A DNA stretch of 64,000 nucleotides, from the NCBI GenBank assembly GCA_022496185.1, contig WTXG01000189.1, positions 1 to 64,000 of the forward strand. The letters run 5' to 3'. Positions 1 through 64,000 of this stretch are shown piece after piece. The translations under genes were made by a program, and so were the position numbers. The notes below the pieces were generated by a model. It was not told the DNA's origin and searched no databases. It saw only the letters and a list, made by a program, of their open reading frames with translations. Each line of letters opens with the position of its first letter. Position 1 is the stretch's first letter. This stretch comes from Multifurca ochricompacta (taxonomy: Eukaryota > Basidiomycota > Agaricomycetes > Russulales > Russulaceae).

Positions 1-818
1 CATATGGAGTCTCGAATTTCGATAATTGGGTTGCATGATTTGGAGCAAGGCTAAACCTGTGGCTGGCACTCGAGGAAAGAAGGTTTGACGGTTCAGATTC
101 GCGATAAATGGTACTCTGCATAGGTATGACCTCCGTAGCGGCGGGCGGGAAACCTCCAAGTAGCGGACCGTGTGAAGATTCGTCATCGAGAAGGGCGAGC
201 AGAAGATGTAGAAGGTAGCGTAGGCATGAAGTCGCAATATGAAAAAGGCCCATCTATCTGGCAAGGGCAAGGGACGGGTATTGTGATGGATGGAAGAGGG
301 AGAGCTAAAAAGAGAGTTTCGTTATAGATAGATAGGATAGGCTGTTCTGTACGCTATAGAATGTGTTGTAAGTCCTTAACTTTTGAGTGAGGGATGAGAT
401 GATTTTATATAATCTTAATTATGTATTCCAATCTCATTGTCTCGCGACTGTATCACGTGGTGCTGGATAGACGTCACGTGTCCATTTGCTCTTACTGCCC
501 GAATTCAGGAAAATGAATGCAATGATTTATGATATTTATGATAATGATCTATCCGTTAAGTTGGGCCAACCTTCGTGGAAAACTTCGCACGGGTTGCCGC
601 TTCCGGGGTTAATCATTACTTGACTTGATCAGGACACATGGCTCGGCATCACTTTTCCAGTTCAGTTCAGTTCTCTCTCCCTCCCACCCTATATTCCCGC
701 GCCACAGATATTAAGTGACAGGCAGGACAGCCGGAAAGTTCACGGAAAGGTGAGACTTCTCCGGGTAAAAACCCCTTATGCTGTCGAATTCCATGAACTC
801 TCACGATTTCATGACACT
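1..818. other. Intergenic, no gene seen
   Basis: I see no convincing coding region, RNA gene or repeat here. The stretch lies downstream of the permease, which ends at 819 on the minus strand, so its 3' UTR and polyadenylation site should fall near 700-818. Reading frames are short and have no recognisable domain or splice pattern. Confidence 0.5.
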
Positions 819-3035
819 TCAAACGCCTCTCCAATGCTTTTCAAGGTGGCGCAGTGGAATATACAAAAGTGCTGTGACTACTAAGGCGAATTCAAATCCT
901 ATATCGCCGGTTCGGCGACCTATCGGGCCTGTGTACCACACTTGACTCATCGACGGAATGACAAGCGCGAAGCTCAGGGCGCTTGCTCCCAGGGCAGCTG
1001 CACCCAACGGAAGCTTCGATGGTACATTCCAGTGCCGAATTTCGTAGTTCGCAAAGTTGCCTTTGCGGAAGTACAGATGCTCGACGAAGAGCGCCGATAC
1101 CCATGCTCCTACGGGGTGTGCCAAACGATCAGCATGACATTATACGCTGGCCATAAAAGAGCTAAAGTGCCTGGGAATTATTACCTGCCCAATATCCTAT
1201 GACACCCAAGAAATTGGAAAGGGCTGAATAGAATTTGTGCTGTCCCACAATGGAGAGTGGAATTATCCTTTTGCACCATTGTTGTTCAGAATCACGTGCA
1301 GATATAGACGAAGTAGCAAGGCACTTACACTGCAGTTGCAAACGCCGAAAATACGTATCTGGGCACGACCACTAGCGGAGGCACCAAGGTCTGGAAGCCT
1401 ATGGACAGCGAGTATATTGTCGGGGCGTTGCTAGCCGTCACGCTCAAGCTAAGCAAAACCATCAAAAATTTTCCAAATCCACCGACGGGGTGAAGCATCC
1501 CATCAACAAGGCCACCGACATTGCCACCAGCGTATCCAGCATCCCAGTCAGGAACTGAAGGAGCAGAAATGGCTGCCGCGGCCCCCAAGCATTGGAGAGT
1601 GATCTAGGAGACGTAGGCCAGTCAGTGTATGCACGGGGAGAGCTGAAGCAAGCCTCACAATAGGAATATTTAGGCCGAGGTATGAGTACGAGAAGACTCG
1701 CAGGCTGGATTTCCAAGCAGGATGAGACCAGGGCGTGATAAAAGCAGGCTAACCCAGAGAATACAACGAACCTAGATACGCTGGGATGAAAGTATGCGGT
1801 ATAATCCGCGCCGAACGCCGCCCACGTCAACGTGAATCCCGCAATTGTCGCACCAAAAGTGAGGATTTGTGAGGCGGTGGCCGGTGCCGCTGCAGGGGTA
1901 TTGACAAAGTTCTCACCGCCAACACCCACGGCGACGAGGAAGACCAGAAGAACAGGGATCCAGGCCAGTCGCTCGTACCTGCGTAAGCGAAGTGTTAAGG
2001 TCATCTTTCGGGCGTAGGGGTGGAAAGAGCGGACCAACTGAGAACTTTAAGCCCACAGAAGGACACCTAAACGAAGATTAAATCCTGGAACAATGTAGGA
2101 CCTGATCGGATGGGGTCGACTCACGACGAAGGAGATCACTGCTATGATCACAATCCCAACGCTGGTGGACACTTGAGAACTTCCGGACTCGCAATGCTCG
2201 GGGTCACTCACGTCCAACTGATATTGCCGACGCTGGCGAGTGCCTGGCCACCTAGTATGCTATTTAAGATGCAGAAACCGATACCGCTAACGAGAGATAA
2301 CAGGCTAGGGACCATGACGCCATAGTATCTGCGGGATGTTGATTAGCTGCCACTGCAGCCAGAAAAAAAAAGGGAGGGGGGTATGCAGAACTGCCACTCA
2401 CCCGAAGGTGTATCGTGACGCGCACATCTGGCGCAATCCCAATTTTGGACCCCAGGTCGAGCTTCCCAAGCCCAGATCAGTTTCTTGTTAGCATGTTTTT
2501 TGTCCGGAAAGGAACAGTAACCTAGACAATATGACAACTCACAAGTATGCTGGGGGCGCGGCACAGAGAAGGTTAAAGAACAAGATTGTTAAGCACGCAT
2601 CTCGAAGACCAAGTCCGAAGGCGACCGGGCCTAACGTGCCCGTGGAGAATCTACCATAAAGAATGACGCCCAAATAAGCGCTCGTTCTCAGTATTCGAAG
2701 CTACGCGCGGTTGGTAAAAAAAAAGGATGGGTGAATGACCAGACGCACGTTAGAATGCTGGTATTTGCGGACAGCCATATGAAGAATATTTTACTGAACT
2801 GTTTCTCCGTCCTGTCCTCGACGGAGACGGGATGGATGCCTTTGTAGTTGAGAGCAGGGTCAAACATTGTAAGAATGAGAGTGAATTAACATGACGTACC
2901 GCGCAACTCAACTCCCCAAGTCAACAGCCTTCTCGAAAGGGACAAATTATCGATTCCAGGAAGACTCCGAGTTTCCGACTCTCCCTTCTCGTCGAGGTCT
3001 TGCATTGGGGTGTTAACATTCTCTATGTCCTTCAT
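819..3035 (-). CDS. NCS1-family purine/cytosine-type permease, 12 exons
   Basis: A membrane transporter of the nucleobase:cation symporter-1 family. Proven members import purines, cytosine, uracil or allantoin with protons at the plasma membrane. I traced GT-AG exons at 3035-2900, 2839-2749, 2650-2543, 2461-2402, 2328-2212, 2161-2125, 2066-2035, 1978-1772, 1704-1659, 1603-1329, 1267-1185 and 1108-819. They join in phase to 1482 nt, or 493 residues, which is normal for fungal members. Family landmarks include TWGVELRG near residue 39-46, STGTLGPVAFG near 77-87, STWGPKLGLRQM near 114-125, WYERLAWIPVL, YSYLGLNIPI, and YFRKGNF followed by NVPSKLPLG near the C-terminus. There are about 12 hydrophobic segments. 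No stop or frameshift was found, so it is probably functional. The FCY2-like resemblance suggests purine/cytosine, but substrate cannot be settled from sequence. The ATG at 3035 is the first in the exon that carries the conserved N-terminal segment. Confidence 0.9.
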
Positions 3036-3648
3036 CGCGCGAGCAGGACCGACAAGAAAGTGGAATGATCGAGAGCGGTCGGAGTAGATAGTGGGATAGA
3101 GAGGTATGGGATCACGGTAAAGAAGAGGTTTTTAAAGGATGATTCTAGTGCTGCAGTACTGCAGAAGTTCCCACCGCACCGATCAATAAGATATCGTAAC
3201 CTTGCCGGGGTGCCCTCATTCCGTCTGATTGGTTTTTTGCCGGTATAGGTCATTGACCCGGTGGGCCGTGCCAGAGGCGAGTCATGCAGATTTGAGCAGC
3301 TCAGTTTATCGCTTCTACGGTTTCATAAATTAGTTTTAGTTGAAGTTGCACAGGCCTCGTGGTGGCCACATGTAACAAATGGTTGGTGGTACGTAATAGA
3401 TATTCAGCCCATGTGTTTTGCCGTTCACGTGACACTACTGCTCGGGTTCTACTGGCAATCTTGCCTGGTTTGCTTCCATTCACCTGCCAGTGATATTGTG
3501 CATTCTGCTCATCTGTCCCCCTGTTTTGAAAACCTCCCTTAACCTCGTGTAAGGACGGCTCAAACATTGCGCATGAAACCTTCAGCTATTCCAAGCAAGC
3601 ATAAGCCACATCCTTCATCTCCATCTTCAGGAGTGGATGACAAATCGT
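3036..3648. other. Intergenic region upstream of the permease
   Basis: This should hold the permease promoter, reading leftward, and the 3' end of the DUF6535 pseudogene. I recognise no TATA box, repeat or domain-bearing frame. The overlapping 88-93 codon frames at 3261-3567 lie on opposite strands and look like chance frames. Confidence 0.45.
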
Positions 3649-6232
3649 CTAGGGTCCAGATTCTCCCCCCTCAGGTGCACTTGGTACTATCTGCTCAGTT
3701 TGTTCTGTCTGCGGAGCCGTCGCGGAGCCACCGGCAGTAGTATCAACCTGGGTATCTCGTTCATTCAAGGCTCGTAACTTCTTGACCAAGGGCTGCATCA
3801 TGCTCATCAGTTGCACGATCGGTGGCAAAACATCTGCGCCCATCACGCACTTCTTAAACCGCGGTGGCTCGCTTCCATTCATCAAGACATTTTCCCATCA
3901 GATATCAGGTGGCTCTCTACCCGCGACGCCCTCCAGCTCCGCCCAGAGAGCTAAGAACGTTTGCTTGATGCCGGATTCTGGGTCACCTCGAGGGGTCTTG
4001 TTCAAGAGCCGCGGTAGTGTTTCCCAGACAGCTCTGAAGCTTGTCCGTGCGACCTCATCTGAGTGCAAATGCAGGAGCAGGCCAGCGACGAACCCTTGGA
4101 GGACTAACAAGTGGCATCCAGTGAAGGAGTAGAGCCCCTCATCTTCCTTGGGCCAGGGCGTGTTGACAAGTTCATTGAGTGTCTTTGCATGGCTATGCAC
4201 CTCGGTTCCGCCTATAAACACGGAGCGTAGATACGCACGAGTTGCGAGTGCTCCCATGGAAACCGCATTTATCGCAATCACTGGGTCATCATCCCGCTTG
4301 AGAGAGTTGATTGCGGGCCAGGTCTGGAACCCAAACATTTTTTAGGAGAATGATGCGAAGTATACCCCGGTCAAAAATTGGACGGTATCAAGACATGTCA
4401 TGGCCCGGTGTCTCCGCACAGCTTTGGTGGCACCACGGTAACCCTCGGGGGTACACGTTTGAATCAATCGATTAATGTGGTGCCCGAGCAACTGAGATTG
4501 TAGAGGGTTGAGCAGGTTCTGGACAATGGTGATTGCACCCCTGCTAGTCCCAGATGTGAGAAAACCAGGAATACCCTCGACAAGTGTCTCAATTTCATCG
4601 TCGTCACCGACAGCCACCATGGTCTACTGCAAAGCCCTCCTGTATGTGTCCTCCCCCAGCTGCCGAATCGCTTGGGACATTGTCCACAAAAATGAATGCA
4701 CGAAGATTAGGAAGCGCTTACGAACCATCTCAAGTGCCTCACTATTGTACGGACCTAATCCGCAGTGAGTGTGAGGCAAGGTTTTCCCTGAATGGTGAGA
4801 GAGGTAAAGAAGAGAGGGAGAGTGCGCAGAAAGAGTCCCAAAGATAACTAGACTTTGAAGGAGGGTGTGTCGTGCTTTTGAACTGATGCGAATCTACTGC
4901 TTTGCTGGTTCCGTTTGACCTTGCGCTCAGTGTCGTCAAGAGGTTCTTTAGCACACAAAAGAAAGATAAAGAAAGGGGAGAAATGCTGATTGATTTCTGC
5001 TTCTGTTGGCTCACTGGCTGGTCTACTACAAGCATTGTATGTACCTTTATATACTTGCAGAGAGACCTAGTTATGAAGCAGAAGGAGGGTGAATTAGGGT
5101 TGAAAGAAGATAAGGTGAGATGATGCCGGGCAATAAAGGCGGAGATGATGTAGACAGGGAGGTGAAAACCTGGCAATTAAGATGGGGAGGTAGTGAAACT
5201 GGAGTAAGGAATGGATGGGCATGCAGCCCGGAATGCAAATATACTGATAAAAGATAATATATGGAACTAGATCATAAGTGCTCTAATTCAGGGTTTGTAA
5301 TGAAAGAGGGGAGAGGCGATGGATGGAGGTTTCATGCTCAACGCCCGAGCCATCCTTACACTATGGACCAGGTATCTTAAGCAGGCAAATACGAGAAACA
5401 TCGGAGCTGTGGGAGCAACGAGGAACCATTTGTATGAATCCCTGCTGAAGGGCGTCCGGTACGGGCAATTGGGGCGGACGTTCGGGAGAAAGGTGAGGAG
5501 AATATGGGTACCACCAAAGAAGCAGGTAACCACGAAGACGACGCGAGCGACTATGATGTTGATGGAGAACAAAAATTCCACGAGGCCCGCAAAGAAGAGG
5601 AATACAGCCACATGAAGCAATGCTGGCCTTCGACAACTTGAGACAGGCGAAATGCTTGCACACCCTCAAAGAGGTAAGCTCGGGTTCGAGCACGCTTATA
5701 TAATGTAGCCTGTGCTTGCGCGAGTTGCAGATAGCGCCGGGCCCACTGCTGCATCAAGGTTGCTGCGAGAGCGCATGTTAAACTCAGAGTCAAACTGAGG
5801 AACCAGAGGATGTTGACGCGAATCGCTGAAGATGTTGGGCGAAAGGACGATTCAGTATAAAGTGGTGGGGGAGGAGATATATTTGGGTGCCGTTCGATAA
5901 CGCAAAGAGCTGTTGGGATACCTGGTTGAGCAGGAGGACGGTGGCTTCACCAGAATCCGATGACAACTTCTTGTAGCTCTCAATGATGAATGCTGCCACA
6001 GTAGCGGCGAAAAGACCAGTCTCGAAGATGGCGTGAGAGAGAATTATAATTGACAAGGTGCGGGACGAGTAAATAAACGTACGAATATAAGGATTCCCTC
6101 TGTGTCCCCTTTCCAGTTCTCCGCTAGTGCTTTATCTTGCTTGTCTACTTCAGAGAAATAAACCGACCACACCTTTCCTGATGTATCACTATACTCAGAG
6201 CCTGCGATTGAGGGTCGTGGGTAATGATACAA
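3649..6232 (-). pseudogene. DUF6535-type agaricomycete protein, disrupted
   Basis: A lineage-specific family of unknown function with an N-terminal membrane-associated DUF6535 region. Exon 1 (6232 to about 6083) ends ENWKGDTEGILIF at a gtacgt donor. The next exon resumes TGLFAATVAAFIIESYKKL, then come LWFLSLTLSLTCALAATLMQ, QQWARRYLQLAQ and a hydrophobic ALLHVAVFLFFAGLVEF segment. The gene is broken in several ways: an apparent 1-nt frameshift near 5889, another near 5617, a solo LTR at 4746-5360 inserted in the coding frame, and in-frame stops at 4624-4626 (TAG, probably from TGG), 4342-4344 (TAA) and 3898-3900 (TGA). Without the LTR and its 4-bp duplication, the frame reads straight across the insertion site, so the insertion hit an exon. 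The C-terminal part (4745-3649) is otherwise one frame. Family assignment is from recall of conserved segments. Confidence 0.8.
4746..5360 (-). mobile_element. Solo LTR, relative of Gypsy-G LTR, TSD CTAT
   Basis: A 615-bp LTR read on the minus strand. On the plus strand it begins TGTAC and ends CCTTACA, like the Gypsy-G LTR (TGTAC ... CCTACA). Shared internal blocks include the region around 5030-5100 (tctactacaagcat, gtatgtaccttta, agagagacctag), which matches 27885-27930. The flanks 4742-4745 and 5361-5364 are both CTAT. No internal element sequence is present, so recombination between the two LTRs of a full element is the likely origin. It sits inside the DUF6535 pseudogene. Confidence 0.8.
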
Positions 6233-6831
6233 GGTTTAGTTGGCAACAATAATCACCTTTGGATGCACTCCCCTGAAGGCCTAGCACAGAATTCAGTTAC
6301 TTTTCAGTATTGGCTTGATGGCCGCTGTGTACGAGAATAATTGCTCCGCACCTCCGTCCCCAAATTCCACATCCTCAGCTGTATTCATTCTTGAGTTTGA
6401 CGGGGACAATGGGAGAACGTTGTTGTTGAATGAGGAACCAGCCAAATTGGGGGGTTGGCAACCTGAGCGCTTAAAAAATGATGATGCCGTGACTTTAGCC
6501 AAGTTAAGTTTTCAAGCCTCAGTCAAGCCTCAGTACTATACATGACAAGCTTTCGTGGACTTAAATCCTATCGAGAAGACGGAAAGTTGCGGGACGGATG
6601 ATTTCGTCTTATTCAACTGCTGGTTAAACGAGCTCGGAAGTATTGGCCATCGGCGCCAGCATTTCCTTTAACGGCTGTGTGATTGTGCGCTTGGGAAATC
6701 CGGCTTCATGCTACACAAAGTGCCTACGTGAAAAGACGTTTCGTGTAGAACGTCGGGTATGACAACGTGGAGGATGCGATAGGAAAGGGGCTTACGAGAT
6801 CAGCCCTTATCCATTCCGCCTTCAACCTGTG
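6233..6831. other. Intergenic region upstream of DUF6535 pseudogene
   Basis: Presumed promoter region for the leftward DUF6535 gene. Two antisense-overlapping frames of 69-76 codons around 6293-6545 carry no recognised domain. I see no repeats until the solo LTR at 6832. Confidence 0.4.
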
Positions 6832-7146
6832 TGTTACGTTATCGATGGCTGTACATTTAGTTTATTAATTATTTTATTATTTTCTTTCTCTTGCTTCCTC
6901 TTTGTTCGCGTTCATTCCATGTCATTCCACCTACTTGTCATCGCTAAGTGACATCATACCTCTGAACTGTATAAATACAGTAGAGACATAGCTCAAAGAC
7001 TCTAGTCTTGAGCTCTTGTATCTACAAGCTTAGTTAACTCCAGAAATCCGACTCCCTTCTTGCTTCTGCATTGCGTGCTCGAGCATTATCTCATCATCAG
7101 AACTGTCAAGTTTATCTTTTACGCAGAACGGTCAGCCACCGTAACA
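6832..7146 (+). mobile_element. Solo LTR, 315 bp, TSD CTGTG
   Basis: It begins TGTTACG and ends CGTAACA, with perfect 5-bp flanking duplications CTGTG at 6827-6831 and 7147-7151. A TATAAATA box near 6971 is followed 25 nt later by TAGTCTTGAGCT. That is the same spacing seen between the TATA box and the self-primer in the Gypsy-A, N1 and T1 LTRs. The termini resemble the T-family LTR ends, but the body differs. It is a solo LTR of a Gypsy-type element with no full-length copy in this window. Confidence 0.85.
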
Positions 7147-7151
7147 CTGTG

Positions 7152-7338
7152 TGCATTCCATGCACAGCTCGAAGCGAACACGACCCCCCTTTGCGCCCTC
7201 CTGCAGTTCGCTCAGGTTCCGCACGCCGATGTTCTAAAACGAGTGCCACATTCCCGGATGGACATACGGCGAAATGTCAAGGAAAAGGGGTGCGCGAAAG
7301 AAGTGGATCTGTAATGTATAACTGTGTGGTTTTAGTCG
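7152..7338. other. Short intergenic stretch
   Basis: Nothing recognised. An 84-codon plus-strand frame starting at 7060 begins inside the solo LTR and has no domain. Confidence 0.35.
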
Positions 7339-7560
7339 CGCTTGTACGCGCTTGTATAAAATGAGACCGGAATAAAATGATAATGGAAATATAAAATGCA
7401 TCAACTCTTCCGAACATAAAACCATAATTTTGAAGTAATCTTGAGTAGCCGCAAATGAACGTGACGATAATCTTGTATCCGAGTGCGATCCTGACACTCC
7501 TAAGATCCTTCTCCTCGAACCGGGACGGTCTGTCCGGAATGCGCAATGCAGTACCTTGCA
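7339..7560. repeat. Diverged copy of the 13-kb AT-rich repeat
   Basis: Shares the order of blocks gcttgtataaaatgag, agaataaaat-like, gaacataaaacca and atcttgagtagcc with three copies between 13226 and 13996. It is more diverged and more GC-rich at its right end. It is non-coding as far as I can see, and the parent element is not identified. Confidence 0.55.
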
Positions 7561-7720
7561 TTGATCACTTTGTAGTATAGTATGGTGGTTTTATAAACTA
7601 AGATCAACTAAAGGTCAGAAGTTTTCTTAGTTCAGGGCTTGCAATGAAAGAGAAAAATGAGTGTAACCAGGAGTGGCGAAAGCTGACTGTTTCATGCTCA
7701 ACGCCTGAGCCATCCTTACA
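7561..7720 (-). mobile_element. LTR fragment related to the 4746-5360 solo LTR
   Basis: Its right end, tgtttcatgctcaacgcctg followed by agccatccttaca, matches the right end of the solo LTR at 4746-5360. The upstream attcagggcttgcaatgaaag block matches too. The left part of the LTR is missing and I found no target duplication, so this is a truncated remnant. It lies just downstream of the NLR stop codon and may supply its 3' UTR. Confidence 0.6.
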
Positions 7721-7798
7721 ACATACAAAGTAGTCCCCTTAAAATTAAGAATACATTTGAAACATTTCCACTCCGAAAGCAGTTCCATACTTGTAGCT

Positions 7799-10700
7799 CT
7801 ACACATTGATCCTTGCACCATGCTTAATCAACCATTTCTCGATCTCCACATGTCCCTTGGCTGCTGCTGCCTGCAGAGCATATCCATAATCGCCACCCTC
7901 AGCATTGACATCAGCGCCATGATCTAGCAGCCATTTCACGACCTTGACATGTCCGATGGCTGCCGCTGCGTGCAGAGCATATCCATAACGGCCGCCCTCA
8001 GCATTGACATCAGCACCATGATCTAGCAGTGATTTCATGATCTCGACATATCCGTCGTCTGCTGCCGCCTGCAGAGCATATCCATAATAGCCGCCCTTTG
8101 CATTGACATCAGCGCCATGATCTAGCAGCCACTTCACGATCTCGACATGTCCGTTGGTTGCCGCTGCGTGCAGAGGATATCCATAATGGCCGCCCTCCAC
8201 ATTGACATCAGCGCCACGGTCTAGCAGTGATTTCACCATCTCGACTTGTCCGATGGCTGCCGCTGCGTGCAGAGCATATCCATAATGGCCGCCCTTCGCA
8301 TTGATATCAGCACCATGATCTAGCAGTGATTTCACGATCTCGACATATCCGTCGTCTGCCGCCGCCTGCAGAGCATATCCATAACGGCCGCCCTTTGCAT
8401 TGACATCAGCGCCATGACCTAGCAGCGATTTCACGATCTTGACACGTCCGTTGGCTGCCGCTGCCTGCAGAGGATATCCATAATGGCCGCCCTCCACATT
8501 GACATCAGCGCCACGGTCTAGCAGTGATTTCACGATCTTGACATGTCCGATGGCTGCCGCTGTGTGCAGAGCATATCCATAACGGCCGCCCTTCGCATTG
8601 ACATCAGCACCATGATCTAGCAGTGATTTCACGATCTTGACATGTCCGTTGGCTGCCGCTGCCTGCAGAGGATATCCATAATGGCCGCCCTCCACATTGA
8701 CATCAGCGCCATGGTCTAGCAGCCATTTCGTGATCTCGACATGTCCATTGGCTGCCGCTGCCTGCAGAGCACATCCATAATGGCCGCCCTCAGCATTGGC
8801 ATCAGCGCCATGGTCTTGCAGCCATTTCACCATCTTGACATGTCCCTTGTCTACCGCTGCAAGTAGAGGATGTCTATAATCGCCAGCCTTTGCATTGACA
8901 TCATCGCCATGGTCTAGCGGCGATTTCACGATCTCGACATGTCCCTTGGCTGCCGCTGCCTGCAGAGGATATTCATAATTGCTGGCCTTTCGATTGACTT
9001 CAGCGCCATGATCTAGCAGCGATTTCACGATCTCGACATGTCCCTTGGCTGCCGCTGCGTGCAGAGGATATTCATAATAGCCGCCCTCCGCATTAACATC
9101 AGCGCCACGGTCTAGCAGCAATTTCACCATCTCGACATGTCCTTTTGCTGCTGCCGCCTGCAGAGGATATCCATAACGGCCGCCCTCCGCATTGACATCA
9201 GCGCCATGGTCTAGCAGTGATTTCACGATCTCGACATGTCCCTTTGCTGCCGCCGCCTGCAGAGCATATCCATAATCGCCGGCCCTTGCATTGATATCAG
9301 CGCCATGGTCTAGCAGTGATTTCATGATCTCGACATGTCCCTCTGCTGCCGCCGCCTGCAGAGGGTATTCATAATAGCCGCCCATTGCATTGACATCAGC
9401 GCCATGGTCTAGCAGCCATTTCACCACCTCCATTTGGCCTCTTACGCATGCCGCTTTCAACGGTGTATCATATATTCCACCTCGAGAATTCACACTCCCA
9501 GGTTGTTTAATGCCCAGATATTCCACCAGCTGCGGGAAGCCACAGAGAGCCGCATAGTATATTGGGTGTATCAAAGTGTCTTTTGTCCCCTCGTCCCAGG
9601 GTGAGTCCAAGTCACTTATTCCAATCCAAACTAGGAAATGGGTCTTGTCTGGGTCAAACAAGATTTCCATTCCATCTTGTAAATCCAAGGAGACATCCTC
9701 GAATCGTGCGTGGTAGACCCAGTATCTTGCTGCGTATCGAGACAATGGAAAGTTCTCGATAGTATTTGTGTCCGTGGTCTTGTCGAATTCGAGCAGCGTG
9801 CTCAGGCATGTCTGCGCAAGCACTCTGTGCGATTCTTTGGGGAGAACATGGTAGCGCTTCTCCGTCGATCCCGCCAGCCGGTCTGATGTCAGGAATTCCC
9901 GCACAGAGAAGTGCGCAAACTGTACAACACGACTCTCTTTTCCTCTGTCATCGACGTGATTGGCGATGACAATCAAGCTGGAGCATGTGGACAGTACAGC
10001 TCCGTCAGAGTCCTCCTCTCGCCAAGTTTCGTCATGCTTTGGAATATTGCCAGTGTCGAAATCGAATTCAAGCATCGTCGCAACCTCCGCGACTCGGAGT
10101 GGACGAATAGCGAATGCAAGGCATTGAAAAAGACGATGAGCAAATTTCCAGTCATTATCGCGGATCCTCCGTAGCGTGGCCTCATATGTTTCATCCAGTG
10201 TTTCTGGGAGTGAATCGAGCGTCGAATGGAAGCTCCTCGGTCGACAGCAGCGCAATGTCTCCAGTTGGCAGAAAACCCATCTGAACCTACACCACGACAT
10301 GAGTAATGACCGCGAAATAAATATATGTTGAAACTTACATTCCGTTTGCCTTTTCCGAGAGCGTATCGATCACGAGTTTCTTTCTCCCCGCCTCCCACAC
10401 ACTCATCACGGGGTCCGTGTTGACGGTCGAGTGGATATATTCAAGGATGTCTCGCGTTTGCCCGTCTTCCACATGAAGAGATACAGCACAATGCGCCAGC
10501 TCTGTAAAAGCTTTCTGAATGTCGGGTTCGGGACGGCTAGTGACGCAGATCCTTAAATTTGCGAGGCGGAGGTCAACAAGTGTTTTGATGAGTTTCAATA
10601 CTTCGGCACGTTTAAATGGCATTCCAGAGAGGGGACATTCGTCTAGGGCATCAATGATGATGTACATTGTGTCCTGAACGGGTATTACGAGCATGGCCTT

Positions 10701-12152
10701 CAAGGTTTCCACAAGAACCTTCTCGTCGGGCTGCTTCTGGCCATTATCATGTTTCAAGTACAATTCAGAGACGATAGCATGGTAGGCATCTGACTGGGAA
10801 TAGAACTGTATCAAGAGAGAGGACAGTAGACCACGGATATTTTGCTTTGACTTGTCTCGAAAGTCGCAATAAAAGTATGCCAAGTAGGCAGATCCAGCAT
10901 TACGCAGACGCTGGACATCCTGAACGATGGTGGAACTGACCATTCAGATGAGTGCTGGCGATACCCTATAATGCTGGGCAAACATACCAAAGGATGCTCT
11001 TGCCAGAGCCCGCTTTCAAGAAAGGGCCGTCAGCCACAAAACGCACCCAAATAGCGCAGTCAACCTACCATTACCATTTAACCACAGAAGCGATCCCTCC
11101 TCCGATTTCCATTCCTTGAATGTTTCCCCTTCAACGAACCACTTGGCGGTTCCCTCATGGTAAAGTTTGCGCGCCATGTTGTAATTTGTAGATGGGTCAG
11201 GAGGTGACAGCCATGTCTGAATATTCTTGTCCATCTGATCATCTGAAAGAATGTCTTAGCTGCCTTGTCTATAATGTTACTACCAAAGGGATGACGAACA
11301 TATTATCTTGTTCACATTACCAAATGTGTGCGCCGCCACGATGAGAGACTCTTCCTGGGTCAATTTGTCCAACTTCTGAAGGGCGTCCTGGACCTCATTA
11401 CCTCCCATCACCATCCGTCCATATGTCCCTGCAAAATGTTTAATCGCGAAAACATTAAAACAGTAGTTCACTCACTGAATCGCCGTTGTTTAATCTGTTT
11501 TGTCGCCAGAGCGAGGATGGTGAGCAGTTCCGCCATCGTCTTGACCAGAATCTCGACCATGGACTCGGCAACGGGGGTCTCAGGGGAAGTGTAAATCTTG
11601 AGGCGGATGAGAAAACATTGCATGGATTCGAAGAGGTCGAGTAGAGAATCGTAATTATCACTGAGCTTCTTTGATGCCTTGGTATGAAGGTGAGATAACT
11701 AGTTGGAAGCAAGGGAGAGGGATACGGACAGAGAGAAGGACGCCAATGGCAGGAAATATGATATGTGCGGGTGGAAACACCTGAAAAAGAACATATTGTA
11801 AGCCAGTAATAATGACTGAGCCACACTGATTAGGACTCACTGAACCAATGCAGTGGACGAGTGGTGGGCATTTCGAGAGGAAGAGGAGTATATTCACGGT
11901 TGGTTTAAGTCCCCTTAGGAGCTGCATCTTGCGACCGCCTTTCCGGAAAATGGAAAACCGGGATTTTCCTCCTTGAAGTACGTCGATCACGGCGTCTGCG
12001 GTGTCACATCCTTTCAGCTTATTAAGAAGCTGGTGTTCTGACAGATTTACGCCTGTTTTTGTAAGATACTCATCCAGGGCGGTCTCTAGGATGAGCTTGA
12101 GACGAGAAGAGGAGGCAGTTGTGAGAATTTGTGAGGGAGGAGCCGAAGACAT
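7799..12152 (-). CDS. NLR: Goodbye-like domain, NACHT ATPase, 17 ankyrin repeats
   Basis: A STAND/NLR protein, a fungal intracellular sensor class linked in some members to non-self recognition and programmed death. Exons 12152-11841, 11780-11730, 11668-11476, 11428-11321, 11242-11069, 11012-10988, 10935-10339 and 10286-7799 join in phase to 3948 nt, or 1315 residues, without a stop. Residues 1 to about 220 resemble the fungal STAND Goodbye domain (LILETALDEYLTKTG, VFPPAHIIFPAIGVLLS, DALQKLDKLTQEES). The P-loop AGSGKS lies near 281-286, Walker B YIIIDALDEC near 379-388, and TSRPEPDI near 420. Residues 755-1315 are ankyrin repeats of 33 residues each. The repeats are nearly identical, which points to concerted evolution. 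Gene architecture is intact, so it may be functional. The ligand is unknown. Confidence 0.88.
7802..9484 (-). repeat. 17 tandem 99-bp ankyrin-coding units
   Basis: The 3' third of the NLR exon consists of 33-codon units with consensus GGxYGYALxAAAAxGHVEIV then KSLLDHGADVNA. Seventeen units can be counted, the first being the most diverged. Differences concentrate at a few positions: the residue after GG (H, R, Y or D), YGYA versus YGYP or YEYP, KGH, NGH, IGH or DGY, and KSLL versus KWLL. The unit boundary stays in frame, so unit number can change without breaking the gene. Confidence 0.9.
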
Positions 12153-13225
12153 GAAGATAGACTGGGTTATGAGTGATAGAGAGAAGAGTAAGAGTATCCC
12201 TGGGAAAGGCGGCGGATGGTTATCGATGGTTTTTGTATAGATAGCCGCCTAAAAACGATGATAGACGCTGGGATGTAGAGGTGACAAGAGACAATATGGA
12301 TACTGTGTCTTGGAGGACCAGCGAAACTAAGCTTTTCAGATGCGGCACCAGAACGGGCCATGACTGACTATCTGGCTATTTCTTCGACGTGCTACTGGTG
12401 ACATGATGATGCTGTAAGGTAAGGATAGCTCGAGCTTCTTGAAACCTTCCGCCTCTGCCCGTTCCGGCCCGTCCTGCCTTAAACTTCTCGCCCGCCCACA
12501 CATTATGCCCTTCATCCACTGATCTTGCTCACTTACCACCACCATCAAACTTCGGTTTTTGTGTTGGCTCTCCCCCATTGTAAGGAAGGTGTGAGCATTG
12601 GGCTTGAAACCTTTGGCCTCTCCACTTTTGGCTAACTCTCTGTACAAGCCCTGGATAGTGATTGTCAAGGGGTTTCATACCTGTGTAGGTAAGTGCTGTG
12701 GGTTTTGCTGGGTATGGGTATGGGTATACAGCTCCCAACCTGTGGAAACCCATACCTGTGTGGTGGGTTTGGCAGGTATAGGCACCAATTATGCATTGAC
12801 AAGATCAGTAGAATTTCCAAGATAAAACACATCTGCAGCCACAAAAATACAAGATCTTGTATGATGTATGCTACAGGGTGGTGTTAAATATGTTCTAGTA
12901 TTATCCTACAAAATATCAAAGCAGATTAATGGTGCGATGTAAAATAAAATCCTTATCAGTGATCCACTTTCTTGAAAACCATGATACATCTGTTTTATTA
13001 ACACACAACCAATTCTGCCAGTCTGGCACTATCTAAAATACACTCTAGACTAATATAGACTATTCTATAATCAAATTATCAAATTAGTTTACTGAATTAA
13101 GGCCTGTGTGTATCTACAAGCTGCATGGGGCAGCAACTACATTGCATTGCATGGTGGTCTGACCTCCTTCCTATTAAGGAAGGTTGACTTAAACACACAG
13201 AAATGTGCATCCAGGGACTAGGACA
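12153..13225. other. Intergenic region upstream of the NLR
   Basis: The promoter and 5' UTR of the NLR should lie at 12153-12400. I see no recognisable TE terminus or domain-bearing frame. A low-complexity gggtatgggtatgggt stretch lies near 12715, and the sequence turns AT-rich to the right. Minus-strand frames of 74-110 codons at 12336-12753 overlap each other and do not resemble known proteins. Confidence 0.4.
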
Positions 13226-13996
13226 GTCATGCTTGTATGGAATGAAACCAGAATAATAAAATAATAATGTAAATAAAGGATCCATTTAATCTTCTGAACA
13301 TAAACCAACAATTTTTGAGGAATCTTGAGTAGCCATAAATGAATGTGTTGTGTCCAAGTGCTTATCTCCTTGACTGGGATGGCCTGGGCCATTTACCTGA
13401 AATGCACAGAAATGCAAAGAACAGTCATGCTCATATAAAATTGAAACCAGAATAATAAAATAAAAATGGAATAATAAATTATCTTAATCTTATGAACATA
13501 AAATAGGAATCTTTGAGGGATCTTGAGTAGCCATAAATGAACATGTTGTGTCCAAGTGCATATCTCCTTGACCAGGATCTCCCAGGCTGGATGTCTGAAA
13601 TGCATGATGCAAGTAAAGAACTTGCATGTGTTTCATTTTATGGGTAACCCAGGTATCAAAACAATTATCCAGGGGTTACCCCTACCAATTTCTATGTGTT
13701 TGTCAATTTTTTTTGCATTCTGTGTAATTATCTGACAGGCTTTTCATCAATGTTCTATAACATCCTATCTAATCATTGCTGTATACTGGATTTTAGTTGT
13801 GCTTGTATAAAATTGAAAGCAGAATAATAAAATAAAAATGGAATAATTAATTATCTTAATCTTCTGAACATAAAACAAGAGTCATTGAGGGATCTTAAGC
13901 AGCCACAAGTGAACACATTGTGTATCTTCTTGGTCCAGGAAGGCCTGGGCCAGTTATCCAAAATGTGTGATGCAAGTAAAGAACTTGCATGTAACA
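13226..13996. repeat. Three copies of an AT-rich ~180-bp repeat
   Basis: Copies start near 13226, 13424 and 13797. Each runs: gtcatgctt- or gtgcttgtat-like start, gaaaccagaataataaaata, a T/A-rich stretch, cttctgaacataaa, ggatcttgagtagccataaa, a block like gtgtccaagtgc, then ccttgac. The second and third end in tgatgcaagtaaagaacttg. A fourth diverged copy lies at 7339-7560. The array is irregular, with insertions between units. I cannot assign it to a transposon class and no frame is conserved across copies. Confidence 0.6.
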
Positions 13997-14243
13997 CCTG
14001 GTGCAGGTGTTCAACATGACATGTGACAAGTTGTGTAGCATAACTACAAAGTTGTTACAATCCCTGCTGAGTAACCCCATTTTCTTTACCCTTCCCAATG
14101 ATGACCCCTCTCTACCACCTACTCTGCACTTCCTGATTACGTCTCTGTCCTGGGACCCATCACATGCCCTACTCCCATCCCCATGACTTGCTTTGGACTT
14201 GTTGACTTGCTGTTTACCTATGTTTGCTTCTTTATCTCCTTAT

Positions 14244-14327
14244 TGTGAAACAGGCATGAGGCGCAGCATACTGACTGTAAGGTTAGCGAGTTAGGCTAGA
14301 AAGACAAGTTGCTTCAGAGGTAGAAGA
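14244..14327 (-). mobile_element. Copia-3 3' LTR, left piece (84 bp)
   Basis: On the plus strand it begins TGTGAAACAGGCATGAGG, the complement of the Copia LTR 3' end (CATGCCTGTTTaACA in Copia-1). It runs to 14327, where Copia-1 inserted, and resumes after Copia-1 at 25636. The last five bases, GAAGA (14323-14327), are the Copia-1 target duplication. The five bases before it, CTTAT (14239-14243), should reappear at the far end of Copia-3 outside the window. Confidence 0.85.
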
Positions 14328-14829
14328 TGTTGAACACAGAAGATGTTCAGTGATGCTTCAGGCATCAGGTGATTAGATTAGCTACTTTGTAGATTAGATT
14401 AGATACCGGAGTTTTGGACTATTTACATTATCATTATTACTTTTGTTCTCACATTCCGCAGTAGCTGACTGATACACCATGTAGCATGTGATTTCTGTAT
14501 TGGCCAATGGCCTTTGTCCCTCATGTTTATTGTTTGGACTTTGTCCGGCACTTGTGGACTTATTCCCAGTGCGCACAGACTATCCCTTGGGGTATATAAG
14601 GGTGTCTGTTTCGTCTTCTACACTTCAGAGTTCTTCTAACATCTGAAGTGTAAGTTCCTTTCATACTATCTACTTTACTATTAGACTGACGTTCTTTACA
14701 TAGAACTTTCTTTGTCTAGGTCAGTAGTATAGTTAATAGAGTTCTTCTAACATCTGAAGTAACTTTCTTTGTCTAGCTTAACCCGCTAACATCCACAGTC
14801 AGTATGCTGTGCCTCATGCCTGTTTAACA
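14328..14829 (+). repeat. Copia-1 5' LTR
   Basis: 502 bp, from TGTTGAACACAG to TGCCTGTTTAACA. It contains a TATATAA box at about 14593 and a hairpin just downstream. The matching copy is 25129-25630. The same LTR family, about 90% similar by eye, flanks Copia-2 and Copia-3. Confidence 0.95.
14593..14650 (+). promoter_or_regulatory. Copia LTR TATA box and start-proximal hairpin
   Basis: TATATAAG at about 14593 is followed, some 20 nt on, by cacttcaga ... tctgaagtg (14621-14650), an inverted repeat with a short loop. In Copia-3 (25723-25760) and Copia-2 (49891-49928) the same place forms a perfect 14-bp stem, cttacacttcagag/ctctgaagtgtaag, with a 10-nt loop. From the TATA spacing, the hairpin should be at or near the 5' end of the genomic RNA. 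The role is inferred only. Confidence 0.65.
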
Positions 14830-14844
14830 GGTTATGGGCCCTGG
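14830..14844 (+). promoter_or_regulatory. Copia-1 primer-binding site, half-tRNA-iMet type
   Basis: The first bases after the LTR are GGTTATGGGCCCTGG. GGTTATGGGCCC is the complement of the anticodon stem-loop side of eukaryotic initiator tRNA-Met (GGGCCCAUAACC), not of a tRNA 3' end. Drosophila copia uses the 5' half of tRNA-iMet cleaved in the anticodon loop, so the same mechanism is likely. The same site follows the Copia-2 LTR (55747-55732, minus). Confidence 0.8.
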
Positions 14845-15343
14845 GCACGCTTTACTGATCTGTACATTCTTTTGATCAGTCCAAACCATTCTTCTTCAAG
14901 CTCACTGCTTCAAGACTTCACTTTCCCAATCACAGTCACAGTGAGCTTTGATTTCATTTGTCTCTTGCCCTTAACTGTCCACAAGGTGGTGCGCTTTATG
15001 TGCCCACCTTGATCTGTCTGGCTAGTCCCTCAGGGGATTCTTGCAAAAGGTGATGAGGGACCCTAAGCGGGTGAAACACCTTAAGTTCCTCATGTGCGCT
15101 CTAAGTAAATAGTATTCATAGTTATAGCTGGGTTTTCGTCCCATCCATAGACTTAGTAGGCCACTTGCCCAGAAGGCTTGGGGCTATAGGTTCAGTCAAT
15201 GCTTGGCTCGATCCGTAAGCCAGGTTTAGCGACCTGCTGGTAGAGTTTAGGGTCTAGAACAAGGCATGGGTAGTCACTCCCATGACGCTTGGGCTCGATA
15301 CAAGTAGGCTTGAACTACTATAGTATTTACACAGTAGCTAGAG
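14845..15343 (+). other. Copia-1 untranslated leader, first part
   Basis: About 0.5 kb between the primer site and the N1 insertion, resuming at 19319-19650 before the gag ATG. It has no long frame. Blocks such as gcaaaaggtgatgagggacc and cctaagcgggtgaaac recur, inverted, in the Copia-2 leader at 55480-55530, so the leader is conserved and may contain packaging or translation signals. The last five bases, 15339-15343 (TAGAG), are the N1 target duplication. Confidence 0.65.
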
Positions 15344-15768
15344 TGTGACAGAATTCTCCCTGCGATGTTACTAATGACTTGACATTGTGTTTCACCGGTG
15401 TTTTGGCTTACTGAGGGCCTAACCCCTCCTTATTCTCCATAGTTCTAGCTTGATCTACTGCGCAACCACTAGATATTATATCATAGAACTAGATGCTTCT
15501 ATATACTATGACATAGCTAGTTCTACATGTATTTAAAGACCTACTAGAGTAGAGAGACAGACTAAGTCGGTTCTCTTGTATTCAATCAGAGGTGCTTTGG
15601 AATCCTTGAATCCTCTCAGTTAGAGTCCCACTTGAACTCTCCAAGATGTGACTTGGAGAGCCTTCATCATCTTGAACTTGTTGCAGGACTTAGAGTCTCT
15701 GCCGTCGACTTCGAATCTCACACTTGCTCCCGTCCGACCCCGACACAGTTCTGCACCTAACTGTGACA
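15344..15768 (+). repeat. N1 5' LTR
   Basis: 425 bp, TGTGACAGAATT to CTGTGACA. It differs from the 3' copy at three places I could see (cgatgtt/cgacgtt, agttcta/agtttta, gttctgc/gttccgc). The right half aligns with the Gypsy-A LTR, while the left half (U3) does not, so the two families share R/U5 but not their promoter-upstream part. Confidence 0.93.
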
Positions 15769-15782
15769 TTAGAACAGACTTA
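15530..15782 (+). promoter_or_regulatory. N1 TATA box, putative self-primer and primer-binding site
   Basis: TATTTAAA (15530-15537) is followed after exactly 25 nt by TAAGTCGGTTCT (15563-15574), the expected RNA 5' end. Two bases after the LTR end (15768) lies AGAACAGACTTA (15771-15782), its complement except for one base. This is the arrangement of Tf1/sushi elements, which prime reverse transcription with the 5' end of their own RNA. Gypsy-A and T1 show the same layout with perfect matches. Confidence 0.75.
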
Positions 15783-16843
15783 ACTGAAACCAACGAAGAA
15801 CTTACTGAATGCGTGAGGCGACGACGACACGTCCCTCACCCCGACACCGGAACTCAATCCATCTTGATCCCTTGATTTGTCGTGGTCGACGTACTGACCG
15901 TGGCTTTGATTCCTTGCTTGGTTGTGGTCGACGTATTGACCGCAGCTTGACTCCTTTGCTTTGTCGTGGTCGATGTACTGACCGCGGCTTGACTCCTTTG
16001 ATCTGTCTTGATCTTTGTCTTGATCTTGACTGCCAGATTCTGTCTTGGTTGCGACCTTGATAGTTTGACACAATCACGTTTGATCGTTTATTGATTTGCT
16101 GTGGTCGAGGTACTGACCGCGGCTTGATTGTGGTTGAGGTAGACCACCGAATGGACCCCGGATGCCAGTGATCCTGATTGCCGGACCAGAACTGCAAGGT
16201 GACAACGAGTCGTCCCTTGTACGAAACCCAGAAAGTCGCGACGACCACGCAAGAACCCCGAACCCCGACCTTGAAAGAACATGTCTCTTGAAGACCAACC
16301 TCGACATTGAAACCTGATAGAAGAGTCAGAACCTGAGAAAAGAAACGACTCACCAAACCCGCAAGGCGACGATGACGCGTCCCTTGCTTTGACACCGAAC
16401 CCAACCTCGGAGCTTGATAACGCTCCAATCGAATCCCACAACCGACTTACAGTTCTTGCAAGAGGACTCCCCAACCAGAAACTGAAGACATACCACCTGA
16501 AAACCGAAACCGCCTTACATCGCTTGCCAGCGATCCCCGACTGACAGCATCCAGAGTAACGGACCTGTGAACCCCAGAATCCTTGAATCCCGACTTGAAG
16601 CAACCTTGCTTCATGAACAGACCATCGAATCCATCGAAAAGAAACTTGACACCGCGACTCCGAAGTCCCGGTTTGACATCCCGAGCCCACACCATCGATA
16701 ACATCGCTGTACATCTAAAGAAGACAACTCGAAGTGATTAGAATTGCCCAGAAAGGAACAGAACTAAACTCACCTAGAGACCGATTCCACAACTCCCCAC
16801 TCGAATAGATCAATCGTTGTTCGGAACATTTCCTGAACGCAGC
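15783..16843 (+). other. N1 leader between primer site and gag
   Basis: About 1 kb without a credible plus-strand gene. The beginning (gcgtgaggcgacgacgac...) aligns with the Gypsy-A leader on the minus strand at 34480-34510. A 42-bp minisatellite lies at 15881-16006. Long minus-strand frames (for example 16714-16088) are antisense to the transcript and Ser/Gly/Arg-rich. They look like a by-product of composition. Confidence 0.55.
15881..16006. repeat. 42-bp minisatellite, three units
   Basis: Units beginning tGTGGTCGAC start at 15881, 15923 and 15965 with constant 42-bp spacing. Each contains gtactgaccg or gtattgaccg, then gcttgactcc. A further partial unit lies near 16100. The units differ by a few substitutions and sit in the N1 leader. 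Confidence 0.7.
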
Positions 16844-17640
16844 ATGACAATGACTGCTGCGACACTAATGACGCAGCCAACGCGAATCCAGCTGGCGTCA
16901 TGTGGGAACCACTTCGGACCACCACGGGATCCACCAGAAGACCAAGAAAAGCCGCAGCCTCCACCAGCACCAATCCTAGCGCAACAGCCACGAATAATGA
17001 GAGGAAGGAGGGAAGGCATTCCTCCTCCGTCCTTGAACGAGAATCGCAGCGAAGCCGACCAATGGTGGACGCGTGTGGAGCTTCACTATTTCTTGAGTAA
17101 CCAGGCCATGACCATCCAGAACAAAAGGTCTCGAATTGCCCACGTTCTTGATTTGAAGAGGGAAGGGAACATCAGCCACACGACAGAGAATGGAACAAAC
17201 ACTTCTGCCGAGCGACCCACCGCTGAAACCGACTGGAGTTTGCTGTGGGAAGACAGGTCTGGCTCGAAAGAAAATGCCTCAAACGCGTCTTCCTTCTTCC
17301 AAGCTGGCACCACGCCGAGTTGGACCATTCACAATGAAAGATCAGATACATGCAATTGCCTGCCAATTAGACTTGCCAGCCCACATGAAGATACACAACA
17401 GGTATCATGTGGACCCCTTATCACCCTATCATGAAACAAAAGCCCACTGAGTGAGCTACACACACCTGCCATCTAGTCTTGTCAACGACGAAGAAGAATA
17501 TGAAGTCGAGCGCCTTATCAGGCATTGATATCATGGCCGTGCAAAGACACTACAGTTCTTTGTCCACTGGAAAGGTTACCCTTTGAGCGATGACTTTTGG
17601 ACGCCTGCTGCTCCGACATCTATGCATCGAGGACGCCGCA
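16844..17640 (+). pseudogene. N1 gag N-terminus joined to integrase tail and chromodomain remnant
   Basis: An ATG at 16844 opens a frame with a Pro-rich start and SLNENRSEADQWWTRVELHYF, matching Gypsy-A gag (FDGNRVEAEHWWTQVELHIF). Homology stops near 17150. After about 80 nt the sequence resumes, in another frame, with KMPQTRLPSSKLAPRRVGPFT and HMKIHNRYHVDPLSPY, which in Gypsy-A lie after the integrase. Then comes a chromodomain-like stretch (EEEYEVERL ... KTLQFFVHWKGYPLSDDFW) containing TGA stops at about 17449 and 17527. The missing middle is roughly 3.5 kb of gag-pol. No functional product is expected, though a truncated gag of about 200 residues remains open to 17434. Confidence 0.8.
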
Positions 17641-17773
17641 AGCCTTAGGAGGGGGGTAATTATTCCATCTGTGACTCAGTGTTTCCCCAGAAATTCGCTC
17701 TACCCTGGCACACATCAAGAACTTCACTCACCCTTTCACTCAAATCATCCACCAGACCCACTGAACACCTAGA

Positions 17774-18611
17774 ATGTTGACTCCGAAGACTCTCGCCACC
17801 AACATCTCGGCCGACAATGAAACCCGAATCTGGCGCATCGCAACAGCCCTGGATGCCGCCAACAAAACAGCAATAACGTTTCCCGCAACGGCACCGACGC
17901 TGCCTCCCACACCAGCACTACCGAATGAAGACCTGATTGTTACAAGAAGTTGGAATGCACTTGCCAACACATTTCTGCCGACCCCGCGGCCATGTCAGTC
18001 GACAACAGATCGTCATAGGTACACCCACCCTGGGCCGCCATTTCGTTCGAAACCACGTCCACTCGATGCACTACCAACACCGATGCATCAGGAGTAATGA
18101 AGGTCGCACCTTGCATGCCAGGTTCGTAAGCTTTAACTACCGACAATGTAACCCCCAGGTTCTTGCCACGATGAGTGAGAACCAGCCACTCTTCGCCATC
18201 GCGCTCCATGCTAGAAACCACTCTCGAACCCCACGACATCCCAATCCTCCGATTTCGCGCTTCCAACAGCAACTCTTCGACATGGAGATGCCTCACACTG
18301 AACTGGTCAACACCGCACTCGACGACTTACGCAATCTGAGAATTTGGGCCAAAGCGACAAGATTCCACACGACAACCAATGACCTAGACAAGGCGCATCG
18401 ATATCTCGCCATGGCAAAGAACTCATTTCGCCCTCCACGCCAAGAATCACCAACGAGACCCACAACGCTCTACACTGAGTGGATCAACACCGTGCTGGAT
18501 GACCTTCGCGACCCTGGGGTCTGGGCTGAGGTGACAAGATTCCGCACCACGACTAACGACTTGGACGTAGCCCAGCAGGCCATGGCCGCCGCACGAAAGC
18601 AAATAGAATAG
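17774..18611 (+). CDS. N1-specific 3' reading frame of unknown origin
   Basis: Not recognised. A frame from an ATG at 17774 to 18097 overlaps a second one, open from about 17937 to 18611 (225 codons). The second contains two copies of a roughly 38-residue unit: TALDDLRNLRIWAKATRFHT then TTNDLDKAHRYLAMAKN, and TVLDDLRDPGVWAEVTRFRT then TTNDLDVAQQAMAAARK, separated by a Pro/Arg/Thr linker. Gypsy-A has no counterpart. It may be captured host or other-element sequence, or a remnant of a longer ORF with a frameshift near 17940. No ATG fits the second frame well, so whether it is translated is unclear. Confidence 0.35.
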
Positions 18612-18888
18612 CAGTCCAGACAATACGCACATCGACGCAAGTGCTGACATGACGCAACGCGCACCACCGAATCTATCTGACCGAGCAAGCTCACAAGATT
18701 CACGCCGCACCCGGAACCGCGCGCCGTCTTGCAAGAAGACTTGACAACACATGACGTCCCTCAAGCTGCATGACGACTGGATGATACTCGACAACCACTC
18801 GACGACCGCGCGCACCGCAACCACGAACCCTGCCGCCACCGACATTCAACGACGTTTGGGGGCAAACGTCAGCCTACAGAAGGGGTAA

Positions 18889-19313
18889 TGTGACAGAATT
18901 CTCCCTGCGACGTTACTAATGACTTGACATTGTGTTTCACCGGTGTTTTGGCTTACTGAGGGCCTAACCCCTCCTTATTCTCCATAGTTTTAGCTTGATC
19001 TACTGCGCAACCACTAGATATTATATCATAGAACTAGATGCTTCTATATACTATGACATAGCTAGTTCTACATGTATTTAAAGACCTACTAGAGTAGAGA
19101 GACAGACTAAGTCGGTTCTCTTGTATTCAATCAGAGGTGCTTTGGAATCCTTGAATCCTCTCAGTTAGAGTCCCACTTGAACTCTCCAAGATGTGACTTG
19201 GAGAGCCTTCATCATCTTGAACTTGTTGCAGGACTTAGAGTCTCTGCCGTCGACTTCGAATCTCACACTTGCTCCCGTCCGACCCCGACACAGTTCCGCA
19301 CCTAACTGTGACA
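18889..19313 (+). repeat. N1 3' LTR
   Basis: 425 bp, preceded by a purine-rich AGAAGGGGTAA tract suited to plus-strand priming. Followed by the TAGAG duplication. Confidence 0.93.
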
Positions 19314-19318
19314 TAGAG

Positions 19319-19650
19319 GGTTTTGTCTCTGGGCAGAAGTACCCGCTGCTTTCATTGGGGGTTCGCCCCAACCAGAGGAAACCTAATAGTCTACTATAGT
19401 CATGGCCCCAATCATCTAGGGCTTAATCATGGACTCCACCACCAGCACTAGAGGAAGGGCTCTATACCCTTTGTCTCTAGTGGAACTTGCGGTTGGCTCC
19501 TCCATGACATGACTCCCCATCTATTTACACAACATCCCCTGATGTGGGCTTAGGACTTGTTGTAGATGGCGCTAGATAGCCTACTATACTACTTAGAAGT
19601 TGCACATCAGAGGCAGGACTTCTTTAAGTTCTGAAGCATAGCGCCACAGA
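19319..19650 (+). other. Copia-1 leader, second part
   Basis: Continuation of the untranslated leader after N1. No gene. Sequences such as agaggaagggctctataccc recur inverted in the Copia-2 leader near 55085-55105. Ends at the gag ATG at 19651. Confidence 0.6.
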
Positions 19651-22600
19651 ATGGACAGGCCCTCTTCAATGAGACCTGGACAACTGGTTCTAACTGCTCC
19701 TTGGAACCAGGATCACCCTTTTCTAAAAATCATCTCAAATGTCTTCCATCGTCTTCCCCCCACTTTCAAGTTTGATAAACTTGATGGCTCCAACTGGCAG
19801 CAGTGGTCAGTGTCCTTCACTGCCCTGCTGAGGATCAATGGGATGAAGAGGCACATCATGGACGATGCCCCTGAATTCCTGAATCCTCCCAAGCCAGAGG
19901 ATGGAGAGAAGGATGACGAGTACGCCAAGCGCTTTGCATCATGGTCAGAGCCAATGTACCAGGAGTGGAATAGAGTGGAGGAAGTCCTCATGGGAGTTCT
20001 GGTGATGGTAACATCACCAGAAACATACTCCCAAATTGCCTCTGACAGAACTTATCCTTCTGTCAATGCCAAGTATGAGCGTTTGGAATCGCTCTATGGC
20101 TCAGTAGGTAGCATGGCCACCTACAACTTGTGGTGTTCTGTGTCCTCCTTCCGCTTGGAGGAGGGCAAGCAATTCAGACCCCAGTTGCAGTGTGTGTTGG
20201 ATGTGAGGAGTACTCTCAAGGAAAATGGGATGGAGATCTCTGATCTCCAGATGAGCTTTATTTTGCTCCAATCCCTACCTCCATCCTACTCAGCCATTGC
20301 TGGCTCTATCCTGGCGTCAGGCCCTCCTGACCGCCTTTCCCCTCAGGACCTTGTACAAAGGTTCCTAAATGAGGAAAGCCGACTAGCCGGCCCCGCAGGA
20401 AGTGGTGTTGGGGCTGCCCTTAACAAGGCAGCCCATGTCAATAAAAACAAAATTAAAAAACAAGTATCTTTCACGCCACCTCCTGCAGGTGCATCATCGT
20501 CCAATGATGTCACCTGCTTCTATTGCCAGAAGCCAAGCCACAAGGCTAATGAATGTTGGCAAAGGAAACAGGACAGAGCCAATGCTGATAAAGGCAACAA
20601 GGGCAACAAGAGGAAGGGGCAAGGCCCCAGTGTACATAATAACTCCACACAAGTAGCTACTGTAATTAATGGTAGTGGCAGAATACAGGAGGTGCATGAG
20701 ACACCTCGCATTTCACTTTATATGATGACCGAGCACACACAAGTCAATGATGGCAGCAATCCTTGGATGATGGACAGTGGAGCCACCACCCATTTTACAC
20801 CATACTTAGAAGATTTTTCTGAGTACTTCCCACGCAAGGGACACTCGGTGACAATTGGTGATGGCTCAGTAGTCCAAGTCGAAGGAACAGGCAAAGTTAT
20901 ACTCAAAACTCGAAACAACTACGAGTTAGAGTTAAATAACGTCTTCTATATGCCTGGTAGTGAAAGAATACTATTGACAAGCTGCATCACAGACAAAGGT
21001 GGCTCAGTGGAATTTTCTCCATCTGAGGTCAAGATAAAGTATAATAATGCAATTATAGCAGAAGGTGTCAAGGCTATGGGACTCTATTGGGTCTTTGGGA
21101 AAACAATGCAGAATCTAAATACTGCTTCCCACAAATCTGCATCAAGTAGCCTTGATACCTGGCATTTGCGCATGGGCCATATGTCTAAAGAGGCCCTCAA
21201 AAGACATGCTCCTAAGGCTGTAAAGGGTCTTAGCATTGATAATAGCCAAGTGGAAGACAAGCCGTGTTATGGCTGTGAAATGGGAAAATCACACTGTCTT
21301 CCATTCCCTCCCTCTCAAAAGAGAGCTTCAGCACCCTTGGAAGTCATTCATAGTGTGTGACGCTTTCTGTCGATGTAACGGGTTGTGACGCGCGTGTGAC
21401 GGTTTGTGACGATTTTTCGACCCGCGCGCGTTCGACTTCTGTTTCAACGTTTCGACTTTTCACTCCGAGTCATGTGACTGGAGTTGATGATCTTTGTTTT
21501 ATCTGATTTCCGGACTTTTTGGACTGACTTGGATTGACACTCATTCGCTTTTGGAGTGGGTGCAACACCACTACCTTTTCCTATCTCAATCTCCAATGGA
21601 GATTCACTTGGCTATTTACTATACTGAACATTCCACTTTACTGTAATTACAAAGACACTAAAGTACTTGTATTTAAGGAGACAAACTAGTAGAGACAGAC
21701 TCTAAGTCTGTTCTCTTGTATCTAATACAGGTTTACTGTTCTTCCTCAGAATCCCTCTTGAACTTCCTAAGCTGCAACTTAGGAAGCCTTCACCCCAGAT
21801 CTTCAGCAGGGCCTATTGCCACTGCCTCGACTTGCTTCTTGCACGCGCCCCTCCTATTTTGTGTGGGCCTTGAACCTTGAACGCGGCCCTTGTGGTTTGC
21901 CTTGACACCTTGACATTGACGCGTGCCCTCTTGTATCTTGTGGGCCTTTGAACCTTGACCGTAGCTTGCTGTAGCTTGCCTTGGAACCTTGAATCAGTTT
22001 GCCTTTGACAGCTTGACCTTGGAGCTTGCATGCGTCTTGCATCTTGAGGACCTCAGACCAGAACGACCCTTGACACAGCAGAGACCTGGCTGTGACATAG
22101 TGACCTAGTTGGTCCTCTACAATGTACTTCAATACAAGGGAACCTATACTTCGCCACTTTCATAGACGACTTTAGCAGAACTGCCCTAGTTGTTGCTATT
22201 AAAGCTAAAAGTGATTTTACCTTGACATTCTGTAATGTTAAGGCATTCTTGGAAAATAAAACAGACAAGAAAATAAAGACCTTACACACAGACCGAGGTG
22301 GCGAATTTGTTAATAGGGAGCTGAAGTCTATACTTGAGCAGGCTGGCATAGAGCATAAATTGACAATGCCATACTCCCCACAACAGAACGGAAGGGCTGA
22401 AAGGTTCAACAGAACCATCATGGAAAAGGCTACCAGTATGCTGCATCATGCTGGTCTTTCCCTTGGTTTCTGGGAATGTGCAGTGCGAACAGCCTGTCAC
22501 ATATACAATAGAACACCTATCCATTCAAATAAGTGGAGGACACCGCTTGAACTTCTGGATGGGGACATTCCAGATGTTTCTTACTTTAAAATATTTGGCT

Positions 22601-24842
22601 GCTTAGCCTACTACACTGTCCCAGAGGACAAAAGACGTAAACTGGATCAGAAAGCCAGAGAAACAGTCTTTGTTGGGTATGCACCCCACTCTAAAGGATA
22701 TCTTCTTTGGGACATGCATACTCGATCCTTCGTATTGTCAAGAGATGTGACATTTGATGAAGGGTCCTTCCCATCCAACCTTGCCAAGGACAGCAAGGGA
22801 AAACAGAAGGAAAAAGTTACGCCTTTTGTTCTAGAAGTTGAGAGGCCTGTCCAGCCTCAACCAGCAATAGCCACAGTTCCTCAGGCTCCTGAAGACAAGG
22901 ACGCTGAGGTTGAGGAACAGGAGGTAGTGGAACCTCCTCAATTAAATCCTGAGCCTACCACACCCAAAAGAGAAGACACACATGATGTCACTATCTATCA
23001 GACACCTCCATCCCAAGTCATGGAACCATCAGAACTCCCCGAAAGAACCCGTGCCAAGAGACAATCTAAGAAAAAGATTGTTGGCAAAATTTCCCAACCA
23101 GTATTTACTAGGGAAAGTCCATGCTCTCAACAACGTGACAAGGCTGTGCAGGAAGATTTAGATCTTGATACTGCCTGTCCTAAATGTTCACGTTGTATGA
23201 ATCCTCGATTTTATAATGAGGATAATGTTGAGTTCGTGCAGGGTTCGTCCAGGCTTGGGCACATGGAGTTGCTAAATGCCGCAGGTGTCTCTTATAGAGA
23301 CCCCCTGACTTTTCAGGAGGCAATGCAGTCTGATAACGCCAGTGAATGGTTTGAGGCATGTAAATATGAAATTGATGCCTTAGATAAACTAGATGTGTGG
23401 CGCCTTGAGGATCTTCCAAAAGGAAGAAAGGCTGTCAAGTCAAAATGGGTTTTTAAGCTGAAACCAGATGGATGGTTTCGTGCTAGGCTTGTGGCAAAAG
23501 GTTTCACCCAAGTAGAAGGGGTGGACTTCGACGAAACATTCTCTCCAGTCGCCAGATTTGAATCTCTTAGATTATTACTAGCACTAGCTACGCTAGAGGA
23601 TTGGGAAATCCACCAGATGGATGTCAAATCGGCATTCCTACATGGCAATCTGGATGAAGAGATTTATATGGAGCAACCAGTTGGTTTCGTCGTTGCTGGT
23701 CAAGAGTCCAAAGTTTGTAGGTTACAAAAAGCATTATATGGCCTCAAACAAGCTTCCCGAGCATGGAATCTACAATTCCATGCAGTTCTCAATGAACTGG
23801 GCTTTATTCGGACGTACTCTGATGCAGGAGTATATGTGTTTCACCATAAGGAGGGGATGATTCACTCTATGTCATTCTCTATGTAGATGACATTACTATA
23901 CTTGGATCTTCCAATGATAAGATAACATGGCTGAAGTCATCACTATCTAATCGATATGAGATGACTGACTTGGGAGAAATCCAGTCATACTTTGGAGTTA
24001 ACATCACCAGGGATCATCCTAACAAGACACTGGAGATTGACCAAGCAGCCTACGTTTTATCTATTATTGAGAAGTTTGGGATGAGGGATTCCAACCGAGT
24101 ATATACTCCTCTTCCCTCTGGCGCTGATGTACATCTGGTCAAGTTTGATGGCCAGGCATCTACTTCTGAGATAAAGAAGTACCAACAGTTGATGGGGTCT
24201 CTGCTATGGGTGCAGATTGGAAGCAGACCCGATATCAGTTTTGCTGTGGCATGCCTTAGTCAATATGCTTCCAACCCTTCTCAGAATCATATGCGACTTG
24301 CAAAATATGTCTTAAAGTATCTTAATAGTACAAAAGACTGCAAGTTACAGTATTCTGGAGGGAATGGGGAGAGTGGCCTTCATGGCTTTGCAGATTCCTC
24401 ATGGGGAGATCAAGAGGACTGCCACTCTACCTCAGGCTACGTGTTTTTCTTGGCGAATGGTGCCATTTCTTGGTGCTCCAGAAAGCAGAAAACAGTAGCA
24501 CAGTCCACCACTGAAGCCAAATATATGAGCCTCTCTGAGGCTGCAAATCAGGCAGCGTGGTACAGGACTTTTATGGAGGAATTAGGATATGAGGTATCCT
24601 CTCCTATATTACTCCATTGTGACAACAAGGGTGCCGTAGATTTGGCATTAAACCCAGTCACAGGAAGGCGGTCAAAGCATATACCCATCAAATACCATGC
24701 CATTAGGGAGTACATAGAATCACACACAATTGAGTTAGTGTGAACCCCTACAGGTGAGATGCTGGCAGATGGCTTCACTAAGTCTCTACCAAGAGCATCA
24801 TTTGAAACCATGGTAAATGGACTTGGGCTTATGCTGGAATGA
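19651..24842 (+). pseudogene. Copia-1 gag-pol polyprotein, split and mutated
   Basis: One gag-pol frame from ATG 19651. Order: gag (DGSNWQQWSVSFTALLRING), zinc knuckle CFYCQKPSHKANEC near 20515, protease MMDSGATTHF near 20770, pre-integrase (WHLRMGHMSKEAL, CYGCEMGK), integrase, RT (QMDVKSAFLHG, LYGLKQASRAW) and RNase H (GFADSSWGDQ, STTEAKYMSL). Three lesions are visible. The solo LTR at 21356-22097 falls in the first integrase Asp region (IHSDLVGPL split after IHS). A 1-nt loss in a G run near 23856 breaks the frame just before the YVDD box. A TGA at 24740-24742 replaces the CGA found in Copia-2. Outside these, frames are open, and identity to Copia-2 is high. Confidence 0.93.
21356..22097 (+). 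mobile_element. Solo LTR of Gypsy-A family, TSD TAGTG
   Basis: 742 bp, TGTGACGC to CTGTGACA, flanked by TAGTG at 21351-21355 and 22098-22102. Its inverted counterparts are the LTRs of Gypsy-A (28127-28876 and 34551-35301). TATTTAAG near 21672 is followed 25 nt later by TAAGTCTGTTCT, the Gypsy-A self-primer. Excising it and one TAGTG restores the Copia-1 reading frame exactly, so it entered a coding sequence and was later reduced to one LTR by recombination. Confidence 0.95.
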
Positions 24843-25128
24843 GAGAGCTGGGATTTGGAGACTTTGTATACCATTGTCACTTTCCCACCATGCCATATGA
24901 GCATGTTCTTGACCTTGAGAGTGATGCAAGTGGTGTGTACGAAGTAGATATGCCAAGCGTTCAGCTTGCATAAGCGAATCTACAACTCGTATGCAAAACT
25001 TACAAACCCGCACTTGAGAGTTAGAGAAGTTGGATCTCTGGCTGGCAATATGCTCATTCAATTGTGATGGCAGTGTGCTCATCCAACTCATTTCCCATCC
25101 ATGACCAGATGCCTTCAGCATGGAGGGA

Positions 25129-25630
25129 TGTTGAACACAGAAGATGTTCGGTGATGCTTCAGGCATCAGGTGATTAGATTAGCTACTTTGTAGATTAGAT
25201 TAGATACCGGAGTTTTGGACTATTTACATTATCATTATTACTTTTGTTCTCACATTCCGCAGTAGCTGACTGATACACCATGTAGCATGTGATTTCTGTA
25301 TTGGCCAATGGCCTTTGTCCCTCATGTTTATTGTTTGGACTTTGTCCGGCACTTGTGGACTTATTCCCAGTGCGCACAGACTATCCCTTGGGGTATATAA
25401 GGGTGTCTGTTTCGTCTTCTACACTTCAGAGTTCTTCTAACATCTGAAGTGTAAGTTCCTTTCATACTATCTACTTTACTATTAGACTGACGTTCTTTAC
25501 ATAGAACTTTCTTTGTCTAGGTCAGTAGTATAGTTAATAGAGTTCTTCTAACATCTGAAGTAACTTTCTTTGTCTAGCTTAACCCGCTAACATCCACAGT
25601 CAGTATGCTGTGCCTCATGCCTGTTTAACA
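25129..25630 (+). repeat. Copia-1 3' LTR
   Basis: 502 bp, preceded by the purine-rich CATGGAGGGA tract and followed by GAAGA at 25631-25635. Carries the same TATA box and hairpin as the 5' copy. Confidence 0.95.
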
Positions 25631-25635
25631 GAAGA

Positions 25636-26059
25636 AACTCTATTATACTATACTACACACCTAGAAAGACAAGTTCTATATACAGAGTTAGTCTAAGGTA
25701 GTGAAGATAGTAGAGAGGATGACTTACACTTCAGAGGTAGAAGAAACTCTGAAGTGTAAGAGACGAAACAGACACCCTTATATACTATCCAAGGGATGGT
25801 CTGTGCACTGGGAATAAGTCCACTAGTGCCAGACAAAGTCCAAACAATAACAAGAGGGATAAAGGCCATTGGCCAGTAAGGAATCACATGCTTGTACATC
25901 ATTACTAAGGTACATCAGTCAGCTACTGTGGAATGTGAGAAAGAAAGTAATAATGATATGGTAAATAGTCCGAAACTCCGATATCTAATCTAGTCCACAA
26001 AGTAGCTAATCTAATCTCCTGATGCCTGAAGCATCACCGAACACGTCCTGTGTTCAACA
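25636..26059 (-). mobile_element. Copia-3 3' LTR, right piece
   Basis: Continues the LTR piece at 14244-14327. Together they give about 508 bp, close to the other Copia LTRs. Minus-strand sequence starts TGTTGAACACAGGACG at 26059. The hairpin at 25723-25760 is a perfect 14-bp stem. The LTR was split by Copia-1. Confidence 0.9.
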
Positions 26060-27585
26060 TCCCTCCATGCTGAAGGCATCTGGTCATAAGTGGAAATGAG
26101 TTAAATGAGCACACTGCCAGCTCAAATTGAACGAGCATATCACCAGCCAGAGATCCAACTTCTCTAACTCTCTAGTGTGAGAAGGTCATGGTGTTCAGAG
26201 GCATATCACGGTGATTCGCTTATGCAAACTGAAACCATACACACTTCTTGCATCACTCTCGAAGTCGAGAATTCTGCTCATGGTGGGAAAGTGAGACTGG
26301 TATACAAAGTCTCCAAATTCCAGCTCTCTCATTCCAGCATAAGTCCAAGCTCATTGACCATGGTTTCAAACGATGCTCTTGGTAGAGACTTAGTGAAGCC
26401 ATCTGCCAGCATCTCACCTGTAGGGGTTCGCACTAAGTCAATTATGTGCGATTCTATATATCCCTAATGGCATGGTACTTGATGGGTATATGCTTTGACC
26501 GCCTTCCTGTGACAGGGTTTAATGCTAAATCCACAGCGCCCTTGTTGTCACAGTGGAGTAGTATAGGGGAGGATACCTCATACCCTAATTCCTCCATAAA
26601 AGTCCTATACCACGCTGCCTGATTTGCAGCCTCAGAGAGGCTCATATATTTGGCTTCAGTGGTGGACTGTGCTACTGTTTTCTGCTTTCTGGAACACCAT
26701 GATATGGCACCATTTGCCAAGAAAAACATGTAGCCTGAGGTTGAGTGGCAATCCTCTTGATCTCCCCATGAGGAATCTGCAAAGCCATGAAGACCACTCT
26801 CCCCATTCCCTCCAGAATACTGCAACTTGCAGTCCTTTGTACTATTTAGATATTTTAGGACATATTTGCAAGTCGCATATGATCTTGGGAGGGGTTGGAA
26901 GCGTATTGGCTAAGGCGTGCCACAGCAAAACTGATATTGGGTCTGCTTCCAATCTGCACCCATAGCAGTGACCCCATCAATTGTTGGTACTTCTTTATTT
27001 CAGAAGTAGATGCCTGGCCATCAAACTTGACCAGATGTACATCAGCGCCAGAGGGAAGAGGAGTATATACTCGGTTGGAATCCCTCATCCCAAACTTCTC
27101 AATAATAGATAAACGTAGGCTGCTTGGTCGATTTCCAGTGTCTTATTAGGATGGTCCCTGGTGATGTTAACTCCAAGGTAGGACTGGATTTCTCCCAAGT
27201 CAGTCATTTCATATCAATTAGATAGAGATGACTTCAGCCACGTTATCTTATCATTGGAAGATCCAAGTATAGTGATGTCATCTACATAAAGAATGACATA
27301 AAGTGAATCATCCCCCTCCTTTTGATGAAACACGTATACTCCTGCATCAGAGTACGTCTGAGTAAAGCCCAGTTCATTAAGAACTGCATGGAATTGTAGA
27401 TTCCATGCTCAGGATGCTTGTTTGAGGCCATATAATGCTTTTTGTAACCTACAAACTTTGGACTCTTGACCAGCAATGACGAAACCAACTGGTTGCTCCA
27501 TATATATCTCTTCATCCAGATCACCATGTAGGAATGCCGATTTGACATCCATTTGGTGGATTTCCCAATCCTCTAGCGTAGCTAG
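26060..27585 (-). pseudogene. Copia-3 pol, RT to RNase H remnant
   Basis: Minus-strand coding remnant for the C-terminal half of a Copia pol, close to Copia-1. Visible parts are YGLKQAS and YVDDITILGSS near 27260-27420, VYTPLPSGADVHLVKF near 27040, and an RNase H block (GFADSSWGDQEDCHSTSGY, STTEAKYMSLSEAANQ, CDNKGAVDLALNPVTGRR) at 26825-26454. Frameshifts near 27100 and 26860 and stops near 26457 and 27410 break it. At 27585 the RT homology ends abruptly (after the complement of CTAGCTACGCTAGAGG), exactly where the Gypsy-G LTR begins. The rest of Copia-3 should lie to the right of the window. Confidence 0.88.
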
Positions 27586-28126
27586 TGTACGATCACAAGA
27601 CTGTATGAGTTCGTTGCGGAGAAAGGTTCCGTGAGAAAAGAGAGGGAGAGGGAAGTGTCTAGTTGTCGGTGGTAACTGATGGATGCTGGACTCGCCGAAG
27701 GTGCTGATGCATCGAAATGTCTAGTGCGCTGAATATGCCGATATGTCAAGATGTCAAAGACTTAGCTGGCTTCGCTGCTGCTGGTTCTGTTGAATTTTGT
27801 GCTTGTCGTCGTCGAGATAGCTGCTTAGCACTCAAGAAAAAGAAGGAGAGAAAATGACCGTTGATTGTGCTTCTGCTGGGTGGTCCTACTACAAGCAAGT
27901 ATGTACCTTTAAATACCTGTAGAGAGACCTAATAGAAAAGCGGTTATGAAGTAGAATTAAAGAAGAAAGAAGTTAAGGCGGTGAGAGGTGAGATGAAAGA
28001 TAGCAATAAAGACGAAACCAGATGAAACCAGAAGAAAACGAATGAACAGGCAGGTGGCCTGGAGCGTAAACAGTCTAAAAGAATGCTAAGTAAAGCTTTC
28101 GTGCTATGCAACGATCACATTTGTAC
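27586..28126 (-). repeat. Gypsy-G 3' LTR, left piece
   Basis: Begins TGTACGATCACAAGAC on the plus strand and continues after Gypsy-A at 35307-35500, about 735 bp in all. The first 157 bases align with 49560-49716 of the 5' LTR. The nine or so differences are transitions at CpG or former CpG positions. The last five bases (TGTAC, 28122-28126) are the Gypsy-A target duplication. Confidence 0.88.
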
Positions 28127-28876
28127 TGTCACAGCCAGGTCTCTGCTGTGTCAAGGGTCGTTCTGGTCTGAGGTCCTCAAGATGCAAGACGCATGCAAGC
28201 TCCAAGGTCAAGCTGTCAAAGGCAAACTGATTCAAGGTTCCAAGGCAAGCTACAGCAAGCTACAGTCAAGGTTCAAAGGCCCACAAGATACAAGAGGGCA
28301 TGTGTCAATGTCAAGGTGTCAAGGCAAACCACAAGGGCCGTGTTCAAGGTTCAAGGCCCACACAAAATAGGAGGGGCGCGTGCAAGAAGCAAGTCAAGGC
28401 AGTGGCAATAGGCCCTGCTGAAGATCTGGGGTGAAGGCTTCCTAAGTTGCAGCTTGGGAAGTTCAAGAGGATTCTGATAAAGACAAGTTGACCTGTATTA
28501 GATACAAGAGAACAGACTTAAGGTCTGTCTCTCCAAGATGTCCTGCTTAAATACATGTACTGTAGTGTCTTGTAAGTAAAGTAGAAGATTCAATATAGTA
28601 AAGTAAATGTCCATGTGAATCTCCAGTGGAGATTGAGACAGGAAATGTAAGTGGTGTTGCACCCACTCCAGAAGCGAATGAGTGTCAATCCCAGTCAGCC
28701 TAAGAAGTCCGAAAATCAGATAAAGAAAGATCATCAGCTCCAGTCACATGACTCAGAGCGAGAAGTCGAAACGTTGAAACAAAAGTTGAACGCGCGCGGC
28801 TTGAAAAACCATCACAAAACGTCACACGCACATCACACACGCGTTGCAAGCTGTCACATCGACAATAAGTGTCACA
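28127..28876 (-). repeat. Gypsy-A 3' LTR
   Basis: 750 bp. Plus strand begins TGTCACAGCCAGG and ends AAGTGTCACA. The outer 90 bp at the right are rich in gtcacacgc and cgtcaca motifs. Differences from the 5' LTR are mostly C/T or G/A at CpG. Confidence 0.93.
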
Positions 28877-29319
28877 TCACCCCCATTGTATGGTCGAGCT
28901 TGCCCCTAAGCTCAGTTGATTAGAGTCACGCCAGTGATACGCAGAGGAAGGTGGAGATCTTCGTGTCGTCAATGGCGTCGAGAGCGTTCGATCTTGTCTG
29001 ATTGGAGTGTTGCGTGAAGTTCTGATTGGTGCGTGTGATGTTAGATAAGATGTAAATTGCGTTTGAACATCGCGGCCAGTCCGGTCCGCCTGCCGTCGTC
29101 AATGCGCGAGTTCTTCTTGGTAGATTAGATCTGAGTTGTCTGGTAGCATAATGATTATGTGAGATCTCTGTCTAGATTGCATGATCGCAAAAGTCATCTA
29201 AAGATAAGCCCATTAGAGATGTGAACCTTGATCTGTCTTGACAAAGTGTTCGCTGGAAGCAGAAGTCGTTAAGGAAAATAGTGAAAATGGGCCTTTAATT
29301 GTCAGAATTTACCCCCCCT
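28877..29319 (-). other. Gypsy-A 3' untranslated region
   Basis: About 440 bp between the polyprotein stop and the 3' LTR. No frame or repeat recognised. The minus strand has a purine tract just before the LTR (ATGGGGGTGA) that could prime plus-strand synthesis, and another ggtaaattctg/GGGGGG stretch near 29310. Confidence 0.55.
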
Positions 29320-32300
29320 CTAAGACTGGTGCCGACCCTGGCGCCTAGATAGTGAATCGTAGTAGGCGTGGATGAGATCTGGGGCATGACAATCCTCCTC
29401 ATCAACCCAAGAGTTATCACTGGCTGGATAACCTTTCCAGCTGACTAAGTACTGGACTTTCTTTGCGCGTCCATAAGTGCGATGATTTAAGATCGCATCC
29501 ACTTCATATTCTTCTTCCTGGTTGATAAGATCGGGAGGGGGCCTTGCGTAATTAGGGCCATGAGCGTCAGTTTCCAGGTAAGGCGATAAAAGATCAATGT
29601 GGAATACATTGTGAATCTTCATGTGGTCCGGCAGAGCTAAGCGATAGGCAACAGGGGAAATACAAGCCGAGATAGTAAATGGCCCATAGCAACGAGGGGC
29701 CAGTTTAGACGAGGGGAAATGTGTCTTCAGGTGCTTTCCTTCAAGCCAGACCTGCGCGCCAATCTTGAATTGTGGTCAGGCCGATAGATCCGTGGTCGTT
29801 CGGAGTGCGTGTTCTGCGCGAGATCGAGCATCGTGTAGATTGTGCATACGCTCATCAACCTGTGGAACGTTAGTATCACTAGCTTCGGCCTTCCAGTCAA
29901 ACTGCATGCCGTGGATCAGTGCATGCGGAGAGAGTTTCATTTTATCATGTGGCCAGGAATTGTGGACATATTCTGCAAGTGGTAGGTACTCGGGCCATCG
30001 GTGTTGATCCTCGCTTATCCAGAGTCGTAAGTACTGTTCGAGCCAAAGGTTCATGCATTCACTAGATCCATCTGTCCGAGGGTGAAACGCTGTTGATAAA
30101 TTCTGTTGAACTTGAAGGACTTTTGCTAGTGCATGCGAGAAATGCGATGTAAACTGCGGATCTCGATCGGAGATAATGCGTCGCGGGACTCCAAAGAACG
30201 GGAGGAGATGGCGATAGTAGAGCGTGGCAACACCCTCACCTGTGATATCCTTAGAACAAGGTATGAATTTGGCTGCCTTAGAACATCCCTGATCTACGAT
30301 CGTGAGTACTGCGTCATACTTCCCAGCCGGCAGGAGATCTGTGATGAGATCCATAGCAATATATTGAAACGGGCCGTCAGTTGCCGGTACATCTAATGGA
30401 AAGATTGGCGCCTTCTTCGTGAGTTTCGGCTTATTCTCCTGACATTTGGCACATCCCCGGACATATTCTCGTACAAATTCCTTCAGGTCTCCTCCTTCAA
30501 ACTCGCATTGTACTCCGCGTGTGGTCTTGTCGATTCCGGGGTGTCCTGCTAACACATGATTGTGATATCATTGTAGAATCTCGCGTTGTTCTGGAAGGGT
30601 ACTGGGGAAGGGATGTTTCACTGACTGCATCATCTTAACAAATAAATCTGCTGGTAGGACTGTGACTTCGTCGTTATCGTTCTTGCCTTGATCCGCATCT
30701 GGCCGTCGTGAGAGCATATCGGCAATGGTATGAAGCTTTCCTGGGATGTGCTCTAATGTAAAGTCAAAGTCTGCGAGCTCCTGGAGCCATCTAGCCTGTC
30801 GTCGATTGAGTTTCTGGGGTTCCTTAAAGTACTGAAGATTGTTATGATCGGTGCACACTTGGACCTTGTGCTTGGCGCCTAGGAGATATTGACGCCATGA
30901 TCTAAACGCAACAATGATCGTGAATAGCTCTCGATCGTAGATGTCCCAATTACGTTGCGTTGCATCTAAGGTTTTTGACAGGTAAGCGATCAGATGTAGT
31001 TGTCCCTCGGGATCCTTTTGGCTGAGAGTTGCCCCGAGAGCATAGCCTGAAGCATCCGCATCTACAATGAAGGGCTCTTCGAAGTCCGGTTGCATTAACA
31101 TGGGTTGGGAGGTTACGCGCTGTTTGAGGATGTCAAATGCTTTCTGTTCTGTTTCCGTCCATCTCCAGGGGTTCTTGACACTAGTAAGCGCATTCAACGG
31201 AGCTGCAATCTTACTGAATCCTTGGATGAACCATCGATAGAATTGGCAGAATCCGAGGAACGAGTGCACTTCTTTTACGGTTGTGGGTGTTTTCCAGGCT
31301 GCAACGCCTTCTACCTTAACTGGATCCATGTGTACCTGATTTGCTTCTAAAATGAGCCCCAGGTACTCTATGCGCGTTTGCTCAAAGGCGCATTTCCCTG
31401 GCTTAAGATAAAGATCCAATTTGCTGAGTTTATCTAGGATGCGATGGACTTTGGACTGATGATCTCGGAGGTTATGATCGGTGTGGATTAAAATGTCATC
31501 CATGTAGACAGTGAACCAGGCTTTCCCAGCTTCGTCTCATTTGTTAAGTTCCTCTCTGAATTCCACATTCATCATGGTCTGGAATGTTGCCGGAGAGTTT
31601 GTAAGTCCAAAGAACATAACGTTAGGTTCATACAGGCCGTGATTAGTCTTGAAAGCTGCCTTCCATCTATCCTCAGGGACTATTTGGATGTTGTTATACC
31701 CCCAGTGGACATCCATCTTTGTGAATAAAGTGCTGCCGCGGACGCGGTCAATAAGCTCGGGATCAATGGTAATGGATAAGTGTTTCGGATCGTCCACTGA
31801 TTTAATTTGCAATAGTCCTGGACCAGTCTGAGTTTCCCATCCTTCTTCTTGATGAAGAAGAAGGGCGATGCATATGGCGATTTTGACTCTTTAATATACC
31901 CCTTCTGTAGGTGCTCCTCTAGGAATTTGTTTAACGCGTCCTGTTCTCCTGGTCCCAGTGGGTAGATCTTACAATCTAGCGTCGACGGTGCATCTGGCTT
32001 TAATTCAATTCGGTGATCCCAAGGCCAGGCCTCAGGGAATCGCTGTGCTTCCTGGTCGCTGAACACCTTCTGATGTCGATGGTACTCCTTCAGCATGATC
32101 TGATCCCAAGAGTGCTCAAGATTATCTTTTGCTTTGATCGCTAATTCCTGAGTGATGTTCAATCTTCTAATGTGTGCTCCTGGTATGCTGAGTTGGATCG
32201 ATTGCATCAAACGCCCTTGTGTCCAGTTTATAAGTGGGTTACTAGCAGCGAAGCAGGGATAGCCTAAGATCATTTGGTCTGTTCCGATTGACGCAACGTA

Positions 32301-33689
32301 GAATCGGTGTCGCTTAGATTGGTTGTTGGTAGTTATATCGAGATCCACATATTGATCAATGTTCGGGGTGGCATTAGGAGTTCCATCAGCGTTTTGTAAT
32401 TTCTTGGGGATCATGAGTCATTTGGTCGGGAGTCGGTATTTGATGACTGTTCTGTGATTGATAAAATTCTCTGTTGCTCCGCTATCAACAAGTGCTTCTA
32501 TGCTGGCCTTCTCTTTCACACCATGGAGAGGGATAACCACATTCATTGCCCGGATAGGTGAGATGAATACATGATGTGAAACTATCGCTCAAATGAATGC
32601 TGCGCCATTCAAGCAATACAAAAAATCCTCGTCATTTTTAAATTGACCCTGCAGTTCGAGGCATTGGTCGTCGGTCATGGATTTCAAGGAAGCCACGATT
32701 GCTGCGATATTCACTGTCGGCTTCAAGACGTTTGATCTGGTGGGTACCATCGCAGTTGTCGGAGTGATGTTCGTGATAGTGGTGGTCCGCGTCAGGGCAG
32801 TCGTAGTTTGTCATGGTGTTTTGTCTGGGCAATCTCTAACAAGATGTCCTCGGTATCCACACTCAAAACATCGACCCTCTCTTCTATAACGTTCTTTGTC
32901 CTCCGTCTTTCTGTTTGTCCCGATGTCCATGGCATTCGGAGTGCATCGTCGAGGGAGCGTGAACTTTACTCCTTGATTACTGTTTTGACTCGTGGTTGTT
33001 GTTTTGTTCCCAAGGAGGCTCTGGATGAAGACCCAGTTCGCGTGGTATCTTCGAGCTGAATCCACTGTTTCGTCAAATGTCTGGGGGCTGCCCTGGGTAA
33101 TCATAGTCTGTACGAGTCTCCATGGTAATCCTTTCTGGAAACTCTGCCATGTTGCCGGGTTATCCAGGTGCAGTCCGGCCCGAGCTGTGAGATCTCGGAA
33201 ATTGGCAATATAATCGTCGATGTTTCCATTTGTCATCTGGAGTTCCTCTAACTCCTCTAGTGCTTTTTGCTCGGCGGTTTCATTGGCAAATGCTGCCCGA
33301 AACGTTTGTCGGAATTTCTCCCACAGGTGCGGCTCCTGAATTCTGGTGTGGGCTACATTGGCTAGCCACTTCGTCTGCTCCATCACCCATCCACTAATCT
33401 TGGGTCCTCTCATTAGGGCCAACACATACGATATTCTGGAGATTTCATATTTTATGACTGTTGCTTGGCTATTTAGGAAGATGTGGAGCTCTACTTGAGT
33501 CCACCAATGTTCTGCTTCAACTCGGTTTCCATCAAAGATTGGGGGTGGTGCTCCTTCAATTCAGCCTCCTGTCATGCTGTCTTTGGGTGTCGTGGTGGTG
33601 AGTGATTCCGTCAGTCCTTCTTCCGGGTTCTCTGGATCTACTGATTGTTGTTGTTGTCCAGGCTGGGGTTCAGGGAGTGTAGTCGACAT
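29320..33689 (-). pseudogene. Gypsy-A gag-pol polyprotein with chromodomain
   Basis: From ATG 33689, one frame covers gag (FDGNRVEAEHWWTQVELHIF, zinc knuckle CFECGYRGHLVRDC near 32840), protease LVDSGATENF near 32480 and the start of RT. After a single frameshift near 31765, a second frame continues with RT ([22 protein letters not shown] near 31500), RNase H, an integrase with H/C residues and DDE features (AMDLITDL, ISDRDPQF, SSECMN), and a chromodomain at 29500-29330 (EYEVDAILNHR, VQYLVSWKGYPASDNSW). The body contains about seven in-frame TGA codons, for example near 33564, 32811, 32589, 32415, 31537, 30568 and 29776. Several fall where relatives have Arg, consistent with CGA to TGA change. 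Chromodomains of this class bind modified histone tails and guide integration. Confidence 0.92.
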
Positions 33690-34550
33690 TGGGCCCGGGT
33701 TCAATTCTGTTGGTAGCGCTTCAAATAACGATTTGAAGGGTTTGTTTGGTTAGTGGGATTCTGAAGGGATTAGGTGCGTTTAATCCAGTTTCTTTTGGGG
33801 GCTATTCTGACTGATTCAATCTGTCCTAGGTTGTGGGGATGAACATGGTAGAGGTCGACCGCAAGGGGTGTATGTTGGTAGGGAACCCAATATCTCCTGA
33901 AAGGTGCGTTCTCCTTTCGTAATTCTAATCAGCGTGTGTTCCTTTTCAGCTCCAGGTCAATGTCGTCGGTTAGTCGGATGGGAAGGAGGTCATCACAGCT
34001 GCAAGCTTCGTTTCGATGGATGTTTACTAAGGGTTCCTGGAGCAGTTTTGCTTCCGGTCGGGATTCTAGCAAGAGTTCAGGATTTGTGGGTTCGGCATGG
34101 AGTGGGGTGCTATCGATCGGGGAGTCACTTGCAAGAAGGGCAAGGTAGTTTCGGTTTTCAGGTAAGACGTGTTCAATTTTTTGGGGTTACTGATCTGTCT
34201 TCTAGGTTTTGATCCGGAGATTGGTATTCAAGGGACACGTTGTTTGTCGAAGAGTGCTGCGGAGTGGGACATTGTTGTTCGGGAATTCAGGGAAGGGGGA
34301 GGAGTCGTCCGAAGGTGTCCAAGGTTCCCTTGCGGAATAAGACGTCTTCATTCAGGGTTTGGGCAAGAGGATGCGGGTCTGGGTGAGTCTCCTTTCTTCT
34401 TAAGTTCTGGGGCCGGCAATTAGGATCGCTGGCGTCTGGGTGTTGGGGATCAAGTTCAGGGGTGTCTGGTGTCGGGGCGAGGGATGCGTCGTCGTCGCCT
34501 CGCGCGTTCAGTAAGTTCTTTTCTTTCTAAGTTCTGTAAGTCTGTTCTAA
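33690..34550 (-). other. Gypsy-A 5' leader
   Basis: About 0.86 kb between the primer site and the gag ATG on the minus strand. No credible gene. The start (34480-34550) aligns with the start of the N1 leader. Plus-strand frames at 33904-34654 are antisense to the element transcript. Confidence 0.55.
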
Positions 34551-34977
34551 TGTCACAGCCAGGTCTCTGCTGTGTCAAGGGTCGTTCTGGTCTGAGGTCC
34601 TCAAGATGCAAGACACATGCAAGCTCCAAGGTCAAGCTGTCAAAGGCAAACTGATTCAAGGTTCCAAGGCAAGCTACAGCAAGCTACGGTCAAGGTTCAA
34701 AGGCCCACAAGATACAAGAGGGCACGCGTCAATGTCAAGGTGTCAAGGCAAACCACAAGGGCCGTGTTCAAGGTTCAAGGCCCACACAAAATAGGAGGGG
34801 CGCGTGCAAGAAGCAAGTCAAGGCAGTGGCAATAGGCCCTGCTGAAGATCTGGGGTGAAGGCTTCCTAAGTTGCAGCTTGGGAAGTTCAAGAGGATTCTG
34901 ATAAAGACAAGTTGACCTGTATTAGATACAAGAGAACAGACTTAAGGTCTGTCTCTCCAAGATGTCCTGCTTAAATA
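34537..34977 (-). promoter_or_regulatory. Gypsy-A TATA box, self-primer and primer-binding site
   Basis: Reading the minus strand: TATTTAAG (34977-34970), 25 nt, then TAAGTCTGTTCT (34944-34933) as the predicted RNA 5' end. Two bases inside the LTR boundary (34551) is AGAACAGACTTA (34548-34537), a perfect 12-nt complement. This is the Tf1/sushi self-priming layout, and no tRNA-like TGG site follows the LTR. Confidence 0.8.
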
Positions 34978-35301
34978 CATGTACTGTAGTGTCTTGTAAG
35001 TAAAGTAGAAGATTCAATATAGTAAAGTAAATGTCCATGTGAATCTCCAGTGGAGATTGAGACAGGAAATGTAAGTGGTGTTGCACCCACTCCAGAAGCG
35101 AATGAGTGTCAATCCCAGTCAGCCTAAGAAGTCCGAAAATCAGATAAAGAAAGATCATCAGCTCCAGTCACATGACTCAGAGCGAGAAGTCGAAACGTTG
35201 AAACAAAAGTTGAACGCGCACAGCTTGAAAAACCGTCACATGCGCGTCACATGCGCATCACACATGCGTCGCAAGCTGTCACATCAACAATAAGCGTCAC
35301 A
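34551..35301 (-). repeat. Gypsy-A 5' LTR
   Basis: 751 bp. Plus strand begins TGTCACAGCC and ends AAGCGTCACA. Followed by TGTAC at 35302-35306. Confidence 0.93.
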
Positions 35302-35306
35302 TGTAC

Positions 35307-35500
35307 CATATTGGAGACAGTCCAAAACTATAGTCAAATTAATGTCAGAATATTTTATTAGCAGAACTTAAATGAAGAGAGCAAACTGGACCAGCCAGAA
35401 GTGGTGACATTCGAGAGAAAGGATTGGAGGCGGAAGGTAAGGTGGGCCGGAGTGGACCAAAGCGGATGGTTTCAGGCTCAGAGCTCATGCTATTCCTACA
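35307..35500 (-). repeat. Gypsy-G 3' LTR, right piece
   Basis: The LTR start on the minus strand, TGTAGGAATAGCATG, is at 35500, next to the purine tract at 35501-35513. It resembles the right ends of the solo LTR at 4746-5360 and the fragment at 7561-7720 (tttcaggctcagagctcatg versus tttcatgctcaacgcccgag). Confidence 0.85.
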
Positions 35501-35533
35501 CCTCCCGGGGGTTAAAATTTTGACCATCCCCGG

Positions 35534-38500
35534 TCAAGCTACGTCATCATCGGTGGCAGTGTCGTTAATAAAAGTGGCGAGGTCTTCTGGGCTGATAAAG
35601 TCTTCAAGTGGAATGTGTGCGCGTGTTCGAGAGTGATAGGGAACAAGGCGGAAGGCAGCATAGCATAGTCAAGAGATGGCGCCATCCAGTTCCACAAGTC
35701 GATAAGCACCATTTTGAGATCTTTTGACAACCACAAGAGGTCTGAAATACCGAGATTTGGTCTTGCCCAAGTCGTTCGCGGCTGCCGAGTTTCGAACCAA
35801 GACCAAATCTCCTGGGTTGAAGGAGTTGGTCCTGATAGTATGAGCGTGCTGCTGCTCGAATGCTCTGGCGGACATGACGCGGCTTTTGGTTATGCTGTTT
35901 TTGATGCTGGCAAGGTCCTCCTCTTGAGACTGTAGTTGACATGCACACATAGCAATAAGGTCGGAAGTGGACATAGGGCAGGTGAGATCGGGAATGAGAA
36001 ACGTTGTGAGTGTAAGATCGAGAGGGAGGAGGGGTTCTACTCCATGAGCCATGTAAAAGGGGGAATAGCCAGTAGACCTGCAAATGGTAGCCCTATCTGC
36101 CCAGAAAACATGAGGTGCCATTACAGGCCATTTGGAGATGTCGCCTGCACAAGTTTTGACAAGAGACTTGCGAATGGTGCGGTGCTGCCTTTCAACAATT
36201 CCATTAGCTCGAGAGTTGTAAGCTGAGATCCGAATGTGTTTGATTCCATATTTTCCAGCTAACCAGTCTAAAGCCGCGATGAAGGGAGTGCCATTGTCTG
36301 TGATGATCTCTTCCACTGCGCCCCACCTGCACAAGATGTCTTCGAAGATAAAGTTGCCCAGGGTTTGTCTGGTTTCAGTTCTGAGCGCGCACCATTCCGG
36401 CCAAGCTGTGAGTGAGCAGCGGGCCTGGACAAGATAGTGAAAGCCAGCAGCAGAAGGCATGTGCATTGTGTCAATATAAGCCTTATGAAAGAGGGGTGCC
36501 GGGGGCGCGACCATAGGAGGAATGCGGACCTTGGTTTCTTGATGAAGTTGACACTCGTGACAAGATTGAACAAACCATTTTACATCCACATTCAAGGAGG
36601 GCCACCAGAATCGATCGAGAAGGAAGCGACAAGTTGAGTAAACTCCTTTGTGCCCTAAGTCATCGTGTGCTGCACGTAAGAGGGAGAGTCGTTGGGAAGG
36701 GGAGATGAATAGTTGGTGTCGTCCAAGGTTGTTGTGTTGCCAAAGACGTCTGTCAAGTAGAAAAAAACGCCACACTCGCCTTATGAATTTGTCAAGATTG
36801 TTGCCCAAAAGTCCCATGGGAGGTTTGAGTGTAGTAAGGTACTGTTGGATACGGAGCATGTCATCCTCGGCTTCATGATATTGTGCAGTAAAAGGAAATT
36901 CTTGAGGGGGCAAAACTTGTGCTTCAGCATGAAGCACTAGCATAGGGGCGTTGCCTAGATGAAAACGGAGTTGATTAGCCCAAGTGGTAGCCCAGACTCT
37001 GAGGCATAGGGTGGTATCAATCCAATCCTCTGGGTCATCATCTTCGTCGCTTTCACCTTCTGCTGGTTCTTGTTGAGATAGTCCATCAGGTCTGTGGTGC
37101 TTCTCTGCAGGGACATGAACCAGCTGGAAATCAAAAAGCATGATTGCCGCTATCCATTGGTTAATTGCGGCATTTGGCTGAATGTCTGGATTAGTGAGCA
37201 TCCATTTGAACTACCAGATTGCATATGCCAACAAGGTGGAGTCAGAGTGCGTGTAGGGCACAAAAGAGTCCATAGAGCTCAAGTTTAGCCTGAGAGTACC
37301 ATGCTTCTCGGTCATTCCATGATATAGACCCAAAGCAAACCAGATGCTGTTTGCCATCATTGCAGTCTTGCGAGAGAATCCAGCCCACGCCACGGCAAGA
37401 GGAATCAACAGCCAGGTAAACCTTGCGATCTGAGGAGTAGTCAATGGAAATAAGGGCGGTAGAATGTATGATTGCCTCCTTGATAGTGTGCATTGCCTGT
37501 GTGTGTTGTTTGTCCCATATGAAGGGCTGATTTTTGCGAGTGAGATCAGTTAAAGGCCTAGTGGTCATCGAGTAATTGCGAATCCAGATTTGCATATAGC
37601 CTGCTGTGCCAAGGAAGGCTTGAACGTCAGTAAGCAACTTGCAGGGTGGCCAGTCACGGATTTTGGCAATCTTTGAGTCATCAGGAACGTGTCCTTCATA
37701 TGTGCACTTGTGTCCTAGTATGACAACCTCAGGTACTGCAATGAAAAGCTTAGTGGCTGATACTGTAGAGCCAGCACGCCGGAGGCGATGGAGAATGCGA
37801 TGTACGTCAACCAGGTGCTCCCAGACAAATTTCCTGATGCCGTTATTGTCGGAAATGGTCTCAAATCCAGCACCCAGAGTCTCATACCATGATGGAGGTC
37901 CCTTGATGCTACAGTCATCCATAAAGGGCCAAGCTACATTAGGAATTTCAGGTTCAAGAAGGAAGCGGACGTCCTCATGAAAAATTGCAATGGCATTGGT
38001 CCATCCTTGTGGCAGACAGGTTAGCCGTACAGCACCAAGTGGAGATTGGATGGTGGTGAGATCACGAGATAAGACGTCCAGGGAGCAATGGTCATAGCCA
38101 ACGAAGAGATCTAACATTGAGTAACAAGATCATCCAGCCATAGCCTCTATGAGTTGATCAGCCAGAGGGGGCACCCCTGAGTTACGGATGGTGATGGCAT
38201 TGAGGGGTTGCAAGTCATGCACTAGTCTGAGGGCTCCACTTTTCTTTTTCACACAGAACCACCTGGAGCGATAGGATGCATCTGAATGTTCATAGACTCC
38301 CAAAGCAGACTTGTCTTTAAAAATTTGGATAACTTTGTCGATGATTCCAGATGGGATAGGAATGTTACGCTGTACCCAAGGAATGTGTTCGATAACAGGA
38401 ATTTTAACCGGTGCAAAATAGTCTTCATGGAAGCGACCCTTTTCTTCTTCAGTCCAAGCCAAGCCTAGTTCATTTATTCGGAGTATGTGCTGCACAAGTT

Positions 38501-39299
38501 TGAGTTCTTCGGGCCAAAGAAAGTTGTATCGATTAAGATCTAAGGCCTCAAGGCGTTCTTGGGTTAGACAGGCACCTGCAGTGAAGGTGGGCGGTTGTGT
38601 GGGGAGTGGAGGGAGTGAGAGGAGGGGATCCAAAGGGACACAGCAGATAGTGCGGAAATCTTCAGGAAGCGAGGTGGGGACTGGGCGGACCTTCTTTCCA
38701 ACCTTCTTGTAGACTAAGGTAGATACTGGTGGATTACTGGCCGCCTGAGCAAGAGCTTTAAGATAGTGAGAGTTGATAGTGTCAATGTGGGGGGGAGAGA
38801 CCTGAGTTGCGAGTGCAAGAGTTTGAGTAGGACCAGCTTGATTTTGCCTAGCACGTGAAGGAATGGATACAGAACGAGCAGGGTCTGATGGGTCTTGGAT
38901 GCAAATTTCGACGCGGCCATCTGGGTGGTCCTCAAGACGGCACAAAAGTAGGTGGTGGAATGGACGACCAAGGAGCAGGCGGAATGGAGCGTTTTCCACA
39001 ACGTGAGCGTGTATTTCAAAGGAAATATCGGCAATCCTCATAGACATGTTCTCAGCACATCCAAGGGTTTGAGTAACTGAGCTGTTTACACCTTCCATGT
39101 CAAGCCGGTTTCTGGGATTAATACTTGCACCGACTTCCTGGGCCAAGTCCTTTCATAGCACCACGATTTGGGATCCTTGGTCTAGCACTCTGGCTTCTGA
39201 GGTGACACCATTAATTATTACATCAATTTCCCGCAATGGAAGTGAGTATTCAGGAGAGCAGCGGGCATCAACCTTCAAGATGGATAGCGATCCGGTGTC
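35534..39299 (-). pseudogene. Gypsy-G protease-RT-RNase H-integrase
   Basis: C-terminal half of the Gypsy-G polyprotein, left of the T1 insertion. Protease-like VLDQGSQIVVL (near 39190-39155) is followed by a TGA. The next frame (to 38130) has GASINPRNRLDMEGV, LLLGRPF and RT fingers (SRWFCVKKKSGALRLVHDL). After a TGA near 38130 the same frame resumes SCYSMLDLFVGYDH with FMDDCSIKGP as the RT catalytic box near 37925. RNase H follows, with a frameshift near 37230. The integrase (37201-35669) has HDDLGH and CHEC zinc-binding residues, then IITDNGTPF and GIVERQHRTIRKSL. A final TGA precedes about 45 residues to the stop at 35534. No chromodomain. Its catalytic boxes differ from those of A and T elements, so it is a separate lineage. 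Confidence 0.87.
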
Positions 39300-39304
39300 C
39301 ACGG

Positions 39305-39890
39305 TGTTACATCCAGTGCGGGACGTTCCACACGACTTGTGTGACAGCGTTCGTTCATGATCAGGTAAGGGACCAATGAGATCCCTTGGAGTTTAGACGG
39401 GAGGAGTCAAAGTCGACAAGGCTGTACTTGAAGACAATGTTAAGCGGAAAGTACCAGAAGTACTGAGAGGATCGAGTCAAGCATTCAAAGGGATGTCCAG
39501 AAGACAAGCACCAATGTATTCAATAAGTCGAGTCTGAAGTCTACAATGTAGTTACAGCGGACTTATATATGTAATTGAATGAGCATCTAAAGATAAGATA
39601 ACAGAGTCAGGTGGGCCCAAATATACGAAAGCGGATGGTGTAAAGCCTGGCTTCTGATAGGGTATTAAGTAAGTGTCCGGTCTTAGAGATAAGAAGATAA
39701 GTGATAAGAGAATCCATAGCAAAGGTAAATAACAGGTCAACATGGACAATCAATGGTCACAGGGATGGAAGCAGGGCATGTGAGGGATCCCAGGACGGGG
39801 ACATGATCAAGAAGTGGAGAGTAGGCAGAAGGGATGGGTTCTCGTTAGGGAGAGTGAAGAAAAGTGGGGTGCTAGGCCCTGGTCGTAACA
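39305..39890 (-). repeat. Gypsy-T1 3' LTR
   Basis: 586 bp, TGTTACATCC to GGTCGTAACA. I count about 17 substitutions against the 5' copy, all transitions, and all but one at positions that are CpG in one LTR or TG versus CA in the two. ORF3 ends 31 nt from the LTR on the minus strand, the gap holding a CAGAAGGGAGGGTGA purine tract. Confidence 0.93.
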
Positions 39891-39921
39891 TCACCCTCCC
39901 TTCTGGTTCAAGCTGACCCAG

Positions 39922-41147
39922 CTAGAAACGTGCACTGTCATTGTCCTGCACCAGGTCTACATAATCATCTGCCAGGTTTCGATCGTCAGTGGTATAAGTG
40001 TCATCAGCCGCGCATTGATGTGTGCGCAAGAAACCATATGGGCCGCGTCGTCCACATTGTTGGCATAAGTCGTGGATTGGGCAATTGAGTTCGCGGTGCC
40101 CTGCGTTGTGACGCAGACACTTGCTGCACCACCCTGAGGGGTTAACGATCGTCGGGGCGACACCCACGCGACGGAAAATGCAGAAGCGACTCCAATGCAG
40201 ATTACTCCGGCAGTGACGGCACCATTTGCGATTGAGTGGGCAGTTCCAGCTAATGTGATACTTGCTATCACATCACCAGCATGTCTCACCCCGGGGGTTC
40301 TCATGCATCCGTGGCATCTCAAACTAATTTGGCAGTAGTCGGGGGGCAGCCCCAATGATCGTGGGGGGAGCGGTTGTGCGTATGTGTCAGTGTACCTTTC
40401 AGCAATGGTTTGGTATGCATCCCTGATCTCCAATCTCTTCCGAATCTCTACCAACTCCTGTTCAACTTGGAACATCCCGTTAGTGAGTCAGGCCATCATT
40501 TTCGTGTGCTCCTTGTACTGTTTGTTGAGCGTTGTGCACAGTGTTAAATTCTTCCGCAGTCTCATGACTTTGGCTTTGAGACGTGGAAGGCGCATGTCAC
40601 TCATCACTTCATCAATTGCAAAGGTGTGAGAGTCCTTGGCGGCCAGATGTCCAAGCTGCTCGTCAGTCAACGTATGATGCAGACGTCCTGTATACCTTTC
40701 CTCTAAATAGACCGGGGCCCCGTAAACAGGGCCATCTTTCTTCATACAGCCTGCAACGTCCATCCCTCCATTGGTATAGAATATGTACTTGGCGATGGTG
40801 GTCATTCCATCAGCCATGGTGATCTCGAGGGGGAAGTACATGGATGAATTGGGGTTGTTAGCGATGAACAGAAATTCGGGTACTTCGTCATCTAGCTCCA
40901 TGCCCAACAGGTTGTTCAGGTGTGGCTCCTCACTGTGCTCAAAGTCATCGTTTGGGTTGGGGGATTGATTCTTGACTCGAGCTGCAGCGGCCTCATAGTC
41001 GATGGGCGAAGAGGGGCATGTAGAAGGATGGGCAGAGGGAAAGTTTTTGACAGTTATGTTGGTGGCAGTGAAAGCATCAATGGCAGTGTTGGCAGCGATG
41101 AAAGACATGATAGAGTGAATGGTGGTAGGATGTTGCTGTGGGAGCAT
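39922..41147 (-). pseudogene. T1 ORF3, decayed copy of zinc-knuckle third ORF
   Basis: Corresponds to the intact T3 ORF3. ATG at 41147, about 38 nt after the pol stop at 41188. The first part (to 40488) is open and ends at a TGA where T2 and T3 have Arg (KMMARLTNGM). The second part is in the same frame until about 40345, where a 1-nt loss in the GCTGCC run shifts the frame. Conserved blocks include NPNDDFEH, FPLEITMADG, KYIFYTNGGMDVAGCMKK, YGAPVYLEERYTGRLHH and YMLPQQ near the start. Zinc-knuckle codons are still visible at 40300-39950 in the correct frame. Confidence 0.85.
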
Positions 41148-41187
41148 GTACTGGGGAATTTCTTCGGAGTCTGCAGGTTGGTTCCTT

Positions 41188-44100
41188 TTAATTGTCTTTG
41201 GGCGCTTCTGGATGTCGGTCATGAAACTCTGAGATAAGGACCAGGGCAAAGATATTCCCGGTCGGCTCCCATGAGTTGTCAGAGTCTGGGAATCCTTTCC
41301 ACTTGACTAGGTAATGCAGTTTGCGCCCGTGGCCTTTTCGCTGGGAGTCTAGAATCCGCTCCACTTCCCATTCCGCTTCCCCATCGATTAATTCAGGGGG
41401 AGGTCTTGGGAAGTTTTCCCCGTGTAGGGTCGTCTCCCTATAGGGTGTCAGGAGTTTGGCATGGAAGACTGGGTGAATTCTCCATGTGGATGGAAGCTTG
41501 AGTTCATATGACATGTCTGACAGCTTCCTTGTTATCTTGAATGGTCCATGACATTGGGGTGCTAACTTGGCCATTGGGTGTGATGTATGAATGTTCTTCC
41601 CTTCCAGCCAGATGAGGTCATTGGTCTGATAAGGTGTGAATTTTGAAGGTCTGTCCATCAGAGCCTTTTGCGCCTTGAGCAGATTTTCATTGGCTGATTT
41701 CCTGACCTCATTCCATTGGTCGATATGCTGCGCAGCTAATGGAACATTTGTTGGCTTCTTGGTCCAGGTCATTCGCGGCGTCCATCCCATGATAAGTGAG
41801 AATGGAGGGGTTTTGGTGGTCCCATTGGGCCATGAGTTGTGCGCAAATTCTGCCATGGCTAGCCAATCAGCCCAATCATCCTGTCATCCATTGCACCAGA
41901 ATCGAAGGTACTGTTCTAGCCATTGGTTCATTCTTTCTGACTGTCCATCTGTCTGTGGATGGTAGGCGGTTGAAATGTTTTGGGTGATGTCCAAGACTTT
42001 ACAGAGTGCCTTGGCGAATGTGGAGGTGAAACGTGGGTCACGGTCAGAAATGATCTTTTCTGGGAGGCTGTAATGTCAGTAGATGTGATTCAGGTAAAGT
42101 TTGGCTACCCCTTCCGCTGTGATAGACTCGTTACATGGTATGAACAGTGCCACTTTGGAGCAGTCGTGGTCGGTGATAGTCAGGATTGAGTCAAAGCCTC
42201 TGGAGGTGGGGAGCTTGACAATGAAATCCATTGCAATGGTCTGGAATGGTAGTGAGGCCGTTGGTGTGATTGGGAACAATGCTGGTGGACGTGTATGCAT
42301 GTTTACTTTATTGGCCTGGCAGTCCGCACATCCTTTAACATAGTCTTCTACATCCTTTTTCATATTTGGCTACCAGTAGTCTCGTTTGGCCAGGGCGTAT
42401 GTGTTAGCAATGCCGGGGTGGCCTGCAGAGGGGAGGTCGTGGTGAAAATGGATCACCCTCCTCTTAATGTTGTCACCACCAGTGACAATGAGTTGATCAC
42501 CGTCCTTCCACCAAAGGCCATCTATCTCTTTCAGATTATGTGCTTCTGCCCAGGACTGGCAGAGTTGTTGGTTCATATTCTGTGATACTTGTGCCCATAA
42601 ATCCATATCATGGAGGCTGACAACTGCTGTACACGTAAAGACTTCTTCAGGGAGTATGGTGATATTTTCATTATCTTCTTCACCTCCTTGTTTATCTGCC
42701 CTTTGTGATAGAGCGTCCGCATGGGCGTTACGACTTCCAGCAATATGTTTTAGTGTGAAGTTGTACTCCTCAAGTTCCAGGACTTCACGGGCGACTCGTC
42801 GACTAATCTTATGGGGTTCCTTCCAATATAATAGGTTGGAATGGTCAGTGTGGATGACGGTTTTATGAGGGGTTCCGGCTAGATATGGTCTCCAATGTTG
42901 TAGGGCTTTTACAATGGCAAGGAGTTCGCGATCCCAAATGTCATAATTTCGTTCGGCTGGTGAGAATGTCTCGGAAAAGAAGGCCACTGGGTGGAGCACT
43001 CCCGTGGTGTCCCTCTGATTCAGTACTGCCCCATTGGCAAAGCGGGAGGCGTCGACTTCGAGTTCAAAAGGCTTTGCTAGATCCGGCTGCAGGAGGACAG
43101 GTTCTGAGCCAACAATGTCTCGGATCTGTTCAAATGCTTGTTGTTGCTCTTTTCCCCAGTGCCAGGGTATGTCCTTCTTTAACAACCCGTTAAGTGGTTG
43201 CGCGATTCCAGAGAATCCTTGTACAAAGCGTCAATAGAAGTTGCAGAATCCTATGAAGGATCTTACTTCTTTGACACATGTGGGCGTGGGCCATTCCCGA
43301 ATCCCCTGCACCTTCACCAGATCCATTCATACGTGCCCTCCTTCCAAGATGACCCCCAAGTACTCGACACTCCGTTGTTCAAATGAGCATTTTGACGGTT
43401 TGAGATATAGGTCATGCTCTTGTAGGATACTCAACACCTGGCGGACTCACTCCTGGTGATGCGGGAGGTCATCGGCAGTTGCCACTAATATGTCATCCAT
43501 GTACACCACTACCTCACCAGTGAGAATAAGGTCGCGGAAAATGTGATTCATCATTGATTGGAAGGTGGCTGGTGAGTTGGTAAGACCAAAGAACATGACA
43601 TTCAGCTCGAACAGGCCTTGGTTGGTTTTGAAGGCTGCCTTGCATTGATCTCCCTCCCTGATCCAGACGTTGTTATATCCCCATCGGACATCCATCTTTG
43701 AGAAGAGTGACTTGTCCCTCATGGTGTCAATGAGCTCTGAAATAAGAGGCAATGGATAGGCATTCTTTACTGTGTAAGCGTTTATGCATCGGTAATCTTG
43801 TACAGGTCGGAGCTTGCCATCCTTCTTTTTAATGAAGAAGAAGGGGGAGGCATACTGTGATTTGGATGGACGGATATATCCTTTTGCCAGTTGCTCTTCG
43901 AGAAACACTGTCAACTCTTCCTGCTCCCGTTGGGACAAAGGGTAGATTTTACAATCTATTGCCTGCGGTGTTTCTGGCACAAAATCAATAGCATGGTCCC
44001 AAGGGTGCGCTGGTGGGAAACGCTGCAACTCTTCTTCCGAGAACACCTTCCAATGTCGATGATAAGTGACAGGTACTACTTCTTCGAAGGTTTTCTCGGT

Positions 44101-44682
44101 TTGTCCTTGTACCGCTCTCTGGGCCAGTTCTGATGCTTTTGTGACGTAGCAACGTCCGGGGTCCTCTTTTTCCACTTCAGTGGTGCCATTGATCACTGCA
44201 TGCCGGGCCAGGTAATTGTATCCCAAAGATGTGATTAGGACTGGGTAAGAATCTTTGTCCATAGTGGCATCCGTCCAGTTAATCTTTGGTTCGAATGCCG
44301 CCAGCCATGGATATCCCAAAATGAGATCTTTGTCCCCTAGATTGGTGATGAGGAAACGAATGATCTTTGTGCTTTCTCCTACTTGGACGTTGAGATCAGT
44401 GTAGTGCGTGATTTTGCCTGCCCGGTTGGCTGTCCCGTCAATGTTCCAAATGTTTTTTTCTTGGGGGAGTGCCAGCATCCCCAGCCCCATAGTCTTTGCT
44501 AGTCGTGGACTGATGAAATTATTGGTAGCTCCTGAATTGACCAGGATGTCTCGATCGGCCGTCCTCTGTGTAGTTTCAAAATGTACTGGTATTTTCAGAG
44601 ATTTGAAGCGACTAGTATACACAGAGGTTACATGGAGTGCTCGTGCCCAGGCCGATGGGGTAGAGCCAATTAAAAATCCTTC
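41188..44682 (-). pseudogene. T1 pol: protease, RT, RNase H, integrase, chromodomain
   Basis: Pol overlaps the gag stop in the -1 frame and runs in a single frame for about 3.5 kb, but with about seven in-frame stops. Examples are near 43447, 43330, 43250, 42369, 42070 and 41882. Most are TGA where T3 has CGA or another Arg codon, and one is TAG for Trp. The protease reads LVNSGATNNF near 44550, where T3 has LVDSGATDNF, so the catalytic Asp is Asn. RT has [14 protein letters not shown] and YMDDILVA near 43500. Integrase has [17 protein letters not shown] and GQSERMN. The chromodomain (EWEVERILDSQRKG, LHYLVKWKGFPDSDNSW) ends at 41188. No frameshift was found, in contrast to T3. Confidence 0.92.
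44670..44682 (-). promoter_or_regulatory. Putative -1 gag/pol frameshift site, AAGGATTTTTAA
   Basis: Gag ends AAG GAT TTT TAA, and pol is open across it in the -1 frame (GGA TTT TTA). The five-T run directly before the stop would let tRNA slip back by one. The same string ends gag in T3 (63136-63147), although flanking bases differ. No strong downstream structure was evaluated. Confidence 0.55.
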
Positions 44683-46171
44683 TTTGTGAACACCTTCTTG
44701 ACTAAGATGGCGCGCACTTCCTCACTCTCCTTCATCATATTTGCCCATATGTCCTGGGCCTTTTCTTCTTTAGTTTGTTTGTCTGTCGTAGGTGGGTTAC
44801 TGATGGGGTGAACTGGGGTGGTAGTAGCTTCAGCAACACGTGCCCCCTTCTTTGGACAGTCTCGAGACATATGTCCTTGTGCTTTACATCGGAAGCACCG
44901 ACCCTCTTTCATCAACGTTTGACGCTCATCCTCTGTGAGCGTTGCCCTAGCTCGGGTCCTATCTGCCAAGGTATCCATGGCATTTGGATCCCTCTGGTGA
45001 TGCATAGGTTTGACGCCAAAGGCTGCTTTCCACTGGTCTCGGGTTTTCCCTTTCTTAGTGTCAACCCCAAAACGTGTTTGGAAGTCGAGGTAATCCTGTT
45101 GCTGTCGCCGGGCGGCATCAACCCAGGTATCCCAATCATTGGGGTGATGAAACTGTATGATGTTTTTCACCAAAGGGTTCGGTAACCCTTGGGAGAAGAG
45201 GTCCAATGTGGCCTCTTTGTCGGTGTCATACCCGGCTCTATTGGCCAAGCTTCTGAACTTGGCGATGTAGGCATCAAGGTCTCCTTTGTCCATCTTTAGA
45301 GACTTCAATTCACGGGCCGCCTTCTGTTTGGCTTGCCCGTCCGTAAATGCATCTTTAAACCTCTGGGCAATTGTTTCCCAGAGGTTTTCACTTGTGGTCC
45401 GTCGTCCACTCTCTATTTGTTCGTTCAGCCACTCCAACTGCTCCATCGTCCAGTCGTCTACTGCCTCTCCTCGGATAAGGGAGAGGAAGAGATTAGCCCA
45501 CTGGAACAGGTTAATAATCTGGGCGACGTCGTGGTTGAAGTTTTTGAAGGTAGTGAACTCCAACATAAACTTCTTGCTTTGTGAGCGATCCCCTGTGAAC
45601 GTCTGGGGTAATACGCCTGACAGCCGTCCCGAAGGTGGAGGAATGTTTGGCGGTGCCATGACTGGGGTGGAGGGGCTGGGTCGGGAAGTTGAGCGGCAAT
45701 GGTGGACATATTCTGGTAAAACGGGGTGACTGTGTCGGTAGATTGTATGGATATCTGAGGAGTTGTCAAAGCAGGGGCTCTGATCGTGACAACTGTGGGT
45801 GCAACTGGGGCGGTAGTCGATGCTAATACCAGTGCTTCTTCACTGTTTTCTTCCACGTACTCTTCTGGTTCAGAGTCCGTAACGATGGCTGGGGGATTTT
45901 CTCTCCACGGTCCTAATCCAAATTCTGGTGGTGCAGGTCCTGTAGTGACCCAAGAGTGTCGGCTTTCTGAGTATCAGATACAGTACCAAACTCTTTTCTC
46001 GTCGTTGTATTCTACTGGTTGGTATCTTCTGTTGTGATAAACATAGTATCCAAACTCGGATTCAAAGTCTTTCCAGGCGGCAGAGCCAAGTACTTGTTGT
46101 GAAAGATTATTCTCGTCTCTGCATTCGATGAGTTCTTCTTTAAACAGGGTCTGACTGCGGCTGGAAGCCAC
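44670..46171 (-). pseudogene. T1 gag
   Basis: The main open part (45659-44670) carries the retrotransposon gag domain (DDWTMEQLEWLNEQ, FKDAFTDGQAKQKAARELKS, YIAKFRSLANRAGYDT) and a zinc knuckle CFRCKAQGHMSRDC near 44890. It ends KKDF at TAA 44672-44670. Upstream sequence to about 46171 is coding-like in another frame (acidic, DSEPEEYVEENSEEA) with a TGA near 45975. A 1-nt shift near 45700 separates the two. The expected initiator near 46171 is GTG, so the start is uncertain. Confidence 0.82.
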
Positions 46172-46177
46172 GATGAG

Positions 46178-46455
46178 AGACTCGACTTGATGTTACGTCC
46201 GGTGCAGGACGTTCCACACAACTTGTGTGACAGCGTTTGTTTGTGATCAGGTAAGGGACCAATGAGATCCCTTGGAGTTTAGACGGGAGGAGTCAAAGTC
46301 GACAAGGCTGTACTTGAAGACAATGTTAAGCAGAAAGTACCAGAAGTACTGAGAGGATCGAGTCAAGCGTTCAAAGGGATGTCCAGAAGACAAGCACCAA
46401 TGTATTCAATAAGTCGAGTCTGAAGTCTACAATGTAGTTACAGCAGACTTATATA
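46178..46455 (-). promoter_or_regulatory. T1 TATA box, self-primer and primer-binding site
   Basis: Minus strand: TATATAAG (46455-46448), 26 nt, then AGACTCGACTT (46421-46411). Two bases after the LTR boundary at 46191 lies AAGTCGAGTCT (46188-46178), a perfect 11-nt complement. This matches the Tf1 self-priming design, in which 11 nt of the RNA 5' end anneal beside the LTR. Confidence 0.82.
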
Positions 46456-46776
46456 CATAATTGAATGAGCATCTAAAGATAAGATAACAGAGTCAGGTGG
46501 GCCCAAATATACAAAAACAGATGGTGTAAAGCCTGGCTTCTGATAGGGTATTAAGTAAGTGTCCGGTCTTAGAGATAAGAAGATAAGTGATAAGAGAATC
46601 CATAGCAAAGGTAAATAACAGGTCAACATGGACAATCAATGGTCACGGGGATGGAAGCAGGGCATGTGAGGGATCCCAGGACGGGGACATGATCAAGAAG
46701 TGGAGAGTAGGCGGAAGGGATGGGTTCTCGTTAGGGAGAGTGAAGAAAAGTGGGGTGCTAGGCCCTGGTCGTAACA
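46191..46776 (-). repeat. Gypsy-T1 5' LTR
   Basis: 586 bp, TGTTACGTCC to GGTCGTAACA, followed by CACGG. Confidence 0.93.
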
Positions 46777-46781
46777 CACGG

Positions 46782-49466
46782 CTTCTTCAAGCCAGTTAGC
46801 TTCCACGCACCGAGTCCGCAACTTCTCGACCATGTCTTTTTGGATGCTTGGGCTTGCTGCAAGGACATGAGCTGGGGTAGTAAGTGAGAGTGAGCCATTC
46901 ATAAGCCAGGATGATAATTCATTGACAAGTTGGTGGTCTTCAGCAGTTGATTGATATCAATATTGTGGGTTAAGACGCGAAGTGGAAGGGGCTGAAGTGG
47001 ATGAAGCAGGAGTGATGGGAGCTGGAGCAGGTGTATTTACGGGGTGAGCCAGCGGGGTACTAGCAGCTGGCATGATAGTAGCAGAGGTGGAAGATTTAGG
47101 TGGTTTGGCAGGGGTCAATTCAGGGAGCTTAGCAGCCTTAGCTTGTCTTTTCTTTCTCTCAGTTGCAAAGACTTCAAATATATCTTGGCCATCCTCCTCA
47201 GATTCGGGTTCTGAATCTGACACAGACTGCTCGGCAATTTCTGCAATGTGAGCTTCTGTAACTGGATCGGGATGGCAGTCATAAACCTGAATGCTAAGAG
47301 TTGTGTGAGGTGGAGGATTGCGCGTGAAAGATGGGGAGGCTGAAGAGCTATTTTGGGCTAGCCACGTATTGATGCTTTTCTGAAGCCCACGGTTTGTGCC
47401 ATCATTTGGGATTGGTTGCCCATTTGGTAGATATATTCGGTCGTTGCGGACTATGGCACGCCTTGTCTTGACATATTCCAATGTGGCGGCACATTGACGG
47501 ATCTGGTGCCCTGGCTGAGTACAGAAAGTGCACCCATCAAAACGTTCTGGGCATAGGAAGTATGAGACGTCAGGAGGGCTTGCATTAGGAGGAGGGGCAG
47601 GGGGAGCTGAACAATCCAGAGGTGGCCAGGATGTGGGGGCTGGGGCTTGGTAGAAGGATGCTTGTTGTGCAAAGATGGGCTTGGGGACAGTTTGTGCAAT
47701 AGTGGGGTACCTATACATACACTGTCCGTACAAGCCGGCGTATTCAGGGTTGCTTGGGGCAGTGATCGGAATTTCATCATGAAGTCCTTTATTTCCTGGT
47801 TCTCCCACTCGCGTGAGGTGTCCCAGAATCGAACTGACCTGTAAGCTGGTTCCATAGTGGTTGGGTATACTTCTTGCCTGGGTGTGTCATCTTGATGCCG
47901 GAAATCTGGGGGGGAACGATCGCGATTGCAGCCTCTCCAGTCATCGTTATTTGGTTTAGTATCACGGGATCCACTGCCATACCACTGCTGTAGCAAGGGG
48001 TCCATTTTTTGGTCTTGTCCTGGTAACGAAGTCTTCCAATCATCGTCCAGGCCGGATGCAGCGATAGGCCGGTTAGCAAACTCCGTGCAAGCAAGCCTGT
48101 ATACTTCCTCATAGTTGTAATAATGACCAGTAGGGTAGTCTGGGTATTTAGAGAGGAATCACGAATATAGTCGCCTTTGGTCTTCTGGGTGAAATCCATT
48201 CCAGAAGGAGGAATTGCACTCTTCTTCTGAGAGATGTTTGGCATTAACCAGCGGTTTGGACAGCTGCAGGAACCTCTTGTAGTATGTTCAGACTGCTTCT
48301 TCATCATTCATCCGGTCACGGGAATTGAGCCTGATCATCTCCCAAAAGCGTTGCTTGGAGTGCTGGGTTAGTTCTCAAGCTGCAGCATAGAGTTTTTCCA
48401 AAGCTTTTTTGAATGTGTGCCAGTCCTGATTGTCATAGCCATCTAGATACCTCCAGAGTTGTCACAGTTCAGAAGGTACATAGTGAGTGATTTGTTCCAC
48501 TTTTTGCTGACTTGAAAGACCATGAGCTGTAGCCAAGTTTTCGAATTCACTGATGAACATGTCGATTGGATCGCCTGACTGTTCAGAGAAATATGGGGCC
48601 ATCCGTGAGCATGGTGGGGGCATTGCCGCAGGACCATGAATGGGCGTAGACATTGGTATCGCTGAGGCAGGAAGGACTGTTGTAATTTGATGCATAGAGG
48701 CAAGTATGGGGAGAATGGAAGCTGTAGCCTGAGAGGGTGATTCGAATTCAAGTCTCCAGGGTACTGAGGGATTTTCTGATGGGGATGAAGGCTCGCGGAA
48801 CGTTGCTGGCCTTAACAGGTAGGTTGCGTCGGGGTGAGCCAATGTGATAGTTGATCAGCGTGAAGGAGCTATTGGGTGGGAGGGTATGTTTGTCGAAGCA
48901 ATGTTGAGTGAATCAGGCGAGGAACTTAGGTAGTGAGATATAAGGGAGGGAGAAGACAAGGGTGAGATGGATTCCGATGAGGCTATAGGGTCAGGGGATG
49001 GAGATGTTCTTGGCAAAGCTGTAGACCAAATAGGCTGAGGGATACTGATAGTTGGTGCTAACTGTGGATCAAAAGACTCAGGATCTAAGAAGGAACCAGG
49101 GAAGGCAAGATCTGGACGAGCTGTGATATCTGAGGCAGAAGAAGACGGTGATAGAGGCCCGGGCAGAACAGACAAGGTGATAGGCAGATGAGGAACAGGG
49201 GAAGGTGCTGTTGTTTGTAAAGATGAAGTGGAGGGTATCAAAGACGAGCTGGAAGTAGCAGTGGACGAGAGAAGCTGAGTGGTATTCGAGACTAAAGCTG
49301 AGAAGGGAACCGAGGACGGAGAAGTGGGGATTGGTGTTGGAAAGGCTGTTGGCAATGGAGGGCTAGTTTGAACAGGAGGGGTGGGCGGCACTCTTGTCGA
49401 AATGGAGGATCTTTTGGTGGTTCTTATGGGCTGTATTCTCTGCGGCGGGTTAGTTTGTCGGCGCAT
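46782..49466 (-). pseudogene. Gypsy-G gag and start of protease region
   Basis: From an ATG at 49466 (MRRQTNPP) comes a long Ser/Pro/Thr-rich N-terminus to a stop near 48855. A gag domain follows with stops (SEQSGDPIDMFISEFENLA, YLDGYDNQDWHTFKKALEKLY near 48590-48400). Then come a Gln/Tyr/Pro-rich stretch and a zinc knuckle CTFCTQPGHQIRQC near 47520, followed by RIYLPNGQPIPND. An acidic SDSEPESEEDGQDIFEV segment follows, reminiscent of DUF4100-containing retroelement polyproteins of agaricomycetes, though I am unsure of that name. Several TGA and TAG stops and a frameshift near 47800 break it. It ends at the T1 insertion (46777) and continues left of T1 at 39299. Confidence 0.82.
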
Positions 49467-49559
49467 AAACAAGGTCGCGGAGTGACCGGTGTAGATTAAA
49501 GGTGAAAAGTCTAAAGAAAGGAGGAATCTACTGACTCTGCCTCACTGGGGCAGCCAATT

Positions 49560-49716
49560 TGTATGATTGCAAGACCATATGAGTTCGTTGCAGAGAAAGG
49601 TTCCATGAGAAAAGAGAGGGAGAGGGAAGCGTCTAGTTGTCGGTGGTAACTGATGGATGCTGGACTCGCTGAAGGTGCTGATGCGTCGAAATGTCTAGTG
49701 CGCTGAATATGCCGAT
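49560..49716 (-). repeat. Gypsy-G 5' LTR, first 157 bp
   Basis: Aligns with 27586-27742 of the 3' LTR. It is cut by Copia-2 after CCGAT (49712-49716). In the 3' LTR the sequence continues past the same point (gccgatatgtcaag). A TTGGCTGCCCCAG string next to the LTR on the minus strand may be a tRNA-type primer site, unlike A and T1. Confidence 0.88.
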
Positions 49717-50227
49717 TGTCAAACAATCATGCTGCTGGTTATACTGACTGCGGTTAGTAGCGGTGAGGCTAGAAAAGACAAGTAACTTCAGAGATAGAAG
49801 GAACTCTATATTACTACACTACTGACCTAGAAAAGACAAGTACTACATAGAGCATTAGTCTAAAGGAAGTAGAGAGTAAAGTAAATGGGACTTACACTTC
49901 AGAGATAGAAGGAACTCTGAAGTGTAAGAGACGAAACAGACACCCTTATATACCCATGGGGGCCAGGGGAAATGGTCTGTGCGCACTGGGAATAAGTCCA
50001 CAAGTGCCGGACAATAAACAAAGAGGGATAAAGGCCATTGGCCAAAGAGATATCACATGCTTACTGCGCATTACTAAGTCCATCACTAATCAGCTGAGTA
50101 AGGTGAGAAAGAAATGTAATAAAGATAACATAAAAAGTCCGATACTCCGAGATCTAATCTAATCTAATCTACAGCTGAAGCGAACCTTAGATGCCTGAAG
50201 CATCTCCAGACACGTCCTGTGTCAACA
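49717..50227 (-). repeat. Copia-2 3' LTR
   Basis: 511 bp. Plus strand TGTCAAACAATC to CTGTGTCAACA. Hairpin at 49891-49928 (14-bp perfect stem, 10-nt loop) next to a TATATAAG box on the minus strand near 49950. The purine tract CACCATGGAGGGA abuts it at 50228-50240. Confidence 0.93.
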
Positions 50228-50492
50228 TCCCTCCATGGTGAAGGCATCGATCATTAAGATGGAATGAGTTAAATGAGCACACTGCTGTTCACAATTGAAC
50301 GAACATATCGCCAGAGATCCAACTTCTCTAACTCTCAAGTGTAGAGAGAGGACCATGGTGTTCAGAGGCATATTGAGTTAGATTCTCTTATGCAAACTGA
50401 AACCACACCTCTTGCATCACTCTCGAAGTTGAGAACTTTGCTCATGGTGGGAAAGTGAAACTGGTATACAAAGTCTCCAGATTCCAGCTCTC

Positions 50493-53400
50493 TCATTCCA
50501 GCACTAGTCCAAATCCAGTTACCATGTGATCAAAAGATGATCTAGGCAGAGACTTTGTAAGGCCATCTGCTAGCATCTCTCCAGTGGGAGTTCGTACCAA
50601 GTCTATCTGGTGCGATTCTACATACTCCCTAATGGCATGGTACTTTATCGGTATGTGCTTTGATCGCCTTCCTGTGACAGGGTTTAATGCAAGATCTACT
50701 GCACCCTTGTTGTCACAATGCAGTTGTATGGGTGAAGAAACTTCATACCCCAATTCCTGCATAAATGTCCTATACCACGCTGCCTGATTTGAAGCCTCAG
50801 CAAGGCTCATATACTCGGCTTCAGTGGTGGACTGTGCTACTGTCTTCTGCTTCCTGGAGCACCAACTAATGGCTCCATTAGCAAGGAAAAAGACATAGCC
50901 TGAGGTGGAGTGGCAGTCCTCTTGATCTCCCCATGAGGAATCCGCAAAGCCATGAAGGCCAACTTCACCATTCCCTCCAGAATAGCGCAACTTGTAGTCT
51001 TTTGTAGCATTTAGATAAGCTAAGACATACTTTGCCAGTCGCATGTGCTGCTGGGAAGGGTTGGAAGCAAATTGACTAAGGCGTGCAACAGCAAAACTAA
51101 TGTCGGGTCTGCTTCCAATCTGCACCCAGAGCAGAGACCCCATTAACTGCTGATACCTTTTAATATCAGAGGTAGATGCTTGGTCTTCAAACTTGACCAA
51201 ATGAACATCCACGCCAGAGGGTAGAGGAGTATATACTGGGTTGGAATCCCCCATTCCAAACCTCTCAACTATGGAGGATACATAGGCTGTCTGGTCTATG
51301 TCCAGTGTCTTGTTAGGACGGTCCCTGGTGATGTTAACTCCAAGGTAAGACTGGATTTCGCCAAGATCGGTCATCTCATATCGGCTAGATAGAGAGTCCT
51401 TCAGCCATTGAATCTTCTTAGTGGAGGACCCAAGTATAGTGATGTCATCAACATATAAAATGACAAAAAGTGAACCATCCCCCTCTTGGTGATGATACAC
51501 ATATACCCCTGCATCAGAGTACGTCCGAGTGAAGCTCAGTTCATTGAGAACTGCATGGAATTGTAAGTTCCATGCTCGGGAAGCTTGTTTGAGGCCATAC
51601 AGAGCTTTCTGTAGCCTACAAACTTTGGACTCTTGTCCAGCAACGATGAAACCAATAGGTTGCTCCATGTAAATCTCCTCATCCAGATCGCCATGTAGGA
51701 ATGCCGATTTGACATCCATCTGGTGGATTTCCCAATCCTCAAGCGCGGCCAATGCTAATAATAGTCTAAGAGACTCAAATCTGGCGACTGGGGAGAAGGT
51801 TTCATCGAAGTCCACCCCCTCTATTTGGGTGAACCCTTTTGCTACAAGCCTAGCACGAAAGCGTCCATCTGCTTTCAATTTAAAGACCCACTTGGACTTT
51901 ACAGCCTTTCTACCTTCAGGAAGGTCTTCAAGGCGCCACACTTTAAGTTTTTCTAAGGCATCAATTTCATATTGACATGCCTCAAGCCAATCACTGGCGT
52001 TATCAGACTCCATTGCTTCTTTAAATGTAAGAGGATCCCTATAAGGCGATCCTGCAGCATTAAGTAGATCCATCTGACCAAGTCTGGAAGAACCTTGCAC
52101 GAACTCTGCATTATCCTCGTTGTAGAAGCGAGGATTCAGACAACGATTGCGATTGGGGCATGCAGTATCCAAGTCTAAATCTTCTTGGATTGCCCTATCT
52201 CGTCGTTCAGAGCGTGGACTTGTCCTCTGAAAATTAGGTTGAGGAATTCTGTCTGCAATCCTTTGTGATTTTCTGATTGCCTTGGTTCTTTTGGGAGGGG
52301 AGGATGGTTCCATGATTTGGGATGGAGGGGTCTGATATATAGTCTGAGGGTGTGTGGTGTCTACATTATGTGTGGGTGTGGTAGGCTGTGGTATTAATTG
52401 AGGAGGTACAATGTCCTCCTGTTCCTCTTCTAGGTCTTCCTCATCTTGAGGAGCCTCAGGAACATGTGTAGCTGCTGCTGGTGGTGGCTGGACTGGGCCA
52501 CCAGGTAAAGTAAATGAGCCACCTTCTATAGGTTGCTCTACTGGTTTATCTGCTCTGCTGTCCTTCACAGAGCGGGATGGGAAGGATCTCTCATCAAATG
52601 TAACATCTCTTGAAAAGATGAGAGACCGGGTATGACTATCCCAAAGTGTATAGCCCTTAGAAGTGGGCTCATACCCGACAAAGACGGCTTCCCTGGCTTT
52701 GGGATCTAATTTACGCCGCTTGCCCTCTGGAACATGATAATAGGCTTTGCATCCAAAGACCTTAAAATATGAGACATCTGGTTTGTTCCCAACCAGAAGC
52801 TCTAGCGGAGTTTTCCACTTATTAGAACGGATAGGAGTTCTGTTATATATATGACATGCTGTTTCAACAGCACACTCCCAAAAACCAAGAGATAGGCCAG
52901 CATTGTGCAGCATGCTAGTGCCTTTTTCCATAATGGTTCTATTAAATCTCTCGGCCCTTCCATTCTGTTGTGGACTATATGGCATCGTAAGTTTATGCTC
53001 TATGCCATAATCTTCAAGTGTTGCCTTCAGCGCCTTGTTCACATACTCGCCACCACGATCTGTATGAAGACACTTGATTTTATGATTAAATTTGTTTTCA
53101 AGTAGTGTCTTCAGTTTATTAAAAACTGGTGTGAACAGATCTTTAGACTTCATTGGAACAATTAAAGCGTATCTGCTAAAGTCGTCCAAGAAGGTGGCAA
53201 AGTATAGATTCCCTTGTATTGAACTGCACTGCAAGGGACCTACGAGATCACTATGAAGGATCTCAAGGGGGGCTGATGCGCGCTTTGAAGATGGGGGAAA
53301 TGGAAGACGATGGGACTTGCCCATTTCACAGCCATAACACGGCTTATCTTCCACTTGGCTATTATTTATTTTGAGGCCTTTAACCGCCTCAGGAGCATAT

Positions 53401-54068
53401 CTTTTTAGGGCCTCTTTAGACATGTGGCCCATTCTTTGATGCCAGATTTCTAGTGAGGCAGATGCATTTGTATGGATAGTGCTTAGGACGTGTTTGCCTA
53501 GTACCCAATACAATTTGCCAAACTTCCATGCTTCCGCTATAATATTGTCGCCATATTTTATTGTTGCCTTCTTATTATCAAAGAACACAGTTGCCCCTTT
53601 CTCTACTAGGGCACTGGCGGAGAGTATTTTATGTCCTCCAGGCAAGTGAAGCACATTGCTCAATTCCAGGTCAAAACCTTGATCAGTCCTGATGACCACG
53701 GTTCCAACTCCATTTGTTTTGACTACAGAGTTGTCACCTAGTGATACTTCATGGGTGTGATCGACTTCATATGTATCGAAGTCTTCAAGGTTGGGACTGA
53801 AATGAGCCGTTGCTCCACTATCAAGCATCCAATAATCTGAGTTGATGTCCAGATTATAGGTGTGAACATAAAGGCGAATGTGAGGTGCTTCATGCACCTC
53901 CTCTATTTTGCCACTACCATTAACTACGGTGGCTATAGTGTTTACATGTTGGGCCTCAGCCCTCTTCTTGTTCCCTGCCTTGCCCTTTTTGGCATTTTCC
54001 AGGTCCTTCTTCTTCTTTGCGCAAGCATTGGACTTGTGTCCAGGCTTTTGGCAATAGAAGCAGACCAC
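50493..54068 (-). CDS. Copia-2 pol, intact 1191-codon frame
   Basis: A continuous frame from the gag zinc knuckle to the end of RNase H. Knuckle CFYCQKPGHKSNAC at residues 3-16. Protease MLDSGATAHF with catalytic Asp at 83. Pre-integrase WHQRMGHMSKEAL and CYGCEMGK. Integrase DDE features (LHSDLVGPL, DRGGEYVN, NGRAERFNRTIMEK). RT has QMDVKSAFLHGDLDEEIYME, LYGLKQASRAW and YVDD at 872-875. RNase H has GFADSSWGDQEDCHSTSGY, STTEAEYMSLAEA and CDNKGAVDLALNPVTG, and ends LADGLTKSLPR. The first codon of the frame is not ATG. The frame should be translated as part of a gag-pol polyprotein from the ATG at 54811, but gag frameshifts now separate them. All catalytic residues I can check are present, so the enzymes could work if expressed. 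Confidence 0.93.
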   Translation of the reverse strand: MVCFYCQKPGHKSNACAKKKKDLENAKKGKAGNKKRAEAQHVNTIATVVNGSGKIEEVHEAPHIRLYVHTYNLDINSDYWMLDSGATAHFSPNLEDFDTYEVDHTHEVSLGDNSVVKTNGVGTVVIRTDQGFDLELSNVLHLPGGHKILSASALVEKGATVFFDNKKATIKYGDNIIAEAWKFGKLYWVLGKHVLSTIHTNASASLEIWHQRMGHMSKEALKRYAPEAVKGLKINNSQVEDKPCYGCEMGKSHRLPFPPSSKRASAPLEILHSDLVGPLQCSSIQGNLYFATFLDDFSRYALIVPMKSKDLFTPVFNKLKTLLENKFNHKIKCLHTDRGGEYVNKALKATLEDYGIEHKLTMPYSPQQNGRAERFNRTIMEKGTSMLHNAGLSLGFWECAVETACHIYNRTPIRSNKWKTPLELLVGNKPDVSYFKVFGCKAYYHVPEGKRRKLDPKAREAVFVGYEPTSKGYTLWDSHTRSLIFSRDVTFDERSFPSRSVKDSRADKPVEQPIEGGSFTLPGGPVQPPPAAATHVPEAPQDEEDLEEEQEDIVPPQLIPQPTTPTHNVDTTHPQTIYQTPPSQIMEPSSPPKRTKAIRKSQRIADRIPQPNFQRTSPRSERRDRAIQEDLDLDTACPNRNRCLNPRFYNEDNAEFVQGSSRLGQMDLLNAAGSPYRDPLTFKEAMESDNASDWLEACQYEIDALEKLKVWRLEDLPEGRKAVKSKWVFKLKADGRFRARLVAKGFTQIEGVDFDETFSPVARFESLRLLLALAALEDWEIHQMDVKSAFLHGDLDEEIYMEQPIGFIVAGQESKVCRLQKALYGLKQASRAWNLQFHAVLNELSFTRTYSDAGVYVYHHQEGDGSLFVILYVDDITILGSSTKKIQWLKDSLSSRYEMTDLGEIQSYLGVNITRDRPNKTLDIDQTAYVSSIVERFGMGDSNPVYTPLPSGVDVHLVKFEDQASTSDIKRYQQLMGSLLWVQIGSRPDISFAVARLSQFASNPSQQHMRLAKYVLAYLNATKDYKLRYSGGNGEVGLHGFADSSWGDQEDCHSTSGYVFFLANGAISWCSRKQKTVAQSTTEAEYMSLAEASNQAAWYRTFMQELGYEVSSPIQLHCDNKGAVDLALNPVTGRRSKHIPIKYHAIREYVESHQIDLVRTPTGEMLADGLTKSLPRSSFDHMVTGFGLVLE

Positions 54069-54811
54069 CCCTTGTGAACCAGGGGCAGCAGCGGGAAGTG
54101 GTGATAAATTTTTTTTTGGTTTGATTTGACAGGTGCAGCCTTAGACAGGACTGCACTACCACTTCCCGAGGGACCCGCCAGGCGACTTCCTCATTTAGGA
54201 ACCTCTGCACAAGGTCCTGAGGAGAAAGACGCTCTGGATCGCCAGAGGCCAGTATGGAGCCGGCAATGGCACTGTAGGAGTCTGGGAGAGCTTTTAATAA
54301 AATGAAGCTCATCTGGAGGTCATTGACCTCCATCCCATTCTCCCTAAGGGTACTCCTGGCATCTAGGACCTTTTGTAATTGGGTCCTGAATGTCTGTCCT
54401 TCATCAAGACGGAAGGACACCAGGGCAAGCCACAAATTATATGTGGCCATGCTACCTACAGAGCCATAAAGCCGCTCCAACTTATTATACTTCTCAAAAA
54501 GAGAAGGATAATCGGCATCGGAGGTTACTTGACTGTAAACCTCCTGGGTTACATTGAGATAGAGTAGCCCAATTAGCATTTCCTCTTCTCCCATCCATTC
54601 CCTAAGGATGGGGTCAATCACTTCCTTCTGCATTTTCTCCTTCTCCTCTTTATCTTCTGGGAGGAGGGGCATATCAGGGTAGGCGTGATATGTGCCTCCT
54701 AAGCCCATTCATCCTCAAAAGGGCATTGAAGTTGGCAGACCAAACCTGCCAGTTGGAGCCATCGAGGCGCTCCATCTTGGAGGAGGGAGGGAAGACAATT
54801 GAGGACGGCAT
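54069..54811 (-). pseudogene. Copia-2 gag, frameshifted
   Basis: ATG at 54811 begins a Ser/Pro-rich start, then LDGSNWQVWSANFNALLRMN, matching Copia-1 gag (DGSNWQQWSVSFTALLRIN). Near 54700 the frame changes and continues VTQEVYSQVTSDADYP, LYGSVGSMATYNLWLALVSF, DLQMSFILLKALPDSYSAI and LSPQDLVQRFLNEE. After LNEE (near 54174) one base is missing relative to Copia-1, and an A9 run near 54112 appears one base short, so the knuckle lies in another frame. The lesions are few and simple, and some could be consensus errors. Confidence 0.85.
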
Positions 54812-55747
54812 TTTGAGATGTTATAAATGTTCCTGGTTCCAAGGAGCAGTTAGAACCAGTGCCCAGGTCTCGCTTAAGAGTGCCACCCCATACTGTGGCG
54901 CTATGCTTCAGAACCTAGAAGGTCCTGCCTTTGTTGTGCGACTTTCTAGGTATAGTAAAGCTGTCTAGCGCAATCCTGTAACTAGACATAAGCTCTGGTA
55001 GACTAGCCAGAGTGTCTAGTGTAAACAAGACTGGGAGTCATGTCATGGAGGAGCCAACTGCAAGTTCCATTAGAGACAAAGGGTGTATAGCCCTTCCTCT
55101 AATGCTGGTGGTGGAGTCCATGATTAAGCCCTAGATGATTGGGGCCATGACTAAGTAGATGACTAGTCTGTCTCTGGTAGGGCGTGGTTACCCTACAAAG
55201 GCAACAGATACTTATGCCCAGAGATGAAGACTATATCTACTATGTATAGACTATAGTAGTGCAGCCTACTTGTATCGAGCCCAAGCGTCATGGGAGTGAC
55301 TACCCATGCCTTGTTCTAGACCCTAAACTCCACATGCGGGTCGCTAAACCCGGCTTACAGATAGAGCCAAGCATTGACTGGACTTAAAGCCACAAGCTTC
55401 TGGCTATAGGCCTACTAAGACTATCTATGGGACGAAAACCCAGCTACAACTATGAAATTACTAATACCTAGTGTGCACTCAAGGAGCTCAAGATGTTTCA
55501 CCCGCTTAGGGTCCCTCATCATCTTTTGCAAGAACCCCAAAGGGCTAGCCAAACAGTTCAGGATGAGCAGTAAACTGCGTCATCCTGTGGGGTGTTAAGG
55601 TGCACAGACAGTAAATAGGAAAGCTCACAGGAAGAAGCTGGTGGGAAAGACTTTGAAGCTTTTGTGAGCTTGAAGTGCAAAAAGCGAGTTGGGCTGTTAT
55701 GAACAAAGGGAATTAAACAGTCAGTATGAGCGGCAGGGCCCATAACC
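54812..55747 (-). other. Copia-2 untranslated leader with half-tRNA primer site
   Basis: About 0.94 kb between primer site and gag ATG. GGTTATGGGCCCTGCC occupies 55747-55732 on the minus strand directly after the LTR. It shares ordered blocks with the Copia-1 leader. No gene seen on either strand. Confidence 0.7.
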
Positions 55748-56096
55748 TGTCAAACAATGATGCTGCTGGTTATACTAACTGTGGTTAGTAGTGGGTTAGG
55801 CTAAAAGACAAGTAGTACTTCAGAGGTTAGAAGAACTCTGTACAACTATACTACTGACCTAAAAGACAAGTAGTCTACAGAAGACGGTTAGTCAAAGGTA
55901 AGAAAGAGCGTATAGTAAAAGGAACTTACACTTCAGAGGTTAGAAGAACTCTGAAGTGAAAGGGACGAAACAGACACCCTTATATACCCATGGGGGCCAG
56001 GGGAAATGGTCTGTGCGCACTGGGAATAAGTCCACAAGTGCCGGACAATAAACAGAGAGGGATAAAGGCCATTGGCCAAAGAGATATCACATGCTT
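55748..56096 (-). repeat. Copia-2 5' LTR, partial
   Basis: The first 349 bp on the plus strand side, TGTCAAACAATGATGCTG to atcacatgctt, where T2 inserted. In the 3' LTR the same site reads atcacatgcttactgcgc. The last five bases, TGCTT, are the expected T2 duplication. Confidence 0.92.
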
Positions 56097-56683
56097 TGTT
56101 ACGTCCGGTGCGGGACGTTCCACACGACTTGTGTGACAGCGTTCGTTGCGAATCAGATAAGAGATCAATAAGACCTCTTGGAGTATCGACGGGAGGAGTC
56201 AGAGTCAAAGAGGCTGTACTCTTAGACACTGTTGAGCGGAAAGTACCAGAAGTACTGAGACGATCGAGTCAAGGGCCTTCAAAGGGATGTCCAGAAGACA
56301 AGCACCGATGTATTCAATAAGTCGAGTCTGAGTCTACAATGTAGCTACAGTGGACTTATATACGTAATCGAATGAGTGTCTAAAGATAAGATAACATGGA
56401 GTCATGTGGGCCCGAATATACGAAAGCAGAGGGCGTAGAGCCTGGCTTCTGATAGGGGATTAAGTAAGTGTCCGGTCGTAAAGATAAGGGATAAGGGATA
56501 AGAGATAAGAGCCCAAACACGAGTACAGTAACACAAACATAAGCAAAGACAGTCACGGGGAAGGGAGTAGGGCACGTGAAGGATCCCACAATGGAGACGT
56601 GATCTGATAATGTAAAGTGGGTGGCAAGGAGGGGTCGTCGTTAGGTAGGAGAAAGAAAGTCGGAAGAGATGGGGTTCGTAACA
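56097..56683 (-). repeat. Gypsy-T2 3' LTR
   Basis: 587 bp, TGTTACGTCCGG to GTTCGTAACA. Contains the aagtcgagtctgag block that includes the complement of the self-primer. Purine tract CAGAAGAGGGGGTGA lies between it and ORF3. Confidence 0.92.
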
Positions 56684-56714
56684 TCACCCCCTCTTCTGGT
56701 TCTAGCAGACCCGG

Positions 56715-57765
56715 CTAGAAACGACTCGTACCGTCATCATCCTGTATCAACTCCAAGTAATCGTTGGCTACATTACGATCATCCATCGTATAGTTCTCCT
56801 TGTCTGAATCTTGTGGACATTGGTGGGTACGAAGGAACCCATACGGACCGCGCTGACCACACAGGCAGCACATGTCGTGGACCGGGCAGTCCAACTCGCG
56901 ATGCCCTGAGTTGTGGCGGAGGCACTTGCCACACCATCCCGACGGATTGACGATTGTTGGGGCAACTCCCATGCGACGGAAGATGCAGAACCGGCTCCAA
57001 TGGAGGTTGCTGCGACAGTGCCGACACCACTTGCAGTTCAGGGGGCAGTTCCAGCTGATATGATACCTGCTGTCACATCGCCAGCATGTTTCTCTGCGAG
57101 GGTTCTCATGCATACGCGGCATCTCGAATCGATTTGGTAGCAGTTGCGGGGCAGCCCCCAACAACCGTGGAGGAAGGGGTCGGGCGTATGTATCGGCGTA
57201 CCTTTCGGCGATGGTCTGGTATGCATCCCCTATCTCTAGCCTTTTTCTGATCTCCACCAGTTCCTGCTCTATCTGGAACATCCCGTTGGTCAACCTCGCC
57301 ATCATCTTCGCATGTTCTTTGTATTGTCTGTTGAGAGTGGTGCGCAACGTCAAATTCTTCCGCAGTCTCATTACCTCTGCTTTGAGACGTGGGAGGCGCA
57401 TGTCGTTTAACACCTCGTCAATCGCGAAGGCGCGAGAATCCTCGGCGGCCAAGTGCCCAAGTTGTTCGTCAGTCATCGTGTGGTGCAGCCGTCCAGTATA
57501 CCTTTCTTCCAGATAAACTGGAGCTCCATACACGGGGCCACCCTTCTTCATACATCCTGCAACGTCCATCCCTCCATTGGTGTAGAATATGTATTTAGCA
57601 ATGGCAGTGGTTCTGTCAGCCATGGTGATCTCGAGAGGGAAGTACATGGAGGAGTTGGGATTGTTAGCAATGAATGGAAACTCGGGTACTTCGTCTTCCG
57701 GTTCCATGCCCAACAGATCGTTTGGGTGCGGCTCTTCACTATGTTCGAAGTCATCATTGGGGTTG
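56715..57765 (-). CDS. T2 ORF3, 5' end cut off by T3
   Basis: An open frame of about 350 codons from the T3 insertion point (NPNDDFEHSEEPHPNDLLG) to a stop at 56715, aligned without gaps to T3 ORF3. It includes the knuckle-like array CWRCDSRYHISWNC, CRHCRSNLHWSRFC, CGKCLRHNSGHRELDC and CCLCGQRGPYG followed by HQC. Many nucleotide differences from T3 fall at third codon positions while the protein is conserved. That suggests the ORF was under selection in both lineages. Function unknown. The knuckle pattern implies nucleic-acid binding. Confidence 0.85.
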
Positions 57766-58357
57766 TGTTATGTCCGGTGTGAGACGTACTGCACGACTTG
57801 TGCAACAGCTTCGTTCGTGTGTTCAGATAAGAGGCCAATAGGACCTCTTGGAGTTTTAGTGGGAGAGTCAAAGTCAAAGGGGCCGTTCCCTAGTGACAAT
57901 GTTGAGTGGAAAGTGCCGAAAGCACTGAGATGATCGAGTCAAAGGGTCCAAGGGAAAGTCCAAAAGACAAACACCGATGTATTCAATAAGTCGAGTCTGA
58001 GGTCTACAAGGTAGCTACAGTGGACTTATATACGTAATTGAGTGGGCGTCTATAGATAAGATAACAGAGTCAGGTGGGCCCAAATATACGGAAGCGGACG
58101 GCGTAAAGTCGGGCTTCTGATAGGGTATTAAGTAAGTGTCCGAGCATAAAGATAAGGAGATAACAAGATAAGAGATAAAGGGTCAATCATAGGTACACAA
58201 CGAGTCAACAAGTCCAAAGCAGGTCACGGGGAAGGGAGCAAAGCACGTGATGGGTCCCAGGATGGGGACGTGATCATGAAGTGCAAGGTAGGCGGCAGGG
58301 ATGGGTCGCTGTTGGGGAGGTGGAAGAAAATGGGGTTGCTCGGTAGAGATTGTAACA
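57766..58357 (-). repeat. Gypsy-T3 3' LTR
   Basis: 592 bp, TGTTATGTCCGG to GATTGTAACA. About 80-85% similar to T1 and T2 LTRs by eye. TATATAAG box on the minus strand near 58030, with the agactcgactt self-primer after it. Confidence 0.92.
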
Positions 58358-58388
58358 TCACCCCCTCTTCTGGTTCTAGCAGACCCGG

Positions 58389-59627
58389 CTAGAAACGACT
58401 CGTACCGTCATCATCCTGTACCAACTCCAGATAATCGTCGGCTACATTACGATCATCCATCGTATAGTTCTCTTTGTCTGGGTCCTGCGGACATTGGTGG
58501 GTGCGGAGGAAGCCGTATGGACCGCGTTGACCACACAGGCGGCACATGTCGTAGATTGGGCAATCCAACTCGCGATGCCCCGAGTTGTGGCGGAGGCACT
58601 TACCGCACCACCCTGATGGATTGACGATTGTTGGGGCAACTCCCACATGGTGGAAGATGCAGAACCGGCTCCAGTGGAGGTTGCTGCGACAATGCCGGCA
58701 CCACTTGCGGTTCAAGGGGCAGTTCCAACTGATGTGATACTTGCTATCGCATCGCCAGCACGTCTCTCCACGAGGGTTCTCGTGCATCCGGGGCATTTCG
58801 AATCGGTTTGGTATCAGCCTCGGGGCGGCTCCTAATGATCGTGGGGGGAGGGGTCGTGCATACGTGTCGGCGTACCGTTCAGCAATCGTCTGATACGCGT
58901 CTCCTATTTCCAGCCTCTTCCTGATCTCCACCAACTCCTGTTCCACTTGGAACATTCCATTCGTCAGCCTTGCCATCATCTTTGCATGCTCTTTATATTG
59001 TTTGTTAAGCGTTGTGCACAATGTCAAAGTCTTCCGCAGTCTCATCACCTCAGCTTTGAGACACGGAAGGCGCATATCGTTGAGCACCTCATCGATAGCG
59101 AAGGCGCAGGAGTCTTCGGCAGCCAGGTGTCCGAGCTGCTCGTCAGTCATCATGTGGTGGAGCCGTCCTGTATACCTTTCTTCTAAGTAGACTGGGGCCC
59201 CATAGACAGGGCCATCTTTCTTCATACACCCAGCTACATCCATTCCTCCGTTGGTGTAGAATATGTATTTGGCGATGGCAGTGGTCCCGTCAGCCATGGT
59301 GATCTCGAGAGGGAAATAGGTCGAAGAGTTGGGGTTGTTGGAAAAGAAAGGAAACTCGGGCACCTCATCATCCAGCTCCATGCCCAGCAGATCATTCGGA
59401 TGTGGCTCTTCATTGTGTTCGAAATCGTCATTCGGGTTCGGGGACTGATTTTTAACTCGGGCCTCGGCTGCCTCATAATCAATGGGGGAAGAGGGACGTG
59501 TGGAGGGGTGAGCAGAGGGGAAATTCTCGACAACTACAGTGGTGGCCGTGAAGGCATCAATGGCAGCGTTGGCAGCGACAAAAGACATGATAGATTGGAT
59601 GGTGTTAGAACGTTGCTGGGAGAGCAT
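58389..59627 (-). CDS. T3 ORF3, intact third ORF with four zinc-knuckle-like motifs
   Basis: 412 codons from ATG 59627, 35 nt after the pol stop (59663) and in another frame. It ends 31 nt before the LTR. I do not recognise it as gag, env or any standard Ty3/Gypsy product. The N-terminus (MSFVAANAAIDAFTAT, SPIDYEAAEARVKNQSPNP) is followed by an acidic patch (DDEVPEFPF) and a conserved core (FPLEITMADGTTAIAKYIFY, GGMDVAGCMKKDGPVYGAP, YLEERYTGRLHH). Then comes a probable coiled coil (LPCLKAEVMRLRKTL, VEQELVEIRKRLEIG). The C-terminus holds CWRCDSKYHISWNC and CRHCRSNLHWSRFC (both C-x2-C-x4-H-x4-C), CGKCLRHNSGHRELDC (C-x2-C-x6-H-x4-C) and a looser CRLC ... HQC. The tail is acidic (DDDGTSRF). A dimeric nucleic-acid-binding accessory protein is a reasonable guess. 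Expression may need re-initiation or a spliced RNA. Confidence 0.85.
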   Translation of the reverse strand: MLSQQRSNTIQSIMSFVAANAAIDAFTATTVVVENFPSAHPSTRPSSPIDYEAAEARVKNQSPNPNDDFEHNEEPHPNDLLGMELDDEVPEFPFFSNNPNSSTYFPLEITMADGTTAIAKYIFYTNGGMDVAGCMKKDGPVYGAPVYLEERYTGRLHHMMTDEQLGHLAAEDSCAFAIDEVLNDMRLPCLKAEVMRLRKTLTLCTTLNKQYKEHAKMMARLTNGMFQVEQELVEIRKRLEIGDAYQTIAERYADTYARPLPPRSLGAAPRLIPNRFEMPRMHENPRGETCWRCDSKYHISWNCPLNRKWCRHCRSNLHWSRFCIFHHVGVAPTIVNPSGWCGKCLRHNSGHRELDCPIYDMCRLCGQRGPYGFLRTHQCPQDPDKENYTMDDRNVADDYLELVQDDDGTSRF

Positions 59628-59662
59628 GTACTGGGGAATTAACAGGGTCTGAGGCACTTCTT

Positions 59663-62600
59663 TTAAGCATTCTTCGGCGCTTCTGGGTGTCGGATGTGGA
59701 ACTCCGAGATAAGGTCTGGGGCAAAGATATCCCCGGCTGGTTCCCACGAACTGTCAGAGTCTGGGAATCCCTTCCACTTGATTAGGTAGTACAGTCTGCG
59801 CCCTCGGCCTTGTCGCTTGGAGTCTAGGACTCATTCCACTTCCCACTCTTCTTCACCATTGATAAGGTCAGGTGGAGGTCTCGGGAAGTTCTCTCCGTGG
59901 ATGGAGGTCTCCCTGTAAGGGGTCAGAAGCTTGGCGTGGAAGACTGGGTGGATCTTCCATTTCGGCGGCAATTTCAATTCATATGATACGTCTGACAGCT
60001 TCCTGGTGATCTGGAAGGGTCCGTGACGTCGGGGCGCTAGTTTGGCCGTGGGGTGTGATGTGTGAATGTTCCTGCCCTCGAGCCATACCCAGTCATTGGT
60101 CCGATAAGGTGTGAATGTGCTTGGCTGTGCTGCCAGGAGTTGTTGCGCCTTTACCAGATTCTCATTGGCCGATTGTCGTAGTTCTTCCCATTGGCTTATT
60201 CGTTCGGTTGCCGACGGGACGTTGGTGGGCTTATCTGTCCATGTGGTGCGTGGGGTCCAGCCCATGATAAGGGAAAAAGGGGTGGCTTTTGTCGTGCCAT
60301 TGGGCCATGAGTTGTGGGCAAACTCCGCGGTTGATAGCCATTCTGCCCAGTCATCTTGTCTGCTGTTACACCAGAATCGGAGGTACTGTTCTAGCCATTG
60401 GTTCGTTCGTTCAGACTGTCCGTCCGTTTGGGGATGGTATGCTGTAGAGATGTTCTGCGTGATGTCCAACGTTTTGCATAGGGCCTTTGCAAATGCCGAT
60501 GTGAAACGGGTATCCCTATCAGAGATGATCTTCTTGGGGAGCCCGTAGTGACGGTATACGTGGTCCAGGTACAGTTTTGCCACTCCTTCGGCTGTGATGG
60601 TTTCGTTACAGGGGATAAAGAGGGCCGCTTTAGAGCAATCATGGTCTGTGATTGTGAGGATAGTGTCGAAGCCTTGTGATTTGGGCAGCTTGACAATGAA
60701 GTCCATGGCAATGGTCTGGAACGGAGTTGACGCAGTGGGAGTGATGGGGTACAGTGGTGGGACTTTCGGGTGCGTGTTTACCTTGTTTGCTTGACATGCC
60801 GCGCATCCCTGTACGTAGCGTTCAATGTCCTTTTTCATATTGGGCCACCAGTAGTCTCGTTTGGCCAAGGCGTAGGTGTTGGCGATGCCAGGATGGCCAG
60901 CGGAGGGAAGGTCGTGATGAAAATGGATCACCCCCTCTTAATGTTGTCGCCACCGGTGACAATGAGTCGATCCCCGTCCTTCCACCAAAGACCATCAATT
61001 TTCTTTAAATTGTGAGCGTCAGCCCATGAAAGGCACAGGTCTTGGTTCATATTTTGGGAAACCTGTGCCCACAGGTCCATGTCGTGGAGACTGACCACGG
61101 CCGTTTTTGCAAAAACTTCTTCCGGGAGGACAGTGATGTCATTGTTGTCGTCCTCTCCTGTATGCATATCTGGCCTACGTGACAGTGCATCTGCTCTAGC
61201 GTTCTGGCTCCCTGCGATGTGTTTCAGCGTAAAGTTGTATTCTTCCAACTCTAAGACCTCTCGTGCCACACGTCGACTGATTTTGTGGGGTTCCTTCCAA
61301 TATAATAGATTGGAATGGTCGGTGTGGATGATGGTCTTATGCGGGGTCCCTGCCAGGTAGGGTCGCCAGTGTCGCAATGCCTTGACTATGGCTAAGAGCT
61401 CCCTATCCCAGATATCATAGTTCCTTTCGGCTGAGGAGAAGGTTTCGGAGTAGTATGCCACTGGGTGAAGTATTTGTGCGGCGTTTCTTTGATATAGTAC
61501 TGCTCCGTTTGCAAAGCAGGAGGCGTCCACCTCTAGTTCAAAGGGGTGACTCAGATCCGGCTGAATGAGTACCGGTTCTGACCCGACAAGGTCCCTGATC
61601 TGTTCGAATGCCTGCTGCTGTGCCGTACCCCAGTACCATGGTACATCCTTTTTCAGTAGGTCGTTCAATGGTCGTGCTACGCCTGAAAATCCCTTGACGA
61701 ATCGTCGGTAGAAGTTGCAGAATCCAATGAATGACCGGACATCTTTGACACAGGTTGGCACGGCCATTCTCGGATCCCTTGTACTTTAATGGGGTCCATA
61801 CGCACTCGTCCTCCTTCCAGGATGACTCCTAGGTACTCGACACTCCGCTGCTCAAAGGAACATTTGGCAGGCTTGAGATACAGGTCATGTTCTTGTAATA
61901 TGTCCAGCACCTGGTGCACTCGGTCTCGATGGTGGTCTAAATTGTCTGAAGTAGCGACCAGGATGTCGTCCATGTAGACCACTACTTCTCCTGTGAGAAT
62001 AAGATCGCGGAAGATATGATTCATCATAGACTGGAATGTTGCCGGCGAATTCGTGAGACCAAAGAACATGACATTGGGTTCGAACAATCCTTGATTTGTC
62101 TTGAACGCTGCCTTGCACTGATCACCTTCCTTGATTCTAACATTATTGTAGCCCCACCGCACGTCCATTTTTGAGAAGAGAGATTTATCCCTCATAGTGT
62201 CGATGAGTTCAGAGATGAGCGGCAGGGGTAGGCATTTTTCACGGTGTATGCATTGATTCGTCGATAGTCCTGAACTGGCTGCAGCTTGCCATCCTTCTTC
62301 TTGATAAAGAAGAAGGGCGAGGCATACTGTGATTTGGATGGGCGAATGTAACCTTTGGCCAAATGTTCTTCAGGAATTCTGTTAACGCTACCTGCTCCGA
62401 CTGGGACAGTGGGTAGATTTTACAATCTATGGCGGTTGGTGTCTCCGGGAGTAGGTCTATGGCATGGTCCCATGGTCTGGAGGGTGGAAAGCGCTGGGAT
62501 TCTTCCTCGGAAAATACCTTCCAATGCCGATGGTAGGTGTTCGGCACTATGTCGCTGTATGTCTTCTCTGTCTGCCCCTGTATTGCCTTTTGAGCTAATT

Positions 62601-63147
62601 CTGATGCTTTGGTGACATAGCAGTAGCCTGGGTCTTCTTCTTTTGTACTGGCAGCCTTTATTGTCGGGTGTCTGACTGCGTAATCATAGCCCATCGATGT
62701 GATAATGGTGGGGTATGATTCTTTATCCATCGTTGCATCCGCCCAATTGATCTTGGGTTCAAACGCGCGAGCCACGGGTATCCCAGAATGAGGTCTTCGT
62801 CTCCTAGATCCGTGACTAAGAAGCGAATGTTTTTGTAGCTTCTCCAACCTGGACCCTCAGATCCGTGTAGTGGGTGATCTTTCCCGCACGGTTGGCCGTT
62901 CCATCAATGTTCCAAATGTTCTTTTCCTGGGGAAGTGCCAGCCGTCCCAAACCCATTGTCTTAAGCAGTCGTGGGTGAATAAAATTGTCGGTGGCTCCTG
63001 AGTCCACCAAGATATCTCGATCGGCCGTCCTCTGTGTAGTTTCAAAATGGACTGGTATTTTCAACGATTTGAATCGACTAGCATACACAGAGGTAACATG
63101 GAGTGCTCGCGCCCAGGCCGATGGGTTTGAGCCTATTAAAAATCCTT
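59663..63147 (-). pseudogene. T3 pol with chromodomain, several 1-nt gaps
   Basis: Protease LVDSGATDNF (Asp kept) near 63000, RT with [14 protein letters not shown] and YMDDILVA near 61970, RNase H (FELEVDASCFANG, IIHTDHSNLLYW), integrase H/C region (SAGHPG, CAACQ), AMDFIVKLP, ISDRDTRF, GQSERTN, and a chromodomain ending at 59663. One TGA lies near 59831. Frame changes occur near 62836, 62778, 62376, 62226, 61769 and 60935. At each, alignment with T1 shows T3 one base shorter. Apart from these the sequence looks coding-competent. Confidence 0.88.
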
Positions 63148-64000
63148 CTTTGCAAACGCCTTTTCTACTAGTATGGCGCGCACTTCCTCACTCTCTTTCA
63201 TCATGTTAGCCCATATGTCCTGAGCCTTCTCTTCTTTTGACCGTTTGTCTATGGTTGGTGGGTTGTTCTGAGCAGGATGTTCTGTTGCCGTAGTGGTGGC
63301 AGCAACCCGTGCTCCCTTCTTGGGGCAGTCTCGAGACATGTGCCCTAATGCTCTACAACGGAAGCAGCGCCCTTCTTTCATGAGGGTTTGTCGCTCATCT
63401 TCCGTGAGTGTCGCTCGAGCTGGGCTCGATCTGCGGAGGTGTCCATAGCATTTGGGTCCCGCTGGGTGTGCTGGGCAGGCTTGACTCCGAAGGCGGCCTT
63501 CCACTGATCTCTGGTTTTTCCTTTCTTGGTGTCGACTCCAAACCGCGTTTGGAAGTCCAAGTAGTCTTGTTGTTGCCGCCGAGCAGCATCGACCCAGGTA
63601 TCCCAATCATGGGGGTGATGGAACTGTATGATATTTTTAACCAGGGGGTTGGGCAGTCCCTGGGAGAAGAGGTCCAACGTGGCCTCCTCATCTGTGTCAT
63701 AGCCAGCTTGATTGGCCAAACTTCTGAACTTGGCTACATATGCGTCAAGCTCTCCTTTTTCCATCCTGAGGGACTTTAGTTCCCGTGCGGCCTTCTGTTT
63801 GGCCTGTCCATCTGTGAAGGCGTCCTTAAATCTCTCGGCTATGGTCTCCCAAAGACCTTCGCTTGTAGTGCGGCGCCCGCTCTCAACCTGCTCATTCAGC
63901 CATTCTAGCTGTTCCATCGTCCAGTCATCCACTGCTTCCCCTCGGATCAGGGACAAAAACAGATTGGCCCTTTGGAACGGGTTGACAATCTGTGGGACAT
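63136..64000 (-). pseudogene. T3 gag, 5' end outside window
   Basis: Gag from the window edge (frame reading IVNPFQRANLFLSLIRGEAV) through DDWTMEQLEWLNEQVESGRR, YVAKFRSLANQAGYDTDEEA and VDTKKGKTRDQWKAAFGVKP to a single frame break near 63430. It then continues with LTEDERQTLMKEGRCFRCRA and LGHMSRDC to KKDF at TAA 63138-63136. It ends in the same AAGGATTTTTAA overlap with pol as T1. Confidence 0.87.

Follow-up and report, generated by a model that had tools for sequence, protein, structure and literature searches.

A conserved third gene, neither gag nor Env-like, in a family of chromodomain Gypsy elements of Multifurca ochricompacta

Third open reading frames in and around the window

We analyzed a stretch of 64,000 nt (hereafter the window; contig WTXG01000189.1, positions 1 to 64,000) in which three LTR elements, T1, T2 and T3, carry a frame (ORF3) between pol and the 3' LTR (Table 1). 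The interval 56715-59627 contains a remnant of T2 ORF3, the whole T3 3' LTR, and T3 ORF3. T3 is a complete insertion within T2 ORF3; its 5' LTR lies just beyond the window edge (C100:64664-65255), T2-type sequence continues from 65256, and GGTTG is found on both flanks of T3. T2 ORF3 is therefore cut rather than complete: of what had been claimed for this copy, the C-terminal part and the gap of 31 nt between stop and LTR stand, but the copy is split by T3. T1 ORF3 is broken by small deletions, and T3 pol is broken because its integrase frame stops ahead of the chromodomain.

The T3 frame was originally predicted to be intact and to end 31 nt before the LTR, and both its extent and the gap were confirmed (stop-to-stop frame 58389-59753, minus strand; first ATG at 59627). 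We fetched the best-scoring 30 of 101 scored ORF3 loci, drawn from 2223 candidates. ORF3 length is exactly identical in 29 of these 30 loci, and the 31-nt gap is likewise found in 29, T3 included (30 nt in the remaining locus). By our own count, 73 of the 101 scored copies are free of internal stops. Sequence comparison suggests that translation probably starts at ATG2 (codon 14) rather than ATG1, since codons 1-13 are weakly constrained (median dN/dS of 0.18 vs 0.025-0.053 in later blocks), one locus (L029) retains in frame only ATG2, and several predicted ORF3 relatives also have an M[NST] N-terminus.

The distant partial relative of ORF3 in the window belongs to another LTR element that is internally deleted (15344-19314; LTRs 15344-15769 and 18889-19314, 99.3% identity), downstream of an integrase C-terminal remnant (17157-17447, recognised by eye).

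Table 1. Features of the ORF3-bearing elements in the window (splice boundaries are marked by a slash)
Feature	Position	Strand	Remarks
T3 ORF3	58389..59627	minus	412 codons counted from ATG1
T3 ORF3, likely start ATG2	59588	minus	codon 14 (MSF...); from dN/dS, L029 and relatives' starts
Conserved beta core	59187..59357	minus	residues 91-147
Long helix, probable coiled coil	58860..59066	minus	residues 188-256; AlphaFold2 helices 188-241 and 244-256
NES-like leucine pattern	59019..59048	minus	V-x2-L-x3-L-x-L, residues 194-203
Four Cys/His arrays	58491..58760	minus	residues 290-379; pattern in 30/30 loci
Candidate 3' splice sites	59615..59633	minus	CAG/TACATG (CAG 59633-59631) and, 15 nt on, CAG/CAACG (CAG 59618-59616)
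T3 3' LTR	57766..58357	minus	99.66% identity to T3 5' LTR over 592 bp
T3 polypurine tract	58358..58371	minus	AGAAGAGGGGGTGA; adjoins 3' LTR
T3 integrase part of pol	59831..60937	minus	frame stops ahead of chromodomain
T2 ORF3, C-terminal 349 codons	56715..57764	minus	interrupted by T3 insertion
T2 3' LTR	56097..56683	minus	begins 31 nt past T2 ORF3 stop
T1 ORF3	39922..41147	minus	several small deletions, some of frameshifting length
T1 3' LTR	39305..39890	minus	97.1% identity to 46191-46776; TGTTAC...GTAACA ends; CACGG flanks
T1 5' LTR	46191..46776	minus	paired with 39305-39890
T1 gag, main open part	44670..45659	minus	Retrotrans_gag and one CCHC knuckle
T1 pol, protease and RT part	43447..44622	minus	domain matches
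T1 candidate splice donor	45855..45860	minus	GTACGT; about 150 nt upstream of gag AUG (45709)
Distant partial ORF3 relative	17937..18608	plus	A4 profile, E 4.5e-18

Features of the predicted protein

Members of the ORF3 family share a common core and a long helix, a probable coiled coil, and usually Cys/His arrays. Arrays 1 (C290-x2-C-x4-H-x4-C303) and 2 (C310-x2-C-x4-H-x4-C323) fit the CCHC zinc-knuckle pattern exactly, and arrays 3 (C341-x2-C-x6-H-x4-C356) and 4 (C362-x2-C-x11-H-x-C379) are variants of it; zinc binding is predicted from the pattern. The original prediction had described the same set (two exact arrays, one with x6 spacing and one looser) in T3, and we recovered all four in every fetched locus. 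All 16 ligands are unchanged in the 17 rows of our alignment A7. The Pfam model zf-CCHC (PF00098) reaches 3 of 77 family members at E ≤ 0.01. The protein has a pI of 5.7 (7.7 for residues 280-412), unlike a typical basic RNA-binding protein. The AlphaFold2 model is weak (pLDDT 64.4, pTM 0.39; an earlier model from 10 sequences had a pLDDT of 48), and Foldseek found no match for it among PDB and viral models at E ≤ 0.001. A PDB sequence search returned one match, a nucleocapsid protein, which is not significant (E 0.097). The highest 19-residue Kyte-Doolittle mean, a measure of hydropathy only and not a dedicated predictor, is 1.46 (at residue 15).

Coding constraint

ORF3 is a genuine gene under strong purifying selection, constrained as gag is and more strongly than pol. 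The median dN/dS is 0.036 (29 copies; 400 of 406 pairs with dS > 0.02), a value lowered by the choice of best-scoring loci, which favours preserved copies, and obtained with NG86 near saturation in many pairs; close pairs (dS 0.1-0.3) give 0.09-0.13. Reading the same region in the other two frames gives 2.1 and 3.0. Among longer copies, dN/dS is 0.036 for gag (n=11, 24 pairs), 0.035 for ORF3 (n=21, 203 pairs) and 0.075 for pol (n=17, 100 pairs), and integrase gives 0.059 (from the 22 of 30 loci whose integrase spans 280 codons or more); loci were selected on the ORF3 score and not on pol or integrase, which lowers ORF3 relative to these two. Codon differences fall mostly at third positions (56658 vs 11346 + 5482 at first and second positions, a ratio of 3.4 to 1). 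Between T2 and T3, for which purifying selection had been proposed from third-position differences, ORF3 shares 83.9% of bases over 1050 nt and 91.4% of residues over 349. The dN/dS test suggested along with that proposal also came out in its favour, the value being far from 1, and a passenger ORF was rejected on the same figure.

Absence of ORF3 from most intact family members, another outcome that would have counted against the gene, was not seen; this comparison is incomplete, ORF3 having served to fetch nearly all copies, and at least 43 of 112 integrase places found independently of ORF3 are paired with a scored ORF3. Ty3/Gypsy elements are generally held to need no more than Gag and Pol. 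A third gene constrained like gag and present at 167 scored places in this one genome suggests that these fungal elements have a further requirement.

Family membership and relatives

The host element family is of the chromovirus (chromodomain Ty3/Gypsy) type, as tested on one copy (L044) whose pol contains protease, RVT_1, RNase H, H2C2, rve (below the Pfam cut-off), SH3_Tf2-1 and Chromo (E 1.7e-15) and whose gag matches Retrotrans_gag. In the copies read, all from this genome, ORF3 is a sense ORF whose place is fixed, after the pol stop and ahead of the polypurine tract that precedes the 3' LTR. Profile searches identified 90 ORF3 relatives (31-42% identity) and a second branch of 81 further relatives, and profile comparison unites both branches over the core, the long helix and the first two knuckles. 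Relatives occur in many public contigs. In a distant family of the same genome (L051), integrase and a Pfam chromodomain are directly followed by an ORF3 relative in an open frame of 420 codons. This relative has no knuckles, so knuckle-based RNA binding is not universal in the family.

No Pfam model describes the ORF3 family, and annotation is therefore likely to list its genes among the 'hypothetical proteins' of the host. Pfam gave no gag/capsid or env match in ORF3, in agreement with the expectation that ORF3 would match no known gag or env family. A gag duplicate was rejected, as HHalign of ORF3 against a 4-row gag set overlaps in just 21 knuckle columns (probability 6.8%). An enzyme was rejected as well, with no enzyme match in Pfam and no match in NCBIfam (a library for bacteria and archaea) for 5 proteins. 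Scanning IMG/VR gave 56 stretches that fit the pattern, none of them an ORF3 relative. The analysis supports ORF3 as a genuine third gene of this chromodomain Gypsy family, neither gag nor Env-like.

Comparison with known systems

The original prediction held that Ty3/Gypsy elements normally have only gag and pol, and sometimes env; this was too narrow, as the available sections of three papers provide precedents for extra ORFs (PMC7264820, PMC5408684, PMC2864245). In plant LTR elements, additional ORFs (aORFs) lie between pol and the 3' LTR and are retained by most copies of a family; they are env-like when in sense orientation (Bagy2, a sense aORF element, is cited as spliced) and antisense in Grande, RIRE2, Retand and the fungal element Boty (PMC7264820, sections available). 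They resemble ORF3 as extra genes in the same place with no assigned function, but the antisense ones run opposite to ORF3 and the sense ones are called env-like; the likeness is by description, and the word zinc is absent from that review (PMC7264820). Bdelloid rotifer LTR elements have diverse third ORFs after pol, and those named in the available text are Env, GDSL esterase and DEDDy exonuclease, whereas the fungal ORF3 has no enzyme match (PMC5408684). A figure legend on fungal Gypsy elements, in a survey that includes four Agaricomycetes, mentions an unexplained 'add. ORF'; the accessible text gives no sequence, motif or position by which to compare it with ORF3 (PMC2864245).

CERV, encoded by the C. 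elegans element Cer1, is an accessory protein distinct from both Gag and Env; its mRNA is spliced, and export of the genomic RNA depends on its Cys loop (PMC10309623, sections available). It shares with ORF3 its accessory nature and conserved cysteines; compared by description, CERV has G and M domains and the Cys loop, whereas the ORF3 family combines a beta core, a long helix and several Cys/His arrays (PMC10309623). Retroviral nucleocapsid (zf-CCHC, PF00098) resembles ORF3 in the two exact C-x2-C-x4-H-x4-C arrays; ORF3 differs in lying outside Gag and in having four arrays, two with non-standard spacing. Elements of plants, rotifers and fungi already offer examples of extra ORFs; we did not find the ORF3 protein family described in openly licensed papers (Repbase not included); the available parts of PMC2774666, PMC3411680 and PMC5006619 have no bearing on it.

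Expression signals

A conserved pyrimidine-AG just upstream of ATG1 resembles a 3' splice site. The acceptor-like AGTACATGCT is unchanged in 29/29 loci, with pyrimidines only at -9 to -6 and no branch point identified, and a more divergent locus (L053) keeps both YAGs with TATATG instead. The candidate donor is the only donor-consensus GT fixed in 13/13 copies across R-U5 and leader (last 330 nt of the LTR plus 560 nt of leader); GTRNGT is expected once or twice per sequence of that length by simple base odds, and the donor GTAYGT doubles as code for conserved residues. An early donor candidate in the 5' gag frame (CAA/GTACTT) was set aside for lack of G at +5. Among 40 scored leader places, 11 were testable for spliced retrocopies by hand comparison (those with a scored ORF3 at most 6 kb away in the same orientation); none was seen, because the leader-ORF3 spacing is about 5.0 kb in all 11. 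The frame of ORF3 relative to pol is the same in L015, L020, L044 and L046 and shifted in L002, L005 and L031. This variation between subfamilies argues against fixed frameshifting or readthrough from pol, which was rejected.

Proposed role and alternatives

In the explanation we favour, a chromovirus lineage of basidiomycete type has long carried ORF3 as a functional accessory gene. With a probability of about 0.5, its product is a trans-acting RNA-binding accessory protein that serves the element's own genomic RNA. Splicing of the leader donor to the acceptor before ORF3 would yield an ORF3 mRNA, as in retroviruses; the protein would self-associate through its long helix, its knuckles would bind the unspliced genomic RNA of the element, and it would help this RNA leave the nucleus and reach Gag. 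Self-association via the helix and RNA binding via the knuckles are likely. That the protein is translated from a spliced mRNA, joining a donor ahead of the gag AUG to an acceptor immediately before ORF3, has in our judgement slightly less than an even chance given the sequence signals. That the target is the unspliced genomic RNA, aided in nuclear exit and in reaching Gag, is a tentative suggestion by analogy to Rev and CERV. Of the functions named in the original prediction, nucleic-acid binding, packaging, RNA stability and silencing escape may each apply.

Tandem CCHC arrays are typical of nucleocapsid, and ORF3 might serve only as a second nucleocapsid-type packaging factor or particle protein, packaged with Gag and acting as an RNA chaperone during genome dimerisation, packaging or reverse transcription but playing no part in nuclear export. 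Its gag-like constraint and the non-significant PDB match point that way; we consider it rather unlikely, as a CCHC knuckle is already present in Gag itself, ORF3 lacks a capsid domain and aligns with gag over the knuckle columns only, and translation of a separate cistron downstream would call for an mRNA of its own or for reinitiation. A suppressor of host silencing, binding small or double-stranded RNA to blunt silencing of the element, would also be an RNA-binding accessory protein, and such a role is proposed for additional ORFs of plant Tekay elements in the available part of PMC11728184; it is improbable here, since Pfam finds no dsRNA-binding domain in ORF3 and the very strong conservation is unlike that of an arms-race protein. 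We give similarly poor odds to a chromatin or integration co-factor whose putatively SH3/Tudor-like core would read chromatin and, with the integrase chromodomain, choose or protect insertion sites.

The two remaining explanations are hardly tenable. Position between pol and the 3' LTR and the splice-acceptor-like signal upstream would suit an Env-like gene, but ORF3 has no strongly hydrophobic segment and no Env-family match; Env was rejected on these grounds, as had been anticipated. Captured genes are known in LTR elements, yet a host gene captured recently and retained accidentally, or an ORF that is simply a passenger, is at odds with the low dN/dS, with conservation across the whole family and with the same position in the distant family (L051).

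Under the favoured accessory-gene reading, a further and quite doubtful step would be that these elements are complex retrovirus-like chromoviruses, with a spliced subgenomic mRNA and ORF3 as a knuckle-bearing, CRM1-using analogue of Rev or CERV that exports the unspliced genome. If true, ORF3 would represent an accessory gene for RNA export that arose independently, outside animals and animal viruses, and that extends across two branches of a protein superfamily without a previous name; if both splicing and RNA export hold, the logic of complex retroviruses arose in fungi too. The NES-like pattern in the long helix fits the favoured accessory-gene reading: its four hydrophobic positions are unchanged in 17/17 rows of A7, but these leucines may simply reflect coiled-coil or helix packing. 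The same pattern is also found at residues 178 and 232, giving three occurrences in T3 ORF3.

ORF3 is a conserved gene of the chromodomain Gypsy elements

ORF3, the third frame between pol and the 3' LTR of the window's three related minus-strand chromodomain Ty3/Gypsy elements (T1, T2 and T3), is a real gene. T3 is full in length, is inserted in the ORF3 of T2 and extends past the window end (T2-type sequence is found again from 65256 on, beyond the T3 5' LTR); its ORF3 is open although its pol is broken. Well-preserved copies elsewhere in the genome (loci L044 and L046) are organised as LTR, leader, gag, pol, ORF3, a 31-nt stretch containing a polypurine tract, and LTR, and their gag and pol overlap in different frames. 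According to Pfam, the L044 gag contains one knuckle, and its pol contains protease, RT, RNase H, integrase and a chromodomain (E 1.7e-15). The order integrase-chromodomain, ORF3, LTR is also found in L053, a copy from another subfamily of the first ORF3 branch (see below).

Searching the 53.8-Mb genome with ORF3 gave 2223 first-look candidates; among the 101 that were scored, 73 have no internal stop (hand count). TGA is the sole stop type in 26 of the other 28 (also by hand), a pattern expected from methylated CpG decay (CGA to TGA), which is presumably its cause. At least 167 scored ORF3 places were compiled across searches. Among 112 scored integrase places, located independently of ORF3, at least 43 are followed on their own strand by a scored ORF3 at a distance of 210–267 bp. 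The count is a minimum, since in each ORF3 search about 100 candidates were scored out of about 2000.

Thirty ORF3 loci were studied, the best-scoring ones and therefore a biased sample. ATG1-to-stop is 1239 nt without net indel in 29 of them (L029 lacks one base near ATG1). The original prediction of purifying selection holds in these 29 copies: median dN/dS is 0.036 (400 of 406 pairs, dS > 0.02), not near 1, as compared to 2.1 and 3.0 when ORF3 is read in frames +1 and +2. Close pairs (dS 0.1–0.3) give 0.09–0.13, which would be expected if decay has already set in among recent copies. Integrase dN/dS, taken from the 22 of these 30 loci that have 280 or more integrase codons, is 0.059. In long copies, dN/dS is 0.035 for ORF3 (n=21, 203 pairs), 0.036 for gag (n=11, 24 pairs) and 0.075 for pol (n=17, 100 pairs), so the constraint on ORF3 is about that on gag; since loci were picked by ORF3, part of its gap to pol may reflect copy selection.

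ORF3 proteins form two branches

T3 ORF3 matches no Pfam model at E ≤ 1, and among 77 family members only zf-CCHC (3) and PNRC (1) were found at E ≤ 0.01; five family proteins have no match in NCBIfam, a prokaryotic library. The profile search proposed for T3 ORF3 did find relatives. One homologue from a single-sequence search opened the way to an alignment search. Of the 91 proteins that this search returned at E ≤ 0.1, 90 reach E ≤ 2.5e-52 and share 31–42% identity with T3 ORF3. The weakest and last match, P0091 (E 0.018), leads to a second branch of at least 82 proteins, itself included (E ≤ 0.01). Profile-profile comparison (17 first-branch versus 34 second-branch rows) gives 97.2% probability and E 3.9e-11 over 225 columns, which span the core, the helix and knuckles 1 and 2. 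Four zinc-knuckle-like arrays had been described, and all 16 metal ligands are indeed invariant in the 17-row first-branch alignment; in the 77 rows that combine the two branches, the ligands are nearly invariant in arrays 1 and 2 and partly kept in arrays 3 and 4.

With P0091 as query, 79 places were found in the same genome (23–32% identity, E 1.3e-14 to 9.8e-4). At the one of these places that was read in detail, on another contig (C588, locus L051), an integrase with a Pfam chromodomain is followed by an ORF3 relative in a 420-codon open frame (E 1.9e-24 to the ORF3-family profile), which has the core and helix, no Cys/His arrays, and a His/Arg-rich tail instead. The post-pol place is thus common to at least two distant families, and the C-terminal tail is variable. 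The nucleic-acid-binding part may be swapped among families, given this tail. L049 contains a 3.85-kb insert similar to the 4-kb element in the window (448-bp LTRs, 100% identical; weak ORF3 relative, family-profile E 5.4e-6); both are, to judge from their sequences, recent non-autonomous derivatives retaining the ORF3 region.

The original prediction held that Ty3/Gypsy elements normally have only gag and pol, sometimes env. Accessory ORFs of LTR elements are in fact a known kind: published papers report extra ORFs downstream of pol in plants and an antisense one after pol in the fungal element Boty (PMC7264820), ORFs at the 5' side in plant Tekay chromoviruses (PMC11728184) and several kinds in rotifer elements (PMC5408684). 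For fungal elements, one figure also labels an 'add. ORF', whose function is given as unknown (PMC2864245). Our literature search found no description of the ORF3 protein family, and the superfamily and its constraint appear to be new.

Start codon and possible expression of ORF3

ATG2 (codon 14) is the better candidate for the start than ATG1, because codons 1–13 are less constrained (dN/dS 0.18 versus 0.025–0.053 in later blocks), ATG2 is the only ATG remaining in frame in L029, and several predicted family members start with M[NST]. Pol ends about 35–40 nt upstream of ATG1, and translation by termination-reinitiation across this short spacer is possible. Subfamilies differ in the frame that ORF3 occupies relative to pol, so ORF3 is not joined to pol by a fixed frameshift or readthrough.

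The features around ATG1 suggest possible splicing. AGTACATGCT (-5 to +4) is invariant in 29/29 copies and is the longest invariant run between -14 and the stop (the next longest is 9; only 6 of 87 fourfold sites in the ORF3 body are invariant). Positions -9 to -6 are C or T only, and L053, which has TATATG, keeps the YAG. This stretch looks like a 3' splice site, and a second YAG 15 nt downstream, if used as acceptor, would give ATG2 as the first start codon. In 13 copies, the LTR's final 330 nt together with 560 nt of leader contain 28 fully conserved GT dinucleotides, of which one meets the donor consensus (GTACGT in 11 copies, GTATGT in 2). It lies at +331, counted from the end of the LTR, and 151 nt upstream of the first AUG common to 13/13; by base odds, 1–2 such donor-type sites are expected per sequence, and this GT doubles as coding for conserved residues. 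A candidate donor before the gag AUG and a candidate acceptor before ORF3 would be the layout of retroviruses. No branch point was found, and no spliced retrocopy was seen: of 40 scored leader places, 11 lie within 6 kb of a scored ORF3 on the same strand, and the leader-ORF3 spacing there, compared by hand, is 5.0–5.1 kb.

We infer that ORF3 may be made from a spliced mRNA, as a self-associating knuckle protein that would bind the element's genomic RNA and aid its export and delivery to Gag; the closest working analogue is Cer1 CERV (PMC10309623). The main rival is a second nucleocapsid-type role.

Other features of the elements and the window

Upstream of the first AUG common to 13/13, the gag frame continues open and codon-like over about 160 codons (T1 45709–46190, leaders of L031–L048), with dN/dS 0.151 and a low dS of 0.35 (n=14), and a stop at the LTR end precedes this extension. 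The pattern suggests an extended Gag via a non-AUG start or leader splicing. The purine tracts after pol in both families are similar to the 3' polypurine tract; each is possibly a central polypurine tract or a relic predating the gain of ORF3. The minus-strand pieces at 7799–12152 are probably a single intron-containing fungal STAND/NLR-type gene.

Features of the elements and the window
Feature	Position	Strand	Remark
Ankyrin array	7799–10300	minus	99-nt repeat
NACHT/NPHP3_N piece	10335–10943	minus	
Goodbye-like piece	11658–12152	minus	weak
4-kb LTR element	15344–19314		426-bp LTRs, 99.3% identical; most of gag-pol lost; integrase C-terminal remnant
Partial ORF3 relative	17937–18608		inside the 4-kb element
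Ty1/Copia element	19651–24743		Pfam copia-type domains in 19651–21357 and 22222–23883
Ty1/Copia element	50493–54708		long similar frame 50493–54068, recognised by eye
LTR-like repeats	28121–28470, 34545–34894		appear to flank another Gypsy element, 29776–33425
Inverted partner of these repeats	21754–22098		
T1	39305–46776	minus	LTRs 586 bp, 97.1% identical; CACGG at both flanks
T3 3' LTR	57766–58357	minus	99.66% identity to 5' LTR over 592 bp
T3 ORF3	58389–59627	minus	412 codons from ATG1
T3 post-pol purine-rich tract	59657–59666	minus	after pol stop; TTAAAAG then purine
T3 5' LTR	C100:64664–65255	minus	same contig, outside the window; GGTTG at both T3 flanks
L051 post-pol purine-rich tract	L051:1280–1294		after pol stop; TTAAAGAAGGGGTGA
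L051 ORF3 relative	L051:1295–2557
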